From assembly GCA_949288785.1 (NCBI GenBank), contig CASELQ010000001.1, forward strand, positions 1-64,000: a stretch of DNA of 64,000 bases. The letters are read 5' to 3'. This document shows positions 1-64,000 of this stretch, in pieces (the stretch's first letter is position 1; each line of letters starts with the position of its first letter). The position numbers were made by a program, and so were the translations under genes. Below the pieces are notes generated by a model. That model made no database searches. It was not told the origin of the DNA and worked only from the letters and a program-made list of their open reading frames with translations. This DNA comes from an uncultured Eubacteriales bacterium (GTDB taxonomy: Bacteria; Bacillota; Clostridia; Christensenellales; Borkfalkiaceae).

Positions 1-21
1 GCAACTTTCAGCGTCTTTCAT
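1..21 (-). CDS. Start of an unidentified gene cut by the window edge
   Basis: An ATG at 21 follows a good Shine-Dalgarno sequence (AGAGGATAAAAA) and opens a frame reading MKDAESC before the window ends. It lies downstream of sigF beyond the sigF terminator. Clostridial spoIIA operons are often followed by spoVA genes, but seven residues do not allow a family call. Confidence 0.3.
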
Positions 22-145
22 TTTTTATCCTCTCTTTGCCGAATCCGCTCGCACGGGTTTCCCTTTCGTCGGAATTTTTGAGATATTCAAACGGCTTTTC
101 TTTTCTCATAACAATTTTAATATGGGTAATCCCGTTTTTTATATA

Positions 146-176
146 CAAAAAAATACGGCTAAAATTTCAGCCGTAT
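146..176 (-). terminator. Rho-independent terminator of the spoIIA operon
   Basis: On the minus strand an 8-bp stem ATACGGCT/AGCCGTAT with an 8-base loop is followed by a run of seven T. The TAG stop of sigF (159-161) lies inside the hairpin, so the last sense codons form the 5' arm. Confidence 0.85.
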
Positions 177-875
177 CTTTTCCAATATCTTGTTTTCAAG
201 TCTTGATATCTGCACTTGTGAAAGTCCTAAACTTTCCGCCGTTTCGGTCTGGGTCTTATCCCTGAAAAATCTAAGCATTACAATCTTTCTCTCCCGCTCC
301 GTAAGCCCCTCTATAATGCTGGATAACTGTATTTTTGTAAGTATATCGTCCTCTTTATCCTCGGAAGGGAGTTTATCTATAAGTTCGCGCGTTTCGTCAT
401 CGTCGTCAAACTTTTCATAGAGCGAAACGGGCATCCGCGCGCTGTCCAGTGCAACCACCGCCTCCTCTGCGGATATCCCGAAACTTTCGGCAATTTCCTC
501 GATATTCGGAGACCTGTCGTTAAGCGTCTGATAACTTTCCACATAACGGTTTATTTTGTTTGCCAGCATTTTAAGCGTTCTCGAAACTTTAACCGCGCCG
601 TTATCTCTCATATAGCGTTTTATTTCGCCTATTATCATGGGCACGCTGTATGTGGAAAACTTTACCCCGAAACTCTCGTCAAAATTTTTAATTGCCTTTA
701 AAAACCCTATGCACGCTATCTGATACAGATCGTCATACTCCACGCCCTTGCCCTTAAAACGCCTTATAATACTTTTAATAAGCGGCTCGTTGCGAAGGAA
801 GATTTCCGATTTGGCGTTTTCGTCTCCGTCCTTGGCTTTTCTTATGTAATCGAGCAATTGTTCGTTACTAAGCAT
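159..875 (-). CDS. sigF: RNA polymerase sporulation sigma factor SigF
   Basis: Forespore-specific sigma factor of about 238 residues, made inactive in complex with SpoIIAB and released after asymmetric division. Region 2 is near the N-terminus (LLDYIRKAKDGD, then GVEYDDLYQIACIGFLKAI, typical core-binding and -10 recognition segments). A region 4 helix-turn-helix lies at the C-terminus (TQTETAESLGLSQVQISRLE). It is third in the canonical order spoIIAA-spoIIAB-sigF, which separates it from the close paralogue SigG. I chose ATG at 875 because GGG lies nine bases upstream. A TTG at 887 would add four residues but has no ribosome binding site. Confidence 0.95.
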   Translation of the reverse strand: MLSNEQLLDYIRKAKDGDENAKSEIFLRNEPLIKSIIRRFKGKGVEYDDLYQIACIGFLKAIKNFDESFGVKFSTYSVPMIIGEIKRYMRDNGAVKVSRTLKMLANKINRYVESYQTLNDRSPNIEEIAESFGISAEEAVVALDSARMPVSLYEKFDDDDETRELIDKLPSEDKEDDILTKIQLSSIIEGLTERERKIVMLRFFRDKTQTETAESLGLSQVQISRLENKILEKIRLKF

Positions 876-891
876 ATTTGCGCCCAATGGG

Positions 892-1311
892 TCAGATTAT
901 TTTTTTCATATAAACCCGGGTACCTTCGCCCCTTTTTGAGGTTACCGCCACTTCGTCCATAAAGCTCTTCATTATGGTAAAGCCCATTCCGGAACGCTCG
1001 TCCTCCTCTCTCGTGGTGAAAAAGGGTTCAAGCGCCTGGTCCACGTTCTCGATACCGACCCCGTTATCGATAATGTTTATATGTATGGCGTTTTCTATTA
1101 TTTCGGCTTCCATAACTATTTCGCCGATTTTACCCGCATAGCCGTGCACTATGCAGTTGGTAACCGCCTCGCTCACCGCGGTCTTTATATCCGATAACTG
1201 GGCAACGCTCGGGTTTAATTGCAGCGAAAAAAGGCCCGCCACCGACCGCGCAAAAGATTCGTTTTCCGAACGCGATAAAAAAGTCAACTTCATTTTATTT
1301 TCACAATCCAT
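892..1311 (-). CDS. spoIIAB: Anti-sigma-F factor / serine kinase SpoIIAB
   Basis: GHKL-fold ATPase that holds SigF inactive and phosphorylates SpoIIAA. Visible motifs are the N box SEAVTNCIVHGY, the G1 box DNGVGI and the lid/G2 segment SGMGFTIM. The length of 139 residues is normal for the family. The ATG at 1311 follows AAGGAGTAAACC. The stop lies 16 bases before the sigF ATG, and the three genes form one operon. Confidence 0.96.
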   Translation of the reverse strand: MDCENKMKLTFLSRSENESFARSVAGLFSLQLNPSVAQLSDIKTAVSEAVTNCIVHGYAGKIGEIVMEAEIIENAIHINIIDNGVGIENVDQALEPFFTTREEDERSGMGFTIMKSFMDEVAVTSKRGEGTRVYMKKII

Positions 1312-1321
1312 GGTTTACTCC

Positions 1322-1630
1322 TTAAAATTTGGGCATTATCGTATAGATGCCGGCAAGCTGCAAAACCTTTTCCGTGGCAACGGAAGCGCCTGATATGTAC
1401 GAGGGAATATTAAAATGCTTTAACTTTTTGTATCTGCCTATAAGCAGACCTATTCCCGTACTGTCCATAAAAGAAACTCCCGAAAGATCGAATATAAATT
1501 TTTTGCTGTTTGCGTTGTCGTAAATCAGCTTATCCAAAATATCCTTGGTGGCGGAAAAAGAGCATTCGTCCAGTTCGCCGGACACATATACCGTAACGCT
1601 CTCCGCGTTTTTTCTGTACTTTACTTCCAT
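1322..1630 (-). CDS. spoIIAA: Anti-anti-sigma factor SpoIIAA
   Basis: STAS-domain protein of 102 residues. In its dephosphorylated form it displaces SigF from SpoIIAB. The phospho-acceptor serine sits in the family motif FMDSTGIG. The open frame extends upstream to 1759, but the ATG at 1630 is preceded by GAGGAGACTGTG at ideal distance, and the extra N-terminal residues do not resemble a STAS domain. It is the first gene of the spoIIA operon. I could not confirm a sigma-H promoter. Confidence 0.95.
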   Translation of the reverse strand: MEVKYRKNAESVTVYVSGELDECSFSATKDILDKLIYDNANSKKFIFDLSGVSFMDSTGIGLLIGRYKKLKHFNIPSYISGASVATEKVLQLAGIYTIMPKF

Positions 1631-1784
1631 CACAGTCTCCTCAAAGTTTATCCTGAAATAGCCTAACACATCCGAAAGATAAAATAATGTCGACAATGGG
1701 AAAAAAGCCGAGAGTTTTGTCGCAATCGTATAAAGCCCCGTAAAAAATAATTTGAACAAATTTTTAAAATACGCCTTTTTTTTG

Positions 1785-1813
1785 TTGACAATTTTCTTGA
1801 TTTATTATAGTAT
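1785..1813 (+). promoter_or_regulatory. Promoter of the tRNA cluster
   Basis: TTGACA at 1785-1790, a 17-base spacer, then TAGTAT at 1808-1813. It starts transcription just ahead of the first tRNA at 1834. Confidence 0.7.
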
Positions 1814-1833
1814 ATTAAAGCGTCTTGAAGAAG

Positions 1834-1909
1834 CGGGGTGTAGCGCAGTTGGTAGCGCACGTGGTTTGGGACCATGGGGTCGGGAGTTCGAGTCTCTTCA
1901 CCCCGACCA
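1834..1909 (+). tRNA. tRNA-Pro (TGG)
   Basis: 76 nt with acceptor pairing CGGGGTG/CACCCCG, a D arm with GTTGGTAG, anticodon loop TTTGGGA giving TGG, a TTCGAGT T loop and encoded ACCA. Confidence 0.97.
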
Positions 1910-1939
1910 GCGCAATAAACTTCTTCTTTAACGCAGCGG

Positions 1940-2016
1940 GGGCCTTTAGCTCAGTTGGTCAGAGCGGTCGGCTCATAACCGATTGGTCCGCGGTTCGAGT
2001 CCGTGAAGGCCCACCA
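1940..2016 (+). tRNA. tRNA-Met (CAT)
   Basis: 77 nt with acceptor GGGCCTT/AAGGCCC, anticodon loop CTCATAA and encoded ACCA. The anticodon stem lacks the three consecutive G-C pairs of initiators, so it is elongator type. A CAT tRNA read as Ile2 after lysidine modification is the alternative. Confidence 0.92.
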
Positions 2017-2034
2017 TCCCCCTTAATTTTATCT

Positions 2035-2111
2035 GGCCCGGTAGTACAGATGGTTAGTACGCCAGCCTGTCACGCTGGAGGTCGAGGGTTCGAGCCCCTT
2101 CCGGGTCGCCA
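2035..2111 (+). tRNA. tRNA-Asp (GTC)
   Basis: 77 nt with acceptor GGCCCGG/CCGGGTC (one G-T pair), anticodon loop CTGTCAC, a TTCGAGC T loop and encoded GCCA. Confidence 0.97.
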
Positions 2112-2155
2112 AATTGATAAATGCTTGCAGTTGCAAGCATTTATCAAAAATATAT

Positions 2156-2231
2156 GCCTCGGTAGCTCAGTCGGTAGAGCAGGGGACTGAAAATCCCCGT
2201 GTCGGTGGTTCGATTCCGCCCCGAGGCACCA
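2156..2231 (+). tRNA. tRNA-Phe (GAA)
   Basis: 76 nt with acceptor GCCTCGG/CCGAGGC, anticodon loop CTGAAAA between GGGGA and TCCCC, and encoded ACCA. Confidence 0.97.
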
Positions 2232-2240
2232 GCGTTCTTT

Positions 2241-2316
2241 GCTGGTGTAGCTCAACTGGCAGAGCAGCTGATTTGTAATCAGCAGGTTGCGGGTTCGATT
2301 CCAGTCACCAGCTCCA
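2241..2316 (+). tRNA. tRNA-Thr (TGT)
   Basis: 76 nt with acceptor GCTGGTG/CACCAGC, anticodon loop TTTGTAA and encoded TCCA. Only nine bases separate it from tRNA-Phe. Confidence 0.97.
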
Positions 2317-2343
2317 ATCGAATAAACGCAAATGTTATAATAA

Positions 2344-2428
2344 GGAAGGGTTCCCGAGCGGCCAAAGGGAACAGACTGTAAATCTGTCGTCAGCGACTTC
2401 GGTGGTTCGAATCCACCCCCTTCCACCA
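2344..2428 (+). tRNA. tRNA-Tyr (GTA)
   Basis: 85 nt class II tRNA with acceptor GGAAGGG/CCCTTCC, anticodon loop CTGTAAA, a long variable arm (GTCGTCAGCGAC) and encoded ACCA. It is the last tRNA of the cluster. Confidence 0.97.
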
Positions 2429-2438
2429 AAAGAAAAGC

Positions 2439-2475
2439 AAAGGTTTGATACAATAGTATTGAACCTTTTTTCTTT
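2439..2475 (+). terminator. First terminator after the tRNA cluster
   Basis: A stem of at least 10 bp (GGTTTGATAC/GTATTGAACC, two G-T pairs) with an AATA loop, followed by TTTTTTCTTT. Confidence 0.85.
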
Positions 2476-2513
2476 GCATATAGGGAGATCTTTCCTTTCT
2501 ATAAGTAAACAGC

Positions 2514-2562
2514 AGAGCCTTGCAGGAGTGCTTAATCACACTTTTGCAGGGCTCTTTTTCTT
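2514..2562 (+). terminator. Second, tandem terminator after the tRNA cluster
   Basis: AGAGCC-T-TGCA-GG-AGTG pairs with CACT-TT-TGCA-G-GGCTCT, then TTTTTCTTT. Between here and the promoter at 2649 I see no gene. Confidence 0.8.
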
Positions 2563-2648
2563 TATATGTAATGACTACGGAACGATAGGTCTATCAACGA
2601 AACGATAGATATTACTTAGGTTTTTTCGATATATTGCAGGCGAATATA

Positions 2649-2677
2649 TTGAAAAAATGCGATTTTTTTGCTATAAT
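2649..2677 (+). promoter_or_regulatory. Promoter of the repeat-framed membrane protein gene
   Basis: TTGAAA at 2649-2654, a 17-base spacer and a perfect TATAAT at 2672-2677. The expected start near 2684 falls inside the left inverted repeat. Confidence 0.75.
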
Positions 2678-2681
2678 AGAC

Positions 2682-2702
2682 TCACCGATAAATAAGAATT
2701 TG
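2682..2702 (+). repeat. Left arm of 21-bp inverted repeat pair
   Basis: This 21-base arm begins TCACCGATAAAT and ends GAATTTG. It matches the reverse complement of 3077-3097 at 19 of 21 positions; the first 12 bases are identical. It lies in the 5' untranslated leader of the gene at 2722. Confidence 0.7.
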
Positions 2703-2721
2703 ACGAAGGGGGATAAATGAT

Positions 2722-3075
2722 ATGAAAAACACCATATTTACCATCAGTAAGATGATTCTGTCTGTTGCAACAATTCCATTGTGGTTCGTTAAGATGTTTA
2801 TAAGAGTTGGACATTTGCCTGACCAAACTACCGGTGAAATAGTTGAAGTAATATTTAAACATAGTATGCTTGAAAATGTTGGAGATTTAGCACATCCTAT
2901 CCTCGTATATATTGTAATGGCAATAGCAGCAGTTTCCGCATTTATAAATGCGATTGCTTTGAAATATTATGATAGCAAGAAAATCAAAATTATTTCAAAT
3001 GTGACGTTTGGACTAATAATGGGATTCTTCTTAATTCTCATGCTATTAGCTTCAACGGTTGCACGTGGTTATTAA
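2722..3075 (+). CDS. Small integral membrane protein of unknown function
   Basis: 117 residues with about three hydrophobic helices (roughly 9-27, 60-81 and 90-112) and a short polar stretch between the first two. I recognise no family. ATG at 2722 follows AAGGGGG with nine bases between. The gene has its own promoter, and the 21-bp inverted repeats frame it, with the right arm starting two bases after the stop. Its base composition is AT-richer than the flanking operons, which fits an acquired cassette. Whether it is a toxin, an immunity protein or a transport accessory cannot be told from the sequence. Confidence 0.75.
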   Translation: MKNTIFTISKMILSVATIPLWFVKMFIRVGHLPDQTTGEIVEVIFKHSMLENVGDLAHPILVYIVMAIAAVSAFINAIALKYYDSKKIKIISNVTFGLIMGFFLILMLLASTVARGY

Positions 3076-3076
3076 A

Positions 3077-3097
3077 CAAATTCCAATTTATCGGTGA
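3077..3097 (-). repeat. Right arm of 21-bp inverted repeat pair
   Basis: Reverse complement of the left arm at 2682-2702 with two mismatches, directly after the stop codon of the membrane protein gene. In RNA the two arms could pair and bring the ends of the message together. Confidence 0.7.
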
Positions 3098-3104
3098 CTT
3101 TAAT

Positions 3105-3164
3105 TGTACGCATTTGCGTTTAACTGTACGCAATTTTTATAAGGTGTACGCAAATTGTATCAAA
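3105..3164 (+). repeat. Three TGTACGCA iterons with exact 20-base period
   Basis: TGTACGCA occurs at 3105, 3125 and 3145, each copy followed by A/T-rich sequence. The 20-base period is about two helical turns, so all copies face the same side of the DNA. This suggests cooperative protein binding sites. No coding role is apparent. Confidence 0.7.
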
Positions 3165-3181
3165 ATAGATATTTGCACACA

Positions 3182-3266
3182 CGGCAAGGCGGGCTTCTCC
3201 TTTTTCGGTGAAAATTTTTTTCAAAACATTTTCACCGAGTTTTTTATTCCTTTCCCCGCCAAGCCG
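3182..3266. repeat. Nested long hairpin element
   Basis: An outer stem CGGC-AA-GGCGGG/CCCGCC-AA-GCCG encloses an inner perfect 11-bp stem TCGGTGAAAAT/ATTTTCACCGA (3205-3215 and 3228-3238), followed by GTTTTTT on the plus strand. The inner hairpin could terminate the 2722 transcript. The double structure also resembles a dispersed palindromic element. From here to about 3600 I see no convincing gene. Confidence 0.55.
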
Positions 3267-3603
3267 GTAAAATAAAATGAAATTTGCCGAATTTACTTCT
3301 TCATTTTCACTCTTCACTAAAAAAATAATAAGTACCAATAAAAAGTGCGGCGGATAAATTTAAAAGATACAGGGAGATAAACTATATACCTCTCAAAAGT
3401 TTATGACAATATATTAGGGTTTCCGTATCAATTTTCTCCTCTGCCCTGTTTTATGTGTTTTTTGCTCTCTGATTGCCCCGTATCTGTTTTATTATACACA
3501 TTTATAACAACGCCTAAAAAATTGGAAAAAGTAGAAAATGAAAAAGTAAGTTATTATACACCAAATAAACATCTATATATGAATTACTTAATTTGCACGG
3601 ATA

Positions 3604-3776
3604 TGAACGATTCTTATAAAGAATATTATAAACAAAAATTAGCAAATATGAGATATTCTGAGCTTGCTCTATCTGTAGACAACGCCACTTCAGCCGCCGC
3701 GGCAGCAGCGGACGCTGCAAATGACGCAGCTGACATGGCTGCAATTTCCGCACTATATAACGTCATCAAAAAATAA
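3604..3776 (+). CDS. Short Ala/Asp-rich helical protein, hypothetical
   Basis: 57 residues starting MNDSYKEYYKQK and carrying an alanine-rich run with regularly spaced aspartates (ADAAN, DAAD) that would form an amphipathic helix. The open frame continues upstream to 3453, but that part resembles no protein I know and has no ribosome binding site. The ATG at 3604 also lacks a good one, so both start and reality are uncertain. The hairpin at 3807 follows. Confidence 0.35.
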
Positions 3777-3806
3777 TATCCGATAAAATATTGATATTTA
3801 TAATAG

Positions 3807-3844
3807 GAACAGCCCGGGAGGTAGCAAAACCGCCCGGGCTGTTC
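3807..3844. terminator. Strong hairpin between convergent genes
   Basis: A perfect 12-bp stem GAACAGCCCGGG/CCCGGGCTGTTC with a 14-base loop. It is not followed by a clear T run on either strand, so factor-independent termination is likely but not certain. Confidence 0.5.
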
Positions 3845-3880
3845 GCTTACATTGTAATCAATTTTCAGTTATAATTGTAA

Positions 3881-4417
3881 TCAAATCGTTTCCGTACACA
3901 GGAGTTCGTTACCCTCTTCAAGGAGGTTAGAGAGTTTTTCTTCGGTATCGTCTATGGCGGGCAAAACCTGTTTGGTCTTTTTTGCAACGATATTCTTATA
4001 GAACTTATAATTTAAGCCGCACAGCACTATCCCCAATATCCCGAGGGCAATACCGCCGATAAGTGCGGGTATACTGTTTTCTACAAGCATTACGAGGCAC
4101 ATTCCCCCGCCCAGAACGAGCGCCGCGCATATCCCGAAAATATAAGCGAATATTTCCGCACTCAACGTCTTTGCCCGCTGTAACCCTTCTAACGTGGCGC
4201 AAGTCTCCTCTGCCCGGCGCTCAAGCTTGTTTAACTCTTGCTTGTGCATCTGTTTTCTGTCTCTCTTTAAAGAGAGGGTTACCCCGTCTAACACAGAGGC
4301 GGAAGTGGAAGTTATTTCCCAGCCGAAAGCTTCATACATATCCATTGCCCTTGCCTGGTCTTTTGCCTTTACCGTAACCGTTTTGTACTCGTATGAGATA
4401 AAATCTTTTTCTTGCAT
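3881..4417 (-). CDS. Hypothetical protein with two transmembrane helices
   Basis: 178 residues. The N-terminal ~50 residues (YEYKTVTVKAKDQARAMDMY) look like a small alpha/beta domain. A charged helical segment with coiled-coil character follows (about 55-80), then two adjacent transmembrane helices (about 85-108 and 114-136) and a charged C-terminal tail. ATG at 4417 follows AAAAGGAGAAAAAACT. It is transcribed away from the TetR gene at 4607 and may be its target. Family unknown. Confidence 0.8.
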   Translation of the reverse strand: MQEKDFISYEYKTVTVKAKDQARAMDMYEAFGWEITSTSASVLDGVTLSLKRDRKQMHKQELNKLERRAEETCATLEGLQRAKTLSAEIFAYIFGICAALVLGGGMCLVMLVENSIPALIGGIALGILGIVLCGLNYKFYKNIVAKKTKQVLPAIDDTEEKLSNLLEEGNELLCTETI

Positions 4418-4480
4418 AGTTTTTTCTCCTTTTCTTATACTTTTATTATTTTCTTACGAAACCACCGACGCGCGTTTCGG

Positions 4481-4515
4481 TTGACTTTTCCGTAAGACAG
4501 GTGTATCATAATACA
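4481..4515 (+). promoter_or_regulatory. Promoter and possible TetR operator
   Basis: TTGACT at 4481, a 17-base spacer and TATCAT at 4504-4509. The -10 is embedded in the dyad TGTAT-CATA-ATACA (4502-4515), a plausible autoregulatory operator in the divergent region. A wider AGACAG/CTGTCT pair surrounds it. Confidence 0.5.
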
Positions 4516-4606
4516 TAAGATTAAAAAAATCAACTGTCTGAAAGCAACCTAAAACACTACTTAAAAAGTGTTTTTATAAATAAGACAAAAGGGAGGAAAA
4601 CGTATC

Positions 4607-5128
4607 GTGGAATACTCGCCGGAAGAATATACCAGGCATTATATAGTTCAGGCGCTTTTTAAATTGATGCACGCCTATGATTTTGAAAATATTAAGATAA
4701 CGGATATCACAAGAAAAGCCGGCGTAGGCAGGGCCACGTTTTACAGATATTTTAAAAGCAAACAGGATGTGATATTATACTACTTTGAACATATTACCAA
4801 GGAATTTAAATTAACTCAGCGGTACATCCCTCGGTGCAAGGCAGATTATATTTATATTGTAAAAAACGTTTTAACAGCCTTTAAAAATCAGGCGGAGCCT
4901 ATTAAACTCATAAGAAAAGCTCGCCTCGAACATATTTATCTCGATTATCTTAACAAAAACTTTGTAAAGACATTTGAACAAGGCGACATGACGGAAAAAG
5001 CCTATTCCCCATATATTTACGCAGGAATGTTATTCAACGTATCAATGAAATGGCTTGACAACGGCTGTACGGACCCAATAGAAGAACTTGCCGAAATAAT
5101 AATAAATGCTATCTATTTTAAAGATTAA
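4607..5128 (+). CDS. TetR/AcrR family transcriptional regulator
   Basis: 173 residues with an N-terminal TetR helix-turn-helix (about 12-58). The recognition region KITDITRKAGVGRATFYRYFKSK is diagnostic. The C-terminal ligand-binding part is variable and does not name the inducer. The start is GTG at 4607 after GGGAGG at ten bases. It is divergent from the two-TM protein at 3881-4417, with a dyad over its own -10, so it probably represses itself and perhaps that neighbour. Confidence 0.9.
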   Translation: MEYSPEEYTRHYIVQALFKLMHAYDFENIKITDITRKAGVGRATFYRYFKSKQDVILYYFEHITKEFKLTQRYIPRCKADYIYIVKNVLTAFKNQAEPIKLIRKARLEHIYLDYLNKNFVKTFEQGDMTEKAYSPYIYAGMLFNVSMKWLDNGCTDPIEELAEIIINAIYFKD

Positions 5129-5309
5129 ACTGCCCGTTTTAATCTTTTAACGCTTTAATCTACTCCGAATTAGAACCTTGCGATTGTCTTTGTATTATGT
5201 TTCGTATATCCTTTGACTTATGCTTTTTAAATACTATTATAAAACTCACGGAACACAACGCCTTGCTTTAAATGATCATTGATTTATGTTTTTAAAAACA
5301 ATGATAAAC

Positions 5310-5341
5310 CCCGCCTCTTTCGGCGTACCGAAAGAGGCGGG
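5310..5341 (-). terminator. Terminator of the amino-sugar operon
   Basis: A perfect 14-bp stem CCCGCCTCTTTCGG with a CGTA loop lies 25 bases after the last stop of the operon. The bases after it on the minus strand (GTTTATCATTGTTTTT) are T-rich. The region 5129-5309 holds nothing else I can support. Confidence 0.8.
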
Positions 5342-5366
5342 ATTTACACATTATACGAACAAAAGA

Positions 5367-6731
5367 TCAGTTCATTTTACTGTACAATTCGCCGAGAATT
5401 TCAATGCCGTTATCTATAATGAGTTCGGCAACACCGGCTTTGAATCTGGAACTCCGTGCCTCGTAACCGCCCTCGTCATAGGAGTCCTGCATGGGAAAAT
5501 ACCCGTCCGAAGAATTTGTAAGGCAACAAGGCAAAACCATTTTCCAGTCTTTTGCCTCTTTGAGTTTCATACCTATGGGCGTAAACGGCTCGCCCGGAAT
5601 ACCGAAGAATACCGCACCGCCTATAGAAACAGCAGAGAACGTAAGAGAGAAAAATTCCGGCCCGTGCTCAAGCTTTATCATTCTGGCAGCCTCTGCAACC
5701 ACGGTGGTAAGCATCATGCCGGTATAGGGAATCTCGTCATCCTTGCCGGCGTTATGCAGTTCGTTTATCTTATACGCCTGCGGCATATCCTTTATGTCTG
5801 GCATATTCGAAGGTATTTTAACCTGTTTTTGCATATATTTTATGCTATCCACCGGCACGTATTCGACCTTATCGAAAACTTGCAGAACGGAAGCCGCCAT
5901 AACGTTACCCAGATGGCGCGCATGTCCGTAACCGCGGGAAACGTCGTCAAAATCCATAAACATATCGTTAAGATCCCCGCCCGCAGGATGAACGTTCACG
6001 TGGTTAACATCGCCCTGTGCGCCGTTAAAGAAAATACACTTTACGTTGTCAAGCGCCTTCTCCACCTTCCTGCGCGTAAAACCGGGCCAGTCCGCCGAAA
6101 TAAGGTTGCCGCCCACGGTATCCGGATGGTTGCCGAAGTTTGCTATCACTATGCTTTCTGCGTTTTCCCTGTCTATACGTATGACGTTTACCCTTTCGTC
6201 CACCGTGCCTATGGGCTTAACTATGTCAGGGTTATTGACGCCGGGATTGGTCTTTATAGACCCGTCCTTCATAAGGAAACGGCGAAGGAATGCCACTTTC
6301 TCCGCTTTACCCACGCCTATACCCATGGCGGCGGGTTTCATATCCTTTATTGCCGTTACTGCCGCGTCGGTAAATCTGTGGAGCACAAAATGATAATATT
6401 CCTTTTCAATATCAAGCTCCGCCTCTTTCGGCGTTACAAGCGAGGGGCCGGTATGCGTATGGGTGGCGTGGATAAACACTGCGCTCTCATCCACACCGGC
6501 AGCCTTGGCAATTTCTTTTCTGTAAACGTCCAGTACGTTGCTGCCTACTCCGCAATTGTCTATTGTAAAGAGCAAAGCGGTATTATTATTCTTTTTTACT
6601 GCCACGGCGTTTATTTCCAGCGCATCCAACACCCCTTCGGCATACCTGGGCTTATAATAGCCCGTTATGGGTATACCGAACATGGGCGTGATGTCCACAC
6701 GCGCAAAACCGGCGTAAAAATCGTATTTCAT
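5367..6731 (-). CDS. Neutral/alkaline ceramidase-like hydrolase
   Basis: 454 residues matching the catalytic N-terminal domain of neutral non-lysosomal ceramidases, without the usual C-terminal immunoglobulin-like domain and without a signal peptide, so probably cytoplasmic. Zinc-site features are visible: HATHTHTGP near residue 90, FGNHPDTVG near 205 and GDVNH near 245. ATG at 6731 follows GAGGTGGACTT. It is the last gene of an operon with nagA-like and nagB-like genes. The substrate is therefore more likely an N-acylated amino sugar or related amide than ceramide. That is inference. Confidence 0.8.
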   Translation of the reverse strand: MKYDFYAGFARVDITPMFGIPITGYYKPRYAEGVLDALEINAVAVKKNNNTALLFTIDNCGVGSNVLDVYRKEIAKAAGVDESAVFIHATHTHTGPSLVTPKEAELDIEKEYYHFVLHRFTDAAVTAIKDMKPAAMGIGVGKAEKVAFLRRFLMKDGSIKTNPGVNNPDIVKPIGTVDERVNVIRIDRENAESIVIANFGNHPDTVGGNLISADWPGFTRRKVEKALDNVKCIFFNGAQGDVNHVNVHPAGGDLNDMFMDFDDVSRGYGHARHLGNVMAASVLQVFDKVEYVPVDSIKYMQKQVKIPSNMPDIKDMPQAYKINELHNAGKDDEIPYTGMMLTTVVAEAARMIKLEHGPEFFSLTFSAVSIGGAVFFGIPGEPFTPIGMKLKEAKDWKMVLPCCLTNSSDGYFPMQDSYDEGGYEARSSRFKAGVAELIIDNGIEILGELYSKMN

Positions 6732-6756
6732 AAGTCCACCTCAGCGATTACGTATA

Positions 6757-7713
6757 TTAATATCCGACCTTTTCCCAGCACTCGAACGGAGCGGCTATTT
6801 CTTCGCTTACGTAGACCTGAGTATCCATAAGCTGCAGCATGGAACTGGGAATAAGCGGAGAAACGGGTCCATGGAGCACAAGCCTTGAAGTCATCCTCTG
6901 CCAAGACGAGAAGGTATTATTGGTAAGCAGCGCGTGCACCTCTATCCTTTCCCTTGCATTCTTAACGTCTACCGGGCCGATGGTTGCGGCGCAGGGAGGA
7001 ACGTCCGCCACATAGCCGGACTGACCGAAAACGCCGTGCAGAGAATTCTGCGCAACGGTAAGCGGGTGAAGTTTTACGATTCGCGCTTTCATGGAAAGAT
7101 ATTCGTCCATATCATCGGTCATAAATTCCTTTACGGGATCTATAAACGCCATATGCCCCGTCCAACCGGGAGAGGAAGAACAAATGTCCGCGCCGCCCTC
7201 GCCACAATCGGTTATCATATCGGAATAACTTGCGATATTCTTATTGTTGGGATAGTGCACGTTGGATAAAGGCATACGCAATTTTTCGTCTATCTGATAA
7301 ACGAGATATTTGAGCATGGAATGAGCAAAACCAGCCTTATAGGTTTCGGGCGCTATATTGCCGTTTTCGTCCGCCCATTCGTCCATGGCGAAGATGTGCA
7401 CGTTTTTGCAGTCCACCTTAAAATAGTTGATGAGCTGCGCAAGCGGAATATAGGTTTCAGGCTCGGGATTGCCGAGGATAAGGGTGATTTTTTTGCCCTT
7501 TTCGGAAGCGTCCTTTATGCGGGCAAACAGCGTGGCGATAAGCACGGGATGCGGATTCATCATAACCTTTATCTTGAAATTGGGGTTAGGATGTTTTTCC
7601 AGATCCTTGCCGCTTATCTTGCGCAGTTTTTCGCATAATTCCCTGTCTTTAAACGGAACGAAATCCGCAGGGGTAAACTTGAAATCTGTTGCCGGTTCGA
7701 AAATGTTGCTCAT
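6757..7713 (-). CDS. Glucosamine-6-phosphate deaminase-like protein, divergent
   Basis: 318 residues of the NagB/6-phosphogluconolactonase superfamily. The MDEW segment (D111) matches the MDEY motif of NagB, whose Asp takes the C2 proton, and TGHMAF (185-190) matches the DGHIAF motif. The Asp of DGH is Thr185 here, and the ring-opening Glu is Asp192. The N-terminal phosphate loop is also poorly kept. It overlaps the nagA-like stop by four bases (ATGA), so translation is coupled. It may act on a different phosphorylated amino sugar, or be a non-deaminating isomerase or lactonase. Confidence 0.8.
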   Translation of the reverse strand: MSNIFEPATDFKFTPADFVPFKDRELCEKLRKISGKDLEKHPNPNFKIKVMMNPHPVLIATLFARIKDASEKGKKITLILGNPEPETYIPLAQLINYFKVDCKNVHIFAMDEWADENGNIAPETYKAGFAHSMLKYLVYQIDEKLRMPLSNVHYPNNKNIASYSDMITDCGEGGADICSSSPGWTGHMAFIDPVKEFMTDDMDEYLSMKARIVKLHPLTVAQNSLHGVFGQSGYVADVPPCAATIGPVDVKNARERIEVHALLTNNTFSSWQRMTSRLVLHGPVSPLIPSSMLQLMDTQVYVSEEIAAPFECWEKVGY

Positions 7714-8849
7714 AACTTCTCTCCTCTGAATATAACTTTTTTTACATTGAATTTATCGTCGACCATAACAAGGTCGGCGTAATTTCCTTCTCTTATGCAG
7801 CCCTGTTTTTTAAGGCCCGTAACCGCCGCGGGGTTAAATGAAGCGAACCTGAACGCGTCGCACACCGAACAACCCGTATGCACCATAAAGTTAGAACAGG
7901 CTATATCGAGCGTAAGCCCGGAACCAGCTATCTCTCCCGCATGGTCAAAATGAATGTCCGTAGCCTCTTCATACCCTTTGGGAACGGGTCCGTCGCACAC
8001 GAATTGGTCTGATATAAGTATTATCCTGTCATCACCCTTGATTCGGCGGACAAGCCGCTGCATATACGGATCTACGTGCAGCCCCATCTTATCGGATATG
8101 AGCTCGGCGTAAATTTCGCGGTTATAATTCACCGCCTCGTCCACACATACACCCCTGCACTCGGAATACTTGAATATCGTGCCGGTGGCGTTAGTGTGGT
8201 GGGTGCCTATTTTAAGCCCGTACGGAATATATTTTTCCACCTGCTGCGGCGTAGCCTCGCTGTGGGCTACCGCAAAAACGGGATTGTCCGTAACGGCGCA
8301 CACGTCCTTTACAAAGGCATCTATGCCCTCTCTTTCGGGAGCGATACACCAAACTTTTGTATAATCTTTTACGGTATCTATAAGTTCGGCGTAATCTTCT
8401 TTTTTTATGTCGCCCTTCCAGGTATTTTTTTCCCTGTCGCACCCGAATTTGGGGTTAAGATAGGGTCCTTCCATATATAACCCGGAAAAATTGGGGAATA
8501 TGCCGGCCTTATATGCGCTTATAATATCCTTTGCCGCTTTTATGTATTGCGCCTTGTTGAGGTTATAATAGAGCGCCGGCAGAACGCCCGTAACCCCGTG
8601 GGACAGCATATAGCGCGAGGTTTTTTCGGGCTCTTCGAATATCCACAGATTGTCTGCCGCGTGGGTATGTATATCGATAAGCCCAGGGCCGACATAAAGC
8701 CCTTCAGCATCTATAACCTCCGCATTTTCCGGTACCTTTATGTCCTTTTCTTTGCCGAACGCGCTTATAAGACCGTTCTCCATGAGAACGGTCGCACCGG
8801 GAATAAGATGGTCTTTCATGACCAGCGTTGCGTTTACAACTGCCTTCAC
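7710..8849 (-). CDS. nagA: N-acetylglucosamine-6-phosphate deacetylase family protein
   Basis: 379-residue amidohydrolase that would remove acetyl from GlcNAc-6-phosphate. Visible metal-site elements are DIHTHAAD (His61, His63), MEGPYLNP, AHSEAT, THHTNATG and the catalytic Asp in ILISDQF. The start is GTG at 8849 after GGGGAGAG; no ATG is near. It is first in the operon with the nagB-like and ceramidase-like genes. The canonical NagA sequence THLFNAM is THHTNATG here, so substrate preference may differ. Confidence 0.85.
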   Translation of the reverse strand: MKAVVNATLVMKDHLIPGATVLMENGLISAFGKEKDIKVPENAEVIDAEGLYVGPGLIDIHTHAADNLWIFEEPEKTSRYMLSHGVTGVLPALYYNLNKAQYIKAAKDIISAYKAGIFPNFSGLYMEGPYLNPKFGCDREKNTWKGDIKKEDYAELIDTVKDYTKVWCIAPEREGIDAFVKDVCAVTDNPVFAVAHSEATPQQVEKYIPYGLKIGTHHTNATGTIFKYSECRGVCVDEAVNYNREIYAELISDKMGLHVDPYMQRLVRRIKGDDRIILISDQFVCDGPVPKGYEEATDIHFDHAGEIAGSGLTLDIACSNFMVHTGCSVCDAFRFASFNPAAVTGLKKQGCIREGNYADLVMVDDKFNVKKVIFRGEKL

Positions 8850-8901
8850 AATTTACTCTCCCCGAAAACGCCGTTTTGTTTACAGGCGTTAATCTGTTTT
8901 T

Positions 8902-8937
8902 ATTTTACATTTCCAAAAAATTTTTGTCAATGTAAAA
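8902..8937 (-). promoter_or_regulatory. Amino-sugar operon promoter framed by a 9-bp dyad
   Basis: Minus-strand TTGACA (8925-8930), a 17-base spacer, TAAAAT (8902-8907). A perfect dyad TTTTACATT/AATGTAAAA occupies 8903-8911 and 8929-8937, covering both promoter hexamers, as expected for a repressor operator. Confidence 0.75.
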
Positions 8938-9052
8938 AGGGGGCTATTTAAAAAATGTTATAATTTTATTTCCATCCCCCGTATTTTGTACTGCCCGTTT
9001 TCACAATACCAGAAAACTACAAGGAGATTTCCGTTTTTAAGTACCGTGGCGA

Positions 9053-9526
9053 TTATATCTGCCTCCTTAAAAACGTAAATTCGGTACTGCCGTCTTCTTC
9101 ATTATAATATTTAACTTCAAAATCCAGCCCGCACATGGCGGCAAGCTCACCGTAAACGGTATATGTAGTTTCTTTATACCACCCGGATGGCGTATGCCCC
9201 GATTTGCGCATAAACGTTACCGCCGGGCACTTGTCTATTTTTATGCCGAGCGCGTTATCGGAAAGGGAAGTATGCAGAACTTCGGGCATCTCCTCTTTTT
9301 CAAAAATATCCGTAAAATAATCTTGCAAAGCCTTAAACCCTTCTTTTATCACGCTTGCCGCAAGGGGCTGATAAAAACTTCGCGCATATCCGCGCAGATA
9401 TTCCTTTACCCCTTCGTCCCCGTAATGCTTGCCCACATAGGTTATCCCGATATCGCCGGATACGAAAAAATCCCTGTGCAGGTACTTGTTATCGCCCGAC
9501 TTACGCTCGATAAAAAGTTTCTCCAT
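9053..9526 (-). CDS. Small protein resembling the ATC-hydrolase family
   Basis: 157 residues. The pattern CPAVTFMRKSG followed by ETTYTV, and an N-terminal KHYGDEGVKEYLRGYARSFY segment, recall proteins annotated as L-2-amino-thiazoline-4-carboxylate hydrolase-like, often found near corrinoid methyltransferase genes. That match is from memory. ATG at 9526 follows AAGGAGAGATC. It lies 42 bases after the amidohydrolase gene and is probably in the same operon. Its reaction here is unknown. Confidence 0.65.
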   Translation of the reverse strand: MEKLFIERKSGDNKYLHRDFFVSGDIGITYVGKHYGDEGVKEYLRGYARSFYQPLAASVIKEGFKALQDYFTDIFEKEEMPEVLHTSLSDNALGIKIDKCPAVTFMRKSGHTPSGWYKETTYTVYGELAAMCGLDFEVKYYNEEDGSTEFTFLRRQI

Positions 9527-9568
9527 GATCTCTCCTTTGTTTATACTGCCGGTTTGACAGTACGTTTT

Positions 9569-10330
9569 TCAGAACTTAAAGCCGAATATATCGGTCTTTT
9601 TGCCGAACAGCCTTAAAGCGTTTTTATAAAGAATATTCTCTTTATCGCTTTCGCTTATATCCGCATAATCTATACGCCCGCGCAGAAAGGCGCACGAATA
9701 CGTGTCCGTACCGAACAGGATTTGCTCCGAACCCGCTTTTAAAACCGCGTATTCTATTATATTGTTTTTAAAGCTTGCCATACCGGAAGTATCGGTAAAA
9801 ACATTTTTATGTCTGCTTCCTTTTACGGCGTCAATCCACTCGGCTCCGCCGAGATGGGCTATTATAAGTTTCATTTGCGGATAATCGTCCGCCTTGCGGG
9901 CAATCTTATCTATGTGCTGGGGGTGCATCAGTATGGCGGCGGACACGTCGTTTGCAAACGAGAAAATCTTATCCGCGTGATCCATCACGTCGTACCCGTG
10001 ATAATCGGGATGTATCTTTATCCCCAGAACCTTTTTGCTCTTCAACAATTTTTCGGTCTGTAAAAAGGAACTCTCTTTCCGCGGGTCCAGAACTGCCCAC
10101 TGATAAAAAAATTCGTCCCTTTCCGCAATTTCCGAAAAATATGAATTTCCGCTCTCCACGCCATCAGCCGAAATCACCGCGGAAAACGGACTTACCGCGC
10201 ACGCCTTTACGTTAAGGCGCTCTCTTTCGCGCTTTAAAAATCCAGTGTCCGCGCGGTAACATTCGTCCGTTACGGTATCGTGTAAATCACCCGTATTACA
10301 ATGACAATGTATGTCTACAGCGCTTATCAT
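9569..10330 (-). CDS. Metal-dependent amidohydrolase (amidohydrolase-2 type)
   Basis: 253 residues of the TIM-barrel amidohydrolase-2 family. The metal-binding pattern is DIHCHCN near the start, then LGIKIHPDYHG, LMHPQH, LIIAHLGG and LFGTDTYSC. The open frame extends to 10441, but the ATG at 10330 follows GAGGTGCGGC and places the HxH motif at residues 6-8 as usual. It is divergent from the AraC regulator at 10555. The substrate is not predictable. Confidence 0.85.
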   Translation of the reverse strand: MISAVDIHCHCNTGDLHDTVTDECYRADTGFLKRERERLNVKACAVSPFSAVISADGVESGNSYFSEIAERDEFFYQWAVLDPRKESSFLQTEKLLKSKKVLGIKIHPDYHGYDVMDHADKIFSFANDVSAAILMHPQHIDKIARKADDYPQMKLIIAHLGGAEWIDAVKGSRHKNVFTDTSGMASFKNNIIEYAVLKAGSEQILFGTDTYSCAFLRGRIDYADISESDKENILYKNALRLFGKKTDIFGFKF

Positions 10331-10514
10331 GCCGCACCTCGCCAAACTCCGAACGTTCCCGCCGACCGATAACTTTCCGGCCGCAATTATTACGACGTAC
10401 GAAATCTTTAAAATGATAACACTATTTTTGTAAGTTTTCAATACTCTGGTAAGTCAATTTTATTTTGAATATGTCCGATTATTACAGTTTTTTGTTTATT
10501 TATGCAACATATAA

Positions 10515-10543
10515 TTGCCATTGAACCTGATATATGATAAAAT
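10515..10543 (+). promoter_or_regulatory. Promoter of the first AraC gene
   Basis: TTGCCA at 10515-10520, a 17-base spacer and TAAAAT at 10538-10543. The predicted start near 10550 leaves only about five untranslated bases before the ATG at 10555. Confidence 0.6.
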
Positions 10544-10554
10544 AACATAGAGAT

Positions 10555-11397
10555 ATGCAGACACTTGAAATTACCATAGGCAATACAAAACTTGCCGCGC
10601 TCAGTGATTTTTCCGAAACTCCCGGCCCAGGCACGGATATTTACGATGCAACAAAAGCGCAAAAGCTGCATTACCATGCCGCGTTCGAAGTTTTTTTTGC
10701 GTACGGAAGTACTTTAAAACTTTTTACCATGGACGGTTCTTCCGAATACGAAAACAGCGTTGTAATAATTCCGCCCCGCCTTTACCACTATGCCGAAAAG
10801 AAAGGAGATATTTACGGATTTACATTTAAAATCGCTTCTAAAAACAATCGGAATGATCCTTTATTCGATTTTCTGTATGATGATGACAAAAAGATACGAA
10901 AATACGAAATGAGCGAAAATATTAAAAACACGGTCTGCGCATTGAGAAAAGCCCTTTTTTTCGATATGTATTCCGACCAGTATAAAACAACCCCGCTCAT
11001 GACTCTTCTTTTTCTGAATATTGCGGACGTTGCCGTAAGAAAAAAATCGCCCGCGCCTAAATTAAGCCTCGGCAACGAACGCAGTTATACGGAAATAATA
11101 GACAACATTATCTCAAAAGAATATATGAATAAAATAACGCTCGGATACGTTGCGGACAGGCTGTTCCTAAGCGAAAGGCAGACGGCAAGAATAATAAAAA
11201 AAGCGTATAACCAATCCTTTTCCGAGCTGCTTTTAAGCCGCAGGCTTACGGTAGCCTCCGTAATGCTTACCACTACGAGCGAAAAAGTTTCCGGCATTGC
11301 CGAAAGCACGGGCTTTCGAACCGAGAACTACTTTTTTTCCTGTTTCAGAAAGCGTTTCGGCATGACCCCCATATGTTACAGAAAACTTTACGGATAA
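10555..11397 (+). CDS. AraC family transcriptional regulator
   Basis: 280 residues with an N-terminal cupin-type sensing domain (about 30-110) and a C-terminal pair of helix-turn-helix motifs (about 180-280), ending in the family signature GIAESTGFRTENYFFSCFRK and FGMTPICYRK. The ATG at 10555 has no clear Shine-Dalgarno site and sits about five bases from the predicted transcription start. It lies between the divergent amidohydrolase gene and the convergent UroD-family gene, so it most likely senses the substrate of this corrinoid island. Confidence 0.9.
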   Translation: MQTLEITIGNTKLAALSDFSETPGPGTDIYDATKAQKLHYHAAFEVFFAYGSTLKLFTMDGSSEYENSVVIIPPRLYHYAEKKGDIYGFTFKIASKNNRNDPLFDFLYDDDKKIRKYEMSENIKNTVCALRKALFFDMYSDQYKTTPLMTLLFLNIADVAVRKKSPAPKLSLGNERSYTEIIDNIISKEYMNKITLGYVADRLFLSERQTARIIKKAYNQSFSELLLSRRLTVASVMLTTTSEKVSGIAESTGFRTENYFFSCFRKRFGMTPICYRKLYG

Positions 11398-11459
11398 ACT
11401 ACCGCATTTCTTGTATAACGGATTTTACCGTTTTGCTTACCTGCGCCGTTCAAAGTGAT

Positions 11460-12485
11460 TTATACGAGTTTAAATTCGGGATAAACCGTCTTTATCATTG
11501 CGACGTAATTTTTAAGCGGGACGAACTTTGCTATGGAATTGCCCGAACCTAAAGCATACCCCCCTTTTTCCTCTGTTTTTTCCAGCATTTTTTTGCAACG
11601 CGCACTTATTTCCTCATCGCTTTTCCTGCTTAAAAAATTCATATCTATCCCGCCGAGCACGGCAATTTTTCCGCCGTACATATCATAGGCTTTTTCAACG
11701 GGCATTATGGAATCTTCATATGAGTGTTTTCCGTCTATGCCTATCACATCATAAAGTTCGCTGAAAATCCCCGAAAAATTTCCGCAGGAATGCATACCAA
11801 TCACTTTGCCCGCTTCATGCGTTTTTTCGGCAAGCCTTTTATAATAAGGATATATAAGTTTTCTCAGGTCGTCATGAGACAGCATGGTGCTGCTGTTAAA
11901 TCCCCAGTCGTCGTTGCAAAAGGCAATTCCCACGGCGGGGTCTTTAAGCGTTTCGGTTATAAATCTCTCTATCCTGGTGCCCACCTCTCCGAAAATCCGC
12001 TCGGCAAGTCCTCTGTCGTCGGCAAGCATAAAACACAGAATTTCATATCCGCAAAGGGCTATAACGTTTTCAAGTATACCGTTAGGACAATACGAAAGAA
12101 TTTTCATCCCGTCCGGCAGATACTTTTTTACTATATCCAGGGTGCCGTAATTTACCTTATCCATATCCGGCCAGGGATATTCGTCAAAACTATTCCTGTC
12201 CGTGATAACGGCGCCCTGATTCAAGGAATAGGTTTCTTCCGTTTCCACACCGCCGTTTGTAAACCATAAATCGCCCAAAATAAAAGGCACATAATCGTAT
12301 CCGCCGTTATAATAAGCCTTTATCTTGCGCTTTATTTTTTCCTCGGGCAAGTCGTCCTTTAACTTATAGCCCGATAAAAATTCTTCAGCCTCGTCAGATA
12401 TCAAAAACTCAAACAAAGTGGGCCTTGCGGGTCTTTTTTTCAGAAATACCTGTTTTATATTGTTTTCAAAATCCGGTTCACGCAT
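11460..12485 (-). CDS. UroD-family methyltransferase, corrinoid system
   Basis: 341 residues of the uroporphyrinogen decarboxylase superfamily, in which MtaA/MtbA-type members move methyl groups between substrates or CoM and corrinoid proteins. The zinc motif His-x-Cys is present (H232, C234 in MHSCGN). The third ligand seen in MtaA types is missing: the C-terminal segment reads GSGNS (N316). The substrate acids of true UroD are not evident, so a haem role is unlikely. ATG at 12485 follows GAGGAG. It is divergent from its own AraC gene at 12591. Confidence 0.85.
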   Translation of the reverse strand: MREPDFENNIKQVFLKKRPARPTLFEFLISDEAEEFLSGYKLKDDLPEEKIKRKIKAYYNGGYDYVPFILGDLWFTNGGVETEETYSLNQGAVITDRNSFDEYPWPDMDKVNYGTLDIVKKYLPDGMKILSYCPNGILENVIALCGYEILCFMLADDRGLAERIFGEVGTRIERFITETLKDPAVGIAFCNDDWGFNSSTMLSHDDLRKLIYPYYKRLAEKTHEAGKVIGMHSCGNFSGIFSELYDVIGIDGKHSYEDSIMPVEKAYDMYGGKIAVLGGIDMNFLSRKSDEEISARCKKMLEKTEEKGGYALGSGNSIAKFVPLKNYVAMIKTVYPEFKLV

Positions 12486-12575
12486 ATTTTTTCTCCTCTG
12501 TTAAAATTATATTATTCATTGATGTTTTTTTCTCACATAAAATTTGCTTAAACTAACACTATATTGCTTTTCATG

Positions 12576-12584
12576 TGATATAAT
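12576..12584 (+). promoter_or_regulatory. Extended -10 promoter of the second AraC gene
   Basis: TGATATAAT (TGN-TATAAT) at 12576-12584 with no good -35. The expected start falls at or next to the ATG at 12591, so the message may be leaderless. Confidence 0.5.
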
Positions 12585-12590
12585 AATGAT

Positions 12591-13448
12591 ATGGAACACA
12601 TTCAGAGAGAGAAAGTTTGGTTTAATCGTTCCGACCGAGATTGCCGAGCGGCAATCTCTAAAGGCGAACACGATAAGCCCCTTGACGTGGACACGCACTG
12701 GCACGAACTTTTCGAGGCGGTAAAATGCCACGGCTGCGGAAAAGTAATAATAGAAGGACGGGAATACGGTTACGGCAACGGCGATATAATTATTATCCCG
12801 TGTAAATTCCTGCACGGCTTTAAGGAAACCGAAAAGGGTGAATATAAAGTAATTTTTATATGTGCGGAAAACATCCTGTCGGACGGAAACGCCGACTTTG
12901 CCGAAAAACTGAAAGCGCGGATGTACGGGACCTTCGCAATGCGCTTCGTTTTCACGACCTCGGACGTTAAATATCCCGCGCTGGACCGTGCCTTTGAAAA
13001 CCTCTATCATTCTGCCGAAGAGAATAAAAACCCGCTTAAAATAAGGGCTGATATACTGAATTTTCTTTCCGAAACAGATTACGATGAAAACGCCCCCGTT
13101 CAGCTCAACGAACAGCGCTATGTCCTCGGTGAGGTTGCGGAGTTTATTGAAAAAAATTATGCCGGTGAAATAAGCCTTAACGACCTTTGCAAAATTGCCG
13201 CAATGAGCAAATTCTATTTTATAAAAACATTCAGCCGCTATTACGGCACAACTCCGATGCGATTTGTGCTGAATATGCGGCTGAAAAAGGCCTTCGGCAA
13301 ACTGAGAGAAGGCTGCCCCGTTACCGAGGCTGCGTTTGATTGCGGGTTTAATAATCTCAGCTACTTTACAAGGCAGTTTACAAAAAAATACGGGATATTG
13401 CCGAAAGACGTAAAAAAACGCAGTTTTTCGGAACAGGTTTTACCCTGA
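12591..13448 (+). CDS. AraC family transcriptional regulator
   Basis: 285 residues. The N-terminal cupin domain carries THWHELFEAVKCHGCG and the GDIIIIPCKFLHGF motif. The C-terminal double helix-turn-helix spans about 180-285 (SLNDLCKIAAMSKFYFIKTF, then AAFDCGFNNLSYFTRQFTKK). No Shine-Dalgarno site precedes the ATG, and TATAAT ends six bases before it. It is divergent from the UroD-family gene at 11460-12485, the likely target. It is the second AraC protein in the island, unlike the first in the N-terminal half. Confidence 0.9.
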   Translation: MEHIQREKVWFNRSDRDCRAAISKGEHDKPLDVDTHWHELFEAVKCHGCGKVIIEGREYGYGNGDIIIIPCKFLHGFKETEKGEYKVIFICAENILSDGNADFAEKLKARMYGTFAMRFVFTTSDVKYPALDRAFENLYHSAEENKNPLKIRADILNFLSETDYDENAPVQLNEQRYVLGEVAEFIEKNYAGEISLNDLCKIAAMSKFYFIKTFSRYYGTTPMRFVLNMRLKKAFGKLREGCPVTEAAFDCGFNNLSYFTRQFTKKYGILPKDVKKRSFSEQVLP

Positions 13449-13513
13449 AAATCAATATTAAGATTTTCGTCCTATAATAAATAACCGCGTTCTCATGCCA
13501 TGCGCTTATAATT

Positions 13514-14047
13514 TTATCGGTTAAAAAACACTGCCGAAAAATAGGTAACCGTATTCTGCCCGTTTACGTAATTTATGTTAAGTTTTCGGGAAAGCTCAAC
13601 CACGTCCATTCCGCAAGCCTCCATAGAAGTTTTAGCCTTGTCCGGAAACCTGCACGGCTCGGGGAATGCGCACTTTTCGCAGATATTGCATCCGCCGGCG
13701 CCCAAAATCATGGCGCCGGTTTCTTTAATTAGCGGAAGAATTTTATTTTCCACCGCGTCGTGTTCCTTTCTGCCGTTAAACATACCCTCTATATCAAAAG
13801 AATCTACTATATTATGCACCGTGGTGAATATAAAGGCATATTTGTATGCAAGACAACGGCCTTTCAGGGTTTCAAGATCGCCGACGTTGGGCGGGCATGT
13901 CCAGGTCTTATTATAATTCCCGCAAAGATTTTGCCTGCACATCTTTACCACTTCCTCACTGAATATCAAAGATGAGGTTTCTGTTTCGGCATACTGAAAA
14001 ATCTCTTTTCCTATAATACTCAATATTTTTTCCGTAAACTCAGTCAT
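13514..14047 (-). CDS. DUF2284 metal-binding protein
   Basis: 177 residues. Cysteines match the DUF2284 pattern: C-x5-C and TWTCPPNVG near the N-terminus, then GGCNICEKCAFPEPCRFPDK. This suggests an iron-sulfur or zinc site. Such proteins recur beside corrinoid methyltransferase genes, with unknown role. The open frame continues to 14107, but the ATG at 14047 follows GGAGATTGTG and overlaps the upstream stop (ATGACTGA), so it is translationally coupled to the RACo-like gene. Confidence 0.85.
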   Translation of the reverse strand: MTEFTEKILSIIGKEIFQYAETETSSLIFSEEVVKMCRQNLCGNYNKTWTCPPNVGDLETLKGRCLAYKYAFIFTTVHNIVDSFDIEGMFNGRKEHDAVENKILPLIKETGAMILGAGGCNICEKCAFPEPCRFPDKAKTSMEACGMDVVELSRKLNINYVNGQNTVTYFSAVFFNR

Positions 14048-15506
14048 CACAATCTCCGAAAAACATATTATCCATAAAGAACTCGGTAAACAGCGGATTT
14101 GAGGCAAGGTCCGTTACCGAACACTCCCCGCAAAGTTTTTCCGCCTCGATAAGCCGGGCGCAGTCGGCGGCGCACATAACGGCGCCAAGCCCGGCGGTGT
14201 TACCCGCCGCTTTTATTTTATCCTTAAACTCCTTGGGTATAAGCCCTACCTTTATTGCGCTTTCCTTATTCAGGTAAAACCCAAAGCCTCCGGCAATAAA
14301 CACGTTGTCTATCTCGTCAGGACGGGTATCAGATACTTTCAGAAGGGTCATTATGCCAGACATAATCGCACTCTTTGCGAGTTGAAATTGCCTGATATCT
14401 TGCTCATTTATAAAAACATTTTCCACAATACTGAAACTATGCCCTGAAGTAAAGGCGCCGCTTTCGTCTATCACCCCGAGCGAGAGCATTGCGGCAACTG
14501 CCTGCACAAGCCCCGAGCCGCATATCCCAACGGGGCTTTCACCCCCTATCGTGGAATAACTTATTTTTCCGTCCACACATTCAACTCCGTCAATCGCACC
14601 GGCAACGCCTCCCGTTCCGCAGGTTATTCCCGCGCCCTCGAATGCCGGGCCTGCCGCCGTGGAAGTACAAAAAAGCCTGCCGCGTGAGCAAAGCATGATT
14701 TCGCCGTTGGTCCCCATGTCTACAAGCAGGTTATTGCCGTTTTTTATATCCACCGCAATCGCTCCGGCGGCGATATCGCTCCCCACAAACGCCGATACCG
14801 ACGGCATGAGAATAACTTCCTGCACATTTAACCCGAATTTTTTTCCGTCAAACCTTTGAATATCCTTAAACACCGGGTCGAAAGGAGCATGCCCCATACT
14901 TTCCGGGTTTATCCCGGCAAACAGGTGCAGCATTGTGGTATTTCCGGTTACCATAAGCAGGCGTACTCTGCCGCCGGCATACTGCCCCGCCATTTCCGAA
15001 AAAACCGCCCTTACCGTGCCTATAACCGCATTATGCAGTTCATCCGTGTGCCCCTCGGAGGCATATTTAATTCTGCTTATCACATCCGCCCCGAACGCCC
15101 GTTGTGGGTTAAGAACACTCTTTTTTGCCGCAACATACCCTTTTTCAAGGTCTATGATATAAAAAGCAAGCGTCGTAGTGCCAATATCCAGCGCCGCGGC
15201 AAAACCCGTTCCGCCCGCCTTTATTTTGCTTTCGCCCGTAAATTCGGTAAGCCCTGCACCTTTTTCTTCGGATAACACTATTTCCTCGTTTTGCAGGATC
15301 TTATGTCTGCAAGACAGCGTTTTTTCGGCTTTACCTTTGCTTATTACCGTTACCGCGCACTTTCCGCATTTACCGTTTCCGCCGCACTCCGCGCTTATTT
15401 TATATCCGTTTCGCTGTAAAACATTGAGAAGAACCTCTCCGCAGCTTACGCTCACCGTCCTTTTTGATTTTCCCGAAACTACTGTAAGCAATATATCTTC
15501 CGACAT
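14040..15506 (-). CDS. RACo-like reductive activator of corrinoid proteins
   Basis: 488 residues. An N-terminal [2Fe-2S] ferredoxin domain carries CGGNGKCGKC and a later Cys (TLSCRH). A C-terminal ASKHA-type ATPase domain has LDIGTTTLAFY, MVTGNTTMLHLF and DMGTNGEIML. Members use ATP to drive reduction of inactive Co(II) corrinoid back to Co(I). Here the natural client is the corrinoid protein at 17845. The ATG lies two bases after the stop of the preceding UroD-family gene, so the two are one operon with DUF2284. Confidence 0.92.
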   Translation of the reverse strand: MSEDILLTVVSGKSKRTVSVSCGEVLLNVLQRNGYKISAECGGNGKCGKCAVTVISKGKAEKTLSCRHKILQNEEIVLSEEKGAGLTEFTGESKIKAGGTGFAAALDIGTTTLAFYIIDLEKGYVAAKKSVLNPQRAFGADVISRIKYASEGHTDELHNAVIGTVRAVFSEMAGQYAGGRVRLLMVTGNTTMLHLFAGINPESMGHAPFDPVFKDIQRFDGKKFGLNVQEVILMPSVSAFVGSDIAAGAIAVDIKNGNNLLVDMGTNGEIMLCSRGRLFCTSTAAGPAFEGAGITCGTGGVAGAIDGVECVDGKISYSTIGGESPVGICGSGLVQAVAAMLSLGVIDESGAFTSGHSFSIVENVFINEQDIRQFQLAKSAIMSGIMTLLKVSDTRPDEIDNVFIAGGFGFYLNKESAIKVGLIPKEFKDKIKAAGNTAGLGAVMCAADCARLIEAEKLCGECSVTDLASNPLFTEFFMDNMFFGDCDD

Positions 15507-15508
15507 TT

Positions 15509-16519
15509 TTACATTTTTCCTGCGTAAAATTCTTCTATCGCATTAAAATATGCGTCTATATTCTCCCATTTTGAAGCGGGCGGAATGTCGCACCCTGAGG
15601 AAATTACAAAGTTCTTGTACACGGAACAATCTGCAAGCAAAGTCTTTACCGCTTTATTCATAGATTCAGGGGTGCCGTTTCTGAATTCTCCCGCGGGGTC
15701 TATATTGCCCATTACTACAATATCTTCCGGCACATGCTTTAACATCTCGCGCATGTCTATGGCGTTTCCGAAGTGAAGAACTTTGGCGCCCGTTCTCAAT
15801 ATGGAATCTATAATGCTTATTGCGGAATTTCCGAAATTGTGATATAGTACAAGAAAATCTTCACTCTGACAGGTGCTTATTATCCTGCTTATATACGGCT
15901 CGGAAAATTCCGCAGCAAGGTCCGGGGACAAAAGCCCGGTAAGCGGCTCGGCAATAACAACGCCGTTTGCACCCGCCTTTTTATACGCCGCAATATAATC
16001 TATCAGAAAGTCCGTGCATTTTTCGAGCACAGTCTTCATCATTTCGGGTTCTTCGTAGCAATAAATCATTGCCTCGGTAACGTCCACAAGCCTGCCCGCA
16101 AGCGAGAAACTGCCGATAACTCCCGCAAATACCGGCCGGTCCGTTATAAGTTTCACAGCTCTTTCTATGGCGTTGATATATAACCCCGTTCTCTTTTCTC
16201 CCACCTTGGGAACGGCAAGTTCCTGCGCTTGCTGCAAAGAGGTTACAAGCCTGCCGGTTACGGTGGGCACCTCGTTATCGGAAAACACCGTCTCTGCGCC
16301 GAAACACTCGGCTTCTACAGACAGGTCCATAAGGCTTACCGAAGCCAATGACGGCACTCTTTCGCTTATAAGCTGCATGGCGCGCGCCTGGTTTTCCGCA
16401 CTGGAAATGAGGTCTTTTACGGTTATCCCCATGAGCTGAACGCCCGGGAAACTGAGAATGGGCATACTCTTTTTTATCGGCGAATTTTTAAGCTCTTCAA
16501 GCCATTTATACATATTCAT
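15509..16519 (-). CDS. UroD-family methyltransferase, corrinoid system
   Basis: 336 residues of the MtaA/MtbA branch of the UroD superfamily. The C-terminal SSGCDIPP (C310) matches the third zinc ligand of that branch. The upstream His-x-Cys motif reads HNFG (H227, F229), so its Cys is lost. ATG at 16519 follows AGGAGTATTGCT. It is the first gene of the operon with RACo-like and DUF2284 genes. A TATAAT at 16535-16540 has no matching -35, as expected for an activator-dependent promoter. The methyl donor is unknown. Confidence 0.87.
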   Translation of the reverse strand: MNMYKWLEELKNSPIKKSMPILSFPGVQLMGITVKDLISSAENQARAMQLISERVPSLASVSLMDLSVEAECFGAETVFSDNEVPTVTGRLVTSLQQAQELAVPKVGEKRTGLYINAIERAVKLITDRPVFAGVIGSFSLAGRLVDVTEAMIYCYEEPEMMKTVLEKCTDFLIDYIAAYKKAGANGVVIAEPLTGLLSPDLAAEFSEPYISRIISTCQSEDFLVLYHNFGNSAISIIDSILRTGAKVLHFGNAIDMREMLKHVPEDIVVMGNIDPAGEFRNGTPESMNKAVKTLLADCSVYKNFVISSGCDIPPASKWENIDAYFNAIEEFYAGKM

Positions 16520-16619
16520 AGCAATACTCCTTTGACTTTGATTATACTCCGAAACCGGGAAAAAAGATATGTATTGAATTGTTTTTATTTAGTATTTTCT
16601 TGTTCTTAAAGGCAATACA

Positions 16620-17141
16620 TCAAAGTTTTACGGTGCCGAAAACCTTTTCAAGCGGGATAAACAATGCCAAAACCGTTATAACGGCGCACAGCACCTGCGC
16701 CCCCATCACGGGAAGGCAGGCATAAAAATAAAGCAAAGCGGCATCGTGCGAATAGCCGTAATAAAGGGGCGTAATGACCGAATCTATGAGAGAAAAACAT
16801 ACTGTGAGCACCGCTGCGGCAACGGTTAAAACGGCAAGCCTGAATGTTTTGCCCTTATCCTTGATTTTTCCGCTTATCAACCCTATAACTATTGCAAACA
16901 GATTGTAATATACAAGGTAAAGTATTATGACATTTATAAAGAAACCGAAAAAAAAGCAACGCAAAAGCGAATATGCCGTTGCGGTAAGCATACCCATTTT
17001 TGCACCGAAACAATAACAGAATGTAAGAAGGATAACGGTAACCACCTCCACGCCCTTAACGCCGCTCAATACAAATTGCCCGGCTATAAGCAGCGCCACG
17101 GTAAGGGCGATTACCGCTATCTCTTTTGAAGTTTTGATCAT
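16620..17141 (-). CDS. ECF transporter S component, candidate cobalamin binder
   Basis: 173 residues with about five to six membrane helices and the layout of ECF substrate-binding subunits (an IALTVALLIAGQF first helix, GAKMGMLTATAYSLLRCFFF in the middle). Its ATG overlaps the stop of the DUF4430 lipoprotein gene (TAATG). Both lie behind a cobalamin riboswitch, which points to cobalamin or a precursor as substrate. No EcfA or EcfT gene is nearby, so it would use a shared energising module. Confidence 0.82.
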   Translation of the reverse strand: MIKTSKEIAVIALTVALLIAGQFVLSGVKGVEVVTVILLTFCYCFGAKMGMLTATAYSLLRCFFFGFFINVIILYLVYYNLFAIVIGLISGKIKDKGKTFRLAVLTVAAAVLTVCFSLIDSVITPLYYGYSHDAALLYFYACLPVMGAQVLCAVITVLALFIPLEKVFGTVKL

Positions 17142-17554
17142 TAAAAACTCTGATATGCCAAGATATAAGTGCAGCCGCTTTTTATTTTAAGTTCGCCCGC
17201 GCCTAGCGTTGCGCTGAGATATACTTTTTCCTTATACGTAATGGTTCCCCAGCTTTCGTTACCGTTCTCGGCATCGTCAGTATAAATCATCCAGTAAGAA
17301 TTCATGCTGTTTTCTTTACCGTTTACGGAGGTTATCATGCCGTCAGAAATGGTAAAGGTGAGTTCACCGGCATCGGAAAGCGCGTTCATATAGTCCAGCA
17401 AAGTAGTGGTATAGGTTATTTCCATAAACTCATTGTTTGCATGTATTATGACTATATCATCTTCGGACACTACGGTGTCGCGGTTACACCCCGAAAACGC
17501 AGAAACGGCAAGCGCCACACACAATATAAGGCATATTTTTTTTAAGAGCTTCAT
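17141..17554 (-). CDS. DUF4430 lipoprotein, candidate extracellular corrinoid binder
   Basis: 137 residues. A signal peptide ends in the lipobox SAFSGC, so the mature protein is anchored outside the membrane. The rest fits DUF4430, a domain related to the C-terminal part of transcobalamin/intrinsic factor (the YWMIYTDD region and a GCTYILAYQSF end). ATG at 17554 follows AAAGGAGAAAACTT. Riboswitch control and tight coupling to an ECF S component suggest capture of corrinoids for uptake. Confidence 0.85.
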   Translation of the reverse strand: MKLLKKICLILCVALAVSAFSGCNRDTVVSEDDIVIIHANNEFMEITYTTTLLDYMNALSDAGELTFTISDGMITSVNGKENSMNSYWMIYTDDAENGNESWGTITYKEKVYLSATLGAGELKIKSGCTYILAYQSF

Positions 17555-17592
17555 TGAAGTTTTCTCCTTTGAATTTTGTTAAATTATTTATA

Positions 17593-17627
17593 TTAAAAAA
17601 AGGGTTTTTTCGGACACGAAAAACCCC
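17593..17627 (-). terminator. Riboswitch-linked terminator
   Basis: Minus-strand stem GGGGTTTTTCG/CGAAAAAACCC with a TGTC loop, then seven T, 39 bases before the DUF4430 start. Its 3' half can pair instead with TTTTTCTCGGAC (17661-17672), an apparent antiterminator. Confidence 0.85.
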
Positions 17628-17660
17628 TCTCAATATAAGGCATTATCGTTTTTCTCCGCT

Positions 17661-17793
17661 GTCCGAGAAAAATACGGCTGAATAAGATTATCGGGCAGGC
17701 TATCGGACTGTTACCGTAATGACTGTTGCGGCGGATTTTCACCGCGCTTCCCCTGCTCTCCGCTATATAAAACCATATAAGCGACTCCGATAA
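17661..17793 (-). promoter_or_regulatory. Cobalamin riboswitch
   Basis: The minus-strand aptamer spans 17688-17793, closed by a 7-bp P1 stem TTATCGG/CCGATAA. Conserved core elements are GGGAAGC, CGGTGAAAATCCG, the ACAGTC segments and GATAGCCTGCC. An expression platform follows: an antiterminator strand at 17661-17672, then the terminator at 17593-17627. Ligand binding should switch off the DUF4430 and ECF S genes. The aptamer is compact, which may mean a short class II-like form. Confidence 0.82.
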
Positions 17794-17844
17794 AATATTA
17801 AGTTTTACGCATAGACATTTTAAATGCCGATAACGCGTTTTAAT

Positions 17845-18477
17845 TTAATTAAAGAGCGCCCTTGCCGCTTCCGCCGCACTGGCAGCATCCGCAGTATAAA
17901 TGTCGGCTCCAACCTCATCGGCAAAAGCCTGGGTTACCGGCGCTCCGCCCACCATGACCTTTACCTTATCTCTAATCCCCGCCGCTTTAAGCGCGTCTAT
18001 AATATCTTTCTGGTACATCATGGTTGTGGTAAGCAACGCCGAAAGGCAAACTATATCCGCATTATTCTCTTTTACGGCGTTCACCACCTTTTCCGCATCG
18101 CAATCCGTGCCGAGGTCTATCACCTTTATCCCCGCGCCCTCTATCATGAGTTTGACAAGATTTTTACCTATATCGTGCAGATCTCCCTTAACCGTGCATA
18201 TAACCGCCGTTCCCACGGGCTCCACGCCTTCCTTGGCAAGAACAGGCGCAAGAATTTTGATAGCGGCATTCATGGCGCGCGCAGCAATAAGCACTTCCGG
18301 CACGAATATCTCGTTGTTCTTGAATTTTATACCCACTACGTTCATCCCGGGGACAAGCCCCTTTGTAAGAATATCGTTTGCGGAAACGCCGTCTGCCAGC
18401 GTCTTTTCCACAAGGGCGGAAAGATCTTTCGCCCTGCCCTTTTGCAGCAATTCGGAAATTTCGTTAAAATCAGCCAT
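17845..18477 (-). CDS. Corrinoid protein of a methyltransferase system
   Basis: 210 residues of the MtaC/MtbC/MtmC family. An N-terminal helical cap domain (about 1-88) is followed by a B12-binding Rossmann domain with the cobalt-ligating signature GDLHDIGKN and the later VGGAPVTQAFADEVGAD. It carries the methyl group on cobalt between substrate-side and acceptor-side methyltransferases. ATG at 18477 follows AGGGAGATTTGT. It is the only corrinoid protein in the island and so probably serves both UroD-family enzymes. Confidence 0.95.
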   Translation of the reverse strand: MADFNEISELLQKGRAKDLSALVEKTLADGVSANDILTKGLVPGMNVVGIKFKNNEIFVPEVLIAARAMNAAIKILAPVLAKEGVEPVGTAVICTVKGDLHDIGKNLVKLMIEGAGIKVIDLGTDCDAEKVVNAVKENNADIVCLSALLTTTMMYQKDIIDALKAAGIRDKVKVMVGGAPVTQAFADEVGADIYTADAASAAEAARALFN

Positions 18478-18576
18478 ACAAATCTCCCTGTTTTCTTTAT
18501 ATAATGATTATAACTCTACTTTCCCTCTCTTGCAACAATTTTCTTGTTGAAAAGTTGTATTTTTTTGCTGTATTGT

Positions 18577-19440
18577 TTAATTGCGGCAGGGTGATGTGCC
18601 CCTTATTTCTATCTCGGCTGCCGAAGGATAAATACTGTTTTTTGTGCGGATGATCTCCCCTATGCCGACTGCCGTTATCTTGCCGCTCATAGGATTTTTA
18701 ACCGAAAGGATCTCGCCCGTTACCGTGGCGTTTACGTCGCTGTATTCAAAGGAAAGATCGCATTTTTCCATGGTACAGTCCGTAAGTTTGAGGTTTTTAC
18801 AATAACACAGCGGCTGCGTCCCTATGATTTTGCATCTTATAAGCGTAAGATTATCGGAATACCAACCGAGATATTCCCCGTTAAGCACGCTGTCCGTTAC
18901 CGTAACGTTTTCTGCATGCCAGAAAGCGTCTTTGGTTTTGAGCCGCGAATTGGCAATATAAACGTCTTTAACGTACTGAAAGGAATATTTACCCTCAAAA
19001 TTTATACTATACGCCTTAATTTCTTCACTTTCCAAAAAAGCGTATTCGGATGTTATGTCGGAATTCTTTATGTTTATATTGCTGCATTTCCAGCAAAATT
19101 CAGGAGAAACGGCTGTGCTCGCATTGATTTTTATATTACGGCACTCCCTGAGCGCTTTTATGCCGTTCAGCGTTGTGCCGAAAATATCAACACCTCTGTC
19201 GTACCACATGGCGGCGCGGCAGTTTTCGGTGAGCATACAGTCCTTTACGGTAAGATCTTCCACATGCCAGAACGGATACCTTAGATCCATAAAACATTTT
19301 TCCGCAACAATATTTTTGCACTCTTTAAGCGCAGACTCTCCGTCTTCCTTGCCCGCAAAACTGCACCCTACAATACGAAGATTGCTCACGTTATACAGAG
19401 CGCGTTCCTCCCCGAACCTTTGATTTTCAATAACTACCAT
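18577..19440 (-). CDS. DUF3737 family right-handed beta-helix protein
   Basis: 287 residues made of short repeats spaced about 20-25 residues, each with a turn of the type LTVKDCMLTEN, NIKNSDIT or LTLIRCKIIG. This is the pattern of a pectate-lyase-like beta helix and fits DUF3737. There is no signal peptide. ATG at 19440 follows GAGGAATAATT. Repeated H/W/Y motifs (FWHVEDL, FWHAENV) suggest a ligand-lined groove. No function is established. Confidence 0.85.
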   Translation of the reverse strand: MVVIENQRFGEERALYNVSNLRIVGCSFAGKEDGESALKECKNIVAEKCFMDLRYPFWHVEDLTVKDCMLTENCRAAMWYDRGVDIFGTTLNGIKALRECRNIKINASTAVSPEFCWKCSNINIKNSDITSEYAFLESEEIKAYSINFEGKYSFQYVKDVYIANSRLKTKDAFWHAENVTVTDSVLNGEYLGWYSDNLTLIRCKIIGTQPLCYCKNLKLTDCTMEKCDLSFEYSDVNATVTGEILSVKNPMSGKITAVGIGEIIRTKNSIYPSAAEIEIRGTSPCRN

Positions 19441-19459
19441 AATTATTCCTCATTTTAAG

Positions 19460-19954
19460 TCAGTCAAGCGAAAGGGTTGCCGTTATCTCGCCCTTTCCGC
19501 CAAGCATGGCAAGCATTTCTTTTCGTGAAGAAACACCTTCAATGTGCCCTAAACGGGTAAAATTCCAGTTGTTTTCATCGTAATATATGGTAAGGGAATT
19601 GCCGAGATATAAAATTACATCTCCCGGGCGGGCCTGAATGCGCTCGTCGCTGCGCACAAGATCAAAGCCCAGCTCCCCCACTTTCTCCATATCTCCGTAA
19701 TCTGTCATATTTATTGTTATGCTCCCGGAAGACAGTCGCTCCGTAAGGGCTTGTGCCGAAGCATTGTTTTCAAGCAGCACTTTCATTTTATTTCCGTTTA
19801 CGGTTATATACATTACTTCCTCCCTGTTTGCTCCGCTATCTTCTTCGCTCTGCGGCACGTCTGTCTCGTTCTCTTTGCCGCCTTGGGCACACCCCGCAAA
19901 AGCAAAAGATAAAAGTATAAGCGTTATAAAAAATATTAAAAACTTAAACTTCAT
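19460..19954 (-). CDS. Lipoprotein with cyclophilin-like fold domain
   Basis: 164 residues. A signal peptide ends in the lipobox AFAGC, followed by an acidic linker. The domain from about 48 onward contains DYGDMEKVGELGF, ARPGDVILYLGNSLTIYYD and FTRLGHI, typical of the small bacterial cyclophilin-like family. It lies just upstream of the DUF3737 gene with only a weak ribosome binding site (AGG). Confidence 0.85.
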   Translation of the reverse strand: MKFKFLIFFITLILLSFAFAGCAQGGKENETDVPQSEEDSGANREEVMYITVNGNKMKVLLENNASAQALTERLSSGSITINMTDYGDMEKVGELGFDLVRSDERIQARPGDVILYLGNSLTIYYDENNWNFTRLGHIEGVSSRKEMLAMLGGKGEITATLSLD

Positions 19955-20049
19955 AACCTGTTACCCATTATTACATATTTGCCGACATACAGTTTAAAAA
20001 TAATACATCCCTGCCGAACGCGGCATAAATCCGCGCCCGCTACGTTATT

Positions 20050-20553
20050 TTAATTGAGCGGTTTATAAAGAATAAAACAGTCCTCATGATAACCGCTGTT
20101 GCGGTATGTCTTTAAGGCGGCGGAGTTTGCGGCAAAAACCTCTAACTGAACAAATTCGCAACCCGACTCGGAAAAATATTCCTCTGCGGCGCTCAGCAGC
20201 ATTTTGCCCACTCCTTTGCCGCGCTCCTCTTTCTCTACTATCAGATCGCTTATAAACCCGTATTTTACCGGGCGGGAAGTGATCTGCCGTTCTTTATCGC
20301 CGTCTGATATTATCTTACAGACTACGGCGCCCGTTACCCTGCCTTTTTTTATCGCGACAAAGATTCTGCCGCCCTTTTCCGATATATCTTCGAGCAGATA
20401 ATTCAGATATTTTTTGCCGTAATCTTCATCCATACGGAGTACTTTTTTTTCATCTAACTCAATAAGACAGCGCTGTAAATCCGTCATTAGCTCTTTTACC
20501 GCTGCCTCGTATTCCGCAGAATATATTTTTATTTCTGTATCGTAACTTATCAT
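20050..20553 (-). CDS. GNAT family N-acetyltransferase
   Basis: 167 residues with the acetyl-CoA binding segment IVEKEERGKGVGKMLLSAAE (motif A) and the motif B region SAALKTYRNSGYHED. ATG at 20553 follows AGGGGTTTT. The acceptor substrate cannot be told. Confidence 0.9.
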   Translation of the reverse strand: MISYDTEIKIYSAEYEAAVKELMTDLQRCLIELDEKKVLRMDEDYGKKYLNYLLEDISEKGGRIFVAIKKGRVTGAVVCKIISDGDKERQITSRPVKYGFISDLIVEKEERGKGVGKMLLSAAEEYFSESGCEFVQLEVFAANSAALKTYRNSGYHEDCFILYKPLN

Positions 20554-20584
20554 AAAACCCCTGTAAAATATATACGATTACCGC

Positions 20585-20836
20585 TTATCGCCTTTTTTGC
20601 CGCTCTATTTCATACAGAAGATAGTCCACGCCGCTGATAAGCTTTTCATTTGCATGAACCCTGTCAAGCAGCTCGCCGCGGTACTTTCTTAAAAGCCTTA
20701 CCTGGGCGACATATTGCTTTTTCTCTTCCAAACGCAAAAACTCCGATATTTCTGCCGGCGGCAGCCCGAGTTCTGCAAGCATAGTTACGGATATCACGTT
20801 TTCCTCCAAAAAATTATACAGTCTTACTCTTGCCAC
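20585..20836 (-). CDS. Small helical protein, conserved-hypothetical type
   Basis: 83 residues, mostly charged helix, with the pattern QVRLLRKYRGELLDRVHANEKLISGVDYLLYEIE near the C-terminus. Short clostridial proteins of this shape exist without assigned role. The start is GTG at 20836 with a poor ribosome binding site; no better start is seen. It sits between the GNAT gene and the aldo/keto reductase gene, with 70 bases to the latter. Confidence 0.6.
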   Translation of the reverse strand: MARVRLYNFLEENVISVTMLAELGLPPAEISEFLRLEEKKQYVAQVRLLRKYRGELLDRVHANEKLISGVDYLLYEIERQKRR

Positions 20837-20906
20837 ACGCTTATAATGTCGCGCGGCACCGTGTAAGCAGAGCTATATAATATAAAACGCGGTTTATCAA
20901 TATTTA

Positions 20907-21869
20907 TCACAGCGCGCCCACTATTTTGTGCGGCAGGTAGAGTTCGTCTATAAAAGCCACGTCCTCTGCAGTAAGCCTTAAATTGAAAGCTTCTGCAGCA
21001 TCGTCAAGATATTTTGTCTTTGTGGCGCCTATGATGGGCGACGTTATGCCCTTGGCAAAATGCCAGGCAAATGTTACCGCCGTCATTGTGGCGCCGTATT
21101 TTTCCGCCACACTTCTTATACGAGCCGCAATAAGTTTATCTTGATCTTCGGTAGAATCATACTTGCCCTGAGCCACTTTATCGGTACGGCTGCGCATTGT
21201 ATCCGCACTCCAATTCGGTCTTGCGCACCTGCCGGCAGCAAGCGGACTATACGGTGTGAGAGCCACGTTCATCTGTTTACAGATGGGGATAAGCTCCCTC
21301 TCGTCCTCCCTGTACAGCGGATTGTAATGATTCTGCATGGATACAAAAGGCGCAAAGCCGTTATCGCGCGCGCAGAGCTGCATATTATAAAACTGATAGC
21401 CGTACATTGCGGAAGCGCCCAGCGCACGCACCTTACCCGCCTTGACTAGTCCGTTCAGCGCCTCCATTGTTTCTTCTATCGGAGTGCCGTAATCAAAACG
21501 GTGAATGATATACAAGTCAAGGTAATCTGTGTTAAGCCTTTTAAGCGTGCCCTCTATCTCGCGGTTTATGGCGTCTTTTGAAAGGTGCCCTTCGTTGAAA
21601 TATACCTTGGAAACAATTACCGCTTTATCACGAGGAACGTTATTTTTTAAGGCTCTGCCGAGGTACTCTTCGCTCGTGCCGGCAGAATAAGTATTTGCGG
21701 TATCGAAAAAGTTTATCCCGAGATCGAGCGCGTGTTTTATTATCCTTTCGCTGTCTGCGGGATCCAGCGTCCAGGCGTGCATGTTGCTTGCCGGGTCGCC
21801 AAAACTCATACACCCAAGACACAGGCGGGAAACCTCTATACCGCTGTTACCGAGTTTTGCATATTCCAT
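20907..21869 (-). CDS. Aldo/keto reductase
   Basis: 320 residues of the NADPH-dependent AKR family (YghZ/YhdN type). Visible are the N-terminal GNSGIEVSRLCLGCM, the catalytic Asp-Tyr region FFDTANTYSAGTSEEYLGRAL, the Lys in VIVSKVY, the His in YIIHRFDYG, and the C-terminal cofactor segment SPIIGATK. ATG at 21869 follows AAGGAGAGTTATC. It is 20 bases downstream of the LysR gene, so co-transcribed with its likely regulator. Confidence 0.93.
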   Translation of the reverse strand: MEYAKLGNSGIEVSRLCLGCMSFGDPASNMHAWTLDPADSERIIKHALDLGINFFDTANTYSAGTSEEYLGRALKNNVPRDKAVIVSKVYFNEGHLSKDAINREIEGTLKRLNTDYLDLYIIHRFDYGTPIEETMEALNGLVKAGKVRALGASAMYGYQFYNMQLCARDNGFAPFVSMQNHYNPLYREDERELIPICKQMNVALTPYSPLAAGRCARPNWSADTMRSRTDKVAQGKYDSTEDQDKLIAARIRSVAEKYGATMTAVTFAWHFAKGITSPIIGATKTKYLDDAAEAFNLRLTAEDVAFIDELYLPHKIVGAL

Positions 21870-21889
21870 GATAACTCTCCTTTTATTTA

Positions 21890-22786
21890 TTATTTTACAT
21901 GATTTTTATCGGACCGCAATTTTTCTTTTATAAATTCTATAAACTTTGCCACCGCGCGGGACATGGGTTGGTGCCCTTTCCACACGAGCACGCTTGCGGT
22001 GGAAAGTTCCGGGTAAAACGGTTTGAATATCACGTTAGGGTTTTTATAAAGCGACGCCGCCCCTTCTATACAAAGCGCCGCGCCCAACCCGCAATCCACA
22101 AGAGTGGAGGCGTTATATAAAAGATTATAGGTGGCGTAAATGTTTATTTTGTCGTAATATTCTCCGAACCAGTCCGCAACACCCTGGGAGACGCCTCTCT
22201 TCGCGAAAAACACGTTTATGCCTGCAAAATCTTCTTTCTCTATATACGCCTTCTTCGCAAGCGGACTTTGAGCGGATACCATGGCGCCCCACCGTTCCTC
22301 GCCGGGCATTTTAATGCTGTCATACTTGGATATATCGGTAGTGCCCAAAAGTATTCCTATATCCAGCATGCCTCGCTCCAATCGTTCTTTAACGTTATCC
22401 GCGTCGTTGGAATATATGTCGTACTTAACTTTCGGATAAAGTTCGCTGAACGACCTCATTATTCCCGCAAGTGTACGCATGGTGTTTGCCTCGCCGCTGC
22501 CGATGGCGATCACTCCGCCTATCTCCTCGGTATCGGTGCGGAATTCCTGCTCGGTTTTTTCGGTAAGCGCTATTATTTCCTGCGCCCGACGCCTGAGCAA
22601 CATACCCTCTCCGGTAAGAGTAGTGCTGTGCCTGCCGCGCCTTAACAGCGGGACCCCCAACTCCTCCTCAAGCTGCATCAGCTGGCGGGAAAGCGTCGGC
22701 TGAGAAATGTGCAGAATCTCTGCCGCCCGCGTTATATTTTCTTCCCGAGCCACCGTAAGGAAATATTTTAGTATGCGGTATTCCAT
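21890..22786 (-). CDS. LysR family transcriptional regulator
   Basis: 298 residues with an N-terminal winged helix-turn-helix (AAEILHISQPTLSRQLMQLEEELG) and a C-terminal periplasmic-binding-like effector domain from about 90. ATG at 22786 follows GGAGGTTTGCA. It lies between the broken cupin gene upstream and the aldo/keto reductase gene downstream, an arrangement common for LysR-AKR-cupin groups. Autoregulation is expected but no operator was identified. Confidence 0.93.
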   Translation of the reverse strand: MEYRILKYFLTVAREENITRAAEILHISQPTLSRQLMQLEEELGVPLLRRGRHSTTLTGEGMLLRRRAQEIIALTEKTEQEFRTDTEEIGGVIAIGSGEANTMRTLAGIMRSFSELYPKVKYDIYSNDADNVKERLERGMLDIGILLGTTDISKYDSIKMPGEERWGAMVSAQSPLAKKAYIEKEDFAGINVFFAKRGVSQGVADWFGEYYDKINIYATYNLLYNASTLVDCGLGAALCIEGAASLYKNPNVIFKPFYPELSTASVLVWKGHQPMSRAVAKFIEFIKEKLRSDKNHVK

Positions 22787-22871
22787 TGCAAACCTCCGCC
22801 TATGTTATATTTAACAGCATACTATGCAATTTAATTATAACATAAACTTTGCCTGCTTGCAATATCTTATC

Positions 22872-23291
22872 TTACAATTTACTGTACTCCTCTTCCGACA
22901 CCTCTTCCAGCCATTCGTTGTTTGTAGCCTCTCCGGGCACTTCTACGGCTACATGGGAGAACCAGCCGTCCTTTTTTGCCCCGTGCCAATGTTTTACGTT
23001 CGCGGGGATAACCACAACGTCCCCGGGGTTAAGGCTGCGGGCGTCCTTGTCTCATTCCTGATACCACCCGCTGCCGGCAACGCATAAAAGGATCTGCCCG
23101 CCGCCGCTTTTCGCACGATGAATATGCCAATTGTTGCGACACCCCGGCTCAAACGTAACGTTGGCAAAAAACGGAGCGGTGCCTGCCGGCGTAAGGGGGT
23201 TAAGATAAGATTTCCCTGTAAAATACTGCGCATATGCGGAATTTTCCTGCCCCAAACCGAAAATATTGCTCTTTTCAAATTCTTTATCCAT
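22872..23291 (-). pseudogene. Cupin-domain protein gene interrupted by TGA
   Basis: The frame from ATG 23291 to TAA 22872 would give 139 residues of a single-domain cupin (WHIHRAKSGGGQILLCVAGSGWYQE, then LNPGDVVVIPANVKHWHGA and EWLEEVSEEEYSKL). Codon 80 (23052-23054) is TGA, and the same frame continues without further damage. From memory, relatives have Trp at this position (WYQEWGK), so one TGG to TGA change explains it. TGA is a normal stop elsewhere in the window. The gene is freshly inactive, misread, or relies on readthrough. Confidence 0.8.
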
Positions 23292-23469
23292 TTTTGTCTC
23301 CTTTTACATTACCATTTGCGATCAGGAATAACCGAACACCTGATTTTTTGTTTTTATTTAGCTCAATTTATCCTTATCGCTTTATCGTTTACAATATAGC
23401 ACGGTTTTTATATAATGTAAAATACTTATTTTTAATCATTAACAATGCAGTCAGATTATATCTTAACAT

Positions 23470-23501
23470 ACTTCAAGCGGGTCTTACAACCCGCTTGAAG
23501 T
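23470..23501. terminator. Hairpin between rlmD and the cupin gene
   Basis: A perfect 12-bp stem ACTTCAAGCGGG/CCCGCTTGAAGT with an 8-base loop. On the minus strand it follows rlmD and is the likely terminator of that unit, though no long T run follows. Confidence 0.6.
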
Positions 23502-23559
23502 GAATTATATATGGATATGAATTATAATATTTAACGTAGAGATTTATAAATTTCTATTA

Positions 23560-24972
23560 TTACTGTTGCGTGCGTTCCAGAAGGACAAGGGTTTCTATGT
23601 GTTTAGTCTGGGCGAACATATCAAAAGGCTTTACGGTTTTAACCGTATATCTCGGGGTATATTCTTTTAATTTTACAAGCTGACCATCTGAATAGATAAG
23701 ACTGCCTACAAGCAACCCTACGTCCCTTGCCAGTGTAGAGGGCTTACAGGATATGTAGACTATTTTATCCGCACCGCTTTCAATAAGCGCTTCAATTACC
23801 TTTATGTCGCACCCCTTTCTCGGCGGATCGAGCACTATATTTACTTCGCCCCCTTTCGCGCGTTCTCTCGTTATTATGCCGGGCAATTCGTCCTCACATC
23901 TGCCGGGAATGTTTGCCATTTTATCGCCCAGGCCGTTCTGCTCTTTTAAAATATCGGCAAGATGCACCGCCTCGGGAACAACTTCTATACCTATCGCCTT
24001 TTTTGCCCTGAGAGCAAGCAGCGCCGTCATTGCGCCCGCGCCGCTGTATGCGTCTATCACCGTCTGCGATCCGTCAAGTTTAAGCAAGGAGATGACGGCA
24101 GAATACAATTTAGAACAAACGGAGTTATTCACCTGCATAAAACTGGTTACTCCAATTTTAAACTTTATGCCCAGCATCTCGGCCGAATATTCCGGGGCGC
24201 CGCATATAAGGCGGAACTCCTCTCCGTAAATCACGTTGTTATTGTGCGGATTTACGTTAAGATACAAAGAAAAGGTGTATTTTACAAACTTTTTTATTAT
24301 TTCGGGGAAACGGGAAAGCCCCTTTACGTTGCTCCTGGGCGAAACAAGGGTTATGATGAGGTTGCCCTTGATATCTTTAACGGTTATTTCCTTTACGTCG
24401 CCCTCGCCCGTCTCCTCGCAATAGCCTTCCAGACCGAACTCTTCCATAAACGCCTTTGCCGCATTTATTATACCGCTCGTCCACGGGGCGTTGATAAGGC
24501 AATCTTCTATGGGCACAACTCTGTGCGAATTTTCGGCATAAAAGCCCAGCACCGTCTGCCCGTTTTGTTTTCTTACCGGGAGCTGCAGATTATTGCGGTA
24601 CCGATACTCGTTATCGCCCTTGGCGCAGGAAGACACGCTTACCCTAAGCCCTGCTATTTTGGCAAAACAGGTCTCTATATTTTTTTCTTTGATTTTAAGC
24701 TGATTGGAATATTTGACGTGCTGCAATCTGCATCCGCCGCACTTCCCGAAAGCCGGGCATCTGGGACGGACGCGCTCTTCCGCAGGCGTAAGAATTTCCA
24801 GCACTTTGCCGAAGGCGAACTTATCCTTGACCTTTAAGACCTTATACCTTATTTTCTCTCCCGGTAAAGCAAACGGAACGAAAACAATAATGCCCTCGTC
24901 CTTTAAAATGCCTTCACCCTCCGCGCCGACGGAGGCAACAACCCCTTCTCTCTCTTCATTTTTCCTTAGCAT
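23560..24972 (-). CDS. rlmD: 23S rRNA (uracil-5-)-methyltransferase RlmD/TrmA family
   Basis: 470 residues. An N-terminal TRAM domain is followed by a [4Fe-4S] motif (CPAFGKCGGCRLQH), then the SAM-dependent methyltransferase domain with DAYSGAGAMT, DPPRKGC and the catalytic Cys in IVYISCKPSTLARD. The target position (U1939, U747 or both) cannot be fixed from sequence, since Gram-positive RlmCD enzymes look alike. Its ATG directly abuts the TAA of the membrane protein gene upstream (TAAATG). Confidence 0.92.
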   Translation of the reverse strand: MLRKNEEREGVVASVGAEGEGILKDEGIIVFVPFALPGEKIRYKVLKVKDKFAFGKVLEILTPAEERVRPRCPAFGKCGGCRLQHVKYSNQLKIKEKNIETCFAKIAGLRVSVSSCAKGDNEYRYRNNLQLPVRKQNGQTVLGFYAENSHRVVPIEDCLINAPWTSGIINAAKAFMEEFGLEGYCEETGEGDVKEITVKDIKGNLIITLVSPRSNVKGLSRFPEIIKKFVKYTFSLYLNVNPHNNNVIYGEEFRLICGAPEYSAEMLGIKFKIGVTSFMQVNNSVCSKLYSAVISLLKLDGSQTVIDAYSGAGAMTALLALRAKKAIGIEVVPEAVHLADILKEQNGLGDKMANIPGRCEDELPGIITRERAKGGEVNIVLDPPRKGCDIKVIEALIESGADKIVYISCKPSTLARDVGLLVGSLIYSDGQLVKLKEYTPRYTVKTVKPFDMFAQTKHIETLVLLERTQQ

Positions 24973-25509
24973 TTATTTAATTATCCTGCCCAGAATTTTA
25001 TCCAAAAAAAGTTTCATGACTATCACATACCTGTCGTAAATCACGAAAAAAATCACGCCTACGGGAGCAAGGATAATCAAAATATAATCGGCTATCCAAT
25101 ACGGCAGGTCGGCAAGTCTTAAGCCTATTACGGCGGTATAGTAAAAATAAAGACCGTAAACAGCCGCCACGCACCATACGAGCCCGATTATGAACATTAA
25201 GTATTTATTAAAATGTTTTGCCCGCGCATAATGCCTTATTATGGGATAGATCCCGAAAAATACCGCATACGCGGGGAAAACTATGGTCAAAGCAATGGTG
25301 GGCAAGGCACACAAAAGCGCTATTACCCCGCCTGCCAAAAACGCGAGCAAGCACCCTTTTACGGAATTATAATAAAGCGGCAGCATTATAAAGAGCGAAG
25401 ACACCGCAAGCATAAAAATATCCGTAACCTGCAAATATGCCCCTATTATAAGAACAATTGCCACAAAGCCTGCCGAAACGGCGCTTATTGCCAGCACCCT
25501 GCTTTTCAT
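24973..25509 (-). CDS. Integral membrane protein, unknown
   Basis: 178 residues with about five transmembrane helices and a basic C-terminus (VMKLFLDKILGRIIK). I recognise no family. The open frame continues upstream to 25650, but that part overlaps the J-domain gene, and the ATG at 25509 lies directly after its stop. It forms an operon with the J-domain and DUF5685 genes upstream and rlmD downstream. Confidence 0.75.
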   Translation of the reverse strand: MKSRVLAISAVSAGFVAIVLIIGAYLQVTDIFMLAVSSLFIMLPLYYNSVKGCLLAFLAGGVIALLCALPTIALTIVFPAYAVFFGIYPIIRHYARAKHFNKYLMFIIGLVWCVAAVYGLYFYYTAVIGLRLADLPYWIADYILIILAPVGVIFFVIYDRYVIVMKLFLDKILGRIIK

Positions 25510-25510
25510 A

Positions 25511-26140
25511 TTATCTGCAACACATACTGCAAAGCATATCGAGGCAGCACCAGGTGGCACAGAAAGAAAGGCAATCGTTCCCGCAACCGCCGCCCATCTG
25601 CCGCTGCTCGCCGTTATACTGCGCGTTCTGCTGCCCGCCGCCGGCGGCATAACCCGCGTTGCCCGAACGGAACTGGTTTTCGTTGAATTCCATTTTTTGC
25701 TTAAGCTTTGTATACGAGTCCGAATATTTTGTATTATACGGGTCCATATTCATGGCTATCTCTAACTGCTTTTTACTGTCGTTCATCCAGTTCTTTTTGT
25801 AAAACAGCACCGATTGAAGATAATGCCACTCTGCCGAACGATCGGAAATATTGTCAAGTGCGGTCTGCGCTTCGGAATATTTACCCTTTTTTATGAGCGT
25901 TTCTATCTCCAAAAGGCTTTCCGGCTCCTTGCCGGGCGCGGACGCCTGATTTTTACGCGCGTCCTTTATCTCGTGATAAGCCGTTTCGAGCTTGGTGAGG
26001 TTTTTGGCGGCGGCATTGCCGATCTCTCCCTCGTAAAACCGCTCTCTCGAATACTTTTCCTTGAGTTTATTGTAAGCTGCCTCTATTTCTTCGTCGGTAG
26101 CCGTTTCGGGTAATCCTAAAATTTTGAAGTATTCCTGCAT
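25511..26140 (-). CDS. Degenerate J-domain protein with Cys-rich tail
   Basis: 209 residues. The N-terminal ~60 residues follow the J-domain helices (YFKILGLPETATDEEIEAAY). The HPD tripeptide needed to stimulate Hsp70 is absent; the loop reads KYSRERF. A TPR-like helical part (about 75-135) comes next, then a Gly/Gln linker and a tail with eight cysteines in the last 27 residues. It overlaps the DUF5685 gene by 25 bases. The tail may bind metal or be lipidated. Confidence 0.8.
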   Translation of the reverse strand: MQEYFKILGLPETATDEEIEAAYNKLKEKYSRERFYEGEIGNAAAKNLTKLETAYHEIKDARKNQASAPGKEPESLLEIETLIKKGKYSEAQTALDNISDRSAEWHYLQSVLFYKKNWMNDSKKQLEIAMNMDPYNTKYSDSYTKLKQKMEFNENQFRSGNAGYAAGGGQQNAQYNGEQRQMGGGCGNDCLSFCATWCCLDMLCSMCCR

Positions 26141-26979
26141 TTTTTATTCTCCATTATCATTTTTGTCTGCGCGATAAGCCCGCGCTTTAATATATTGTCT
26201 ATAAGGTCGTGGTTAAAACGGAATTCCGCCTTGTCGCACAGCCCCCCGGTTTCCACGAGTATTCCGCCGAACAGCGCCGAAAGCTCGGAACTTTTTTTCT
26301 CCACAAACTCCGCTTTGCTCTCTATATCCGGATAAACGTTGACAAACACGTTAAAGGTTCCGTCCTTTTTGTCCTTGTCAAAATCGTCCAGCGCGTCTAT
26401 GAGATATATCCATTTCCCGAGGTTATAGGATAGTTTTTTCACCGGCTCGGACGCTTCCGGAACGAGCACCGAAACCGTTTCCGAAATCATTTTGCCGAAC
26501 GGGTCGCTCACCATGTCTATACTGTCGCAACCGTGCTTTTCGTATTCTATGAGTTCGGCATAGCGCTCCCTTACTATTTTGTCGAGAACGGGGTCCGCCT
26601 TTGCCGCCTTCTTATACGCCTTGGAAAAAAACGCGCGTTTTATCCTGCCTTTACCCACGTCCATTACGTCGTCATTCAACTTATAGTGCGCCAGAATCAC
26701 GTTCAGGCGGGCTATTCTTTCTGTAAGTTCATCCCGCTCCGCCACAGGGCGCTTTATTATATGGTGAATTACGCAATGCTCTTTATTTATCTTCACGTCC
26801 TTATCCGCCACGTTGTGCAGAAAAACGGATAAAAACGTAAGATCGTAATTAAGTAAAAGCCGCGCCTTCTGCCCGCACGTTTTTCCTATTGCCTTGCAAA
26901 GCCCGCAATACATGGCCTTATAGAGCACGGTATCCTTTACGTACATATAGGGAAGGTCGGTCTTTACGTATCCAAACAT
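26116..26979 (-). CDS. DUF5685 family protein
   Basis: 287 residues. An N-terminal MFGYVKTDLPYMYVKD and YCGLCKAIGKTCGQKARLLLNYD match this clostridial family, which has conserved Cys and Asp/His positions. The ATG at 26979 follows AAGGGG and sits one base after the trpS stop. The longer frame from 27045 overlaps trpS and lacks support. Recurrent pairing with J-domain proteins suggests a joint role, still undefined. Confidence 0.85.
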   Translation of the reverse strand: MFGYVKTDLPYMYVKDTVLYKAMYCGLCKAIGKTCGQKARLLLNYDLTFLSVFLHNVADKDVKINKEHCVIHHIIKRPVAERDELTERIARLNVILAHYKLNDDVMDVGKGRIKRAFFSKAYKKAAKADPVLDKIVRERYAELIEYEKHGCDSIDMVSDPFGKMISETVSVLVPEASEPVKKLSYNLGKWIYLIDALDDFDKDKKDGTFNVFVNVYPDIESKAEFVEKKSSELSALFGGILVETGGLCDKAEFRFNHDLIDNILKRGLIAQTKMIMENKKCRNTSKF

Positions 26980-26980
26980 A

Positions 26981-27985
26981 TCAACCCCTTGCCCGCGGCA
27001 CAAGCCCCACTTTTTTATATACCTTTGCAAGCGTTCTGCCCGCAAGCCGCTCGGCCCTCTCCGCGCCCGATTTAAGCACAGAATCTATATATTGCTTGTC
27101 CTCCAATATTCTGTTCTTTTCAAGCCTTATCGGGTCTATCACGTCCGCCACCGTCTCTCCCACGGCAAGTTTAAAATCTCCGTATCCCTTGCCCTCGAAT
27201 TCGTCTTCCGCCTCTTTAAGGCTTTTATCGGTAAAGGCGCAGTAAACGGTAAGCAGATTGGTTATGCCCGGTTTTTCTGGCGAAGCCGTTATGCTGCTCC
27301 CGCTGTCCGTAACGGCGCGCTTGAACTTTCTTATTATGGTATCCCTGTCGTCATTCATGGAAATAAAGGCGTTGAGGTTAGAGTCGGATTTACTCATCTT
27401 TCTGTCCGGCTCCGCCAAACTCATTACACGCGCGGCGGTCTTTCCGAAATATCCTTCCGGCACCCTGAACGTCTCTCCGTAACGGTTGTTGAACCTTATC
27501 GCCAGGTCCCTTGCCAGTTCAAGATGCTGTTTCTGATCCGCGCCTATCGGAACAAGGTCGGTCTGATACAGCAAAATATCTGCCGCCATAAGCACGGGGT
27601 AATCCATGAGCCCCATATTTACATTGTCCTCATGCTTTAAACTTTTATCCTTGAACTGCGTCATCCGCGAAAGTTCTCCGGGATAGCACACGGTGTTAAG
27701 TATCCAGGTGAGTTCGGCGTGCGCCGCCACGTGGGACTGCACGAACAAAACGGACTCCTCCGGATCTATACCGCACGCAAGATAAAGCGCCGCAAGCTCA
27801 TAGGTATTTTTACGCAAAACCGCCGGATCCTGCCGCACGGTGAGCGTGTGCAGATCCGCAAGCGAAAAAACGCTATTATAGTCCGACTGCAATTTGCGGA
27901 AATTCTTCAGCGCGCCGAGATAATTCCCTATCGTAAGTATGCCGCTCGGCTGAATGGCGCTGAAAAGTATCTTTTTATCTTCCAT
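26981..27985 (-). CDS. trpS: Tryptophan--tRNA ligase
   Basis: 334 residues, class I synthetase. The HIGH-like motif reads TIGN (PSGILTIGNYLGAL), and the KMSKS motif is intact (KMSKSDSN). Length is normal. ATG at 27985 follows GGACGGGATATAATT; the frame upstream to 28036 adds an unlikely N-terminus. I saw no T-box signature in front of it. Confidence 0.96.
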   Translation of the reverse strand: MEDKKILFSAIQPSGILTIGNYLGALKNFRKLQSDYNSVFSLADLHTLTVRQDPAVLRKNTYELAALYLACGIDPEESVLFVQSHVAAHAELTWILNTVCYPGELSRMTQFKDKSLKHEDNVNMGLMDYPVLMAADILLYQTDLVPIGADQKQHLELARDLAIRFNNRYGETFRVPEGYFGKTAARVMSLAEPDRKMSKSDSNLNAFISMNDDRDTIIRKFKRAVTDSGSSITASPEKPGITNLLTVYCAFTDKSLKEAEDEFEGKGYGDFKLAVGETVADVIDPIRLEKNRILEDKQYIDSVLKSGAERAERLAGRTLAKVYKKVGLVPRARG

Positions 27986-28019
27986 AATTATATCCCGTCC
28001 GTATTGAAATATCCTTGAA

Positions 28020-29504
28020 TTATTTTTCTGCGGCAAAACTCAATACCGCTTTTTCAACGTCCTTGCCCGAAATCACTTCCGTAAACCGCGGTGTCTTCTT
28101 TTTAAGCGACAAAATCTGCTGCGGCACAGGGTACGCAGTGTGTTTATAAAGCATATCCGCCGCCCTGAATGCGTCCGCCTCCTCCTTGCCGGTGAGAGCA
28201 AAGTACACTGAAGAAGGAAATTTATAGGGGCTTGCGGTGGAAACTACAATGCAGCACCTGTCGTCTTTATACCTTTCCTTATACTTATACATTGCGTTTA
28301 CGGCAACGGCGGTGTGCGGGTCCGCAACGTAACCGTATTCCTCGAAAAACTCCGAAATAGAATCGAGGCACTCCTCTTCCCCGCAGCAGTCGGCGTAAAA
28401 GATCTCCTTCATTGCGCCGAGTTCTTGTTCACTTACCGAATATACGCCTTTTTCCCTGAGTTCCGCCATGCGCTTTTCGGTAAGCTCCGAGTCTCTCCCC
28501 GAAAACTCGAATATCAGCCTTTCCAGGTTGCTGGATATGAGTATATCCATGGAAGGCGACATCGTCTTATAAAACTTGCGGCGGGCGTTATAGGTGCCCG
28601 TGCCGAAAAACTCCGTAAGTACGTTGTTGGAGTTGGAAGCGCATATCAGTTTATTTACCGGCAGCCCCATTCTCTTTGCGTAATATCCCGCAAGGATATT
28701 GCCGAAATTACCGGTGGGTACGACAAAGTTCACCTTTTCGCCCGCGGCGATCTCCCCGCTCGACAAAAGATCCGCATAGGAGGAAAAATAATAAGCTATC
28801 TGCGGCACGAGCCGCCCGAAGTTTATGGAATTGGCGCTGGAAGTAACCACGCCTTCCTTTTTGAGCGCGGCTTTTAACTCAGCGTCCGCAAACGCTTTTT
28901 TCACGGCCGTCTGACAGTCGTCGAAATTGCCGCTCACCGCAAGCACCCTGACGTTTTTGCCTTCCTGCGTGCTCATTTGAAGTTTCTGCATGTCCGACAC
29001 GCCTTCCGAAGGATAAAACACCATGATCTTAACGCCTTCTCTGTCCTTAAATCCTTCGAGGGCGGCTTTACCCGTATCGCCGCTGGTGGCGGTAAGTATA
29101 AGAATCTCTTCCTTTACACCGTATATGTCCGACCCGGCTCTTAAAAGATAAGGCAAAAGGGTGAGCGCTATATCCTTGAAAGCGAGCGTGGGACCGTGAA
29201 AGAGTTCTAAAATAAACATTCCGTCATCCGTCTTTACGAGGGGAGCGGCGTCCCCGTCCTCGAACTGGCCGTAAGCCTTTACGCATGCGGACGACAGTTC
29301 CCTCTTGTCATACTCGGTTAAAAAACTGCCGATTACCAATGCGGCGCGATCGGCATAATTCATATCCGCCATATCGGCGAGTTTTTCGGAAAGATCCGGA
29401 AACGAAACGGGTACGAACAATCCCCCGTCATCCGCTATGCCTTTCGATATGGCTTCTGCGGCGTTTGCGGCGGAACTTTTTCCCCGCGTACTTATAAACT
29501 GCAT
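28020..29504 (-). CDS. thrC: Threonine synthase
   Basis: 494 residues, the longer bacterial/fungal type. It converts O-phosphohomoserine to threonine. The PLP lysine is in GPTLAFKDIALTLLPYLL, the phosphate loop in SGDTGKAALEG, and an N-terminal segment reads STRGKSSAANAAEAISKGIADDGGLFVP. ATG at 29504 follows GGAGATATT, which directly touches the T run of the hairpin at 29520-29545. Confidence 0.96.
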   Translation of the reverse strand: MQFISTRGKSSAANAAEAISKGIADDGGLFVPVSFPDLSEKLADMADMNYADRAALVIGSFLTEYDKRELSSACVKAYGQFEDGDAAPLVKTDDGMFILELFHGPTLAFKDIALTLLPYLLRAGSDIYGVKEEILILTATSGDTGKAALEGFKDREGVKIMVFYPSEGVSDMQKLQMSTQEGKNVRVLAVSGNFDDCQTAVKKAFADAELKAALKKEGVVTSSANSINFGRLVPQIAYYFSSYADLLSSGEIAAGEKVNFVVPTGNFGNILAGYYAKRMGLPVNKLICASNSNNVLTEFFGTGTYNARRKFYKTMSPSMDILISSNLERLIFEFSGRDSELTEKRMAELREKGVYSVSEQELGAMKEIFYADCCGEEECLDSISEFFEEYGYVADPHTAVAVNAMYKYKERYKDDRCCIVVSTASPYKFPSSVYFALTGKEEADAFRAADMLYKHTAYPVPQQILSLKKKTPRFTEVISGKDVEKAVLSFAAEK

Positions 29505-29519
29505 AATATCTCCAAAAAA

Positions 29520-29545
29520 ATAGCCGGGAATTATATCCCGACTAT
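29520..29545 (-). terminator. Hairpin overlapping the thrC start site
   Basis: Minus-strand 9-bp stem ATAGTCGGG/CCCGGCTAT followed by seven T (29514-29520 on the plus strand are A). The thrC -10 ends two bases before the stem, so transcription from that promoter should begin within it. Confidence 0.7.
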
Positions 29546-29546
29546 C

Positions 29547-29575
29547 ATTTTACTACATTTTGCGCGTAAAAACAA
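29547..29575 (-). promoter_or_regulatory. thrC promoter
   Basis: Minus-strand TTGTTT (29570-29575), a 17-base spacer, TAAAAT (29547-29552). Confidence 0.6.
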
Positions 29576-29619
29576 CTATATTTTAAGACAATTGAAAGTA
29601 ATTATATCCTTTGAGGCGC

Positions 29620-30027
29620 CTATTTTACAAACTTTGCAACAAACTCGGGCAAATCTTCTTTGGCGGCGCTTACGGTTAATACGAATTTTACGCCGTAATC
29701 CGCTTCAAGCTTTTCCATTGCCTCGAATATACTGCCGAGTTCGGAAAGAGGGGTATCGGTTATCCTGGCTATTCCGTCTATATATATGTACTCGTTGTCT
29801 CCGCTTGCCGCCACGATACCTTTGATAAAACCCCTGAACCCGTCTATCCCGGTTACGTTAAAATCTTCGGTATTGATAAACCGTATCTGATAGTTTAGAT
29901 CGAAAGTATATCTGTTGGTATTGGTTATGAATACCACATGCCCTTTCGCGGTTTCGAGCGCTTTGGTGGCGCTTTCTATTATAGCCTTGGTCTTGCCTGA
30001 ACCTTTGGGTCCGTATATTATATTCAC
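29620..30027 (-). CDS. Small P-loop ATP-binding protein, unknown
   Basis: 135 residues with a Walker A motif at the N-terminus (GPKGSGKTK) and a hydrophobic strand ending in acidic residue (NEYIYIDGIARI) as a likely Walker B. No further domain is present, so it is a minimal P-loop protein. The start is GTG at 30027 after GGGAGGATATAAC. It is isolated between thrC and the citrate synthase-like gene. Function unknown. Confidence 0.75.
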   Translation of the reverse strand: MNIIYGPKGSGKTKAIIESATKALETAKGHVVFITNTNRYTFDLNYQIRFINTEDFNVTGIDGFRGFIKGIVAASGDNEYIYIDGIARITDTPLSELGSIFEAMEKLEADYGVKFVLTVSAAKEDLPEFVAKFVK

Positions 30028-30104
30028 GTTATATCCTCCCGAAGAATTTTTCTGTGGTTATATTGTATAACACTTTCGGCAAAATTACAATAGTTTTTTT
30101 AAAA

Positions 30105-31511
30105 TTATTCCCCGAAATGCAATAATTTTTTGTGAAGAGCCTTGTCGCACATCATTATATATGCGTCAAGTTCGTCGTCTCCCATCACGCTGCACCTGCC
30201 GTTTTCATACTCTTTGTCTATAAGCGCTTTGACCTGTGCGACTATGGGGTGCGACTTTTCTATCTTGTGTTCTTCCGGCAGATCGTAATACTGATTTATC
30301 CAGTAAGCGATGCCCGCAAGCCCGCTCGTGTTGTTTATGGAAACGCACATCGGGCGGTTTAAAAGTTTTTTGGTATCGAACACGTTATATATCTCTTCGT
30401 CTTTAAGCATTCCGTCCGCGTGGATGCCCGCCCTCGTGGAGTTGAAACTTCTGCCGACAAACGGCGTGCGCGGGGGAATCTCATAGCCTATTTCCTTTTC
30501 AAAATACTCCGCAATCTCCGTAATGGCGGTAAGATCCATGCCGTCAAGCGTGCCTTTGAGCGACGCGTATTCTATCGCCATGGCTTCGAGCGGACAGTTG
30601 CCCGTCCTTTCCCCAATGCCCAAAAGCGCACAGTTCACGGCGGAACAGCCGTAAAGCCATGCGGTATCCGCATTGGTTACCACCTTATAAAAATCGTTGT
30701 GCCCGTGCCATTCCAGCTGCTCGCTGGGCACCTCGGCATAATGCCTTAACCCGTAAATTATGCCGGGCACGCTGCGCGGCATAGCCGCCCCGGGGAAACT
30801 TACGCCGAACCCCATGGTGTCGCACGCGCGTATTTTTATGGGAATACCGCTCTCTCTCGAAAGCTTCATGAGTTCGGTGGCAAAGGGCACCACAAACCCG
30901 TAAAAATCTGCACGGGTAATATCCTCGAAATGGCAGCGCGGGCGTATGCCCTCGGAAAGCGCGGCCTTAACTATGCCGAGATATTTATCAAGCGCCTGTG
31001 CACGGGTAAGATTCATCTTTTTAAAGATATGATAGTCCGAACAGCTGACAAGCACGCCCGTCTCTTTGAGTCCCATTTCCTTTACCAACTGAAAGTCCTT
31101 TGGGTTTGCCCTTATCCAGCTGGTAACCTCTGGGAATTTAAGCCCCAGATCGCGGCAGGCCTCGGCAGCCTTGCGATCCTTTTCCGAATACAGGAAAAAC
31201 TCCGACTGCCTTATAAGCCCCTTTTTGCCGCCCATTTTACTCATGAGCTTAAAAAGGTGCACTATCTGTTCCACCGTAAACGGCGACATAGACTGCTGCC
31301 CGTCCCTGAACGTGGTGTCGGTTATCCAAATCTCTTCCGGCATCGCCATGGGCACGGTACGGTTGTTGAAAATCACCTTGGGGACGTTTTCGTATTCGAA
31401 AATATCCCTGTAAAGCTGCGGCTCCTTTACGTCCTGCAAACTGTAATTATATAATTTTTCTTCAAGTAAATTGGTCTTTTTGTTCATTATTATTTTTTTA
31501 TCGGGATACAT
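30105..31511 (-). CDS. Probable (Re)-citrate synthase, HMGL/LeuA-like
   Basis: 468 residues of the DRE-TIM metallolyase family (WITDTTFRDGQQSMSP, HGHNDFYKVVTNADTAWLYG). It lacks the C-terminal allosteric domain of isopropylmalate synthase. From memory it resembles the Re-citrate synthase of Clostridium kluyveri along its whole length (IRQSEFFLYSEKDRKA, RCHFEDITRADFYGFVVPFA). It would condense acetyl-CoA and oxaloacetate toward glutamate. The alternative is an isopropylmalate or homocitrate synthase. Its ATG overlaps the aminotransferase stop (TAATG). Confidence 0.8.
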   Translation of the reverse strand: MYPDKKIIMNKKTNLLEEKLYNYSLQDVKEPQLYRDIFEYENVPKVIFNNRTVPMAMPEEIWITDTTFRDGQQSMSPFTVEQIVHLFKLMSKMGGKKGLIRQSEFFLYSEKDRKAAEACRDLGLKFPEVTSWIRANPKDFQLVKEMGLKETGVLVSCSDYHIFKKMNLTRAQALDKYLGIVKAALSEGIRPRCHFEDITRADFYGFVVPFATELMKLSRESGIPIKIRACDTMGFGVSFPGAAMPRSVPGIIYGLRHYAEVPSEQLEWHGHNDFYKVVTNADTAWLYGCSAVNCALLGIGERTGNCPLEAMAIEYASLKGTLDGMDLTAITEIAEYFEKEIGYEIPPRTPFVGRSFNSTRAGIHADGMLKDEEIYNVFDTKKLLNRPMCVSINNTSGLAGIAYWINQYYDLPEEHKIEKSHPIVAQVKALIDKEYENGRCSVMGDDELDAYIMMCDKALHKKLLHFGE

Positions 31512-32707
31512 TACTTTAATTCTCCTATAAATTCTTTGAGCCTTGCAAGCCCTTCTTTAATATCCTCTATGGATATTGCGTAAGAAAGGCGCACACAGTT
31601 ATCGTCTCCGAACGCTACGCCGGGAACCAGCGCCACTCCTTTTTTAAGCGCGCAGTCCGCAAAGGATAAAGACCCGGTGATCTTTTCGCCCTCAAAACTC
31701 TTGCCGTAACAGGAAGACACGTCCGCAAATACATAGAAAGCGCCCTTGGGTTCTATACAGATAACGCCCGGTATTTCCTGTAACGTCTTTACCATGTACG
31801 TTCTGCGCTCGTCGAAAACTTTTTGCATGTTCTCGATGAACTTTTCGCTTTCGGGGGAATTGAGCGCCTCCACCGAAGCATATTGCGCGATTGAGCAGGC
31901 ATTGCTCGTGGTGTGGCTCTGCATGCTGGAAATGCCCTTTGCAAGATCTTCCGGCGCGGCAAGATAGCCTATTCTCCACCCCGTCATGGAATACGATTTG
32001 CTCACCCCGTTAACTACCACGGTATGTTCCTTCATATAGTCGGAAAGAGAAGCGATGGATACGTGTTTTACCCCGCCGTACACCAGTTTTTCATAAATCT
32101 CATCGGATATGACGTATATGCCGCGCTTTTCGCAAACTTTTGCAATGGCTTTAAGCTCTTCTTCTTCATAAACAGCGCCCGTGGGATTGTTGGGCGAATT
32201 GAGTATAAGGCATTTAGTCTTGTCGGTTATTGCGGCATCAAGCATGGCGGCGGTTATTTTATACCCGCTTTCTTTCCCCGCATTTACGTATACGGTTACG
32301 CCGCCCGCAAGCTTAATGAGTTCGGGATACGTAAGCCAGTAAGGTGAGGGCAATATAACTTCGTCTCCCTCGTTCACCAAAGCACATATTGCGTGATAAA
32401 GAGAACTCTTTGCACCGGTAGATATGACTATCTGTGAGGGCTTATATATAAGGTTATTGTCCTTTGCGAACTTGTCGCAAACGGCCTGCTTTAATTCCGC
32501 CATTCCGGAGGCAGGAGTATACTTTGTAAATCCCGTATCCAAAGCCTTTTTGGCCGCCCGTATTATGTAGTCCGGCGTGTTAAAGTCCGGCTCGCCCGCG
32601 CCGAAACCTATTACCGAAACGCCTTCCGATTTTAACTTTTTGGCTTTTGCGGTAATCTCCAGCGTAAGCGACGGCGCAATCTCTTTTACTCTCTTTGAAA
32701 TGCTCAT
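31511..32707 (-). CDS. Class I PLP-dependent aminotransferase (AspC/AspB type)
   Basis: 398 residues. The PLP lysine is in VNGVSKSYSMTGWRIGY. The family N-terminus (SLTLEITAKAKKLKSEG, GFGAGEPDFNTPDYI) and the C-terminal Arg in CVRLSYA fit an aspartate aminotransferase. ATG at 32707 follows AGGAGATACCCCA. Tight coupling to the citrate synthase-like gene fits a link between oxaloacetate/aspartate and glutamate supply. Confidence 0.92.
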   Translation of the reverse strand: MSISKRVKEIAPSLTLEITAKAKKLKSEGVSVIGFGAGEPDFNTPDYIIRAAKKALDTGFTKYTPASGMAELKQAVCDKFAKDNNLIYKPSQIVISTGAKSSLYHAICALVNEGDEVILPSPYWLTYPELIKLAGGVTVYVNAGKESGYKITAAMLDAAITDKTKCLILNSPNNPTGAVYEEEELKAIAKVCEKRGIYVISDEIYEKLVYGGVKHVSIASLSDYMKEHTVVVNGVSKSYSMTGWRIGYLAAPEDLAKGISSMQSHTTSNACSIAQYASVEALNSPESEKFIENMQKVFDERRTYMVKTLQEIPGVICIEPKGAFYVFADVSSCYGKSFEGEKITGSLSFADCALKKGVALVPGVAFGDDNCVRLSYAISIEDIKEGLARLKEFIGELK

Positions 32708-32825
32708 TGGGGTATCTCCTCTTTTAGTATTTGCAGAAAATTCTGTAATTTAACGTATATAACATAAAACTTAAACCATATATATAATACAATATATATA
32801 ATACAATTTCGATATACTGCCGGGT

Positions 32826-33902
32826 TCAGTCCTCGTTTCCTTCGGCGGCGAGTTTGTTTTCCCTGTCCGCAATGGAAAGCCGTTCAATCATTTCATCCAG
32901 GTCGCCCTGCATGAATTCCTCTATGTTGTGAGTGGTGAACCCTATCCTGTGGTCGGTTACCCGCCCCTGCGGAAAATTGTACGTCCTTATACGTTCCGAG
33001 CGGTCTCCCGTGCCGACCTGGCTTTTGCGGTTTGCCGAATATTCCTTATCTGCCTGGGACTGGTAAAATTCGTAAAGCCGGCTCTTTAATACCTTCATCG
33101 CCTTTTCGCGGTTCTTGGTCTGGGACCGCTCGTCCTGACACAGCACCACTATCCCCGTGGGAATATGCGTTAGCCTTATACAGGATTCGGTCTTGTTTAT
33201 GTGCTGACCGCCCGCGCCGCTGCTCCTTAACGTATCCACGCGCAGGTCCTTTTCGTCTATATGCACTTCCACGTCGGTCGCCTCCGGCAAAACCGCCACG
33301 GTGGCGGTGGACGTATGCACCCTGCCCTGCGATTCGGTTTCCGGCACGCGCTGGACGCGGTGCACTCCGCTTTCATATTTAAGTTTGGCGTAAGCCGATT
33401 TGCCGGTTATGGAAAAAACCGCTTCTTTTACGCCGCCCAATTCGGTTGTGTTTATCTCGATATCCTCGGCGTGCAGTCTGTTCTTTTCCGCATACTTCAA
33501 ATACATTTTATACAGTTCGTACGCAAACAAGCTCGCCTCTTCCCCGCCGGCGCCCGCGCGGATCTCCATTATTACGTTCTTATCGTCATCCGGGTCCCTG
33601 GGCAAAAGCAGTATCCGAAGTTCCTGCGATATGTTTTGCAGCTTTTCCCTGCATGCGGAAATCTCCTCTTCCATAAGCTGGCGCATTTCGGGATCCTGTT
33701 CCTCCGGCAGCCCCGCGGCAAGACTTTCCGCTTCTTTTTCGGCAGCCTTGTATTCGCTATATTTTTCCACCGTTTCGCTCATGTCGGCAAGTTCCTTGGT
33801 GTATCCCTTCCACTCATCCATGCGGGAAATAACGTCCGGATCGCTTACGAGTTTATTCAGTTTTTCGTAACGTTCCAGCATTTTGTCAAGTTTTTTGAAC
33901 AT
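32826..33902 (-). CDS. prfA: Peptide chain release factor 1
   Basis: 358 residues with the GGQ hydrolysis motif in GAGGQHINKTES and the SQGRVHTSTATVAV segment. It recognises UAA and UAG. Its ATG overlaps the stop of the DUF1385-PrmC gene (TGATG), so the factor and the enzyme that methylates its GGQ glutamine are translated in series. Confidence 0.97.
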   Translation of the reverse strand: MFKKLDKMLERYEKLNKLVSDPDVISRMDEWKGYTKELADMSETVEKYSEYKAAEKEAESLAAGLPEEQDPEMRQLMEEEISACREKLQNISQELRILLLPRDPDDDKNVIMEIRAGAGGEEASLFAYELYKMYLKYAEKNRLHAEDIEINTTELGGVKEAVFSITGKSAYAKLKYESGVHRVQRVPETESQGRVHTSTATVAVLPEATDVEVHIDEKDLRVDTLRSSGAGGQHINKTESCIRLTHIPTGIVVLCQDERSQTKNREKAMKVLKSRLYEFYQSQADKEYSANRKSQVGTGDRSERIRTYNFPQGRVTDHRIGFTTHNIEEFMQGDLDEMIERLSIADRENKLAAEGNED

Positions 33903-35734
33903 CAGAAAACCGCCTTTATAATTCTGTCTTTACCCTCTAAGTCTTTAATAACGTTTACGGTATCGGCGCCTTTTACAAGTTTTATTATATCCTGCGCCTG
34001 CCCGTCGCCTGCCTCCATAAGTAAAACGCCGCCTTTATTAAGATATTTACTTGCTTTTTTGCCTATTATCCTGTAATAATCAAGCCCGTCTTCCCCGCCG
34101 TCCAGCGCGACGGAAGGCTCGAAATCTCTTATCTCTTTCTGCAACGTAGGCATATCTCCCGTTTTAACGTACGGAGGATTGCTTACTATAACGTCAAACC
34201 TTCTGCCCTTTAATTTATCGAAAAGGTCGCTTTCCGCAAATTCTATGTCCGCCGAATTGAAAAGCGCATTCTCCCTTGCCAGGGAAAGCGCCTCCGCGCT
34301 TATATCCGAAGCCGTTACCTTACAGCCCGTCTTCTTGCAAAGAGTTATTGCTATGGCGCCGCTGCCCGTACAGAGATCCAGCGCGGTTTTGTCCGCGGAC
34401 AGGCATTTTACCGCCTCCTCCGCCAGCAGTTCGGTCTCCGGCCGGGGTATCAACGCCCTTTCGTCCACCCTTATTTTATACCCGCAGAATTCGGTATCTC
34501 CCACACAGTACCACAGCGGCCTGCCGGTGCACCTCTCGTTTAAGAGTTTCTCCGTTTTTTCCACCAAGGCGGGCGAAACGCTCTTATCTTCCCTCACCTG
34601 ACTTCTCTTTATGCCGAGCGATATGGAAACTATCCACTCCGCCTCCGCCGCCTCGTCTATTCCGTGGTTTTTAAGCTCCTTTTCCACACGGGCAAGAAGC
34701 GCGGGGCGTTTTTCGGCGGTAACGAATTTTTTTGCGGGGATACTCGGATCCGCGTCCATCTCCAGCACCGCATTAAAAGCCGTGATGGCTACTTCTATCA
34801 TCTTATCGTCCGGCTCCCTTGTGGTTATGCGCTGCAACAATAAACCCGGCGCCTTTAACGGATACACAAGCACACTGTTCGTTTTGGCAAGCGCTTTTAA
34901 CAGTTCATAGGAAAGCCCCGCCACGATCGGCAACAGCAAGAGTTTTAACAAAACACGCAATATCCCGTTCACCGAAGTGCCTATCAACGCTTCGAAACAG
35001 GCAAATACTATAATGCTTATTACCAACACGAAAACTATAAAGGTAGTGCCGCACCTGTCGTGCACGCGCGGGCAGCCCCTTACGTTTTCCACCGTCAGTT
35101 CAAGCCCTCGCTCATAGCAGGATATGGTCTTATGCTCGGCACCGTGATACATAAACGTGCGCCTTATGTCTTTCAGCAGAGAACAAAGCAACAGATACGC
35201 TATGAATATAAGCAGTTTTATGCCGCCCTCGATAAAGTTCTTTGCCCATATGCCGAAAGTTATTCCCGCCCACCTTTCTATGAGCGTACGCACAGCCTGA
35301 GGCAGCCAGATAAAGAGAAACACCGCGAGTGCCAGCCCGATAATAAGCGAAAGGGTGGTGATAACGCTCATCACGTTTATTTTAAGCCTTTCCGCCGCCC
35401 ATTTTTCAAAACGCGAAGGTTCTCCCTCTCCGTACACTTCCGCCGAACGCATGAGATACTTTGTTCCCCCGGTAAGCGAAGTAACAAAGGAATACACCCC
35501 GCGGACGACGGGCAGACGGAAAAATGCGTTCCTCTCGGAAACGGGTTTTAATCTCTCCGTTTCAAGCCTTATAATCCCGTCCTCGTCGCGCACGGCAAGA
35601 GCCGCGGAACCGGCGCCGCGCATCATAACGCCTTCCAGGACCGCCTGACCGCCTATCAGCGTACGCTTTATTTTTTTATCCTTTCCGTGTCTTTCCCTTT
35701 TTTTGCGGATTGTTTTTTTATTTTCCCTATCCAT
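33902..35734 (-). CDS. prmC: DUF1385 membrane protein fused to release factor methyltransferase PrmC
   Basis: 610 residues. The first ~330 match DUF1385/YqhQ (GGQAVLEGVMMRG, YHGAEHKTISCYE, CPRVHDRCGTTF) with about four membrane helices. The last ~280 are PrmC/HemK (a helical N-domain, then LDLCTGSGAIAI and the catalytic SNPPY). No internal stop or frame change separates them. PrmC methylates the GGQ Gln of release factors. The ATG at 35734 lacks a ribosome binding site and touches the rpmE terminator. Confidence 0.92.
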   Translation of the reverse strand: MDRENKKTIRKKRERHGKDKKIKRTLIGGQAVLEGVMMRGAGSAALAVRDEDGIIRLETERLKPVSERNAFFRLPVVRGVYSFVTSLTGGTKYLMRSAEVYGEGEPSRFEKWAAERLKINVMSVITTLSLIIGLALAVFLFIWLPQAVRTLIERWAGITFGIWAKNFIEGGIKLLIFIAYLLLCSLLKDIRRTFMYHGAEHKTISCYERGLELTVENVRGCPRVHDRCGTTFIVFVLVISIIVFACFEALIGTSVNGILRVLLKLLLLPIVAGLSYELLKALAKTNSVLVYPLKAPGLLLQRITTREPDDKMIEVAITAFNAVLEMDADPSIPAKKFVTAEKRPALLARVEKELKNHGIDEAAEAEWIVSISLGIKRSQVREDKSVSPALVEKTEKLLNERCTGRPLWYCVGDTEFCGYKIRVDERALIPRPETELLAEEAVKCLSADKTALDLCTGSGAIAITLCKKTGCKVTASDISAEALSLARENALFNSADIEFAESDLFDKLKGRRFDVIVSNPPYVKTGDMPTLQKEIRDFEPSVALDGGEDGLDYYRIIGKKASKYLNKGGVLLMEAGDGQAQDIIKLVKGADTVNVIKDLEGKDRIIKAVF

Positions 35735-35737
35735 TTT

Positions 35738-35779
35738 AAAAAAAATCGGCTTTAAGTGTATCTTTTACCCTTAAAGCCG
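35738..35779 (-). terminator. rpmE terminator
   Basis: Minus-strand 10-bp stem CGGCTTTAAG/CTTAAAGCCG with a 13-base loop, then a run of T ending at the PrmC fusion start. Confidence 0.85.
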
Positions 35780-35793
35780 CACAGCAACCTGCC

Positions 35794-36003
35794 TTATTTT
35801 GCCTTGCCGTATCTCTTGTTGAACTTATCAACGCGGCCGCCGGTGTCAACCAACTTTTGCTTACCGGTAAAGAAAGGATGACATTTGCTGCAAATATCAA
35901 CCTTTATAACGTCGGCCTTTTTGGTGGACCCGGTTTTAAAAGTTTCGCCGCAAGCACACTGCACGGTTACTTCATGATAATCCGGATGAATACCCTGTTT
36001 CAT
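35794..36003 (-). CDS. rpmE: 50S ribosomal protein L31
   Basis: 69 residues, zinc-binding form with paired cysteines (QCACGETF and [11 protein letters not shown]), ending in the usual [12 protein letters not shown]. The ATG at 36003 follows GAGAGGTGCAAT; an upstream ATG at 36021 is less likely. The gene order rpmE-DUF1385-prmC-prfA is typical of Clostridia. Confidence 0.97.
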
Positions 36004-36031
36004 ATTGCACCTCTCTTTCATTTACCGTGTT

Positions 36032-36060
36032 ATTATATTACATTTTTTATTTTTAGTCAA
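36032..36060 (-). promoter_or_regulatory. rpmE promoter
   Basis: Minus-strand TTGACT (36055-36060), a 17-base spacer, TATAAT (36032-36037). Confidence 0.8.
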
Positions 36061-36125
36061 CTATAAATTATATGGTTTTACGATTTTCCGCAACTTTTAT
36101 TTATTTTTATCCGTTTGCATTTCGC

Positions 36126-36154
36126 TTGCAATTTACTTTTTTTTGTAATATAAT
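36126..36154 (+). promoter_or_regulatory. Promoter of the dehydrogenase-like gene
   Basis: TTGCAA at 36126-36131, a 17-base spacer, TATAAT at 36149-36154. Confidence 0.75.
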
Positions 36155-36185
36155 TACTTCCGAGAAAAGTTTTCCGGGAGTATTT

Positions 36186-37202
36186 ATGAAAGGTTGGAAA
36201 TTACTTGGCCGCAACAAAATTGCCGAAGAGGAGTTAACGGAAAAAGAAAGCCCCGCTTCCTCCACCAAGGTGAGAATAACAAAGGCGCTTATCACCCTTT
36301 CGGACGTTTTGCGCTTTTCCGGCGATATTTCTTCCGAACACGTTGCGCTGGGCAGTTCCGGCATCGGGATCGTCAGCGAAACGCAGGCAAACCTTTTCGG
36401 GTTGGAAAAAGGCAAACACGTTTATATCGAGCCGTATAAAGAATGCGGCGAATGTTACAACTGCAAACGGGGCGAATTTGCAAAGTGCCAGAACTTTCTC
36501 GTCGCCGGCGAAGATTTTGACGGGTTTTTGTGCGACTTTATGACAGTGCCCAACGACAAGCTATTCGTCCTGCCCGCAAGCGTTTCCGATTTCGAAGCGC
36601 TGTTTATAGACCATATTGCACTTGCGATAAGCGTGATAGATAAGCTTAACGTTCAGAAAGGCGATTACGTTACCATACTCGGCGCGAACAACTTCGGAAC
36701 GATTCTTGCACAACTCCTTATATACTATCAGGCAGTCCCCATAGTCCTTGCTCAGGGCGACGAACAATATAAAATAGCAAGAGATTCCGGCATATATTAC
36801 GTACTCGGGCAAAACGACAGCTGGCAAAAAGAGATTTCTTCCATTACCAGCGGCAGAATGACCGATAAGGTGGTGTTTATTTACGATTCCAACATACCGA
36901 TAGCAAAGGCATTCTCTCTTGCCGCGATAGGCGCCGCCGTAGCCATTACGGGCGTTACAAGCAAGAGCACCGCGGTTTCATTCTCACAGGCGATAAAAAA
37001 ACAACTTGACATTCACTGTATAAACAACGGGTTCGGCAACACCACTTCGAGCATAAACCTGATAGCAAACAAGGCAATAAACCTAAGTCATTTAAAGCTC
37101 GACTCCTCATCTTACGACGCCGTGCCCCAAACCTTTTCCAAACTTGCCGAAGAATACGAACGAAACGACAGTGTTTACGAAACGGTGGTAGATCTTATAT
37201 AA
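36186..37202 (+). CDS. Medium-chain dehydrogenase-like protein lacking catalytic zinc ligands
   Basis: 338 residues. The four-cysteine structural zinc motif is intact (ECGECYNCKRGEFAKC), and a nucleotide-binding Rossmann segment follows (TILGANNFGTILAQLL). The usual catalytic Cys near residue 38 (CGTD type) is replaced (LSDVLRFSG), and the GHE motif reads GSSG. Zinc-dependent alcohol oxidation is therefore doubtful. ATG at 36186 follows GGGAGTATTT. It is transcribed alone, between its own promoter and terminator. Confidence 0.8.
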   Translation: MKGWKLLGRNKIAEEELTEKESPASSTKVRITKALITLSDVLRFSGDISSEHVALGSSGIGIVSETQANLFGLEKGKHVYIEPYKECGECYNCKRGEFAKCQNFLVAGEDFDGFLCDFMTVPNDKLFVLPASVSDFEALFIDHIALAISVIDKLNVQKGDYVTILGANNFGTILAQLLIYYQAVPIVLAQGDEQYKIARDSGIYYVLGQNDSWQKEISSITSGRMTDKVVFIYDSNIPIAKAFSLAAIGAAVAITGVTSKSTAVSFSQAIKKQLDIHCINNGFGNTTSSINLIANKAINLSHLKLDSSSYDAVPQTFSKLAEEYERNDSVYETVVDLI

Positions 37203-37297
37203 ACGTCATTTTATCGGTATTATTTTTGATTTATAAAATGCAAAATGTCCTGAACGGCAAATTACGTTCGGTAGGAAAAAAAGAATTATAAAAGTTT

Positions 37298-37335
37298 ACG
37301 CAGGAGCGGAATGATTGCCGCTCCTGCGTTTTACT
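37298..37335 (+). terminator. Terminator of the dehydrogenase-like gene
   Basis: A perfect 12-bp stem ACGCAGGAGCGG/CCGCTCCTGCGT with an 8-base loop, then TTTACTTT. Confidence 0.8.
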
Positions 37336-37407
37336 TTACTGCGTTGTTTTCAAAGAATTTCAGACGTAAGAAAACACACACATTCAAAAACTATTACGCT
37401 TAAAATT

Positions 37408-39321
37408 TCAGGGAATTATTTTATCGAGCTCATTAAGCCAGAGCGCGGCGGAAGCGTCTGACGGCATACGCCAATCCCCGCGCGGAGATAACGCAACCGA
37501 CCCCACTTTTACCCCGTCCGGCACGCACGAGCGCTTGAACTGCTGAGCAAAAAACCTGCGGAAAAAGATTTTAAGCCATTTTAAAATGATAACCCCGTCA
37601 AACTCTTCCGCAAATACGGTTTTTGCTATATAAAAGATTTTTGCGGGAGAGTACCCTTTCCTTATAAAATAATACAGGAAAAAGTCATGCAACACATACG
37701 GCCCCACTATGCTTTCGGTCTTTTGCGCAATATCTCCGTTTTCGGGCGGGAGAAGTTCGGGGCTTACGGGCGTGTTCAGTATGTCGTTCAGCACCCATTT
37801 AAGTTTGCCTTTCGATATGCCCGCATAATATTCCACGATATGCCGTACCAACGTTTTGGGGACTGAAGAATTGACCCCGTACATGCTCATATGATCCCCG
37901 TTATAAGTGGACCACCCGAGCGCCATCTCGGAAAGATCCCCCGTGCCCACGACTATACCGCCGTACATGTTAGCCACGTCCATAAGCACCTGCGTGCGCT
38001 CCCTTGCCTGCGCGTTTTCAAACGTAACGTCAAACACGTCCTGCGGGTGCTTTATGTCCTTTAAATGGCGGGTTACCGCCTTGGAAATATCAACTTTTTT
38101 TAAAGTGGTTCCGAGGGCTGCCGAAAGTTTTAACGTATTGGAATAGGTCCTGTCCGTAGTGCCGAAACACGGCATGGTTACCGTTATAACTTCTTTAGCG
38201 CTCCTCCCGAGTTTTTTCATGGCGTTTACCGCCACAAGCGCCGCAAGCGTGGAATCAAGCCCGCCCGAAAGCCCTATTACCGCGCAACCCGCACGAGTAT
38301 GCGCAAGCCTGGTCTTAAGCCCTTCCGCCTGCATATCGAGAATAAGTTCGGCGCGGCTCTCCACGTCCTTCTTTTCTTCCGGCACAAACGGCGTGCGCGA
38401 AAAGTATCTTGTAAGACTGCCGCTGCCGCCCGGCGCCGAGAAGGGAAGGGTAAGATAACCGCTCTTTTCCAGGGAGGGCTGATTGAAGAGTTTGCTCCTT
38501 TCAAAGGATAAAAACTCAAGGTCGGCCTCGGATACGATAAGCCCGTTTTTAAAAAGTTTACTTTCGCTAAGTATTGTACCGTTTTCCGCTATGAGATTAT
38601 GTCCGGCATAAACGGTATCCGTTGTGGATTCGCCCTCGCCGGCGTCCGCATAAATATAACAGGATACGGTTGCGGCGGAATGGCTTTTTACAAGCGCTCT
38701 CCTGTACTCCGCTTTCCCGATTGTTTCGTCGCTGCACGAAAGGTTTACTATTATCCTTGCCCCCGCAAGCGCGTGGCTTACCGACGGGGGCGCCGCGGTC
38801 CACAGGTCCTCGCAGATCTCGGCGGCGACGGTAAACAACTCCTGCGTTTGTTCCCTGAAAATTATCTTAGTGCCGAACGGCACCGTTTCGCCGTAAAATT
38901 CAACGACCGTATTCTCCTCCGGCGCGGAAGCGAATTGCCGCTTTTCATAAAATTCGTTATAATCGGGAAGGTAAGTTTTGGGGATAAAAGCAAGCACCTT
39001 TCCCCCGCATACTGCCGCAGCGGTATTATAGATAAGGTTGTTGTGCTTTAAGGGAACGCCCACAAAAACAAACATTTTTTTATCTTCCGTAAACTCTGCA
39101 ATCTCTTTTAGCGCTGCCTTAGCTCCGCCAAGCAAAACGTCGCTGTAAAACAGATCTCCGCAAGTATACCCCGTTACGCAGAGTTCCGGCATTACGAGCA
39201 GTTGCACCCCTAAAGCATATGCTTGTTCTATGCCTTTTTTAATGCTTTGGGCGTTGAACGAAGGGTCCGCCACCTTTATTTGCGGTGTATATGCGCCTGT
39301 TTTTACAAAGCCGAATTCCAT
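37408..39321 (-). CDS. nadE: Glutamine-dependent NAD+ synthetase
   Basis: 637 residues. The N-terminal nitrilase-type glutaminase domain shows the Glu (MPELCVTGYTC), Lys (IPKTYLPDYNEFYEKR) and Cys (AAEICEDLW) triad. The C-terminal ATP-pyrophosphatase domain has the SGGLDS loop. It amidates deamido-NAD with ammonia channelled from glutamine. ATG at 39321 follows GGAGAAAATT. It is a single gene with its own promoter. Confidence 0.96.
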   Translation of the reverse strand: MEFGFVKTGAYTPQIKVADPSFNAQSIKKGIEQAYALGVQLLVMPELCVTGYTCGDLFYSDVLLGGAKAALKEIAEFTEDKKMFVFVGVPLKHNNLIYNTAAAVCGGKVLAFIPKTYLPDYNEFYEKRQFASAPEENTVVEFYGETVPFGTKIIFREQTQELFTVAAEICEDLWTAAPPSVSHALAGARIIVNLSCSDETIGKAEYRRALVKSHSAATVSCYIYADAGEGESTTDTVYAGHNLIAENGTILSESKLFKNGLIVSEADLEFLSFERSKLFNQPSLEKSGYLTLPFSAPGGSGSLTRYFSRTPFVPEEKKDVESRAELILDMQAEGLKTRLAHTRAGCAVIGLSGGLDSTLAALVAVNAMKKLGRSAKEVITVTMPCFGTTDRTYSNTLKLSAALGTTLKKVDISKAVTRHLKDIKHPQDVFDVTFENAQARERTQVLMDVANMYGGIVVGTGDLSEMALGWSTYNGDHMSMYGVNSSVPKTLVRHIVEYYAGISKGKLKWVLNDILNTPVSPELLPPENGDIAQKTESIVGPYVLHDFFLYYFIRKGYSPAKIFYIAKTVFAEEFDGVIILKWLKIFFRRFFAQQFKRSCVPDGVKVGSVALSPRGDWRMPSDASAALWLNELDKIIP

Positions 39322-39364
39322 AATTTTCTCCGTTTGATTATTTTTTCATAATTTTATATTTTTA

Positions 39365-39393
39365 ATTTTATATCATTTTTTATTTTTTTGCAA
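39365..39393 (-). promoter_or_regulatory. nadE promoter
   Basis: Minus-strand TTGCAA (39388-39393), a 17-base spacer, TAAAAT (39365-39370). Confidence 0.65.
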
Positions 39394-39409
39394 TAATTTG
39401 TATATATAA

Positions 39410-39450
39410 AAATCGGGCAATTCCGCATTTTTTGCAAAATTACCCGATTT
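39410..39450 (-). terminator. galE terminator
   Basis: Minus-strand stem AAATCGGG/CCCGATTT, extended by AATT/AATT pairing inside, followed by a short T run and AT-rich sequence. Confidence 0.7.
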
Positions 39451-39474
39451 AACATTAAAATTTTCCGATCTGAC

Positions 39475-40488
39475 TTATTCCCCGTATCCGTCCGGATTCA
39501 TGGTCTGCCAACGCATGGCGTCCCGACACATATCTTCAAGAGTTTTTTCCGCCTTAAAACCGAGAGTTTTATAAGCATAAGAAGGATCTGCATAACACTC
39601 GTCTATATCGCCGGGTCTCCTGGGCAATATTTTATACGGTATGGGTTTGCCGGTTACCTTTTCAAACGCCTTTACCATTTCCAGCACCGAATACCCGCGC
39701 CCGGTACCGAGATTTACTATAAGAAGCCCGGGATTTTCCGCAAGCTTGTTCACCGCCAGCACATGCCCTTTTGCAAGATCTACTACGTGGATATAGTCCC
39801 TTACCCCCGTTCCGTCCGGCGTGTTGTAATCGTTGCCGAAAACGCCCAGTTCTTTCCTTTTGCCGACAGCCACCTGCGTTATGTAAGGGCACAGATTATT
39901 GGGTATTCCCTTGGGATCTTCTCCGATAAGCCCGGAAGGATGCGCCCCCACGGGGTTAAAGTATCTTAAAATTACTATATTGAAAGACGGATCCGCTTTA
40001 TACAGATCTTTTAATATATATTCTATAAAGAGTTTCGTGCTGCCGTACGGATTGGATGTGGAAAGCGGAAAATCTTCTCTTATAGGCACGCTTTTCGGCT
40101 TACCGTATACAGTTGCGGAAGAAGAAAACACTAAGTTTTTTACACCGTGTTTGCGCATACTCATTGCAAGAATAAGCATCCCTTCCAGATTGTTTTCATA
40201 GTATTCCAAGGGCTTTTGGCAAGATTCCCCCACCGCTTTAAGCCCGGCAAAGTTTATAACAGCGTCTATCTTGTTTTCGGTAAAAATTTTATCTAAAAAA
40301 TCGCCGTCCCGCACGTCCCCTTCGTAAAATTTAATCTTTTTCCCCGTGATTTTTTCCACGCGGGAAACCGCCTCCTTCTTACTGTTCACGAGATTATCCG
40401 CACACACCGCTTCATGCCCTGCTTCAAGCAATTCCACCATTGTGTGAGAACCTATGTACCCTGCGCCGCCCGTTACCAAAACTTTCAT
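39475..40488 (-). CDS. galE: UDP-glucose 4-epimerase
   Basis: 337 residues of the extended SDR family. The NAD-binding GGAGYIGSH is at the N-terminus, the catalytic Ser region is FSSSATVYG, and YxxxK is YGSTK. It interconverts UDP-glucose and UDP-galactose. ATG at 40488 follows AGGAGAAAATC. It lies 29 bases after the THUMP methyltransferase gene and may share its transcript. Confidence 0.95.
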   Translation of the reverse strand: MKVLVTGGAGYIGSHTMVELLEAGHEAVCADNLVNSKKEAVSRVEKITGKKIKFYEGDVRDGDFLDKIFTENKIDAVINFAGLKAVGESCQKPLEYYENNLEGMLILAMSMRKHGVKNLVFSSSATVYGKPKSVPIREDFPLSTSNPYGSTKLFIEYILKDLYKADPSFNIVILRYFNPVGAHPSGLIGEDPKGIPNNLCPYITQVAVGKRKELGVFGNDYNTPDGTGVRDYIHVVDLAKGHVLAVNKLAENPGLLIVNLGTGRGYSVLEMVKAFEKVTGKPIPYKILPRRPGDIDECYADPSYAYKTLGFKAEKTLEDMCRDAMRWQTMNPDGYGE

Positions 40489-40517
40489 GATTTTCTCCTT
40501 TTATTAAAAATATTTTA

Positions 40518-41684
40518 TTATATTTTCTTTTCTGTTTTTTTACCGTAATAGTAATAGTATCTGCATTCCCTGTTGGAATTGAAAATCTTTTTCTCCCTGT
40601 CGCACTTTTTACCGAAATGCTTTTCAAAATCGCGTGCGGCGGTTATTAAAAAGAGCGACCATCCCGGATACTTTTTAAGCGCCCCGCCCAGCCCTTTATA
40701 ACACTCGTCAGCTTTGGCCCTGCCTATAACCCTTTCGCCGTACGGCGGGTTGGTAACGATTGTTCCCTCGGAAAAACGCGGAGCGAAATCTGCCGCGGCC
40801 TTTACCTCGAACCTTACCGAATCAAGCACACCGGCACGCCTTGCATGCCTTATGGACAGCCTTATCGCCTCCGGCGAAATATCCGAACCGAAAATAAGCG
40901 GTTTAACGCCGTTATACTGCCGGTCCGCGGCTTCCTCCCGCGCGAGTTCTATAAACCTGCCGTCAAAATTATTCCATCGCTCAAAAGCAAACCCGCGTTT
41001 AAGCCCCGGCGCGATATTACAGGCAATCATAGCCGCCTCTATCGCAATGGTGCCCGAACCGCAAAAAGGGTCTGCAAACGGCCTCTCGCGGTAAAAATCG
41101 CTCATGAGTACCAGCCCGGCGGCAAGTGTTTCTCTCATTGGCGCTATCCCCACAAGGTCGCGGTACCCGCGTTTGTGAAGCCCTTCTCCGCTGGTGTCTA
41201 TCATGAGCAAAACACTGTCTTTATATATCGAGAAATGCACGAAATATTCCGCGCCGTCTTCCGGCAGTCTGTTAAGCCCGTATTTTGCGCATAATCTTTC
41301 GGCGGCCGCCTTTTTTATTATTCTTTGGCAGTCCACCACGGAAAAGAGCCGGCTTTTTACGCACTTTCCGTTCACGGTGAATTTCCCGTCTGCCGGAATG
41401 AACTTTTCCCATTCAACGGTTTTCACCCCTTCGAACAGCATGTCAAAGGATACGGCGGGAAATTCACCCGCTATTATATATACTCTGTCCGCCGTGCGGA
41501 GGTTTACGTTAAGCCTTGCCACCGCGGCGCCGTCTCCCTCGAAAACGGCAAGCCCGTTCACTACGGGCGCCGGCGGATACCCCAGCCTTGTCAATTCTTT
41601 TTTTAAGCATTTTTCCAGCCCGGAAGCACAGGTTACACCCACTTTAAACCGGGAAGGAAAATCAATTCCCGAACCGTTTTGCAC
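40518..41684 (-). CDS. THUMP-domain class I RNA methyltransferase (RlmL/YpsC family)
   Basis: About 388 residues. An N-terminal THUMP domain (about 15-165) is followed by a SAM-dependent domain with DPFCGSGTIAIEAAMIA and the N2-guanine type catalytic TNPPYGER. It probably methylates 23S rRNA G2445 or an equivalent. The frame is open to a TTG at 41723, but a promoter at 41691-41719 predicts transcription from about 41684, where an in-frame GTG lies. I chose that start. It would be leaderless. Confidence 0.85.
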   Translation of the reverse strand: MQNGSGIDFPSRFKVGVTCASGLEKCLKKELTRLGYPPAPVVNGLAVFEGDGAAVARLNVNLRTADRVYIIAGEFPAVSFDMLFEGVKTVEWEKFIPADGKFTVNGKCVKSRLFSVVDCQRIIKKAAAERLCAKYGLNRLPEDGAEYFVHFSIYKDSVLLMIDTSGEGLHKRGYRDLVGIAPMRETLAAGLVLMSDFYRERPFADPFCGSGTIAIEAAMIACNIAPGLKRGFAFERWNNFDGRFIELAREEAADRQYNGVKPLIFGSDISPEAIRLSIRHARRAGVLDSVRFEVKAAADFAPRFSEGTIVTNPPYGERVIGRAKADECYKGLGGALKKYPGWSLFLITAARDFEKHFGKKCDREKKIFNSNRECRYYYYYGKKTEKKI

Positions 41685-41690
41685 ATTAAA

Positions 41691-41719
41691 ATTATAAATG
41701 CTTAAAACAAAAAAATCAA
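41691..41719 (-). promoter_or_regulatory. Promoter of the THUMP methyltransferase gene
   Basis: Minus-strand TTGATT (41714-41719), a 17-base spacer, TATAAT (41691-41696). Confidence 0.65.
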
Positions 41720-41767
41720 GCAAATGCGAATATACGCAGATTGAATCGGCGTAAAATACAAATTTTT

Positions 41768-41829
41768 TTTTAATGAACGTACATTAAAACGAAAAAGTGC
41801 TTGTTTTTTAATAATTTGTATTATATAAT
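41768..41829 (+). promoter_or_regulatory. Promoter with upstream palindrome for the 12-TM gene
   Basis: TTGTTT at 41801-41806, a 17-base spacer, TATAAT at 41824-41829. The perfect dyad TTTTAATG-AACGTA-CATTAAAA lies at 41768-41789, 11 bases before the -35, where an activator would sit. Confidence 0.65.
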
Positions 41830-41869
41830 ATTTAAAAATAATATAAACATTAAATATATGGGAGCAATA

Positions 41870-43165
41870 ATGATGAACGATTCGGGAAAATGCACATATC
41901 TTAGAGATTTTGTACGCAAAGGCTTTTTGCTTGCCGCCCTGCTTTTTGCCGCCGTAATGGCGGCGGTGCTTGTTTCCGTTAACGAATTCGGGCTGGCGGC
42001 TGCCCTCGTTTCAGACAAAAAACTGCTTGTTGCCCTTGCCGTTATCTGCGTTTATTACGCGCTGGTTACCCTGATAGGATTTTTCGGAAATCTGAAAAGG
42101 GGCAGCGTTTCTCTTTTCGATTCGTTTTTTTGGGCATGTCTTTTTGCGGGCGTGCTTTACGTTCTGTATTTTGTCATTATACTGCAAAAGACTTCGTCAA
42201 TTATACATTGGGCAATAGGTCTGGGGCTTGCCGTTATCGGGCTTATCTTCATAATCATAAACGCGGTACGATATAAATCCGCGCCCGCATCAGTTGCTCC
42301 TTCGGCAGACGGCATCGGCAACAAAGTGGCCGATTATTATAACGCAGTAAACAACAAATACTCATTTTTCCTTATCGTGCTCTTTTCGGCGCTTATAACC
42401 GTGTGCGCCTTTTTGGGCATATTCAACGCCCACTCTTTCGGCATAAACACAAAGTCCGCAATAATACTTGCGCTGTGCGCCCTGCCCGTACTGCTTTACC
42501 TTATATTCGGGGTTTCCGACAAGACGATAGGGCTTTTTGACTTTGCGCTGCTCGCGCTTGCACTGTCCGTGCCTTGCATTTTCGTGCTTGCGGGTTACGG
42601 CAATTTCAGCGGGAGCACCCTCGTATTGTATTTTTCTCTTGCGGGCGCCGTGTTTATCATTGCCCTGTTCTATTCGGTGCTGCGGTGGATATGCGCAGAC
42701 CCCAAGGCGGAATTTAATTATATACCCGCGAAAAAAACCGGCAGGTTCGGCAAATATTTTTCCGCATTTTCCGCAAAATTCAATCTGCTTCTTGCAATTT
42801 CCTGCGGGAGTGTGCTTACCGTAATTACGCTGGTGCTTTTCCGCTTTACATCTTTCGGATTTTATGCGCAACTCCTTGCGGACGGCAGCGCGCAAGGGCT
42901 TAACAGTATACTTATATACCTCATTTCGGCTGTATGTTATCTGTCGCTTATCTTGTTCGGCATAATCGCTTTTGTAAACATAAAGTCGCCAAAAGTGAAC
43001 ATCGGGGACTTCGCCCTCATGGTATGCCTTTCTTACTCGGTGTTCGGGCTGTTAAGTTTTATAAACGTATTTTCAAGGTTGGGATGTGTAATTCTGGCAA
43101 TAACCCTTCTCCTTTCGCTTACAATCCTTGCCGCACGAATTAAAAACGTAGTTTCCGAAAACTGA
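41870..43165 (+). CDS. Twelve-TM membrane protein made of three 4-TM repeats
   Basis: 431 residues, unrecognised. Hydrophobic helices fall in three groups of four: about 14-136, 163-273 and 301-427. Each unit has a matching third helix (SLFDSFFWACLFAGV 81-95, GLFDFALLALALSVP 221-235, NIGDFALMVCLSYSV 377-391) and ends in a short basic motif (NAVRYKS, VLRWICAD, ARIKNVV). Cytoplasmic linkers join the units. ATG at 41870 follows GGGAGCAATA. It has its own promoter and terminator upstream of the Rnf operon. It may be a transporter or sensor. Confidence 0.85.
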   Translation: MMNDSGKCTYLRDFVRKGFLLAALLFAAVMAAVLVSVNEFGLAAALVSDKKLLVALAVICVYYALVTLIGFFGNLKRGSVSLFDSFFWACLFAGVLYVLYFVIILQKTSSIIHWAIGLGLAVIGLIFIIINAVRYKSAPASVAPSADGIGNKVADYYNAVNNKYSFFLIVLFSALITVCAFLGIFNAHSFGINTKSAIILALCALPVLLYLIFGVSDKTIGLFDFALLALALSVPCIFVLAGYGNFSGSTLVLYFSLAGAVFIIALFYSVLRWICADPKAEFNYIPAKKTGRFGKYFSAFSAKFNLLLAISCGSVLTVITLVLFRFTSFGFYAQLLADGSAQGLNSILIYLISAVCYLSLILFGIIAFVNIKSPKVNIGDFALMVCLSYSVFGLLSFINVFSRLGCVILAITLLLSLTILAARIKNVVSEN

Positions 43166-43175
43166 AAAACAAGTT

Positions 43176-43207
43176 AAAAAAGGTTTCCCGAAAGGAAACC
43201 TTTTTTA
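43176..43207 (+). terminator. Terminator of the 12-TM gene
   Basis: Stem GGTTTCC/GGAAACC extended by A6/T6 pairing, then a T run. Confidence 0.9.
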
Positions 43208-43216
43208 ATCTTTTGA

Positions 43217-43245
43217 TTGACAAAATCATTGTAAACTATTAGAAT
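43217..43245 (+). promoter_or_regulatory. Rnf operon promoter
   Basis: A perfect TTGACA at 43217-43222, a 17-base spacer, TAGAAT at 43240-43245. It leaves a leader of about 280 bases before the first gene. Confidence 0.8.
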
Positions 43246-43251
43246 ATATAT

Positions 43252-43531
43252 AGATTAAAATGGGGCAAAATCGAGAAAAAATTTTATTACAACCTTTTGC
43301 TCCGTAAACGTAAAAGCGTAAATAAAGTTTTTAATGAATATCGCCCGCGGCACAAACGGCGTTATGCAAACGATGCGGCTTTACCACAAAAGAAGAGTTC
43401 GAAAAAAACATATAACGGTATTTGCGGAACGCAGGATATATCAGCTCACCGACGATCCTTGCCCCACGAATTAAAAATATGGCAGACAAACCTGAGGCAG
43501 CCGCGGCGCAGGCATACGATATGGTGTAAAA
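43252..43531 (+). other. Long leader of the Rnf operon with gene-fragment-like frame
   Basis: No intact gene is convincing. The frame ending at the TAA 43527-43529 reads protein-like (43422-43529, with MADKPEAAAAQAYDMV at its end) but is broken by an in-frame TAA at 43413 and another before it. It contains 43452-43477, which matches 43121-43146 (3' end of the 12-TM gene) at 24 of 26 bases in the same reading phase (TILA-x-RIKN). It may be a decayed gene end or a regulatory leader. Confidence 0.4.
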
Positions 43532-44005
43532 TTGAAGGACAATGACCTTTCGCAACAACTGAAACTTTTCAGAAAACGCGACGTTTGTATTTATAGCGTT
43601 ATAGTAATTGCGGTTCTCGCCCTGTTTTTGTTCCTGGTCATATTGCCGAAAGACGAAAAAGCACAGGGTTTTGAGATTTATTATGACGGTAACAAGGTTT
43701 TTTCGCTCAAATATTCCCAACCCGAAAATTACAGCGTATACGCGGGTTTCGAACAATATATAGTATTTTCGGAAAGCGAATGCACGGTAACCTTTCTCTT
43801 CCCCGAAAACACCGCGGAATATAACGTGATAGCCTTTGACGCCGCGCAAGGAAGTTTTAAGGTAACCGAAAGCAACTGCTCTCTTTCGCCGGACTGCGTT
43901 TTTTCCCCGCAAGTCCGTGAAAAAAGCGCAATAATATGTGCGCCGCACAAACTGAAAATTTCAGCCGACGTCGGTTTTACACCATCCGACCCCGTTACAG
44001 GCTGA
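43532..44005 (+). CDS. NusG domain II-containing membrane-anchored protein
   Basis: 157 residues with one N-terminal membrane helix (about 20-39) followed by an extracytoplasmic NusG_II domain (SNCSLSPDCVF, then KSAIICAPHKLKI). Such proteins commonly precede Gx-transporter and rnf genes in Clostridia. The start is TTG at 43532, three bases after the stop of a small upstream frame. No ATG or GTG is in frame nearby, and GGTG is a weak ribosome binding site. Its role in Rnf function is unknown. Confidence 0.82.
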   Translation: MKDNDLSQQLKLFRKRDVCIYSVIVIAVLALFLFLVILPKDEKAQGFEIYYDGNKVFSLKYSQPENYSVYAGFEQYIVFSESECTVTFLFPENTAEYNVIAFDAAQGSFKVTESNCSLSPDCVFSPQVREKSAIICAPHKLKISADVGFTPSDPVTG

Positions 44006-44045
44006 AAAGAAAAAGAATATTACGGCAGGCGCCGTTAAATAACTT

Positions 44046-44564
44046 ATGAAAACAACTTATAAAATTGCCGCGGCGGGTTTATATTCCGCCCTTGCGCTTA
44101 TCACGTTTACACTGGAAAATCTTTTGCCGCCCCTCTTTATTCCGGGGGCGCGGCTGGGGCTTTCCAATATATTTATACTTGTATCCGCACTCACTTTGGG
44201 GAGCGTGTGGGGTTTTGCTGTTCTTGCAGTAAAAACCGTTGTCGGCAGCCTTATAGCCGGCAATTTTTCCGCCGTTTTGTATTCTCTCCCCGCGGGAATA
44301 ATCGCCCTGTTGCTGCAGCTTTTGGCAATACGCGCGATTAAATGCAGCGTTATTGCGGCGAGTGTTTTGGGAGCTACGGTAAACATAACCGTTCAGAACA
44401 CGGTTTTCTGCCTTGTTGCCGGAGCCGCCGAATATTTTATCTATCTGCCGTATCTTGCGCTTATAAGTATACTTTCGGGTGCGGTTACGGGGTTTGTTGT
44501 GGTTTTACTGCTGAAAAAACTGCCCGCACGGTTCACGGGCTTGCATGTTAATATTAAGGAGTAA
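44046..44564 (+). CDS. Gx transporter family membrane protein
   Basis: 172 residues with about five to six helices and the GARLGLSNI signature. This family is often annotated as heptaprenyl diphosphate synthase component I and has an ECF-S-like fold. It sits in the usual place between NusG_II and rnfC. The ATG at 44046 lies 40 bases after the preceding stop. The substrate is not known. Confidence 0.85.
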   Translation: MKTTYKIAAAGLYSALALITFTLENLLPPLFIPGARLGLSNIFILVSALTLGSVWGFAVLAVKTVVGSLIAGNFSAVLYSLPAGIIALLLQLLAIRAIKCSVIAASVLGATVNITVQNTVFCLVAGAAEYFIYLPYLALISILSGAVTGFVVVLLLKKLPARFTGLHVNIKE

Positions 44565-44568
44565 TATT

Positions 44569-45867
44569 TTGAGCATCATTAAAGCAAAGAGGTTTCCGTT
44601 CGGTTCGCCCGTGCACGGAACTAAACTTTCAAGATTTGCCGAGATAAATAACGTTCCGGCGCCCGAAAAGGTTTATATCAGCCTTTCTCAGCACATAGGC
44701 GCACCTGCTCTGCCCGCGGTTTCTCCGGGCGGCAAAGTAAAAAAGGGGCAGCTTATCGGCCGCGCCGCGGGCACGGTTTCCGCAAACGTATATTCGTCCG
44801 TATGCGGGACCGTTTCGGAGGTAACCGAACTGGTAAACGGACTGGGGCAGAAACAGACCCACGTAATTATAGAAAACGACGGAGGGACGGACGAGATACG
44901 TTTTGAAAAAATCTCTGACCTCTCCCCTCAATCGGTTATAGAACGCATTGCGCTGGCGGGCATTGTGGGCCTTGGCGGCGCGGGATTTCCCACCGCGGTA
45001 AAACTTTCACCAAAAACTCAGCTCGAAGTGCTCGTAATAAACGGCGCCGAGTGCGAGCCGTATCTTACCTGCGACGACAGGCTAATGCTTGAAAAGACCG
45101 AAGAAATATATCAGGGAATAAAAATTATGGCCGGGGCGATCGGGGTAACCCGGATAGTTATGGGAATAGAGCGCAACAAACCGCTTGCCATAGAGGCCTT
45201 TTCAAAATATGAGGATATCGGCGTTGCGCCTCTCAAAAAGCAATACCCGATGGGCAGCGAAAAACACCTTATATACAGCACAACAGGGAAAAAAGTACCT
45301 CCCGGCAAAATGCCGTTCGACGTGGGCGCATGCGTGCAGAACGTAAAGACGGCGCTCGCCGTATATGAAGCGGTGGCGCTGAATAAACCGCTTACCGAAA
45401 CGGTGCTTACCGTAAGCGGCAGAGGCGTTAAGACGCCTAAAAATCTGCGGGTTCCGCTCGGTACGCCCTATTCGTACCTCATAGATTACTGCGGAGGAAC
45501 CGTAGGCAATACAGCAAAACTTATATGCGGCGGCCCGATGATGGGCAAAGCGCTTATCTCAGGAGAACACTATACAAGGAAAACAGATTCAGGGATATTG
45601 GTATTAACTGACGGCGAAACGGACAGCAAAGCCCCTTCTAACTGCATTAACTGTGCGCGCTGCGCCGATAAATGCCCCATGCGGCTGATGCCCATGAAGA
45701 TAGAGCGCTGTGCCCTAGAAAACGATTTTGCCGGCGCCGAAAAGCTGGGCGCGATGAACTGCATAGAATGCGGCCTGTGCGCCTATAACTGCCCTGCAAA
45801 GCGCGCCTTGGTACAAAGTATCGTAACCGCTAAACAGAAGATACGGGAGATGAAGAAAAATGGATAA
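44569..45867 (+). CDS. rnfC: Rnf electron transport complex subunit C
   Basis: 432 residues. The NADH/FMN-binding region (GLGGAGFPTAVKL, INGAECEPYLTCDDRLM) is followed by two [4Fe-4S] motifs (CINCARCADKCP and CIECGLCAYNCP). It is the peripheral subunit facing NAD in the Rnf complex, which couples ferredoxin oxidation to NAD reduction and ion export. The start is TTG at 44569 after AAGGAGTAATATT. The longer frame from 44545 overlaps the Gx gene and is less likely. Confidence 0.96.
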   Translation: MSIIKAKRFPFGSPVHGTKLSRFAEINNVPAPEKVYISLSQHIGAPALPAVSPGGKVKKGQLIGRAAGTVSANVYSSVCGTVSEVTELVNGLGQKQTHVIIENDGGTDEIRFEKISDLSPQSVIERIALAGIVGLGGAGFPTAVKLSPKTQLEVLVINGAECEPYLTCDDRLMLEKTEEIYQGIKIMAGAIGVTRIVMGIERNKPLAIEAFSKYEDIGVAPLKKQYPMGSEKHLIYSTTGKKVPPGKMPFDVGACVQNVKTALAVYEAVALNKPLTETVLTVSGRGVKTPKNLRVPLGTPYSYLIDYCGGTVGNTAKLICGGPMMGKALISGEHYTRKTDSGILVLTDGETDSKAPSNCINCARCADKCPMRLMPMKIERCALENDFAGAEKLGAMNCIECGLCAYNCPAKRALVQSIVTAKQKIREMKKNG

Positions 45868-46849
45868 TACCGTTCTTACATATTCGCCTGCCCCTCACTT
45901 AAAGGCAAACATAACCACACGCAAAATAATGGCGGACGTCTGTATTGCCCTTCTCCCCGCGTGCGTGATGGGCGTAGTATATTTCGGACTGAAAGCGCTG
46001 CTCATTCTTGCGCTCTCTCTGTTTTCCGCCGTGGCAAGCGAATTTATATTTTTACTGGCGGCAAAAAAGCCCTTCCGCGAGATCGTAAGGGAGTTTGACC
46101 TTACTTCATGCGTAACAGGACTCTTGGTAGGGCTTACGATAGGCACAAATTATCCCTGGTATGCCCCGATATTCGGCAGCGTGTTTGCCGTTGTCGTGGT
46201 AAAAATGCTCTTCGGCGGTACCGGCAAAAACATAGTAAACCCCGCCATTGTGGGCAGGATATTTATCTTTATGTCCTTTCAGTCGGTGGTGGGAGAATGG
46301 CTCGCTCCGTCTATAGGCCCGCTTTCCGGGCAATCGCCTGCCACGGGCGCAACTATACTTACGGGAATACTTAACGGCACGCCTTCTCCCCTTTCAAACT
46401 GGGACTTACTGCTCGGAACGGGGCTTGCCGGCTGTATCGGCGAAACCTGCAAACCGGCGCTTATTGCCGGCGGAATATATCTTGCCGCAAGAAAGGTGAT
46501 AAATATCTCCTATCCCGTAATATATATCGCGGTTACGGGGTTGTTTTCGGTGTGCCTTTCCGGCTTTGATTTTTCCGTGTTCCTGCCCTCCGTGCTCTCC
46601 GGCGGGCTTATTCTCGGCGCAATATTTATGGCTACCGATTACACCACCACGCCCGACACCGCGATCGGAAAAATTCTGTATTTTACAATGCTGGGGCTGC
46701 TTACCGCGGGGCTGAGGTACGCCACTAAAATGGAGACCGTATCTTTTGCAATTCTTTTAATGAATCTTTTAGTGCCGCTTATCGACAGATTTATCATAAA
46801 TAAACCGTTCGGATATAAGAGAAAAAAGAAGGAGGCGGAAAATGGCTAA
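45860..46849 (+). CDS. rnfD: Rnf complex subunit D
   Basis: 329 residues with about ten membrane helices. The covalent FMN site is the Thr of the S/T-GAT motif (SPATGATILTG). It overlaps rnfC by eight bases. It is part of the membrane ion-pumping core with RnfA, RnfE and RnfG. Confidence 0.95.
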   Translation: MDNTVLTYSPAPHLKANITTRKIMADVCIALLPACVMGVVYFGLKALLILALSLFSAVASEFIFLLAAKKPFREIVREFDLTSCVTGLLVGLTIGTNYPWYAPIFGSVFAVVVVKMLFGGTGKNIVNPAIVGRIFIFMSFQSVVGEWLAPSIGPLSGQSPATGATILTGILNGTPSPLSNWDLLLGTGLAGCIGETCKPALIAGGIYLAARKVINISYPVIYIAVTGLFSVCLSGFDFSVFLPSVLSGGLILGAIFMATDYTTTPDTAIGKILYFTMLGLLTAGLRYATKMETVSFAILLMNLLVPLIDRFIINKPFGYKRKKKEAENG

Positions 46850-47450
46850 ATTCGTAAAAAGCACCTGGTTTAAATGTATAACCGTACTGCTGGTCATCTC
46901 GGTCATCTCCGGCGGACTGCTTGCCGCACTTAACGACTTGCTTTTCGTCTCCTCGGAAGAGCGCACGGCGCGGGCAGTGGCTAAAATTTACGGCGAGGAG
47001 ATAACCGTTACGGAAGACGATATCATTCTGGACACGGCTTCCGCCGACCCGGAAAAATCTTCGCCCATAGAATACGACTTCGGCAGGATAGACAAGATAT
47101 ACCGGGTAAATGAAGATTATCTTTTTCAGACGGTAGGTTTTCAGGGCTATAAATACGGCACCGTTACGCTGTGGATAAGGGTCGTTCCGAATAGCGGAGC
47201 GGCAAATATTGACAAAGTAATTTTGGAAACTTACAGCAAACAGACGCTCATGAGCAAATTCGGCGAAACCTATTTTTCGGAATTTAAACTGACGGACATA
47301 ACCGAAAATTATAGAAACGGTAATTTTTTCAGCCCGGATGGCGGCGTAAATTCAAACCCGAACACGGGTGCTACTCTCTCGGCAACGGCATGCTGCAACG
47401 CCGTAAACTGCGTGATTAAATATATCGGAGAAAACCTCGATGAAAACTGA
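46842..47450 (+). CDS. rnfG: Rnf complex subunit G
   Basis: 202 residues with one N-terminal membrane helix and an extracytoplasmic FMN-binding domain. The flavinylation motif is in NTGATLSATACC near the C-terminus. It overlaps rnfD by eight bases and rnfE by eleven. FMN attachment needs an ApbE transferase, which is not in this window. Confidence 0.95.
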   Translation: MAKFVKSTWFKCITVLLVISVISGGLLAALNDLLFVSSEERTARAVAKIYGEEITVTEDDIILDTASADPEKSSPIEYDFGRIDKIYRVNEDYLFQTVGFQGYKYGTVTLWIRVVPNSGAANIDKVILETYSKQTLMSKFGETYFSEFKLTDITENYRNGNFFSPDGGVNSNPNTGATLSATACCNAVNCVIKYIGENLDEN

Positions 47451-48273
47451 TTACAAAAAAATTGCATTTGACGGGGTGATAGCCTCCAATCCCACATTAA
47501 AACTCGTGCTGGGTACCTGCCCCACCCTTGCCCTTACCACGCTTGCCATGAACGGCATAGGCATGGGGCTTGCCGTTACCTTTGTGCTTATTTGCAGCAA
47601 CGCTATTATATCGTGCCTGAGAAAAGTCATCCCCTCTGAGGTTCGCATACCTGCATTTGTACTTATAATAGCTACATTTGTAACGATAGTAAGGCTTGTT
47701 CTGGATAAACTTTTGCCGGATATTTACGATTCTCTGGGGCTATATCTTCCGCTTATCGTGGTAAACTGTATTATTCTTGCGCGGGCGGAAAGCTTTGCCA
47801 GCAAAAACACGGTGCTTGCTTCCGCGTGCGACGGATTGTTTATGGGCATAGGGTTTACGCTCGCCTTAACCGTTATGGGTGCGGTAAGGGAAATTTTGGG
47901 AGCGGGCGCCATATTCGGGTTTAAACTGTGGGACTTTCAGATAAGCTTTTTCTCTTCGAGCGCGGGAGCGTTCTTTACCTATGCCATGTTTATTATGACG
48001 TTCGGTATAATATCTTCCGCTATCGGTAAAAAGAAAAAAATTAAAGCCTATGAACTCACCCGCGCTGCACTTAACGGCGGAACGGAACAAGCCGAAAATA
48101 ACGCTGCTTTCTCCTCCGTAAATACCTGTCCCGCCCCTATAAGCGGCGCAACGCCGATTGCCGCCGAACAGGCACAAAAAATTTCTTCCGGTATAACGGG
48201 TCAAGCGGAAAAGGGACAATCGCAAAACGGAGAAAAAACTCAAACGCAAACGATAAAAGAGGAGGAAAACTGA
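47440..48273 (+). CDS. rnfE: Rnf complex subunit E with C-terminal extension
   Basis: 277 residues. The first ~205 are a typical six-helix RnfE (NPTLKLVLGTCPTLALTT, LPLIVVNCIILARAESFA). The remaining ~65 form a hydrophilic Gln/Ala/Thr-rich tail absent from usual RnfE proteins, which end soon after the last helix. The tail ends two bases before the rnfA ATG, so it is not a frame error at the gene end. Confidence 0.94.
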   Translation: MKTDYKKIAFDGVIASNPTLKLVLGTCPTLALTTLAMNGIGMGLAVTFVLICSNAIISCLRKVIPSEVRIPAFVLIIATFVTIVRLVLDKLLPDIYDSLGLYLPLIVVNCIILARAESFASKNTVLASACDGLFMGIGFTLALTVMGAVREILGAGAIFGFKLWDFQISFFSSSAGAFFTYAMFIMTFGIISSAIGKKKKIKAYELTRAALNGGTEQAENNAAFSSVNTCPAPISGATPIAAEQAQKISSGITGQAEKGQSQNGEKTQTQTIKEEEN

Positions 48274-48274
48274 T

Positions 48275-48883
48275 ATGGCCGAATTTATAATGATCATTGT
48301 TTCCGCTGTCTTTATCAACAACTTTGTCGTGGTTCAGTTTTTGGGGATATGCCCGTTTTTAGGGGTTTCCAAGGACTTTAAAAGCGCGCTGGGCATGGGG
48401 CTTGCCGTTACTTTCGTAATGACGATTACCTGCCTTATCACATACCCTATTTATACATACATACTCGTGCCGCTCGGCATAGAGTTTATGGAAATAATAG
48501 TATTCATATTCATTATAGCATCCATCGTGCAGATGATAGAGATGGTACTTAAAAAATTTTCGCCCACTCTATATAACGCCATGGGTATATACCTCCCGCT
48601 CATCACCACCAACTGCGCCGTGCTGGGCGTTGCGGAACTGGTTATAGATTCCGCACAGATGGCGTCTTTACTCGGGATAGCCGAAGCTCAGATGAATATG
48701 GGATACGCCGTGCTTTACGGGCTGTTTGCAGGACTCGGCTTTACACTTGCCATTGTCATTATGAGCGGACTAAGAGAAAGAATAGCGTTGAGCTCCGTGA
48801 ACAAACATTTAAGGGGCTTTCCCATTGCCATGATAACGGCGTGCTTTATTGCCATGGCGTTTTACGTTTTTGCGCTTATTTAG
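48275..48883 (+). CDS. rnfA: Rnf complex subunit A
   Basis: 202 residues, six membrane helices, homologous to RnfE in opposite topology (NNFVVVQFLGICPFLGVSK, LPLITTNCAVLGVAEL). The Cys in each half match the membrane iron site described for Rnf and Nqr. ATG follows GAGGAAAACTGAT. Confidence 0.95.
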   Translation: MAEFIMIIVSAVFINNFVVVQFLGICPFLGVSKDFKSALGMGLAVTFVMTITCLITYPIYTYILVPLGIEFMEIIVFIFIIASIVQMIEMVLKKFSPTLYNAMGIYLPLITTNCAVLGVAELVIDSAQMASLLGIAEAQMNMGYAVLYGLFAGLGFTLAIVIMSGLRERIALSSVNKHLRGFPIAMITACFIAMAFYVFALI

Positions 48884-48892
48884 GAGATATTT

Positions 48893-49708
48893 ATGAATTA
48901 CGTTTTATTGAACCCGGTTTCGGTGGAAACGCTGCTTGTAGTTGTAGCCATAGTTGCGGTGCTTGCCGTTGCTTTTGCCGTGTTTATAGTGCTCGTTTCC
49001 AAACTTTGCGCCGTTCCCGAAGATGAAAAGACCGAAAAAATAAAAGAACAGTTAGCCGGCGCAAACTGCGGCGGATGCGGATATGCGGGCTGTTCAGATT
49101 TTGCCAAGGCGCTGGCGGAAGGCAAGGCGGATATTTCAAAGTGCGGTCCCACACCCGCCGCAAACAAAGCGGCGATCGCCGAAATTTTGGGCATACCGTT
49201 TGCCGCCGGAGAGGAAAAGATTGCTGTTGTACACTGCTCCGGGGGCAGTGCCTGCAAAGACAAATTCGAATATGTAGGCAACGGGGACTGCGGTGCGCAA
49301 GCCGCTTTTATGGGCGGAAAAAAGGCGTGTTCTTTTGGCTGCCTTGGCGGCGGGACGTGCGTTAAAGGCTGTATTTACGGCGCCATAAACGTGGAAAACG
49401 GTGTGGCGGATACAAACAGGGCGCTGTGCGAGGCTTGCGGAGTGTGCGTTAAAAACTGCCCTAAGCATATCATAGAACTTATACCCAAAAGCGCAAAAGT
49501 TTACGTTGCATGCTCTTCCGAATGTAAAGGCAGGGAGGTAACCGAAGTATGTGCAAACGGCTGTATCGGCTGCGGCATATGCGCCAAATTCTGCCCCGAA
49601 AAGGCGATAACCCTCTCAGACAATCTGCCCGTTATCGATTACAAAAAATGCTCGGGCTGCCTTACCTGCGCGGCAAAATGCCCGAGAAAGTGTATTAAAG
49701 TTTTATAA
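48893..49708 (+). CDS. rnfB: Rnf complex subunit B, ferredoxin-type
   Basis: 271 residues. One N-terminal membrane helix is followed by the four-Cys cluster domain (NCGGCGYAGC, later SKCGP) and a cysteine-rich C-terminal part with several [4Fe-4S] motifs (CEACGVCVKNCP, CIGCGICAKFCP, CSGCLTCAAKCP, plus CSFGC/CVKGC). It is the entry point for electrons from reduced ferredoxin. It is the last gene of the operon. Confidence 0.96.
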   Translation: MNYVLLNPVSVETLLVVVAIVAVLAVAFAVFIVLVSKLCAVPEDEKTEKIKEQLAGANCGGCGYAGCSDFAKALAEGKADISKCGPTPAANKAAIAEILGIPFAAGEEKIAVVHCSGGSACKDKFEYVGNGDCGAQAAFMGGKKACSFGCLGGGTCVKGCIYGAINVENGVADTNRALCEACGVCVKNCPKHIIELIPKSAKVYVACSSECKGREVTEVCANGCIGCGICAKFCPEKAITLSDNLPVIDYKKCSGCLTCAAKCPRKCIKVL

Positions 49709-49723
49709 TAACTTGTTTATACT

Positions 49724-49770
49724 AATGCCCGCGCCCGCCCGGAAAGCTTCCGGGCGGGCGCGGGCATTTT
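49724..49770. terminator. Very strong terminator after the Rnf operon
   Basis: A 21-bp perfect stem (AATGCCCGCGCCCGCCC...GGGCGGGCGCGGGCATT) with an AGC loop, followed by TT on the plus strand. It also lies downstream of yfcE on the minus strand and may serve both. Confidence 0.8.
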
Positions 49771-49807
49771 CAGATAAAACTTTGTTTTGCCGTGAAAAAT
49801 CTTGACT

Positions 49808-50341
49808 TTACCGATTTTCCGAAATTACATTGCCGTCTAAATCTTTCAGCGTAAAAGCGCCTTCTTCAAGCACTATATACGCGGGCAAGGTCCCGCCCTT
49901 GGGGAGAGAAACGGAGCCGGGGTTAGCGTATATAACACCGTTTTCCTCCGTAATAAAAGATGTATGAAAATGCCCGTAAACTACTGCGTCAAAAGCGGTT
50001 TTGGGCGGGTTTTCCCTGTTATAAACATGCCCGTGCGTGCAGAACACGCTCTTATTTCCCGAAACTATGCAAAGCCCTTCGAGAAAATCGAAACGGGAGA
50101 TCATTGCGTCTACCTCGCTGTCGCAATTCCCCTTTATAACTATCAGTTTATCCGTAATTTCATTCAGAAGTTCCGCCACCTGCATGGGCGCGTATTCTTC
50201 CGGCAACGGATTCCGGGGACCGTGGTTATATATATCCCCGAGCAGTATGAGTTTATCGCCTTTTTCCGCGTAAAACCTATCCAAAAGCTTTTGTACGCGC
50301 GCCTTTGAACCGTGTATATCCGAACCTATTATAAATTTCAT
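49808..50341 (-). CDS. yfcE: YfcE family metallophosphodiesterase
   Basis: 177 residues with all five metallophosphoesterase motifs: SDIHGS, LGDIYNHGP, GNCDSEVD, FCTHGH and YGHFH. It cleaves phosphodiesters of unknown natural identity. Its ATG overlaps the tcdA stop (ATGA). Confidence 0.93.
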   Translation of the reverse strand: MKFIIGSDIHGSKARVQKLLDRFYAEKGDKLILLGDIYNHGPRNPLPEEYAPMQVAELLNEITDKLIVIKGNCDSEVDAMISRFDFLEGLCIVSGNKSVFCTHGHVYNRENPPKTAFDAVVYGHFHTSFITEENGVIYANPGSVSLPKGGTLPAYIVLEEGAFTLKDLDGNVISENR

Positions 50342-51147
50342 TTGGTTTTTCTCCTTATAATATCGAAAACCGCCTCTCTTGCCGCCATTAAACCTGCCGC
50401 CGCCGGCACGAATATCATCGAAGGCGGGCTCTTTTGCCTTTTTTGCCCGTCCCCGTCCGAAAAAACGCCGTTTTCTTTTGCACCAGGCGCTGTGCCAAGG
50501 CTCATATCCGCGCCGCTTATATTTGCTTGCGGCGCAACGGCTTTTTCATCTGCCGTTTCCGAAGAATACGGCGGCTCGTCCGACCAGACGGCCTTTACCC
50601 CGCTTATATTCAGTTTTTTAAGTTCTCTTCTCATCACCCGCGCAAGCGGACATACCGACGTTTTTTCCACCGCCGAAACTTTAAGGCGGGAGGGGTCTGT
50701 TTTAAAAGCCGTGCCGAGGCAGGTTATAACGGGGACGCCCGCCTTGTGGCACCGCCTGATTATTTCTACCTTGGCGGACACCGTATCCACCGCGTCTATT
50801 ACGTAATCATACCCTGCAAGCGGAAGTTCATCCGCATTTTCGGGCAGATAGAACATATTTACGCAGTTTATCCGGGCGTTCGGGTTTATGTCCGCCATAC
50901 GCGCGGCAAGCTCTTCCGTCTTTTTTTTGCCTATATTGGAATTAAGGGCTATAATCTGGCGGTTAAGGTTGCTTTGTTCTATTTCGTCCGCATCTATTAC
51001 TGTTATCGAGCCTACCCCGCTCCGAATAAGCGCTTCCGCGGCAAAACCGCCCACGCCGCCCGCGCCGAAGAGTGCCACCCGCGCGTTTTCAAGCGCACGC
51101 AGCGCGCCCGCGCCTATGAGCCCCTCCGTCCTGGTAAAGGCGCCCAT
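50338..51147 (-). CDS. tcdA: tRNA threonylcarbamoyladenosine dehydratase, E1-like
   Basis: 269 residues of the ThiF/MoeB family. ATP-binding GAGGVGGFAAEALIRSG, then the DADEIEQSNLNRQ loop and DAVDTVSAK follow. TcdA cyclises t6A37 in tRNA. Compared with usual TcdA there is an extra low-complexity stretch of about 30 residues around 200-235 before the final FVPAAAGLMAA helix. The ATG at 51147 overlaps the asnA stop by one base; a TTG one codon earlier is possible. Confidence 0.9.
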   Translation of the reverse strand: MGAFTRTEGLIGAGALRALENARVALFGAGGVGGFAAEALIRSGVGSITVIDADEIEQSNLNRQIIALNSNIGKKKTEELAARMADINPNARINCVNMFYLPENADELPLAGYDYVIDAVDTVSAKVEIIRRCHKAGVPVITCLGTAFKTDPSRLKVSAVEKTSVCPLARVMRRELKKLNISGVKAVWSDEPPYSSETADEKAVAPQANISGADMSLGTAPGAKENGVFSDGDGQKRQKSPPSMIFVPAAAGLMAAREAVFDIIRRKTK

Positions 51148-52133
51148 CAAAGCAGCTTTATGCCGCGCGCGGCATTTGAGGCTATCATTTCATCCGGCCA
51201 GACGGAAGCCTGCACCTCGCCTATATGAGCCTTTTTCAGAAAGAACATACACAGGCGGGACTGCCCTATTCCTCCGCCTATCGTTAAGGGGAACCTGCCC
51301 TCCGTTATGCCCTTGCAATAGTCGTTTTCCAGTTTATGCAACTCCTTTTTTGCGCGAAGCTGCTTTATTAAACTTTGCTCGTCTACCCGTATACCCATGG
51401 AAGAAATTTCAAAAGCGCGCTTTAACACGCCGTTCCACAAAAGTATATCGCCGTTCAGTTTCCAGTCGTCGTAATCTGCGGCGCGCCCGTCGTGCGGGGC
51501 GCCGTCCTTTAACTTCCAGCCTATTTTATACAAAAATACCGCGCCGTATTTTTTGCAGATCTCGTTCTCCCTCTCCTTGCGGGTAAGAGCGGGATAGTAT
51601 TCCTCAAGCTTATCTGTGGAAATAAAGGTAATTTCATCGGGCAAAGTCTGCCTGACTTCCGGATATGCCGCGTTTACGCTTTTATTGAGCTTTAATATTG
51701 CTTTATAAATCCTGCGTACGGTATTTTTTAAAAACGGAAGTTTGCGCTGTTCTCTCGTTATTATCTTCTCCCAGTCCCACTGATCGACGTAAACCGAGTG
51801 GAGTTCGTCCACCGCCTCGTCCCGTCTTATGGCGTTCATGTCGGTGTAAAGCCCTTCGCCCGCCTCGAAGCCGTAACTGTAAAGCGCCATTCTCTTCCAC
51901 TTGGCAAGCGACTGCACTATTTCCACATCCGCTCCCAAAGATTTAACCTCGAACCTTACGGCGCGCTCATAGCCGTTAAGGTTATCGTTAAGCCCGGTTT
52001 CCGGCCGCACGAAAAGCGGCGCGGATACCCGCGTTAAATTGAGCGCGGAAGCAAGCTCTTTTTCAAACTTGTCCTTTATAAACTTTATCGCCCTTTCGGT
52101 TTCAATAAGATTAAGCGCGCCTTTGTTCTGCAT
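51147..52133 (-). CDS. asnA: Aspartate--ammonia ligase
   Basis: 328 residues, ammonia-dependent asparagine synthetase related to class II aspartyl-tRNA synthetases. Recognisable segments are RVSAPLFVRPETGLNDNLNG, YSYGFEAGEGLYTDMNAIR, the SVYVDQWDWEK core and GGGIGQSRLCMFFL at the C-terminus. ATG at 52133 follows GGAGAAATTTT. Confidence 0.95.
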   Translation of the reverse strand: MQNKGALNLIETERAIKFIKDKFEKELASALNLTRVSAPLFVRPETGLNDNLNGYERAVRFEVKSLGADVEIVQSLAKWKRMALYSYGFEAGEGLYTDMNAIRRDEAVDELHSVYVDQWDWEKIITREQRKLPFLKNTVRRIYKAILKLNKSVNAAYPEVRQTLPDEITFISTDKLEEYYPALTRKERENEICKKYGAVFLYKIGWKLKDGAPHDGRAADYDDWKLNGDILLWNGVLKRAFEISSMGIRVDEQSLIKQLRAKKELHKLENDYCKGITEGRFPLTIGGGIGQSRLCMFFLKKAHIGEVQASVWPDEMIASNAARGIKLL

Positions 52134-52197
52134 AAAATTTCTCCTTTACCGCTCTGAACAGTTTTATGTGTTACGATTTTTCTTCTTAATAATGCGA

Positions 52198-52674
52198 TTA
52201 CTTTTCGTTTTCTTTTTCATTGCTCTCTGCCGCAACCAAATCTTTTTCGTTTTCGGCCGGAGTAATGTATTTTTGTTCCACTTTTATGATAACGGGTGCA
52301 AAGCCTTTTATTCGCCCCAGCTTTTTATCAATAAGCGCAAGTACCGAAAACCATGCAACAAGAAATATTATGCTTAAAAAAAGCACCCAAATCTCCTGCT
52401 TTATTGCCAAAAGCGCTATGACCGAGGCGGCGCCTATGAGTAAAAGCGGCACTAAAAACACGAGGATTGCGCCCAAAAATCTGCCCTTTTCCGAACGCTC
52501 CACAATTACCTCGTCGCCCGCGTTTGCGCCTGCATTGTTGAAGGCATGCATTTCTATTGATCCCGCGTTTTTGGGAAAGGCGCAAAGCCCGCATTTATCG
52601 CACTCTGCGCGCTTATCAAGGCGCACCACCGCACCGGTTTTATCGGTTTTTACTACCGTAGCCTTTTCCGTCAT
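52198..52674 (-). CDS. rseC: RseC/MucC family SoxR-reducing system protein
   Basis: 158 residues. N-terminal cysteines in KRAECDKCGLC plus two membrane helices (about 65-83 and 88-110) match RseC, found with Rnf-like systems. It overlaps the hisS stop by four bases (ATGA). Despite its family link to electron transport it is not in the rnf operon here but about 2.5 kb away on the other strand. Confidence 0.88.
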   Translation of the reverse strand: MTEKATVVKTDKTGAVVRLDKRAECDKCGLCAFPKNAGSIEMHAFNNAGANAGDEVIVERSEKGRFLGAILVFLVPLLLIGAASVIALLAIKQEIWVLFLSIIFLVAWFSVLALIDKKLGRIKGFAPVIIKVEQKYITPAENEKDLVAAESNEKENEK

Positions 52675-53924
52675 AACCGCGCCGCAATATACTCCGCCGC
52701 GGAAGCCGCGGAAACTTCCTTTTCTTCTCCGCTCAGCATATCCTTTATTTTAACGGCGTTTCTTGCCGCCTCTTCCGCACCGATAACGGCAACGAACCGG
52801 GCGCCCAGTTTATCGGCATACTTAAATTGCGCCTTTATGCCGCGCGCCATATAATCGGTATCCGCCGATATGCCTTTTACGCGAAGTTCACGGGCAAGCA
52901 TAAAAGCCGCGCTCCGCTCGGCTTCTCCCACGGGCGCAACGTAAACTTTTATTCCGCCCCGATCGGGAATTTTTACGCCCGTATTTTCAAGCACCATCAA
53001 AAGCCGCTCTATACCCGCGGCAAAGCCTATGCCCGGCACTTCGGGTCCGCCCACATCCGATATTAGCCCGTCGTACCTGCCGCCGCCCAATACCGTGCCC
53101 TGCGCGCCGATATTTTCCGAAACGAACTCAAACACCGTGCGGGTATAATAATCCAGCCCGCGGACTATGCCGGGGTCCAGCACATATTTCACGCCCGCCC
53201 CGCCGAGCAGGGAAAGCACTCCGTTTAAATGCGCTTTGCAGTCATCACAGATATAATCTAAAATCTTGGGCGCGCCCGCCGTTATCTCCTTGCATTTTGG
53301 GTTTTTACAATCCAGCACGCGCATGGGATTTTTTTCAAGCCTGTCTTTACACAAATCGCACAGCGCGTCTTTGTTATCGTTAAGATATTCTTTGAGCGCC
53401 GCGCCGTAACTTGCACGGCAGGTTTTGCAGCCTATGCTGTTTATCTTTAAAGTTACGTCCTTTATACCAAGTTTTTTTATAAAATCGTGCGCGAAAAGAA
53501 TTACTTCCGCGTCTATCCCGTAATGCGCAGAACCCAGAAATTCTATGCCGAACTGGTGAAATTCCCTCAGCCTTCCCGCCTGCGGCCGCTCGTAACGGAA
53601 GCACTGCGTTATATAATACATTTTAACGGGAAGCGCCGCCGCCCTGCCGTTTTCCGCAAAAGAGCGCGCCACGCCCGCCGTCTCCTCCGGCTTTAAGGTG
53701 ATGCTCCTGCCGCCCTTGTCGTTAAAGGTGTACATCTCCTTATTCACTATATCCGTGGTTTCGCCTACGCCGCGCAAAAAAAGTTCGGTATGCTCGAAAG
53801 TAGGCGTTCTTATTTCGCGCGCGCCGTAAAGTGCCGCCGTTTCGCGCGCGGCGCGCTCTATATACTGCCATTTATATGCCTCTTCGGGAAGCACGTCCTT
53901 AGTGCCCTTGGGTGCGTTTATCAT
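52671..53924 (-). CDS. hisS: Histidine--tRNA ligase
   Basis: 417 residues, class II synthetase. Motif 2 is FRYERPQAGRLREFHQFGIE. The HisA-type signatures LDPGIVRGLDYYTRTVFEF and GGGRYDGL are present, with a C-terminal anticodon-binding domain. ATG at 53924 follows AAGGAAAAGTTTTT. I saw no T-box leader. Confidence 0.97.
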   Translation of the reverse strand: MINAPKGTKDVLPEEAYKWQYIERAARETAALYGAREIRTPTFEHTELFLRGVGETTDIVNKEMYTFNDKGGRSITLKPEETAGVARSFAENGRAAALPVKMYYITQCFRYERPQAGRLREFHQFGIEFLGSAHYGIDAEVILFAHDFIKKLGIKDVTLKINSIGCKTCRASYGAALKEYLNDNKDALCDLCKDRLEKNPMRVLDCKNPKCKEITAGAPKILDYICDDCKAHLNGVLSLLGGAGVKYVLDPGIVRGLDYYTRTVFEFVSENIGAQGTVLGGGRYDGLISDVGGPEVPGIGFAAGIERLLMVLENTGVKIPDRGGIKVYVAPVGEAERSAAFMLARELRVKGISADTDYMARGIKAQFKYADKLGARFVAVIGAEEAARNAVKIKDMLSGEEKEVSAASAAEYIAARL

Positions 53925-53936
53925 AAAAACTTTTCC

Positions 53937-55241
53937 TTATAAAATATATTTCTTCAAATCCTTGCTCTTCATCTCTTTGCCGAGACGTTTCTTCACGAAT
54001 TCTTTGTCTATAAGCACTTCCTTTTGTGTGCCGTCCGCCTCGAAAGACACGTCTTCAAGCAGGTTTTCCATAACGGTATGCAGCCTTCTTGCGCCTATAT
54101 CCTCGCTGGTGTTGTTCATATCTTCCGCGACGCCGGCTATCGCCTCTATCGCGTCTTCCGTGAACTTCAAGTCCACCCCGTCGGTCTTTAACAGTGTGGC
54201 GTACTGAAGGGTTATAGCGTTTCTCGGCGTGGTAAGTATATCTATAAAATCTTGCTTGGAAAGGCTTTGCAGTTCCACAAGGATCGGGAATCTTCCCTGC
54301 AATTCGGGTATCAGGTCCGACACCTTGGAAACGTGGAATGCGCCCGCCGCTATAAAGAGAATATAATCGGTCTTAATTGCGCCGTATTTGGTCATTACCG
54401 TTGACCCTTCCACTATCGGCAGAATATCCCGCTGAACGCCCTCTCTCGAAACGTCCTGCCCGCCGGAAGACGTGCCCTTTGCCGCTATTTTATCTATTTC
54501 GTCTATAAAGATTATACCCTCCTGCTCGGCGCGGCGAATCGCCTCCTCATTAACGGAATCTTTGTCTATAAGCCGATCCGCCTCCTCGTTAAGCAGGATG
54601 TTGCGCGCCTCTTTTACGCTGAGTTTTCTTTTCTTGCGTTTTTTGGGCAGCATGTCCCCGAATATACTGCCTATACTTATCTCCGCGCCTCCCGGCACGA
54701 GTTCCATGGGTTTGGGGGCGTCCGCAACGTCTACTTCTATAAGCTCGTTGTCGTAATAACCCTTTTTAAGCCCTTCCGCTATACTCTGCTCAAAGATAGG
54801 CTCGGGTGTTTCGCCTCGGTCGGCTTTGCGCACTTCGGCAAGTATTTTTACAAGGCGCGCGTCTACCGTGGCGCCCGCCTTTTCCATGACCTTTTTAAAG
54901 CGCTCTTCTTTCACGAGGCGCACGGCGCACTCCGCAAGATCCCTTATCATGGATTCCACGTCTCTGCCCACGTAGCCCACTTCGGTATATTTTGTGGCTT
55001 CGACTTTAATAAACGGCGCGCCCACGAGCTTTGCAAGCCGCCTTGCTATCTCGGTCTTGCCCACGCCGGTGGGACCCTTCATTATGATATTCTTGGGCGT
55101 TATCTCATCCATCTCCGCCTTGGTAAGCCGGCTCCTTCTGTAACGGTTGCGAAGAGCTATCGCCACCGCCTTTTTGGCCTCTTTCTGACCTATTATATAT
55201 TTGTCAAGTTCATTAACTATCTGTTTGGGACTCATATCCAT
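53937..55241 (-). CDS. hslU: HslU ATPase of the HslUV protease
   Basis: 434 residues, AAA+ unfoldase. Walker A is GPTGVGKTEIARRLAK, Walker B FIDEIDKIA, with the intermediate I-domain between them and a C-terminal end (KYIL) that docks into HslV. Its ATG lies 12 bases after the hslV stop and follows GGAGAACGGAAT. Confidence 0.97.
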   Translation of the reverse strand: MDMSPKQIVNELDKYIIGQKEAKKAVAIALRNRYRRSRLTKAEMDEITPKNIIMKGPTGVGKTEIARRLAKLVGAPFIKVEATKYTEVGYVGRDVESMIRDLAECAVRLVKEERFKKVMEKAGATVDARLVKILAEVRKADRGETPEPIFEQSIAEGLKKGYYDNELIEVDVADAPKPMELVPGGAEISIGSIFGDMLPKKRKKRKLSVKEARNILLNEEADRLIDKDSVNEEAIRRAEQEGIIFIDEIDKIAAKGTSSGGQDVSREGVQRDILPIVEGSTVMTKYGAIKTDYILFIAAGAFHVSKVSDLIPELQGRFPILVELQSLSKQDFIDILTTPRNAITLQYATLLKTDGVDLKFTEDAIEAIAGVAEDMNNTSEDIGARRLHTVMENLLEDVSFEADGTQKEVLIDKEFVKKRLGKEMKSKDLKKYIL

Positions 55242-55253
55242 ATTCCGTTCTCC

Positions 55254-55787
55254 TTATAAAACTTCGCACGTTATGTTTCCGTTGGTGAACACGCATATTT
55301 CGCTTGCAATTTTAAGCGCTTTTTTGGCTATCTCCTCCGCGCTGAAATCAGTTTCCTGTACCAGGGCGCGCGCCGCCGCAAGCGCGTAATTGCCGCCGCT
55401 GCCTATGGCGCACACTCCGTCTTCCGGCTCTATCACTTCGCCCGTGCCCGATACTATTAGCAGGCAGTCCTTATCCGCCGTTATCATCATGGCTTCGAGT
55501 TTTCTTACCTTATCGCTCCTCCACAGTTCCGCAAGTTCCACCGCGCTGCGCATGAGGTTCCCGGAGTATTTATTGAGCATCTCCTCGAACCGCTCGGAAA
55601 GAGTAAACGCGTCCGCCACAGACCCCGCAAAACCGAATATCACGCTGTCGTTATATATCCTCCTCACCTTTACCGCGTTGTTTTTGAATATTATGGACTG
55701 GGACATTGTAACCTGCCCGTCCCCCGCTATTGCGGTTTTGCCGTTCCTTTTAACGGCGCAAATGGTAGTACCCTTAAATTCGTTCAT
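55254..55787 (-). CDS. hslV: HslV peptidase of the HslUV protease
   Basis: 177 residues, proteasome-beta-like. A short N-terminal extension (MNEFKG) precedes the nucleophile Thr in [10 protein letters not shown]; such a pro-segment is removed or starts the mature chain. [10 protein letters not shown] and [16 protein letters not shown] are typical. It overlaps trmFO by 14 bases. AGGAGGCAGAAA precedes the ATG. Confidence 0.96.
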
Positions 55788-57090
55788 TTTCTGCCTCCTT
55801 GATAAATCTGTTTATTTCGTTCAAGCTCCTTTCCGCCATGAGCCGCTTTCTTTCCGCCTTATCCCGCACTACTTTATTTAGCGGCGGAAGTATGCCGAAA
55901 TTGGCATTCATGGGCTGAAAGTCTTTATTTGCCGTAGTTATATATTTAATAAGCGCGCCGAGCACCGTGTTTTCCGAAAGATACTTGTGGGGTGCGCCCC
56001 TTATGCGCCTTTCGAGATAAATTGCCGCAACCAGCCCCGAGCCGGCGCTTTCCATATATCCTTCCACCCCGGTAATCTGCCCCGCAAACACCGTCTTTTC
56101 ATGGCTCTTTAAGGACAAATCCTTATTTAATACGGCGGGCGAGTTTATAAAGGTGTTTCTGTGCATCACGCCGTATCTTAAAAACTCCGCGTTCTTTAAG
56201 GCAGGTATCATGGAAAACACCCGCTTTTGTTCGGGGAATTTGAGGTTGGTCTGAAACCCTATCAGGTTATACATGCTGCCGCTTTCGTTCTCTCTTCTGA
56301 GTTGCAGGCAGGCATACGGCCATCTGCCTGTTGCGGGGTCGGCAAGCCCTGCCGGTTTTAACGGCCCGAACCTTAAAGTATCCTCTCCGCGAGCCGCCAT
56401 GACTTCAACGGGCATACACCCCTCGAACACCATGGAATTTTCAAACCCGTGGGCGGGCGCACGCTCCGCCGAAAGCAATGCAGATATAAACGCCTTATAT
56501 TCCTCCCTGTTCATGGGGCAGTTTATATGGTCTCCGCCGCCTTTGCCGTATCTGTCCCCGAAAAAGGCGTGATTCATATCTATGCTATCAAACGAAACTA
56601 TGGGGGCGGAAGCATCGTAAAAAGATAATTCTCCTCCCACAGTTTCCGAAATTTTTTCCGAAAGCCTGCCTACAGTAAGCGGGCCGGTGGCAATAACGGT
56701 ATATTCTTCGCCGTCAATATCTTCAACCTGCTCGCACACCGTTTTTATATTTTTGCGCGATAAGATTTCCTTAGTTATGTACTCGGAAAATTTATCCCTG
56801 TCCACGGCAAGCGCCCCGCCTGCCGGCACGCGCGTTTCATACGCCGCACGCACGGTAACCGAACCCAAGAGCCGCATTTCCTCTTTCATGAGACCGGCGG
56901 CGTTGCCGTAAATATCCGCGCTCTTTAACGAATTCGAACACACGAGTTCGGCAAACCCTGCGCTTTTATGCGCGGGAGTGAACGAGCGCGGCTTTATGTC
57001 GCTTAAAACAACGTCTATTCCCCTGTCCGCAAGGTATATCGCCGCTTCGCACCCGGCAAGCCCCGCGCCTATTACTTTAACCCTTGGCAT
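55774..57090 (-). CDS. trmFO: Folate/FAD-dependent tRNA m5U54 methyltransferase
   Basis: 438 residues. The FAD-binding [17 protein letters not shown] is at the N-terminus, with [24 protein letters not shown] and the C-terminal ANFGILPP. It makes ribothymidine at tRNA position 54 using methylene-tetrahydrofolate. It overlaps topA by 14 bases; the order topA-trmFO-hslV-hslU is widespread in Firmicutes. Confidence 0.96.
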
Positions 57091-59242
57091 CTTCGGTATA
57101 CTTACACTTTTTATTGGAACACTTTATCTTATCACCCACTTTCACGAGATATGCGCCGCATTCCGGGCACTTTTTACCGGTGGGCATATCCCAGCTCATA
57201 AATGTGCAGCCGGGGTAACCCGAGCACCCGTAAAACACCTTGCCCGTTCTGCCGTGTTTTATGAGGGTGGGCTTGCCGCATTCCGGGCATACGCCCGCCT
57301 CTTCCGCTAAACTTATGGTATTTTTGCAGCGCGGGTAATTGGAGCAGGCAAGGAATTTGCCGAACTTTCCCTCCCTTTCCAGCATAACGCCGCCGCATTT
57401 TTCGCATATCCTGTCCGTAGGAATTGCCACTTTCTCGTTCACGGGCTTAATATTCCTGCAATTGGGATAGTTGGAACAGGAATAATAATTGCCGTACCTT
57501 CCGCTGTTTATGGTCATGGGGGCGCCGCACTTTTCGCATATCACGTCCGTAAGGCGGGATTTTTTTAACTGCTCCTCGAACGGCCCGTAAAAATCGGCTA
57601 TTAGTTTATGCCAATCCTTGCCGCCTTCGCCTATATCGTCTAACCGGGTCTCCATTCCCGCGGTAAAGCCCACGTTCATAATGTCCGGGAAATACTTTAC
57701 CAGAAAATCTATGAGCGAAAAACTTATGGGGTTGGGCACAAGATATTTTTTCTCCTTATGCACATACTCCCTTTTTTTGTCGGTGAGTTTCGCCATTATG
57801 GTGGCGTAGGTTGAAGGCCTGCCTATACCCTTGTCTTCCATGTTTTTTATGAGGGTGGCCTCCGTAAACCTCACGGGGGGCTTTGTGAACTTCTGCTCTT
57901 TGGTTATCTTTTTAAGCCCCAGCTTCTCCCCTGCGGTGAGCGGAGGGATAAGGGCGTTGCCGCTCTCGTCGTCCTCTTCTTTTTTCGTATCGTCGTATAC
58001 GGCGGTATATCCCTTGAATATGAGGGTCTTTCCGCTGGTTTTAAGGGTGTAATCGGCGGCGTTTACTTCTACCGCCACACTGTCATACAGCGCTTCCGCC
58101 ATTTGGGAGGCTATAAACCTTTCGTATATAAGCTTATAGAGTTTGTATTGGTTTTTATCCAGTATTCCCTGCACGCTTTCGGGCGTTCTTCTTAAATCTA
58201 TGGGGCGGATTGCCTCGTGCGCGTCCTGCGCGTCCTTCTTGGTCTTATACACGTTGGGGCGGGCGGGCAGGTATTTTTCGCCGTAATTATCCCTTATATA
58301 ACTTAAAGCGCTTTGTTGCGCTTCATGAGAGATGCGCACCGAATCCGTCCTCATATACGTTATGAGCGCCACGTTGCCCTGCGGTGTGGAAACGCCTTCG
58401 TATAATCTTTGCGCTATGCTCATTACCTGCGGGGCGGTGATATTGAGCTTTGTCGCCCCGTCCTGCTGCAAGGTGCTGGTTATAAAGGGCGCGGGGGCAT
58501 GTGATTTTATAACGCTCTTTTTTACGCCGCCCACAACAAATTCCGAATTTTTAAGGATATTTTCGGTTTCGGTTGCCTCTTGCTCGTTAGAGGGTTTATA
58601 CTTCTTGCCGCCCTTTTCCACTAAAAGGACTTTGAACTTTTCTCCTCCGTCCTTTTCAAGCTCCGCCTTTATGTTCCAGTATTCCTGCGGTTTAAAAGCC
58701 TGAATCTCCCGCTCTCTGTCCACAACCATTTTGAGAGCTACTGACTGTACTCTGCCGGCGGACAGCGTTTCATTTAACCGCGAACTTGCCGCGGGCGACA
58801 CGCTGTACCCCACAATCCTGTCCAGCACGCGCCTTGCCTGCTGCGCGTCCACAAGATTCTTATCTATCCTGCGGGGGTGGGCAAGCGCGTTTTTTACTGC
58901 ATTTTCGGATATTTCGTTAAACTCTATGCGGTTATCCTCCGACTGATCAAGCCCAAGGACTTCCGCAAGATGCCAGGATATTGCCTCTCCCTCCCGGTCC
59001 GGGTCGGTGGCAAGATACACTTTTTCCGCCTTTTTCGCATCGTCCTGCAACCTCTTGATGTCCTGCTTTTTATCTGCGGGAATTTCATAAGTGGGTTCGA
59101 ACCCCGCGTTTATCTTTACGCCCAGTTTATTTACGGGCAGATCCCTCACGTGCCCTTTCGACGCATCTACCTTGTAATCGCCCTTCAAAAATTTCTCTAT
59201 TGTCTTTGCCTTGTGGGGCGATTCCACTATTATTAACTTCAT
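57077..59242 (-). CDS. topA: DNA topoisomerase I
   Basis: 721 residues. The TOPRIM domain starts VESPHKAKTIEKFL with the DPDREGEAISWHL acidic triad. The catalytic Tyr is in ALITYMRTDSVRIS. The C-terminus carries four zinc-ribbon units (CEKCGAPM, CEKCGGVM, CPECGKPT, CPECGAYL). It relaxes negative supercoils. Its ATG directly follows the dprA stop (TAAATG). Confidence 0.97.
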   Translation of the reverse strand: MKLIIVESPHKAKTIEKFLKGDYKVDASKGHVRDLPVNKLGVKINAGFEPTYEIPADKKQDIKRLQDDAKKAEKVYLATDPDREGEAISWHLAEVLGLDQSEDNRIEFNEISENAVKNALAHPRRIDKNLVDAQQARRVLDRIVGYSVSPAASSRLNETLSAGRVQSVALKMVVDREREIQAFKPQEYWNIKAELEKDGGEKFKVLLVEKGGKKYKPSNEQEATETENILKNSEFVVGGVKKSVIKSHAPAPFITSTLQQDGATKLNITAPQVMSIAQRLYEGVSTPQGNVALITYMRTDSVRISHEAQQSALSYIRDNYGEKYLPARPNVYKTKKDAQDAHEAIRPIDLRRTPESVQGILDKNQYKLYKLIYERFIASQMAEALYDSVAVEVNAADYTLKTSGKTLIFKGYTAVYDDTKKEEDDESGNALIPPLTAGEKLGLKKITKEQKFTKPPVRFTEATLIKNMEDKGIGRPSTYATIMAKLTDKKREYVHKEKKYLVPNPISFSLIDFLVKYFPDIMNVGFTAGMETRLDDIGEGGKDWHKLIADFYGPFEEQLKKSRLTDVICEKCGAPMTINSGRYGNYYSCSNYPNCRNIKPVNEKVAIPTDRICEKCGGVMLEREGKFGKFLACSNYPRCKNTISLAEEAGVCPECGKPTLIKHGRTGKVFYGCSGYPGCTFMSWDMPTGKKCPECGAYLVKVGDKIKCSNKKCKYTEDAKG

Positions 59243-60337
59243 TTATTCCTCCGAAACGGTGCGCGTCAGCCCGAACACGTTTACGCCCGTCTTTGCTATT
59301 ATACCCTTTATTTCCAGCGAAGATAACAAAGGCATTATTTCAAACACCTGTTTTCCCGCATAATTACTGATTTTTTCAATATGTAAAGATCCGCTTGCAA
59401 GCGCCCTTACAACTTTAAGTTCCTCTTCGTTTAACTCAGGCTCGTTATCGCTTATAGCCTTGCCGTAAAAATCCAGAATATCCTGCGGGGTATCAGTAAG
59501 CATTGCCCCGCGCTTTATCAGTTCGTTGCATATTGCGCCCGACTGCACGCCCACGCTGTATGGCACGCAAAACACGTCCCTTCCGTATTCTTCGGCGTAC
59601 TCCGCAGTGTAAAGCGTGCCGCTCTTCATGCCGCCGCTTACTATCAGCACCCCGCGCGAAAGCCCGGCTATTATTCTGTTCCTGACCGGGAACATAAATC
59701 TCTGCGGCGCTATCTCGGGCGGGTGCTCCGATATTATAAGTCCTTTTTTTGCCACCTCTTCCGCAAGCGAAAGGTGATTTTTAGGGTAAATATTGTCAAA
59801 CCCGCCGGCTATTACCGATATTATATTTCCTCCGCACGAAAGCGCGCTTTTTATGGCGGTGCAGTCAATTCCTTCGGCAATGCCCGTTACAATGGTAAAG
59901 CCCGCTTTCACAAGGCTTTCGCTATACCGCTCGGCAATCTTCACCGAAAGCGGCAGGCTTTTTCTGCTGCCAACGATGCCGAAAATTTCCTTTCCAAGTA
60001 AGCTCACGTCCCCGCGGGCATAAAGCACAAGCGGCGGCGCGGGCGTATCTTTAAGGCTTTGCGGATAATCTTCGGAAACATACGTTAAAGCCCTTATCCC
60101 GCGGGCTGAAAGCCTGCTTAAAACATAATCGAGATACGCGGAATTTGCAGAATTCTTTACGGTATTGAAGGCGCTTTCGCCTATCTCCGCAATAAGATAT
60201 TCCTTTGCGCCCGTAAGCACCGCGCTTATCTCCGGCGCTTCCGATATCATATCGAATATTCGTTTCTTATGCACATATTCTAGCCCCAGAAAACTGTCCA
60301 GCCAGATATAGCACAATTCGTCTTTACGGTATTTCAT
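59243..60337 (-). CDS. dprA: DNA-processing protein DprA
   Basis: 364 residues. The Rossmann-type core shows IVGSRKSLPL, GIAEGIDCTA, AGGFDNIYPK, ISEHPPE and RNRIIAGLS, with a C-terminal winged-helix part. It loads RecA on incoming single-stranded DNA. Its neighbour comM supports a competence-related role. Natural competence itself is not shown by the window. Confidence 0.95.
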   Translation of the reverse strand: MKYRKDELCYIWLDSFLGLEYVHKKRIFDMISEAPEISAVLTGAKEYLIAEIGESAFNTVKNSANSAYLDYVLSRLSARGIRALTYVSEDYPQSLKDTPAPPLVLYARGDVSLLGKEIFGIVGSRKSLPLSVKIAERYSESLVKAGFTIVTGIAEGIDCTAIKSALSCGGNIISVIAGGFDNIYPKNHLSLAEEVAKKGLIISEHPPEIAPQRFMFPVRNRIIAGLSRGVLIVSGGMKSGTLYTAEYAEEYGRDVFCVPYSVGVQSGAICNELIKRGAMLTDTPQDILDFYGKAISDNEPELNEEELKVVRALASGSLHIEKISNYAGKQVFEIMPLLSSLEIKGIIAKTGVNVFGLTRTVSEE

Positions 60338-60357
60338 CTGTATCTTTTTGCGGCGGC

Positions 60358-61869
60358 TTATCCGTTACGGTAACTCACCGCTTCCATTATATGCGCGGGC
60401 AGAATATCGGGCGATTCCGCCATATCCGCAATCGTTCTTGCCACTTTTATCACTCTGCTCCTTGCACGCGGAGAAAGATGCAGCGTTTCGTAGGCGTTTT
60501 TAAGCACTTTTTCCACGTCGCGCGAAAGTCTGCAATACTTTGCCAGGTGCTTTTCGCCCATTTCGCTGTTTGTAAGTATGTTGTCTTCCGCAAATCGGCA
60601 AGCCTGAACCTCTCTTGCCCTGTTCACGCGGGCTCTCACCGTTTCGCTTGTCTCTTCCCCTGCGCGCGCCGTAAGGTCTGAATATTTTACGCTGTCCACC
60701 TCTACTTTTATGTCTATCCTGTCCAATAAAGGACCGGAAATGCGAGCGTTGTATTTAGCTATCTGTGCGGGCGAACAGGTGCACACCTTATCTTCAGACC
60801 CTAAATTGCCGCATGGACACGGATTCATGCTGCCGCACAAAATAAATTTTGCGGGATATTTCACACTGCCCGCGGCGCGGGATACGGTTATGACTCCGTC
60901 CTCTAAGGGCTGACGCAGCGCCTCCAACGCCGAACGGGAATATTCGGGCATCTCGTCAAGAAAAAGCACTCCGTTATGCGCCAGGCTTATTTCCCCGGGT
61001 TTAACGTGCGCTCCTCCGCCCGTAAGCGAAACGGTGGTCGCGGTGTGATGCGGGGACCTGAACGGCCTTGCGCAAATCAGCCCGTCCTCATCGCCGAGCA
61101 ACCCTGCAACCGAATGGATCTTTGTGGTTTCAAGCGCCTCGTTGAAAGTCATATCCGGCATAATGGTAGGTATACATTTGGCAAGCATTGTCTTGCCCGT
61201 GCCGGGCGCCCCTACAAACAGAATGTTGTGCCCGCCTGAGACCGCAACTTCCAAAGCGCGTTTTGCAACCGCCTGCCCCTTTACCAAAGAAAGGTCGGAA
61301 TTATAAAGGTTTTTCTGCCGTCCCGCCTTAAAGTCGGCCTTTAATGCAGGCTCAATGGGCGCAAGCCCCGAAAGATGATCTATCACCTCTTTAAGGCTCC
61401 CCGCAGGATAAATCTGCGCGCCGCCGACGTAAGATGCTTCCCTTTCGTTGCCGCGCGGAATGATAAATTTTTTATACCCCGCCTGCACCGCAGAAATTAT
61501 CGAGGGCAATACCCCGTTTACGCGGCGAAGCCCGCCGTCAAGCGACAGTTCGCCAATAAATACTATGCCCGTTACGTCCGCCGCCAGCTGCCCGGTAGCC
61601 ATTAAGACGCCTATCGCCAAAGGCAGGTCGAACACCGAACCTTCTTTTTTCAGATCGGCCGGGGCAAGATTTGCGGTCAGTTTGCGTGGCGGAAAAGCCC
61701 TGCCGCTGTTCAATATGGCAGCGCGCACCCTGTTTTTAGATTCTTTTACGGCGGTATCCGCAAGCCCTACTATGTCAAAGGCCGGCAACCCCGCACTCAC
61801 GTCTACCTCTACGGTAACGGGAAAACCGTTTAACCCCGCAAGGGCAAAACTTTCGGTCTTGGCAATCAT
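60358..61869 (-). CDS. comM: YifB/ComM family Mg-chelatase-like AAA+ ATPase
   Basis: 503 residues. An N-terminal Lon-like domain is followed by the AAA+ part with Walker A GAPGTGKTMLAK, LFLDEMPEYSRSALEALRQP and CGSMNPCPCGN. In transformable bacteria ComM promotes branch migration of incoming DNA. The ATG at 61869 follows AAGGGGCTTAGT; the frame upstream to 61917 is less likely. Confidence 0.95.
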   Translation of the reverse strand: MIAKTESFALAGLNGFPVTVEVDVSAGLPAFDIVGLADTAVKESKNRVRAAILNSGRAFPPRKLTANLAPADLKKEGSVFDLPLAIGVLMATGQLAADVTGIVFIGELSLDGGLRRVNGVLPSIISAVQAGYKKFIIPRGNEREASYVGGAQIYPAGSLKEVIDHLSGLAPIEPALKADFKAGRQKNLYNSDLSLVKGQAVAKRALEVAVSGGHNILFVGAPGTGKTMLAKCIPTIMPDMTFNEALETTKIHSVAGLLGDEDGLICARPFRSPHHTATTVSLTGGGAHVKPGEISLAHNGVLFLDEMPEYSRSALEALRQPLEDGVITVSRAAGSVKYPAKFILCGSMNPCPCGNLGSEDKVCTCSPAQIAKYNARISGPLLDRIDIKVEVDSVKYSDLTARAGEETSETVRARVNRAREVQACRFAEDNILTNSEMGEKHLAKYCRLSRDVEKVLKNAYETLHLSPRARSRVIKVARTIADMAESPDILPAHIMEAVSYRNG

Positions 61870-61933
61870 ACTAAGCCCCTTATTAAAGCTTTTACGGCAT
61901 TTTCCTGTCCGCCGCAAAATTTCCTATCTAATG

Positions 61934-61962
61934 ATTATATACTATTTAAATTGAAAAGTAAA
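61934..61962 (-). promoter_or_regulatory. Promoter of the comM-dprA-topA unit
   Basis: Minus-strand TTTACT (61957-61962), a 17-base spacer, TATAAT (61934-61939). Confidence 0.55.
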
Positions 61963-62294
61963 ATATTTGCAGGCGCATAAGCCAATTTTTGCCGTGATAA
62001 ACATTTAATTATTTACAATTTTTTCGCGTTTTCCGTACGCTAAAGTTTTTAGAATTATACACAACAACACTTGAAAAATTATGGAAAAATCAAAAAAAAC
62101 GCTTTTACCGAAAAAACTTCGGCAAAAACCTGTGCTTTCCGTATTGAAATAACGATATACGGTATATAACAACTTAATATTTCGGACAGGATTTATAAAA
62201 ATTATCTTCGGCATATCTCTCCGAAAACGGAGAATGCCCGCACATACCCGGAACGTAACAGCCAAATTTCACGGCGGGCTCCTGTTTGGCGTAA
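61963..62294. other. Gene-free AT-rich stretch
   Basis: No frame here has a credible start, ribosome binding site or family resemblance, and I see no strong repeat. A weak dyad TTTTACCGAA/TTCGGCAAAA lies near 62103-62127. Confidence 0.6.
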
Positions 62295-62328
62295 ATAAAA
62301 AACTTACCGGCAAACCGATAAGTTTTTT
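62295..62328 (-). terminator. rplS terminator
   Basis: Minus-strand stem AAAAACTTATCGG/CCGGTAAGTTTTT with a TTTG loop and a T run, 12 bases after the rplS stop. Confidence 0.85.
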
Positions 62329-62339
62329 GTCTTTGATAT

Positions 62340-62690
62340 TTATCTGTCCTTTCTCTCTTTTACCTTTGCGGCTTTGCCCGTTCTCTCTCTCAGATAATAG
62401 AGTTTAGCGCGGCGAACCTTACCTTTTCTCACCACGATGATATCGGCAACCTTGGGCGAATGAATGGGGAAAGTCTTTTCCACCCCCACGCCGAAAGATA
62501 CCCTTCTCACGGTAAAAGTTTCGGAAATGCCGCCGTGCTTTCTGGCTATAACTATGCCCTCGAAAGCCTGCAACCTCTCCCTGTCGCCTTCTATGACCTT
62601 TATCATGACCTTAACGGTATCGCCCACGGCGAATTCCGGCACGGAAGGCTTTAAATTTTCCTTATTGATCGCTTCGATTATCCCGTTCAT
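62340..62690 (-). CDS. rplS: 50S ribosomal protein L19
   Basis: 116 residues with the family core [33 protein letters not shown] and the C-terminal [18 protein letters not shown] at 62690 follows a full AGGAGG at nine bases; the frame to 62729 lies in the leader. A leader of about 63 bases contains a GCGTTC/GAACGC hairpin that could mediate autoregulation, unproven. Confidence 0.97.
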
Positions 62691-62759
62691 TTGCTTAAAC
62701 CTCCTATAAACTAAGCGTTCGTTGTGCATGGCAAAAGAGGAACGCCCGTAAGCCTATAT

Positions 62760-62788
62760 ACTATATCATAAAATTCACCCGAAAGCAA
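62760..62788 (-). promoter_or_regulatory. rplS promoter
   Basis: Minus-strand TTGCTT (62783-62788), a 17-base spacer, TATAGT (62760-62765), just past the yraN stop. Confidence 0.65.
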
Positions 62789-62794
62789 GCGTTT

Positions 62795-63160
62795 TTATGT
62801 AAAAAACGCGTTTTCGATATGATTTATTTTATCTTCTTCAACCTCTATCACGTCAAAACGGCAAAAAACATCTGACAGTTTGTTGCGCATAAGATACTCT
62901 TCCGCAAACAGGCGGTATTTCCGCCGCTTTTCACGTGTAACCGCCTCCGCAGGGGCGCCGTAATACTCGGTCTTTCTTGTCTTTACCTCTATAAATACCA
63001 AAGTTTCACCGTCTTTGGCTATCACGTCTGCTTCGCCCAAGCGGGTCTTATAATTGCGTTCCAGGATTTTATAGCCCTTGCGCTTTAAAAACTTTACCGC
63101 CCTGTTTTCTCCCGCTCCGCCAAAAATTTTTTTATAAAAGTTACCCTGTGCAGCTCGCAA
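62795..63160 (-). CDS. yraN: YraN/UPF0102 family nuclease-fold protein
   Basis: 121 residues of the restriction-endonuclease-like fold, with the conserved GEADVIAKDGETLVFIEVKTRK pattern (D-E-K type site). The N-terminus is uncertain. The only in-frame start upstream of GENRAVKFLKRKGY is TTG at 63160, with GGAG about nine bases before it. That start overlaps rnhB by 67 bases. Confidence 0.88.
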   Translation of the reverse strand: MRAAQGNFYKKIFGGAGENRAVKFLKRKGYKILERNYKTRLGEADVIAKDGETLVFIEVKTRKTEYYGAPAEAVTREKRRKYRLFAEEYLMRNKLSDVFCRFDVIEVEEDKINHIENAFFT

Positions 63161-63711
63161 GCCCCTTTCTCCTTTATTGCCTGTATGTGATACGCAGTCC
63201 CGTACCCCTTGTTTTTTTCAAACCCGTATTCCGGGAACTTTAAAGAATATCCTTCCATCAGTTCGTCCCTGTACACCTTTGCCAGTATAGACGCGCACGC
63301 TATGCTGTAACTTTTACTGTCCCCCTTAACTATGTACTCCGCATTTAAATCCAGCCTTGTATCAAGCCCGTCCACAATCGTTATGTCTGGCATAATCGTA
63401 AGCCCTTTCACTGCTTTTTCCATACATTTTCTTACTGCTTGCAAGATATTTATTTCGTCTATTTCTTTTTCCGATACTTCGGCGATATTAAAACACACTG
63501 CCCTATCCTTTATCGCCTTTGCAAGGGTCGCTCTTTTACTTGCGGTAAGCTTTTTACTGTCGTCCACGCCGGCGATGATGTCGCCCTGCGGCATTATTAC
63601 CGCAGCGCACACAACGGGACCGGCTAGCGGGCCCCTGCCCACTTCGTCCACCCCCGCAACGTATTTACAGCCGGCGGCGTAATATTTATTTTCATAAAAA
63701 AACTTATCCAT
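63094..63711 (-). CDS. rnhB: Ribonuclease HII
   Basis: 205 residues. The catalytic acids appear in GVDEVGRGPLAGPV (Asp-Glu), IVDGLDTRLD and the SIACASILAKVYRDELM segment. It removes RNA from RNA-DNA hybrids. ATG at 63711 follows AAGGTTAAGCT. It is co-transcribed with rbgA upstream and yraN downstream, a standard Firmicute order. Confidence 0.96.
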   Translation of the reverse strand: MDKFFYENKYYAAGCKYVAGVDEVGRGPLAGPVVCAAVIMPQGDIIAGVDDSKKLTASKRATLAKAIKDRAVCFNIAEVSEKEIDEINILQAVRKCMEKAVKGLTIMPDITIVDGLDTRLDLNAEYIVKGDSKSYSIACASILAKVYRDELMEGYSLKFPEYGFEKNKGYGTAYHIQAIKEKGACELHRVTFIKKFLAEREKTGR

Positions 63712-63738
63712 AGCTTAACCTTAAATTTTAAAGCGATG

Positions 63739-64000
63739 TTATTCGAGAAATATTTTACCCGTCCTGCCCTTCCTGAAATCGTCTATCACGGCGGATGCGC
63801 AGCGCTCGTAATCGTACTCCCCGCCCTTTAACAAAAACCCGCGGTTTAAGCATATCTCGTTCATTATGTCAAGCGGTTCGGCGCTTACGTCGGAGAGAGA
63901 ATAGCGTTCTCTTAAAAGTTCAGGGTACTTTTCCTTTATTTCCGCTATAAACTCAAAGGCAAGATCGTTAAAATCGAGATTCGCATCGTTCATACTGCCG
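63739..64000 (-). CDS. rbgA: Ribosome biogenesis GTPase YlqF/RbgA, C-terminal part
   Basis: The C-terminal ~87 residues of a gene that runs off the right edge. The frame stays open through position 64000. The segment KYPELLRERY, LLKGGEYDYERCA and DDFRKGRTGKIFLE is typical of the YlqF C-terminal domain. The GTPase domain lies outside the window. Confidence 0.85.
   Translation of the reverse strand, partial: GSMNDANLDFNDLAFEFIAEIKEKYPELLRERYSLSDVSAEPLDIMNEICLNRGFLLKGGEYDYERCASAVIDDFRKGRTGKIFLE

Follow-up and report, generated by a model that had tools for sequence, protein, structure and literature searches.

A B12-using gene cluster that probably passes methyl groups to a sulfur acceptor

Most known bacterial corrinoid demethylation systems hand the methyl group to folate, and the MTII of acetogens is folate-linked. 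The closest published system to the locus described here is the type 1 mlp gene cluster (MGC), which likewise joins UroD-superfamily methyltransferases to one corrinoid protein and a RACo/Ram activator, has no folate methyltransferase, and is found, as here, in anaerobes, mostly Firmicutes (PMC10418091). Kountz and Balskus (2023) propose that type 1 MGCs demethylate methylated sulfur or selenium compounds (PMC10418091). Members of the UroD superfamily also serve as substrate-side methyltransferases in other systems, namely OdmB and VdmB (PMC10418091) and CdmB (PMC13222342). The window, a stretch of 64,000 nucleotides from the draft genome of a gut-type bacterium (1.73 Mb, 90% complete), carries a B12-using gene set by which a methyl group is probably stripped from a possibly sugar-like compound and then passed to a sulfur acceptor (Table 1).

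Table 1 Features of the island, listed in minus-strand order
Feature	Position	Strand	Basis or remark
Corrinoid protein (CP), methyl carrier, MtbC/MtgC-like, 210 aa	17845-18477	-	PF02310 + PF02607
AdoCbl-II riboswitch aptamer, between CP and uptake pair	17689-17765	-	Rfam RF01689, 49.8 bits
Intrinsic-terminator-like hairpin and T run	17595-17636	-	Fold -15.4 kcal/mol, z -3.3
DUF4430 lipoprotein	17141-17554	-	PF14478, 28.1 bits
ECF S-component-like membrane protein	16620-17141	-	Look of the sequence and position after riboswitch
UroD1, SCMT-like methyltransferase	15509-16519	-	PF01208, 174 bits
RACo-like ATP-dependent reductive activase, 2Fe-2S domain	14040-15506	-	PF14574, PF17651, PF00111; 205 + 150 + 29 bits
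DUF2284 protein	13514-14047	-	PF10050, 153 bits
AraC-type regulator, between DUF2284 and UroD2	12591-13448	+	PF12833, 72.6 bits
UroD2, candidate substrate-side methyltransferase	11460-12485	-	PF01208, 66.7 bits; H-S-C...G-S-G-N motif
AraC-type regulator	10555-11397	+	
Amidohydrolase	9569-10441	-	Probably outside core

Comparison with relatives divides the island at 9053-18477 into a conserved core and genes outside it. Read along the minus strand, the core consists of CP, the AdoCbl-II riboswitch, the DUF4430 and ECF-S-like genes (the uptake pair), UroD1, the RACo activase, DUF2284 and UroD2, with a plus-strand AraC gene between the last two. UroD1 and RACo are spaced by 2 bases and RACo overlaps DUF2284 by 8 bases, so that UroD1, RACo and DUF2284 look co-transcribed. 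The nearest congeneric cluster, locus L023 (CP at G024:C32:7884-8507), keeps the order of the core from CP to UroD2; its UroD1 and UroD2 are each 69% identical to the window copies, its ECF-S-like protein is a 72% ortholog, and the CP ortholog in G024 is 89% identical. The L023 cluster is without the amidohydrolase, the ATC-hydrolase-like gene and both AraC genes. A 44% relative of the AraC protein encoded between DUF2284 and UroD2 adjoins a UroD2 homolog in another congeneric genome (G012, locus L168). A Pfam census of cluster neighbours revealed no single recurrent additional family.

An earlier sequence-only reading had suggested that the gene set of the island could be one undescribed demethylation pathway, in which the hydrolases may prepare or finish the substrate. 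The genes that it named are there: profile searches place CP, the two UroD proteins, RACo, DUF2284, the amidohydrolase, the regulators and the riboswitch at about the positions it gave. The ATC-hydrolase-like gene is also present, but it is only weakly assigned to its family, with 18.8 bits where the cut-off is 28.1. The role given to the hydrolases did not hold. Because they are missing from L023 and single-sequence searches detected no homolog of either in 80 UroD1 loci, both are probably outside the system and were rejected as core pathway members, although a strain-specific link may exist. The core set recurs in hundreds of related genomes, and no published description of a UroD1-CP-RACo-DUF2284 cluster was found in a search of open-access literature.

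The core genes travel together. CP has matches at E <= 1e-40 in 29 of 151 relatives, 27 of them counted as CP orthologs. Fisher tests, in which shared ancestry is ignored, associate CP with RACo (24/27, p 1.7e-21), CP with UroD1 (16/17, p 1.3e-13) and UroD2 with CP (all nine of the 151 relatives that have UroD2, p 5e-8), and, among 121 relatives, DUF2284 with CP (17/20, p 5e-15). This pattern and the adjacency of the genes recur across many families and orders, and in many orders RACo directly adjoins CP, UroD1 or DUF2284. Within the genus of the window, the genomes found to carry CP are also those with RACo and DUF2284, four in all (G000, G009, G012 and G024); a weak DUF2284 match in G038 is below the cut-off. 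The earlier reading is supported in that the genes form a corrinoid methyl-transfer system, and in that CP, UroD1, RACo and DUF2284 show the conserved co-occurrence for which a neighbourhood search had been proposed. With moderate confidence, we read the core as such a system with UroD2 on the donor side, UroD1 on a thiol acceptor side, and RACo and DUF2284 in reactivation.

UroD1 is the constant member. A GTDB-wide scan found at least 516 UroD1 relatives, and in a maximum-likelihood tree 19 UroD1 sequences form one clade with 100/100 support, beside but outside the group that holds MtaA, the coenzyme M methyltransferase of methanogens, and Mlp1-3. The identity to MtaA is 28%, and the scores for PRK06252 (126 bits, cut-off 244) and TIGR01463, the MtaA/CmuA family (111 bits, curated cut-off 235.4), are below the NCBIfam cut-offs. 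In an alignment to 4AY7, the zinc ligands His, Cys and Cys of MtaA match His, Cys and Cys of the UroD1 relatives. The motif YHNCG...[ST]GC is present in 80 of 80 UroD1 loci, which were retrieved with sequence patterns that did not contain the zinc motif. The window UroD1 does not have this site: it reads YHNFG, that is H-x-F...C in place of H-x-C...C, with Phe229 encoded by TTC at 15833-15835. This loss of an otherwise invariant zinc-site cysteine had gone unnoticed in the sequence-only reading. A single base change from TGC to TTC would explain it, and a mutation and a draft-assembly error both fit. The UroD1 step in the source genome may be impaired. The UroD2 of G012, a second congeneric genome, has an internal stop. 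Taken with Phe229 in the window UroD1, this means that part of the genus may be losing the system.

UroD2 and its counterparts are variable. UroD2-type partners lie on the opposite side of the maximum-likelihood tree from UroD1 and are very diverse, with many deep branches. The nine members of the UroD2 family are invariant in the HSCG, KHS-x-ED and GxGN segments, and Asn takes the third zinc position, which is Cys in MtaA. Other partner UroD proteins carry H-S-D, D-S-D, D-C-D and other combinations at the zinc positions, as is expected if the partner decides the substrate. The AlphaFold model of UroD2 (pLDDT 88.8) has MtaA (4ay7, E 1e-12) as its best PDB match, followed by uroporphyrinogen decarboxylases. 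Two of the 80 UroD1 loci have an MttB-family gene in the stead of UroD2: in L106 it follows CP-DUF2284-UroD1-RACo, and in L084 it lies between CP and UroD1, where its split stems from an N gap and not from a frameshift. The CP of L084 forms a very long branch in a quick tree. A 495-aa neighbour in locus L119, considered as another MttB, reads as a polytopic membrane transporter and was set aside. The source genome itself has no MTTB-family gene in its 1.73 Mb (90% complete), in agreement with the earlier statement that MttB is absent. UroD2 is the candidate for the UroD-family enzyme that, in the earlier reading, may act directly on the methylated compound; OdmB, VdmB and CdmB already provide precedents for such a role. 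The two UroD proteins sit on very different branches and probably have different roles, a point that had been missed.

The core shares its logic of two UroD proteins, a CP and a Ram/RACo activator without a folate methyltransferase with the MGCs (PMC10418091), so that it could be a diverged MGC for methyl-selenium or methyl-sulfur salvage, in which UroD1 and UroD2 would both demethylate small S/Se methyl compounds. The similarity of UroD1 to MtaA is in line with this, and the H-C-C zinc site of the UroD1 relatives favours sulfur or selenium. However, none of the three proteins UroD1, CP and RACo lies within its MGC counterpart group, UroD1 in the maximum-likelihood tree and CP and RACo in quick trees with ten MGC-like loci. 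The MGC reference loci were picked by content (two or three MtaA-like UroD proteins, CP and Ram) and their Mlp labels assigned in this analysis; the branching order of the maximum-likelihood tree agrees with PMC10418091. On these tree positions, membership in type 1 MGCs was rejected. UroD2 also has no third Cys, Mlp2 and Mlp3 are absent, and no SelD scored above the cut-off in the 90% complete genome, which disfavours a selenium role. A diverged MGC is unlikely on this evidence, although a sulfur role may hold.

We infer a direction of transfer and a division of labour between UroD2 and UroD1 from these patterns. UroD2 would bind a specific methylated substrate and move its methyl group to Co(I) of CP, CP would carry the methyl between the two UroD proteins, and UroD1 would take it from methyl-CP and pass it to a thiol, perhaps homocysteine, thereby replacing the folate-linked MTII of acetogens. 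UroD1 is placed on the acceptor side because it is constant, has a thiol-type zinc site in its relatives and thiol-methylating kin, and is combined with a variable partner. The MttB-family partner in two loci and the lack of a pterin-type MTII from all 80 UroD1 loci lead to the same placement. No pterin-type MTII was found in the fetched relatives either, and the match in L089 is a dihydropteroate synthase. In the source genome the pterin-type methyltransferase domain occurs only inside MetH (contig 46), and no tetrahydrofolate methylase lies within 20 kb of the cluster.

The opposite assignment of UroD1 has some evidence on its side. Of the 43 UroD1 loci flanked by 5 kb or more on each side, 23 have CP close to UroD1; the counts for other neighbours are 19 for AraC/PocR-like regulators, 17 for RACo, 15 for another UroD and 13 for DUF2284. 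Because the remaining 20 loci have no CP nearby, UroD1 may serve a different role or work from a distance. In Flexilinea (L081), CP lies between UroD1 and a homocysteine S-methyltransferase, and UroD1 could thus be the donor side. UroD1 would then act on the substrate side and demethylate some common small methyl compound, CP would deliver to MetH or to the homocysteine methyltransferase, and UroD2-type proteins would be alternative donors. A constant UroD1 with highly variable UroD2 or MttB partners fits the acceptor side better, however, and the closest characterised homologs of UroD1 are methylcobamide:thiol methyltransferases, which makes this assignment quite improbable. As to the acceptor of UroD1 on the thiol side, an SAH hydrolase adjoins one cluster (L096), and this locus and L081 point weakly to homocysteine.

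Carbohydrate genes near several clusters suggest a sugar-like O-methyl compound as substrate, a lead only and uncorrected for background. NagA- and NagB-like genes, both below curated cut-offs, stand by the window cluster. L023 has genes for L-fucose isomerase and GH94 nearby, L048 and L167 have ROK and SIS genes, L169 an FGGY kinase and an aldolase, and L175 GH43 and NagB. More tentatively, and with some doubt, CP, RACo, DUF2284 and UroD1 may form a corrinoid chassis widespread in gut anaerobes, in which a UroD zinc enzyme would replace the folate-type acceptor methyltransferase and exchangeable donors, of many UroD2 kinds or of MttB kinds, would bring in different methylated substrates, some perhaps O-methylated carbohydrates.

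CP has B12-binding and cap domains and the GDLHDIG motif, and scores 207 bits against TIGR02370 (cut-off 215). The only other gene with a B12-binding cap in the genome is MetH. The AdoCbl-II aptamer exceeds the Rfam gathering threshold of 36.5 bits and is in the same place in two congeners (L023, 46.1 bits; L024, 42.5 bits). The hairpin located after the aptamer and before DUF4430, not listed by a consensus scan, is likely the riboswitch's expression platform. At high adenosylcobalamin the riboswitch would probably terminate transcription of DUF4430-ECF and possibly of UroD1-RACo-DUF2284 behind them. The ECF-S-like protein has no Pfam match; judged by its sequence, it is probably for cobamide uptake, with the DUF4430 lipoprotein as its probable cobamide-binding partner. 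A DUF4430 ortholog together with an ECF gene was found in L023, L024, L045 and L171.

RACo is complete and the only one found in a search of its own genome. Together with MetH of the source genome, which is without the AdoMet activation domain, this raises the idea that RACo, and perhaps DUF2284, mainly reactivates MetH, as DUF4445/RamA-like proteins do in other bacteria (PMC5764234), and that the UroD genes are mere neighbours. The idea is highly improbable against the tracking of CP by RACo across relatives and its contiguity with core genes in many orders. As part of the proposed methyl-transfer core, RACo would reduce CP again after a lapse to Co(II), possibly helped by DUF2284 as an Fe-S protein. 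Six Cys residues are invariant and a seventh nearly so in an alignment of 31 DUF2284 sequences. The best fold matches of the DUF2284 model (pLDDT 95.6) are nitroreductase-like and include the B12 enzymes QueG, MMACHC, BluB and RdhA; as their Foldseek E values exceed 0.001 and their Z scores stay under 8, they are a hint only. Our guess is that DUF2284 may, as an Fe-S protein, feed or assist the reduction of the corrinoid, or be a corrinoid-handling accessory.

If the proposed scheme is true, a common gut system would move methyl groups to a thiol. In bacteria that lack the acetogen pathway, the demethylation of compounds from diet or host would then be linked to the production of methionine or methylthiol, and DUF2284 as well as large orphan branches in the UroD superfamily would gain functions. 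A few purified proteins would suffice for a direct test of the proposal.

Among known systems, MtaA/MtbA (4AY7) is the closest solved structure and has the same fold and, in the UroD1 relatives, the same H-x-C...C site; the low identity of UroD1 and the H-x-F...C of the window copy set the two apart. OdmB, VdmB and CdmB, compared by description only, resemble UroD2 as UroD-fold proteins that travel with a corrinoid protein and an activase, but in their systems the MTII is folate-linked. Likeness to MttB-family systems (MtgB and relatives) lies in CP, which is closest in NCBIfam to MtgC/MtbC, and in the pairing of an MttB-family gene with UroD1 in L106 and L084, whereas the source genome has no such gene. 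In contrast to type 1 MGCs, the UroD1, CP and RACo of this core form separate clades, the partner UroD is very different and variable, and by the tree neither Mlp2 nor Mlp3 is encoded. A type 1 MGC is expected to have all its components in one direction and no divergent gene among them; here a plus-strand AraC gene stands between DUF2284 and UroD2, a position that is empty in L023. DUF2284 and a cobamide uptake pair are present here, and PocR-like regulators are common.

The Cys at the zinc-ligand position of UroD1, the SCMT-like methyltransferase, is kept in 80 of 80 relatives by sequence comparison, and Phe229 at this position of the window copy is either an assembly error or a mutation.

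MetH of the window's own genome lacks the AdoMet activation domain, and the sole candidate reactivase found for it by sequence is RACo, the RACo-like ATP-dependent reductive activase of the island. Three further UroD-family genes resembling UroD2, the proposed substrate-side methyltransferase, adjoin AraC-type genes without a corrinoid protein (CP) of their own, and the island CP could serve their products too. The putative Rnf-like genes, recognised by eye only, are a possible source of low-potential electrons. Immediately downstream of the island hydrolases lie NagA-like, NagB-like and ceramidase-like genes, whose scores fall under curated cut-offs.

Coordinates of the features discussed
Feature	Location	Strand	Remark
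UroD1 residue 229	window 15833-15835	-	TTC, Phe
NagA-like, NagB-like, ceramidase-like genes	window 5367-8849	-	
Rnf complex (ferredoxin:NAD+ oxidoreductase)-like genes	window 44545-49708	+	
MetH	contig 46, L163:2013-4535		B12, pterin and homocysteine domains
UroD2-like genes (three)	L041:3329-6579 (contig 10), L042:1954-3045 (contig 21)		own genome
Interrupted UroD2	L168:2041-3069		G012
SAH hydrolase, glycyl radical enzyme	L096:3680-7016		
MttB-family gene with CP and UroD1	L084:7735-11005		
MttB-family gene with CP and UroD1	L106:1031-8166		

In the congeneric genome G012, a stop codon interrupts UroD2, which is 64% identical to the window UroD2 and is adjoined by a 44% relative of the window AraC gene. 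Genes for SAH hydrolase and a glycyl radical enzyme lie upstream of a CP-DUF2284-UroD1-RACo-UroD cluster in L096. An MttB-family gene accompanies CP and UroD1 at two loci of relatives, at one of which (L106) nucleotidyltransferase and choline-kinase genes join the set.
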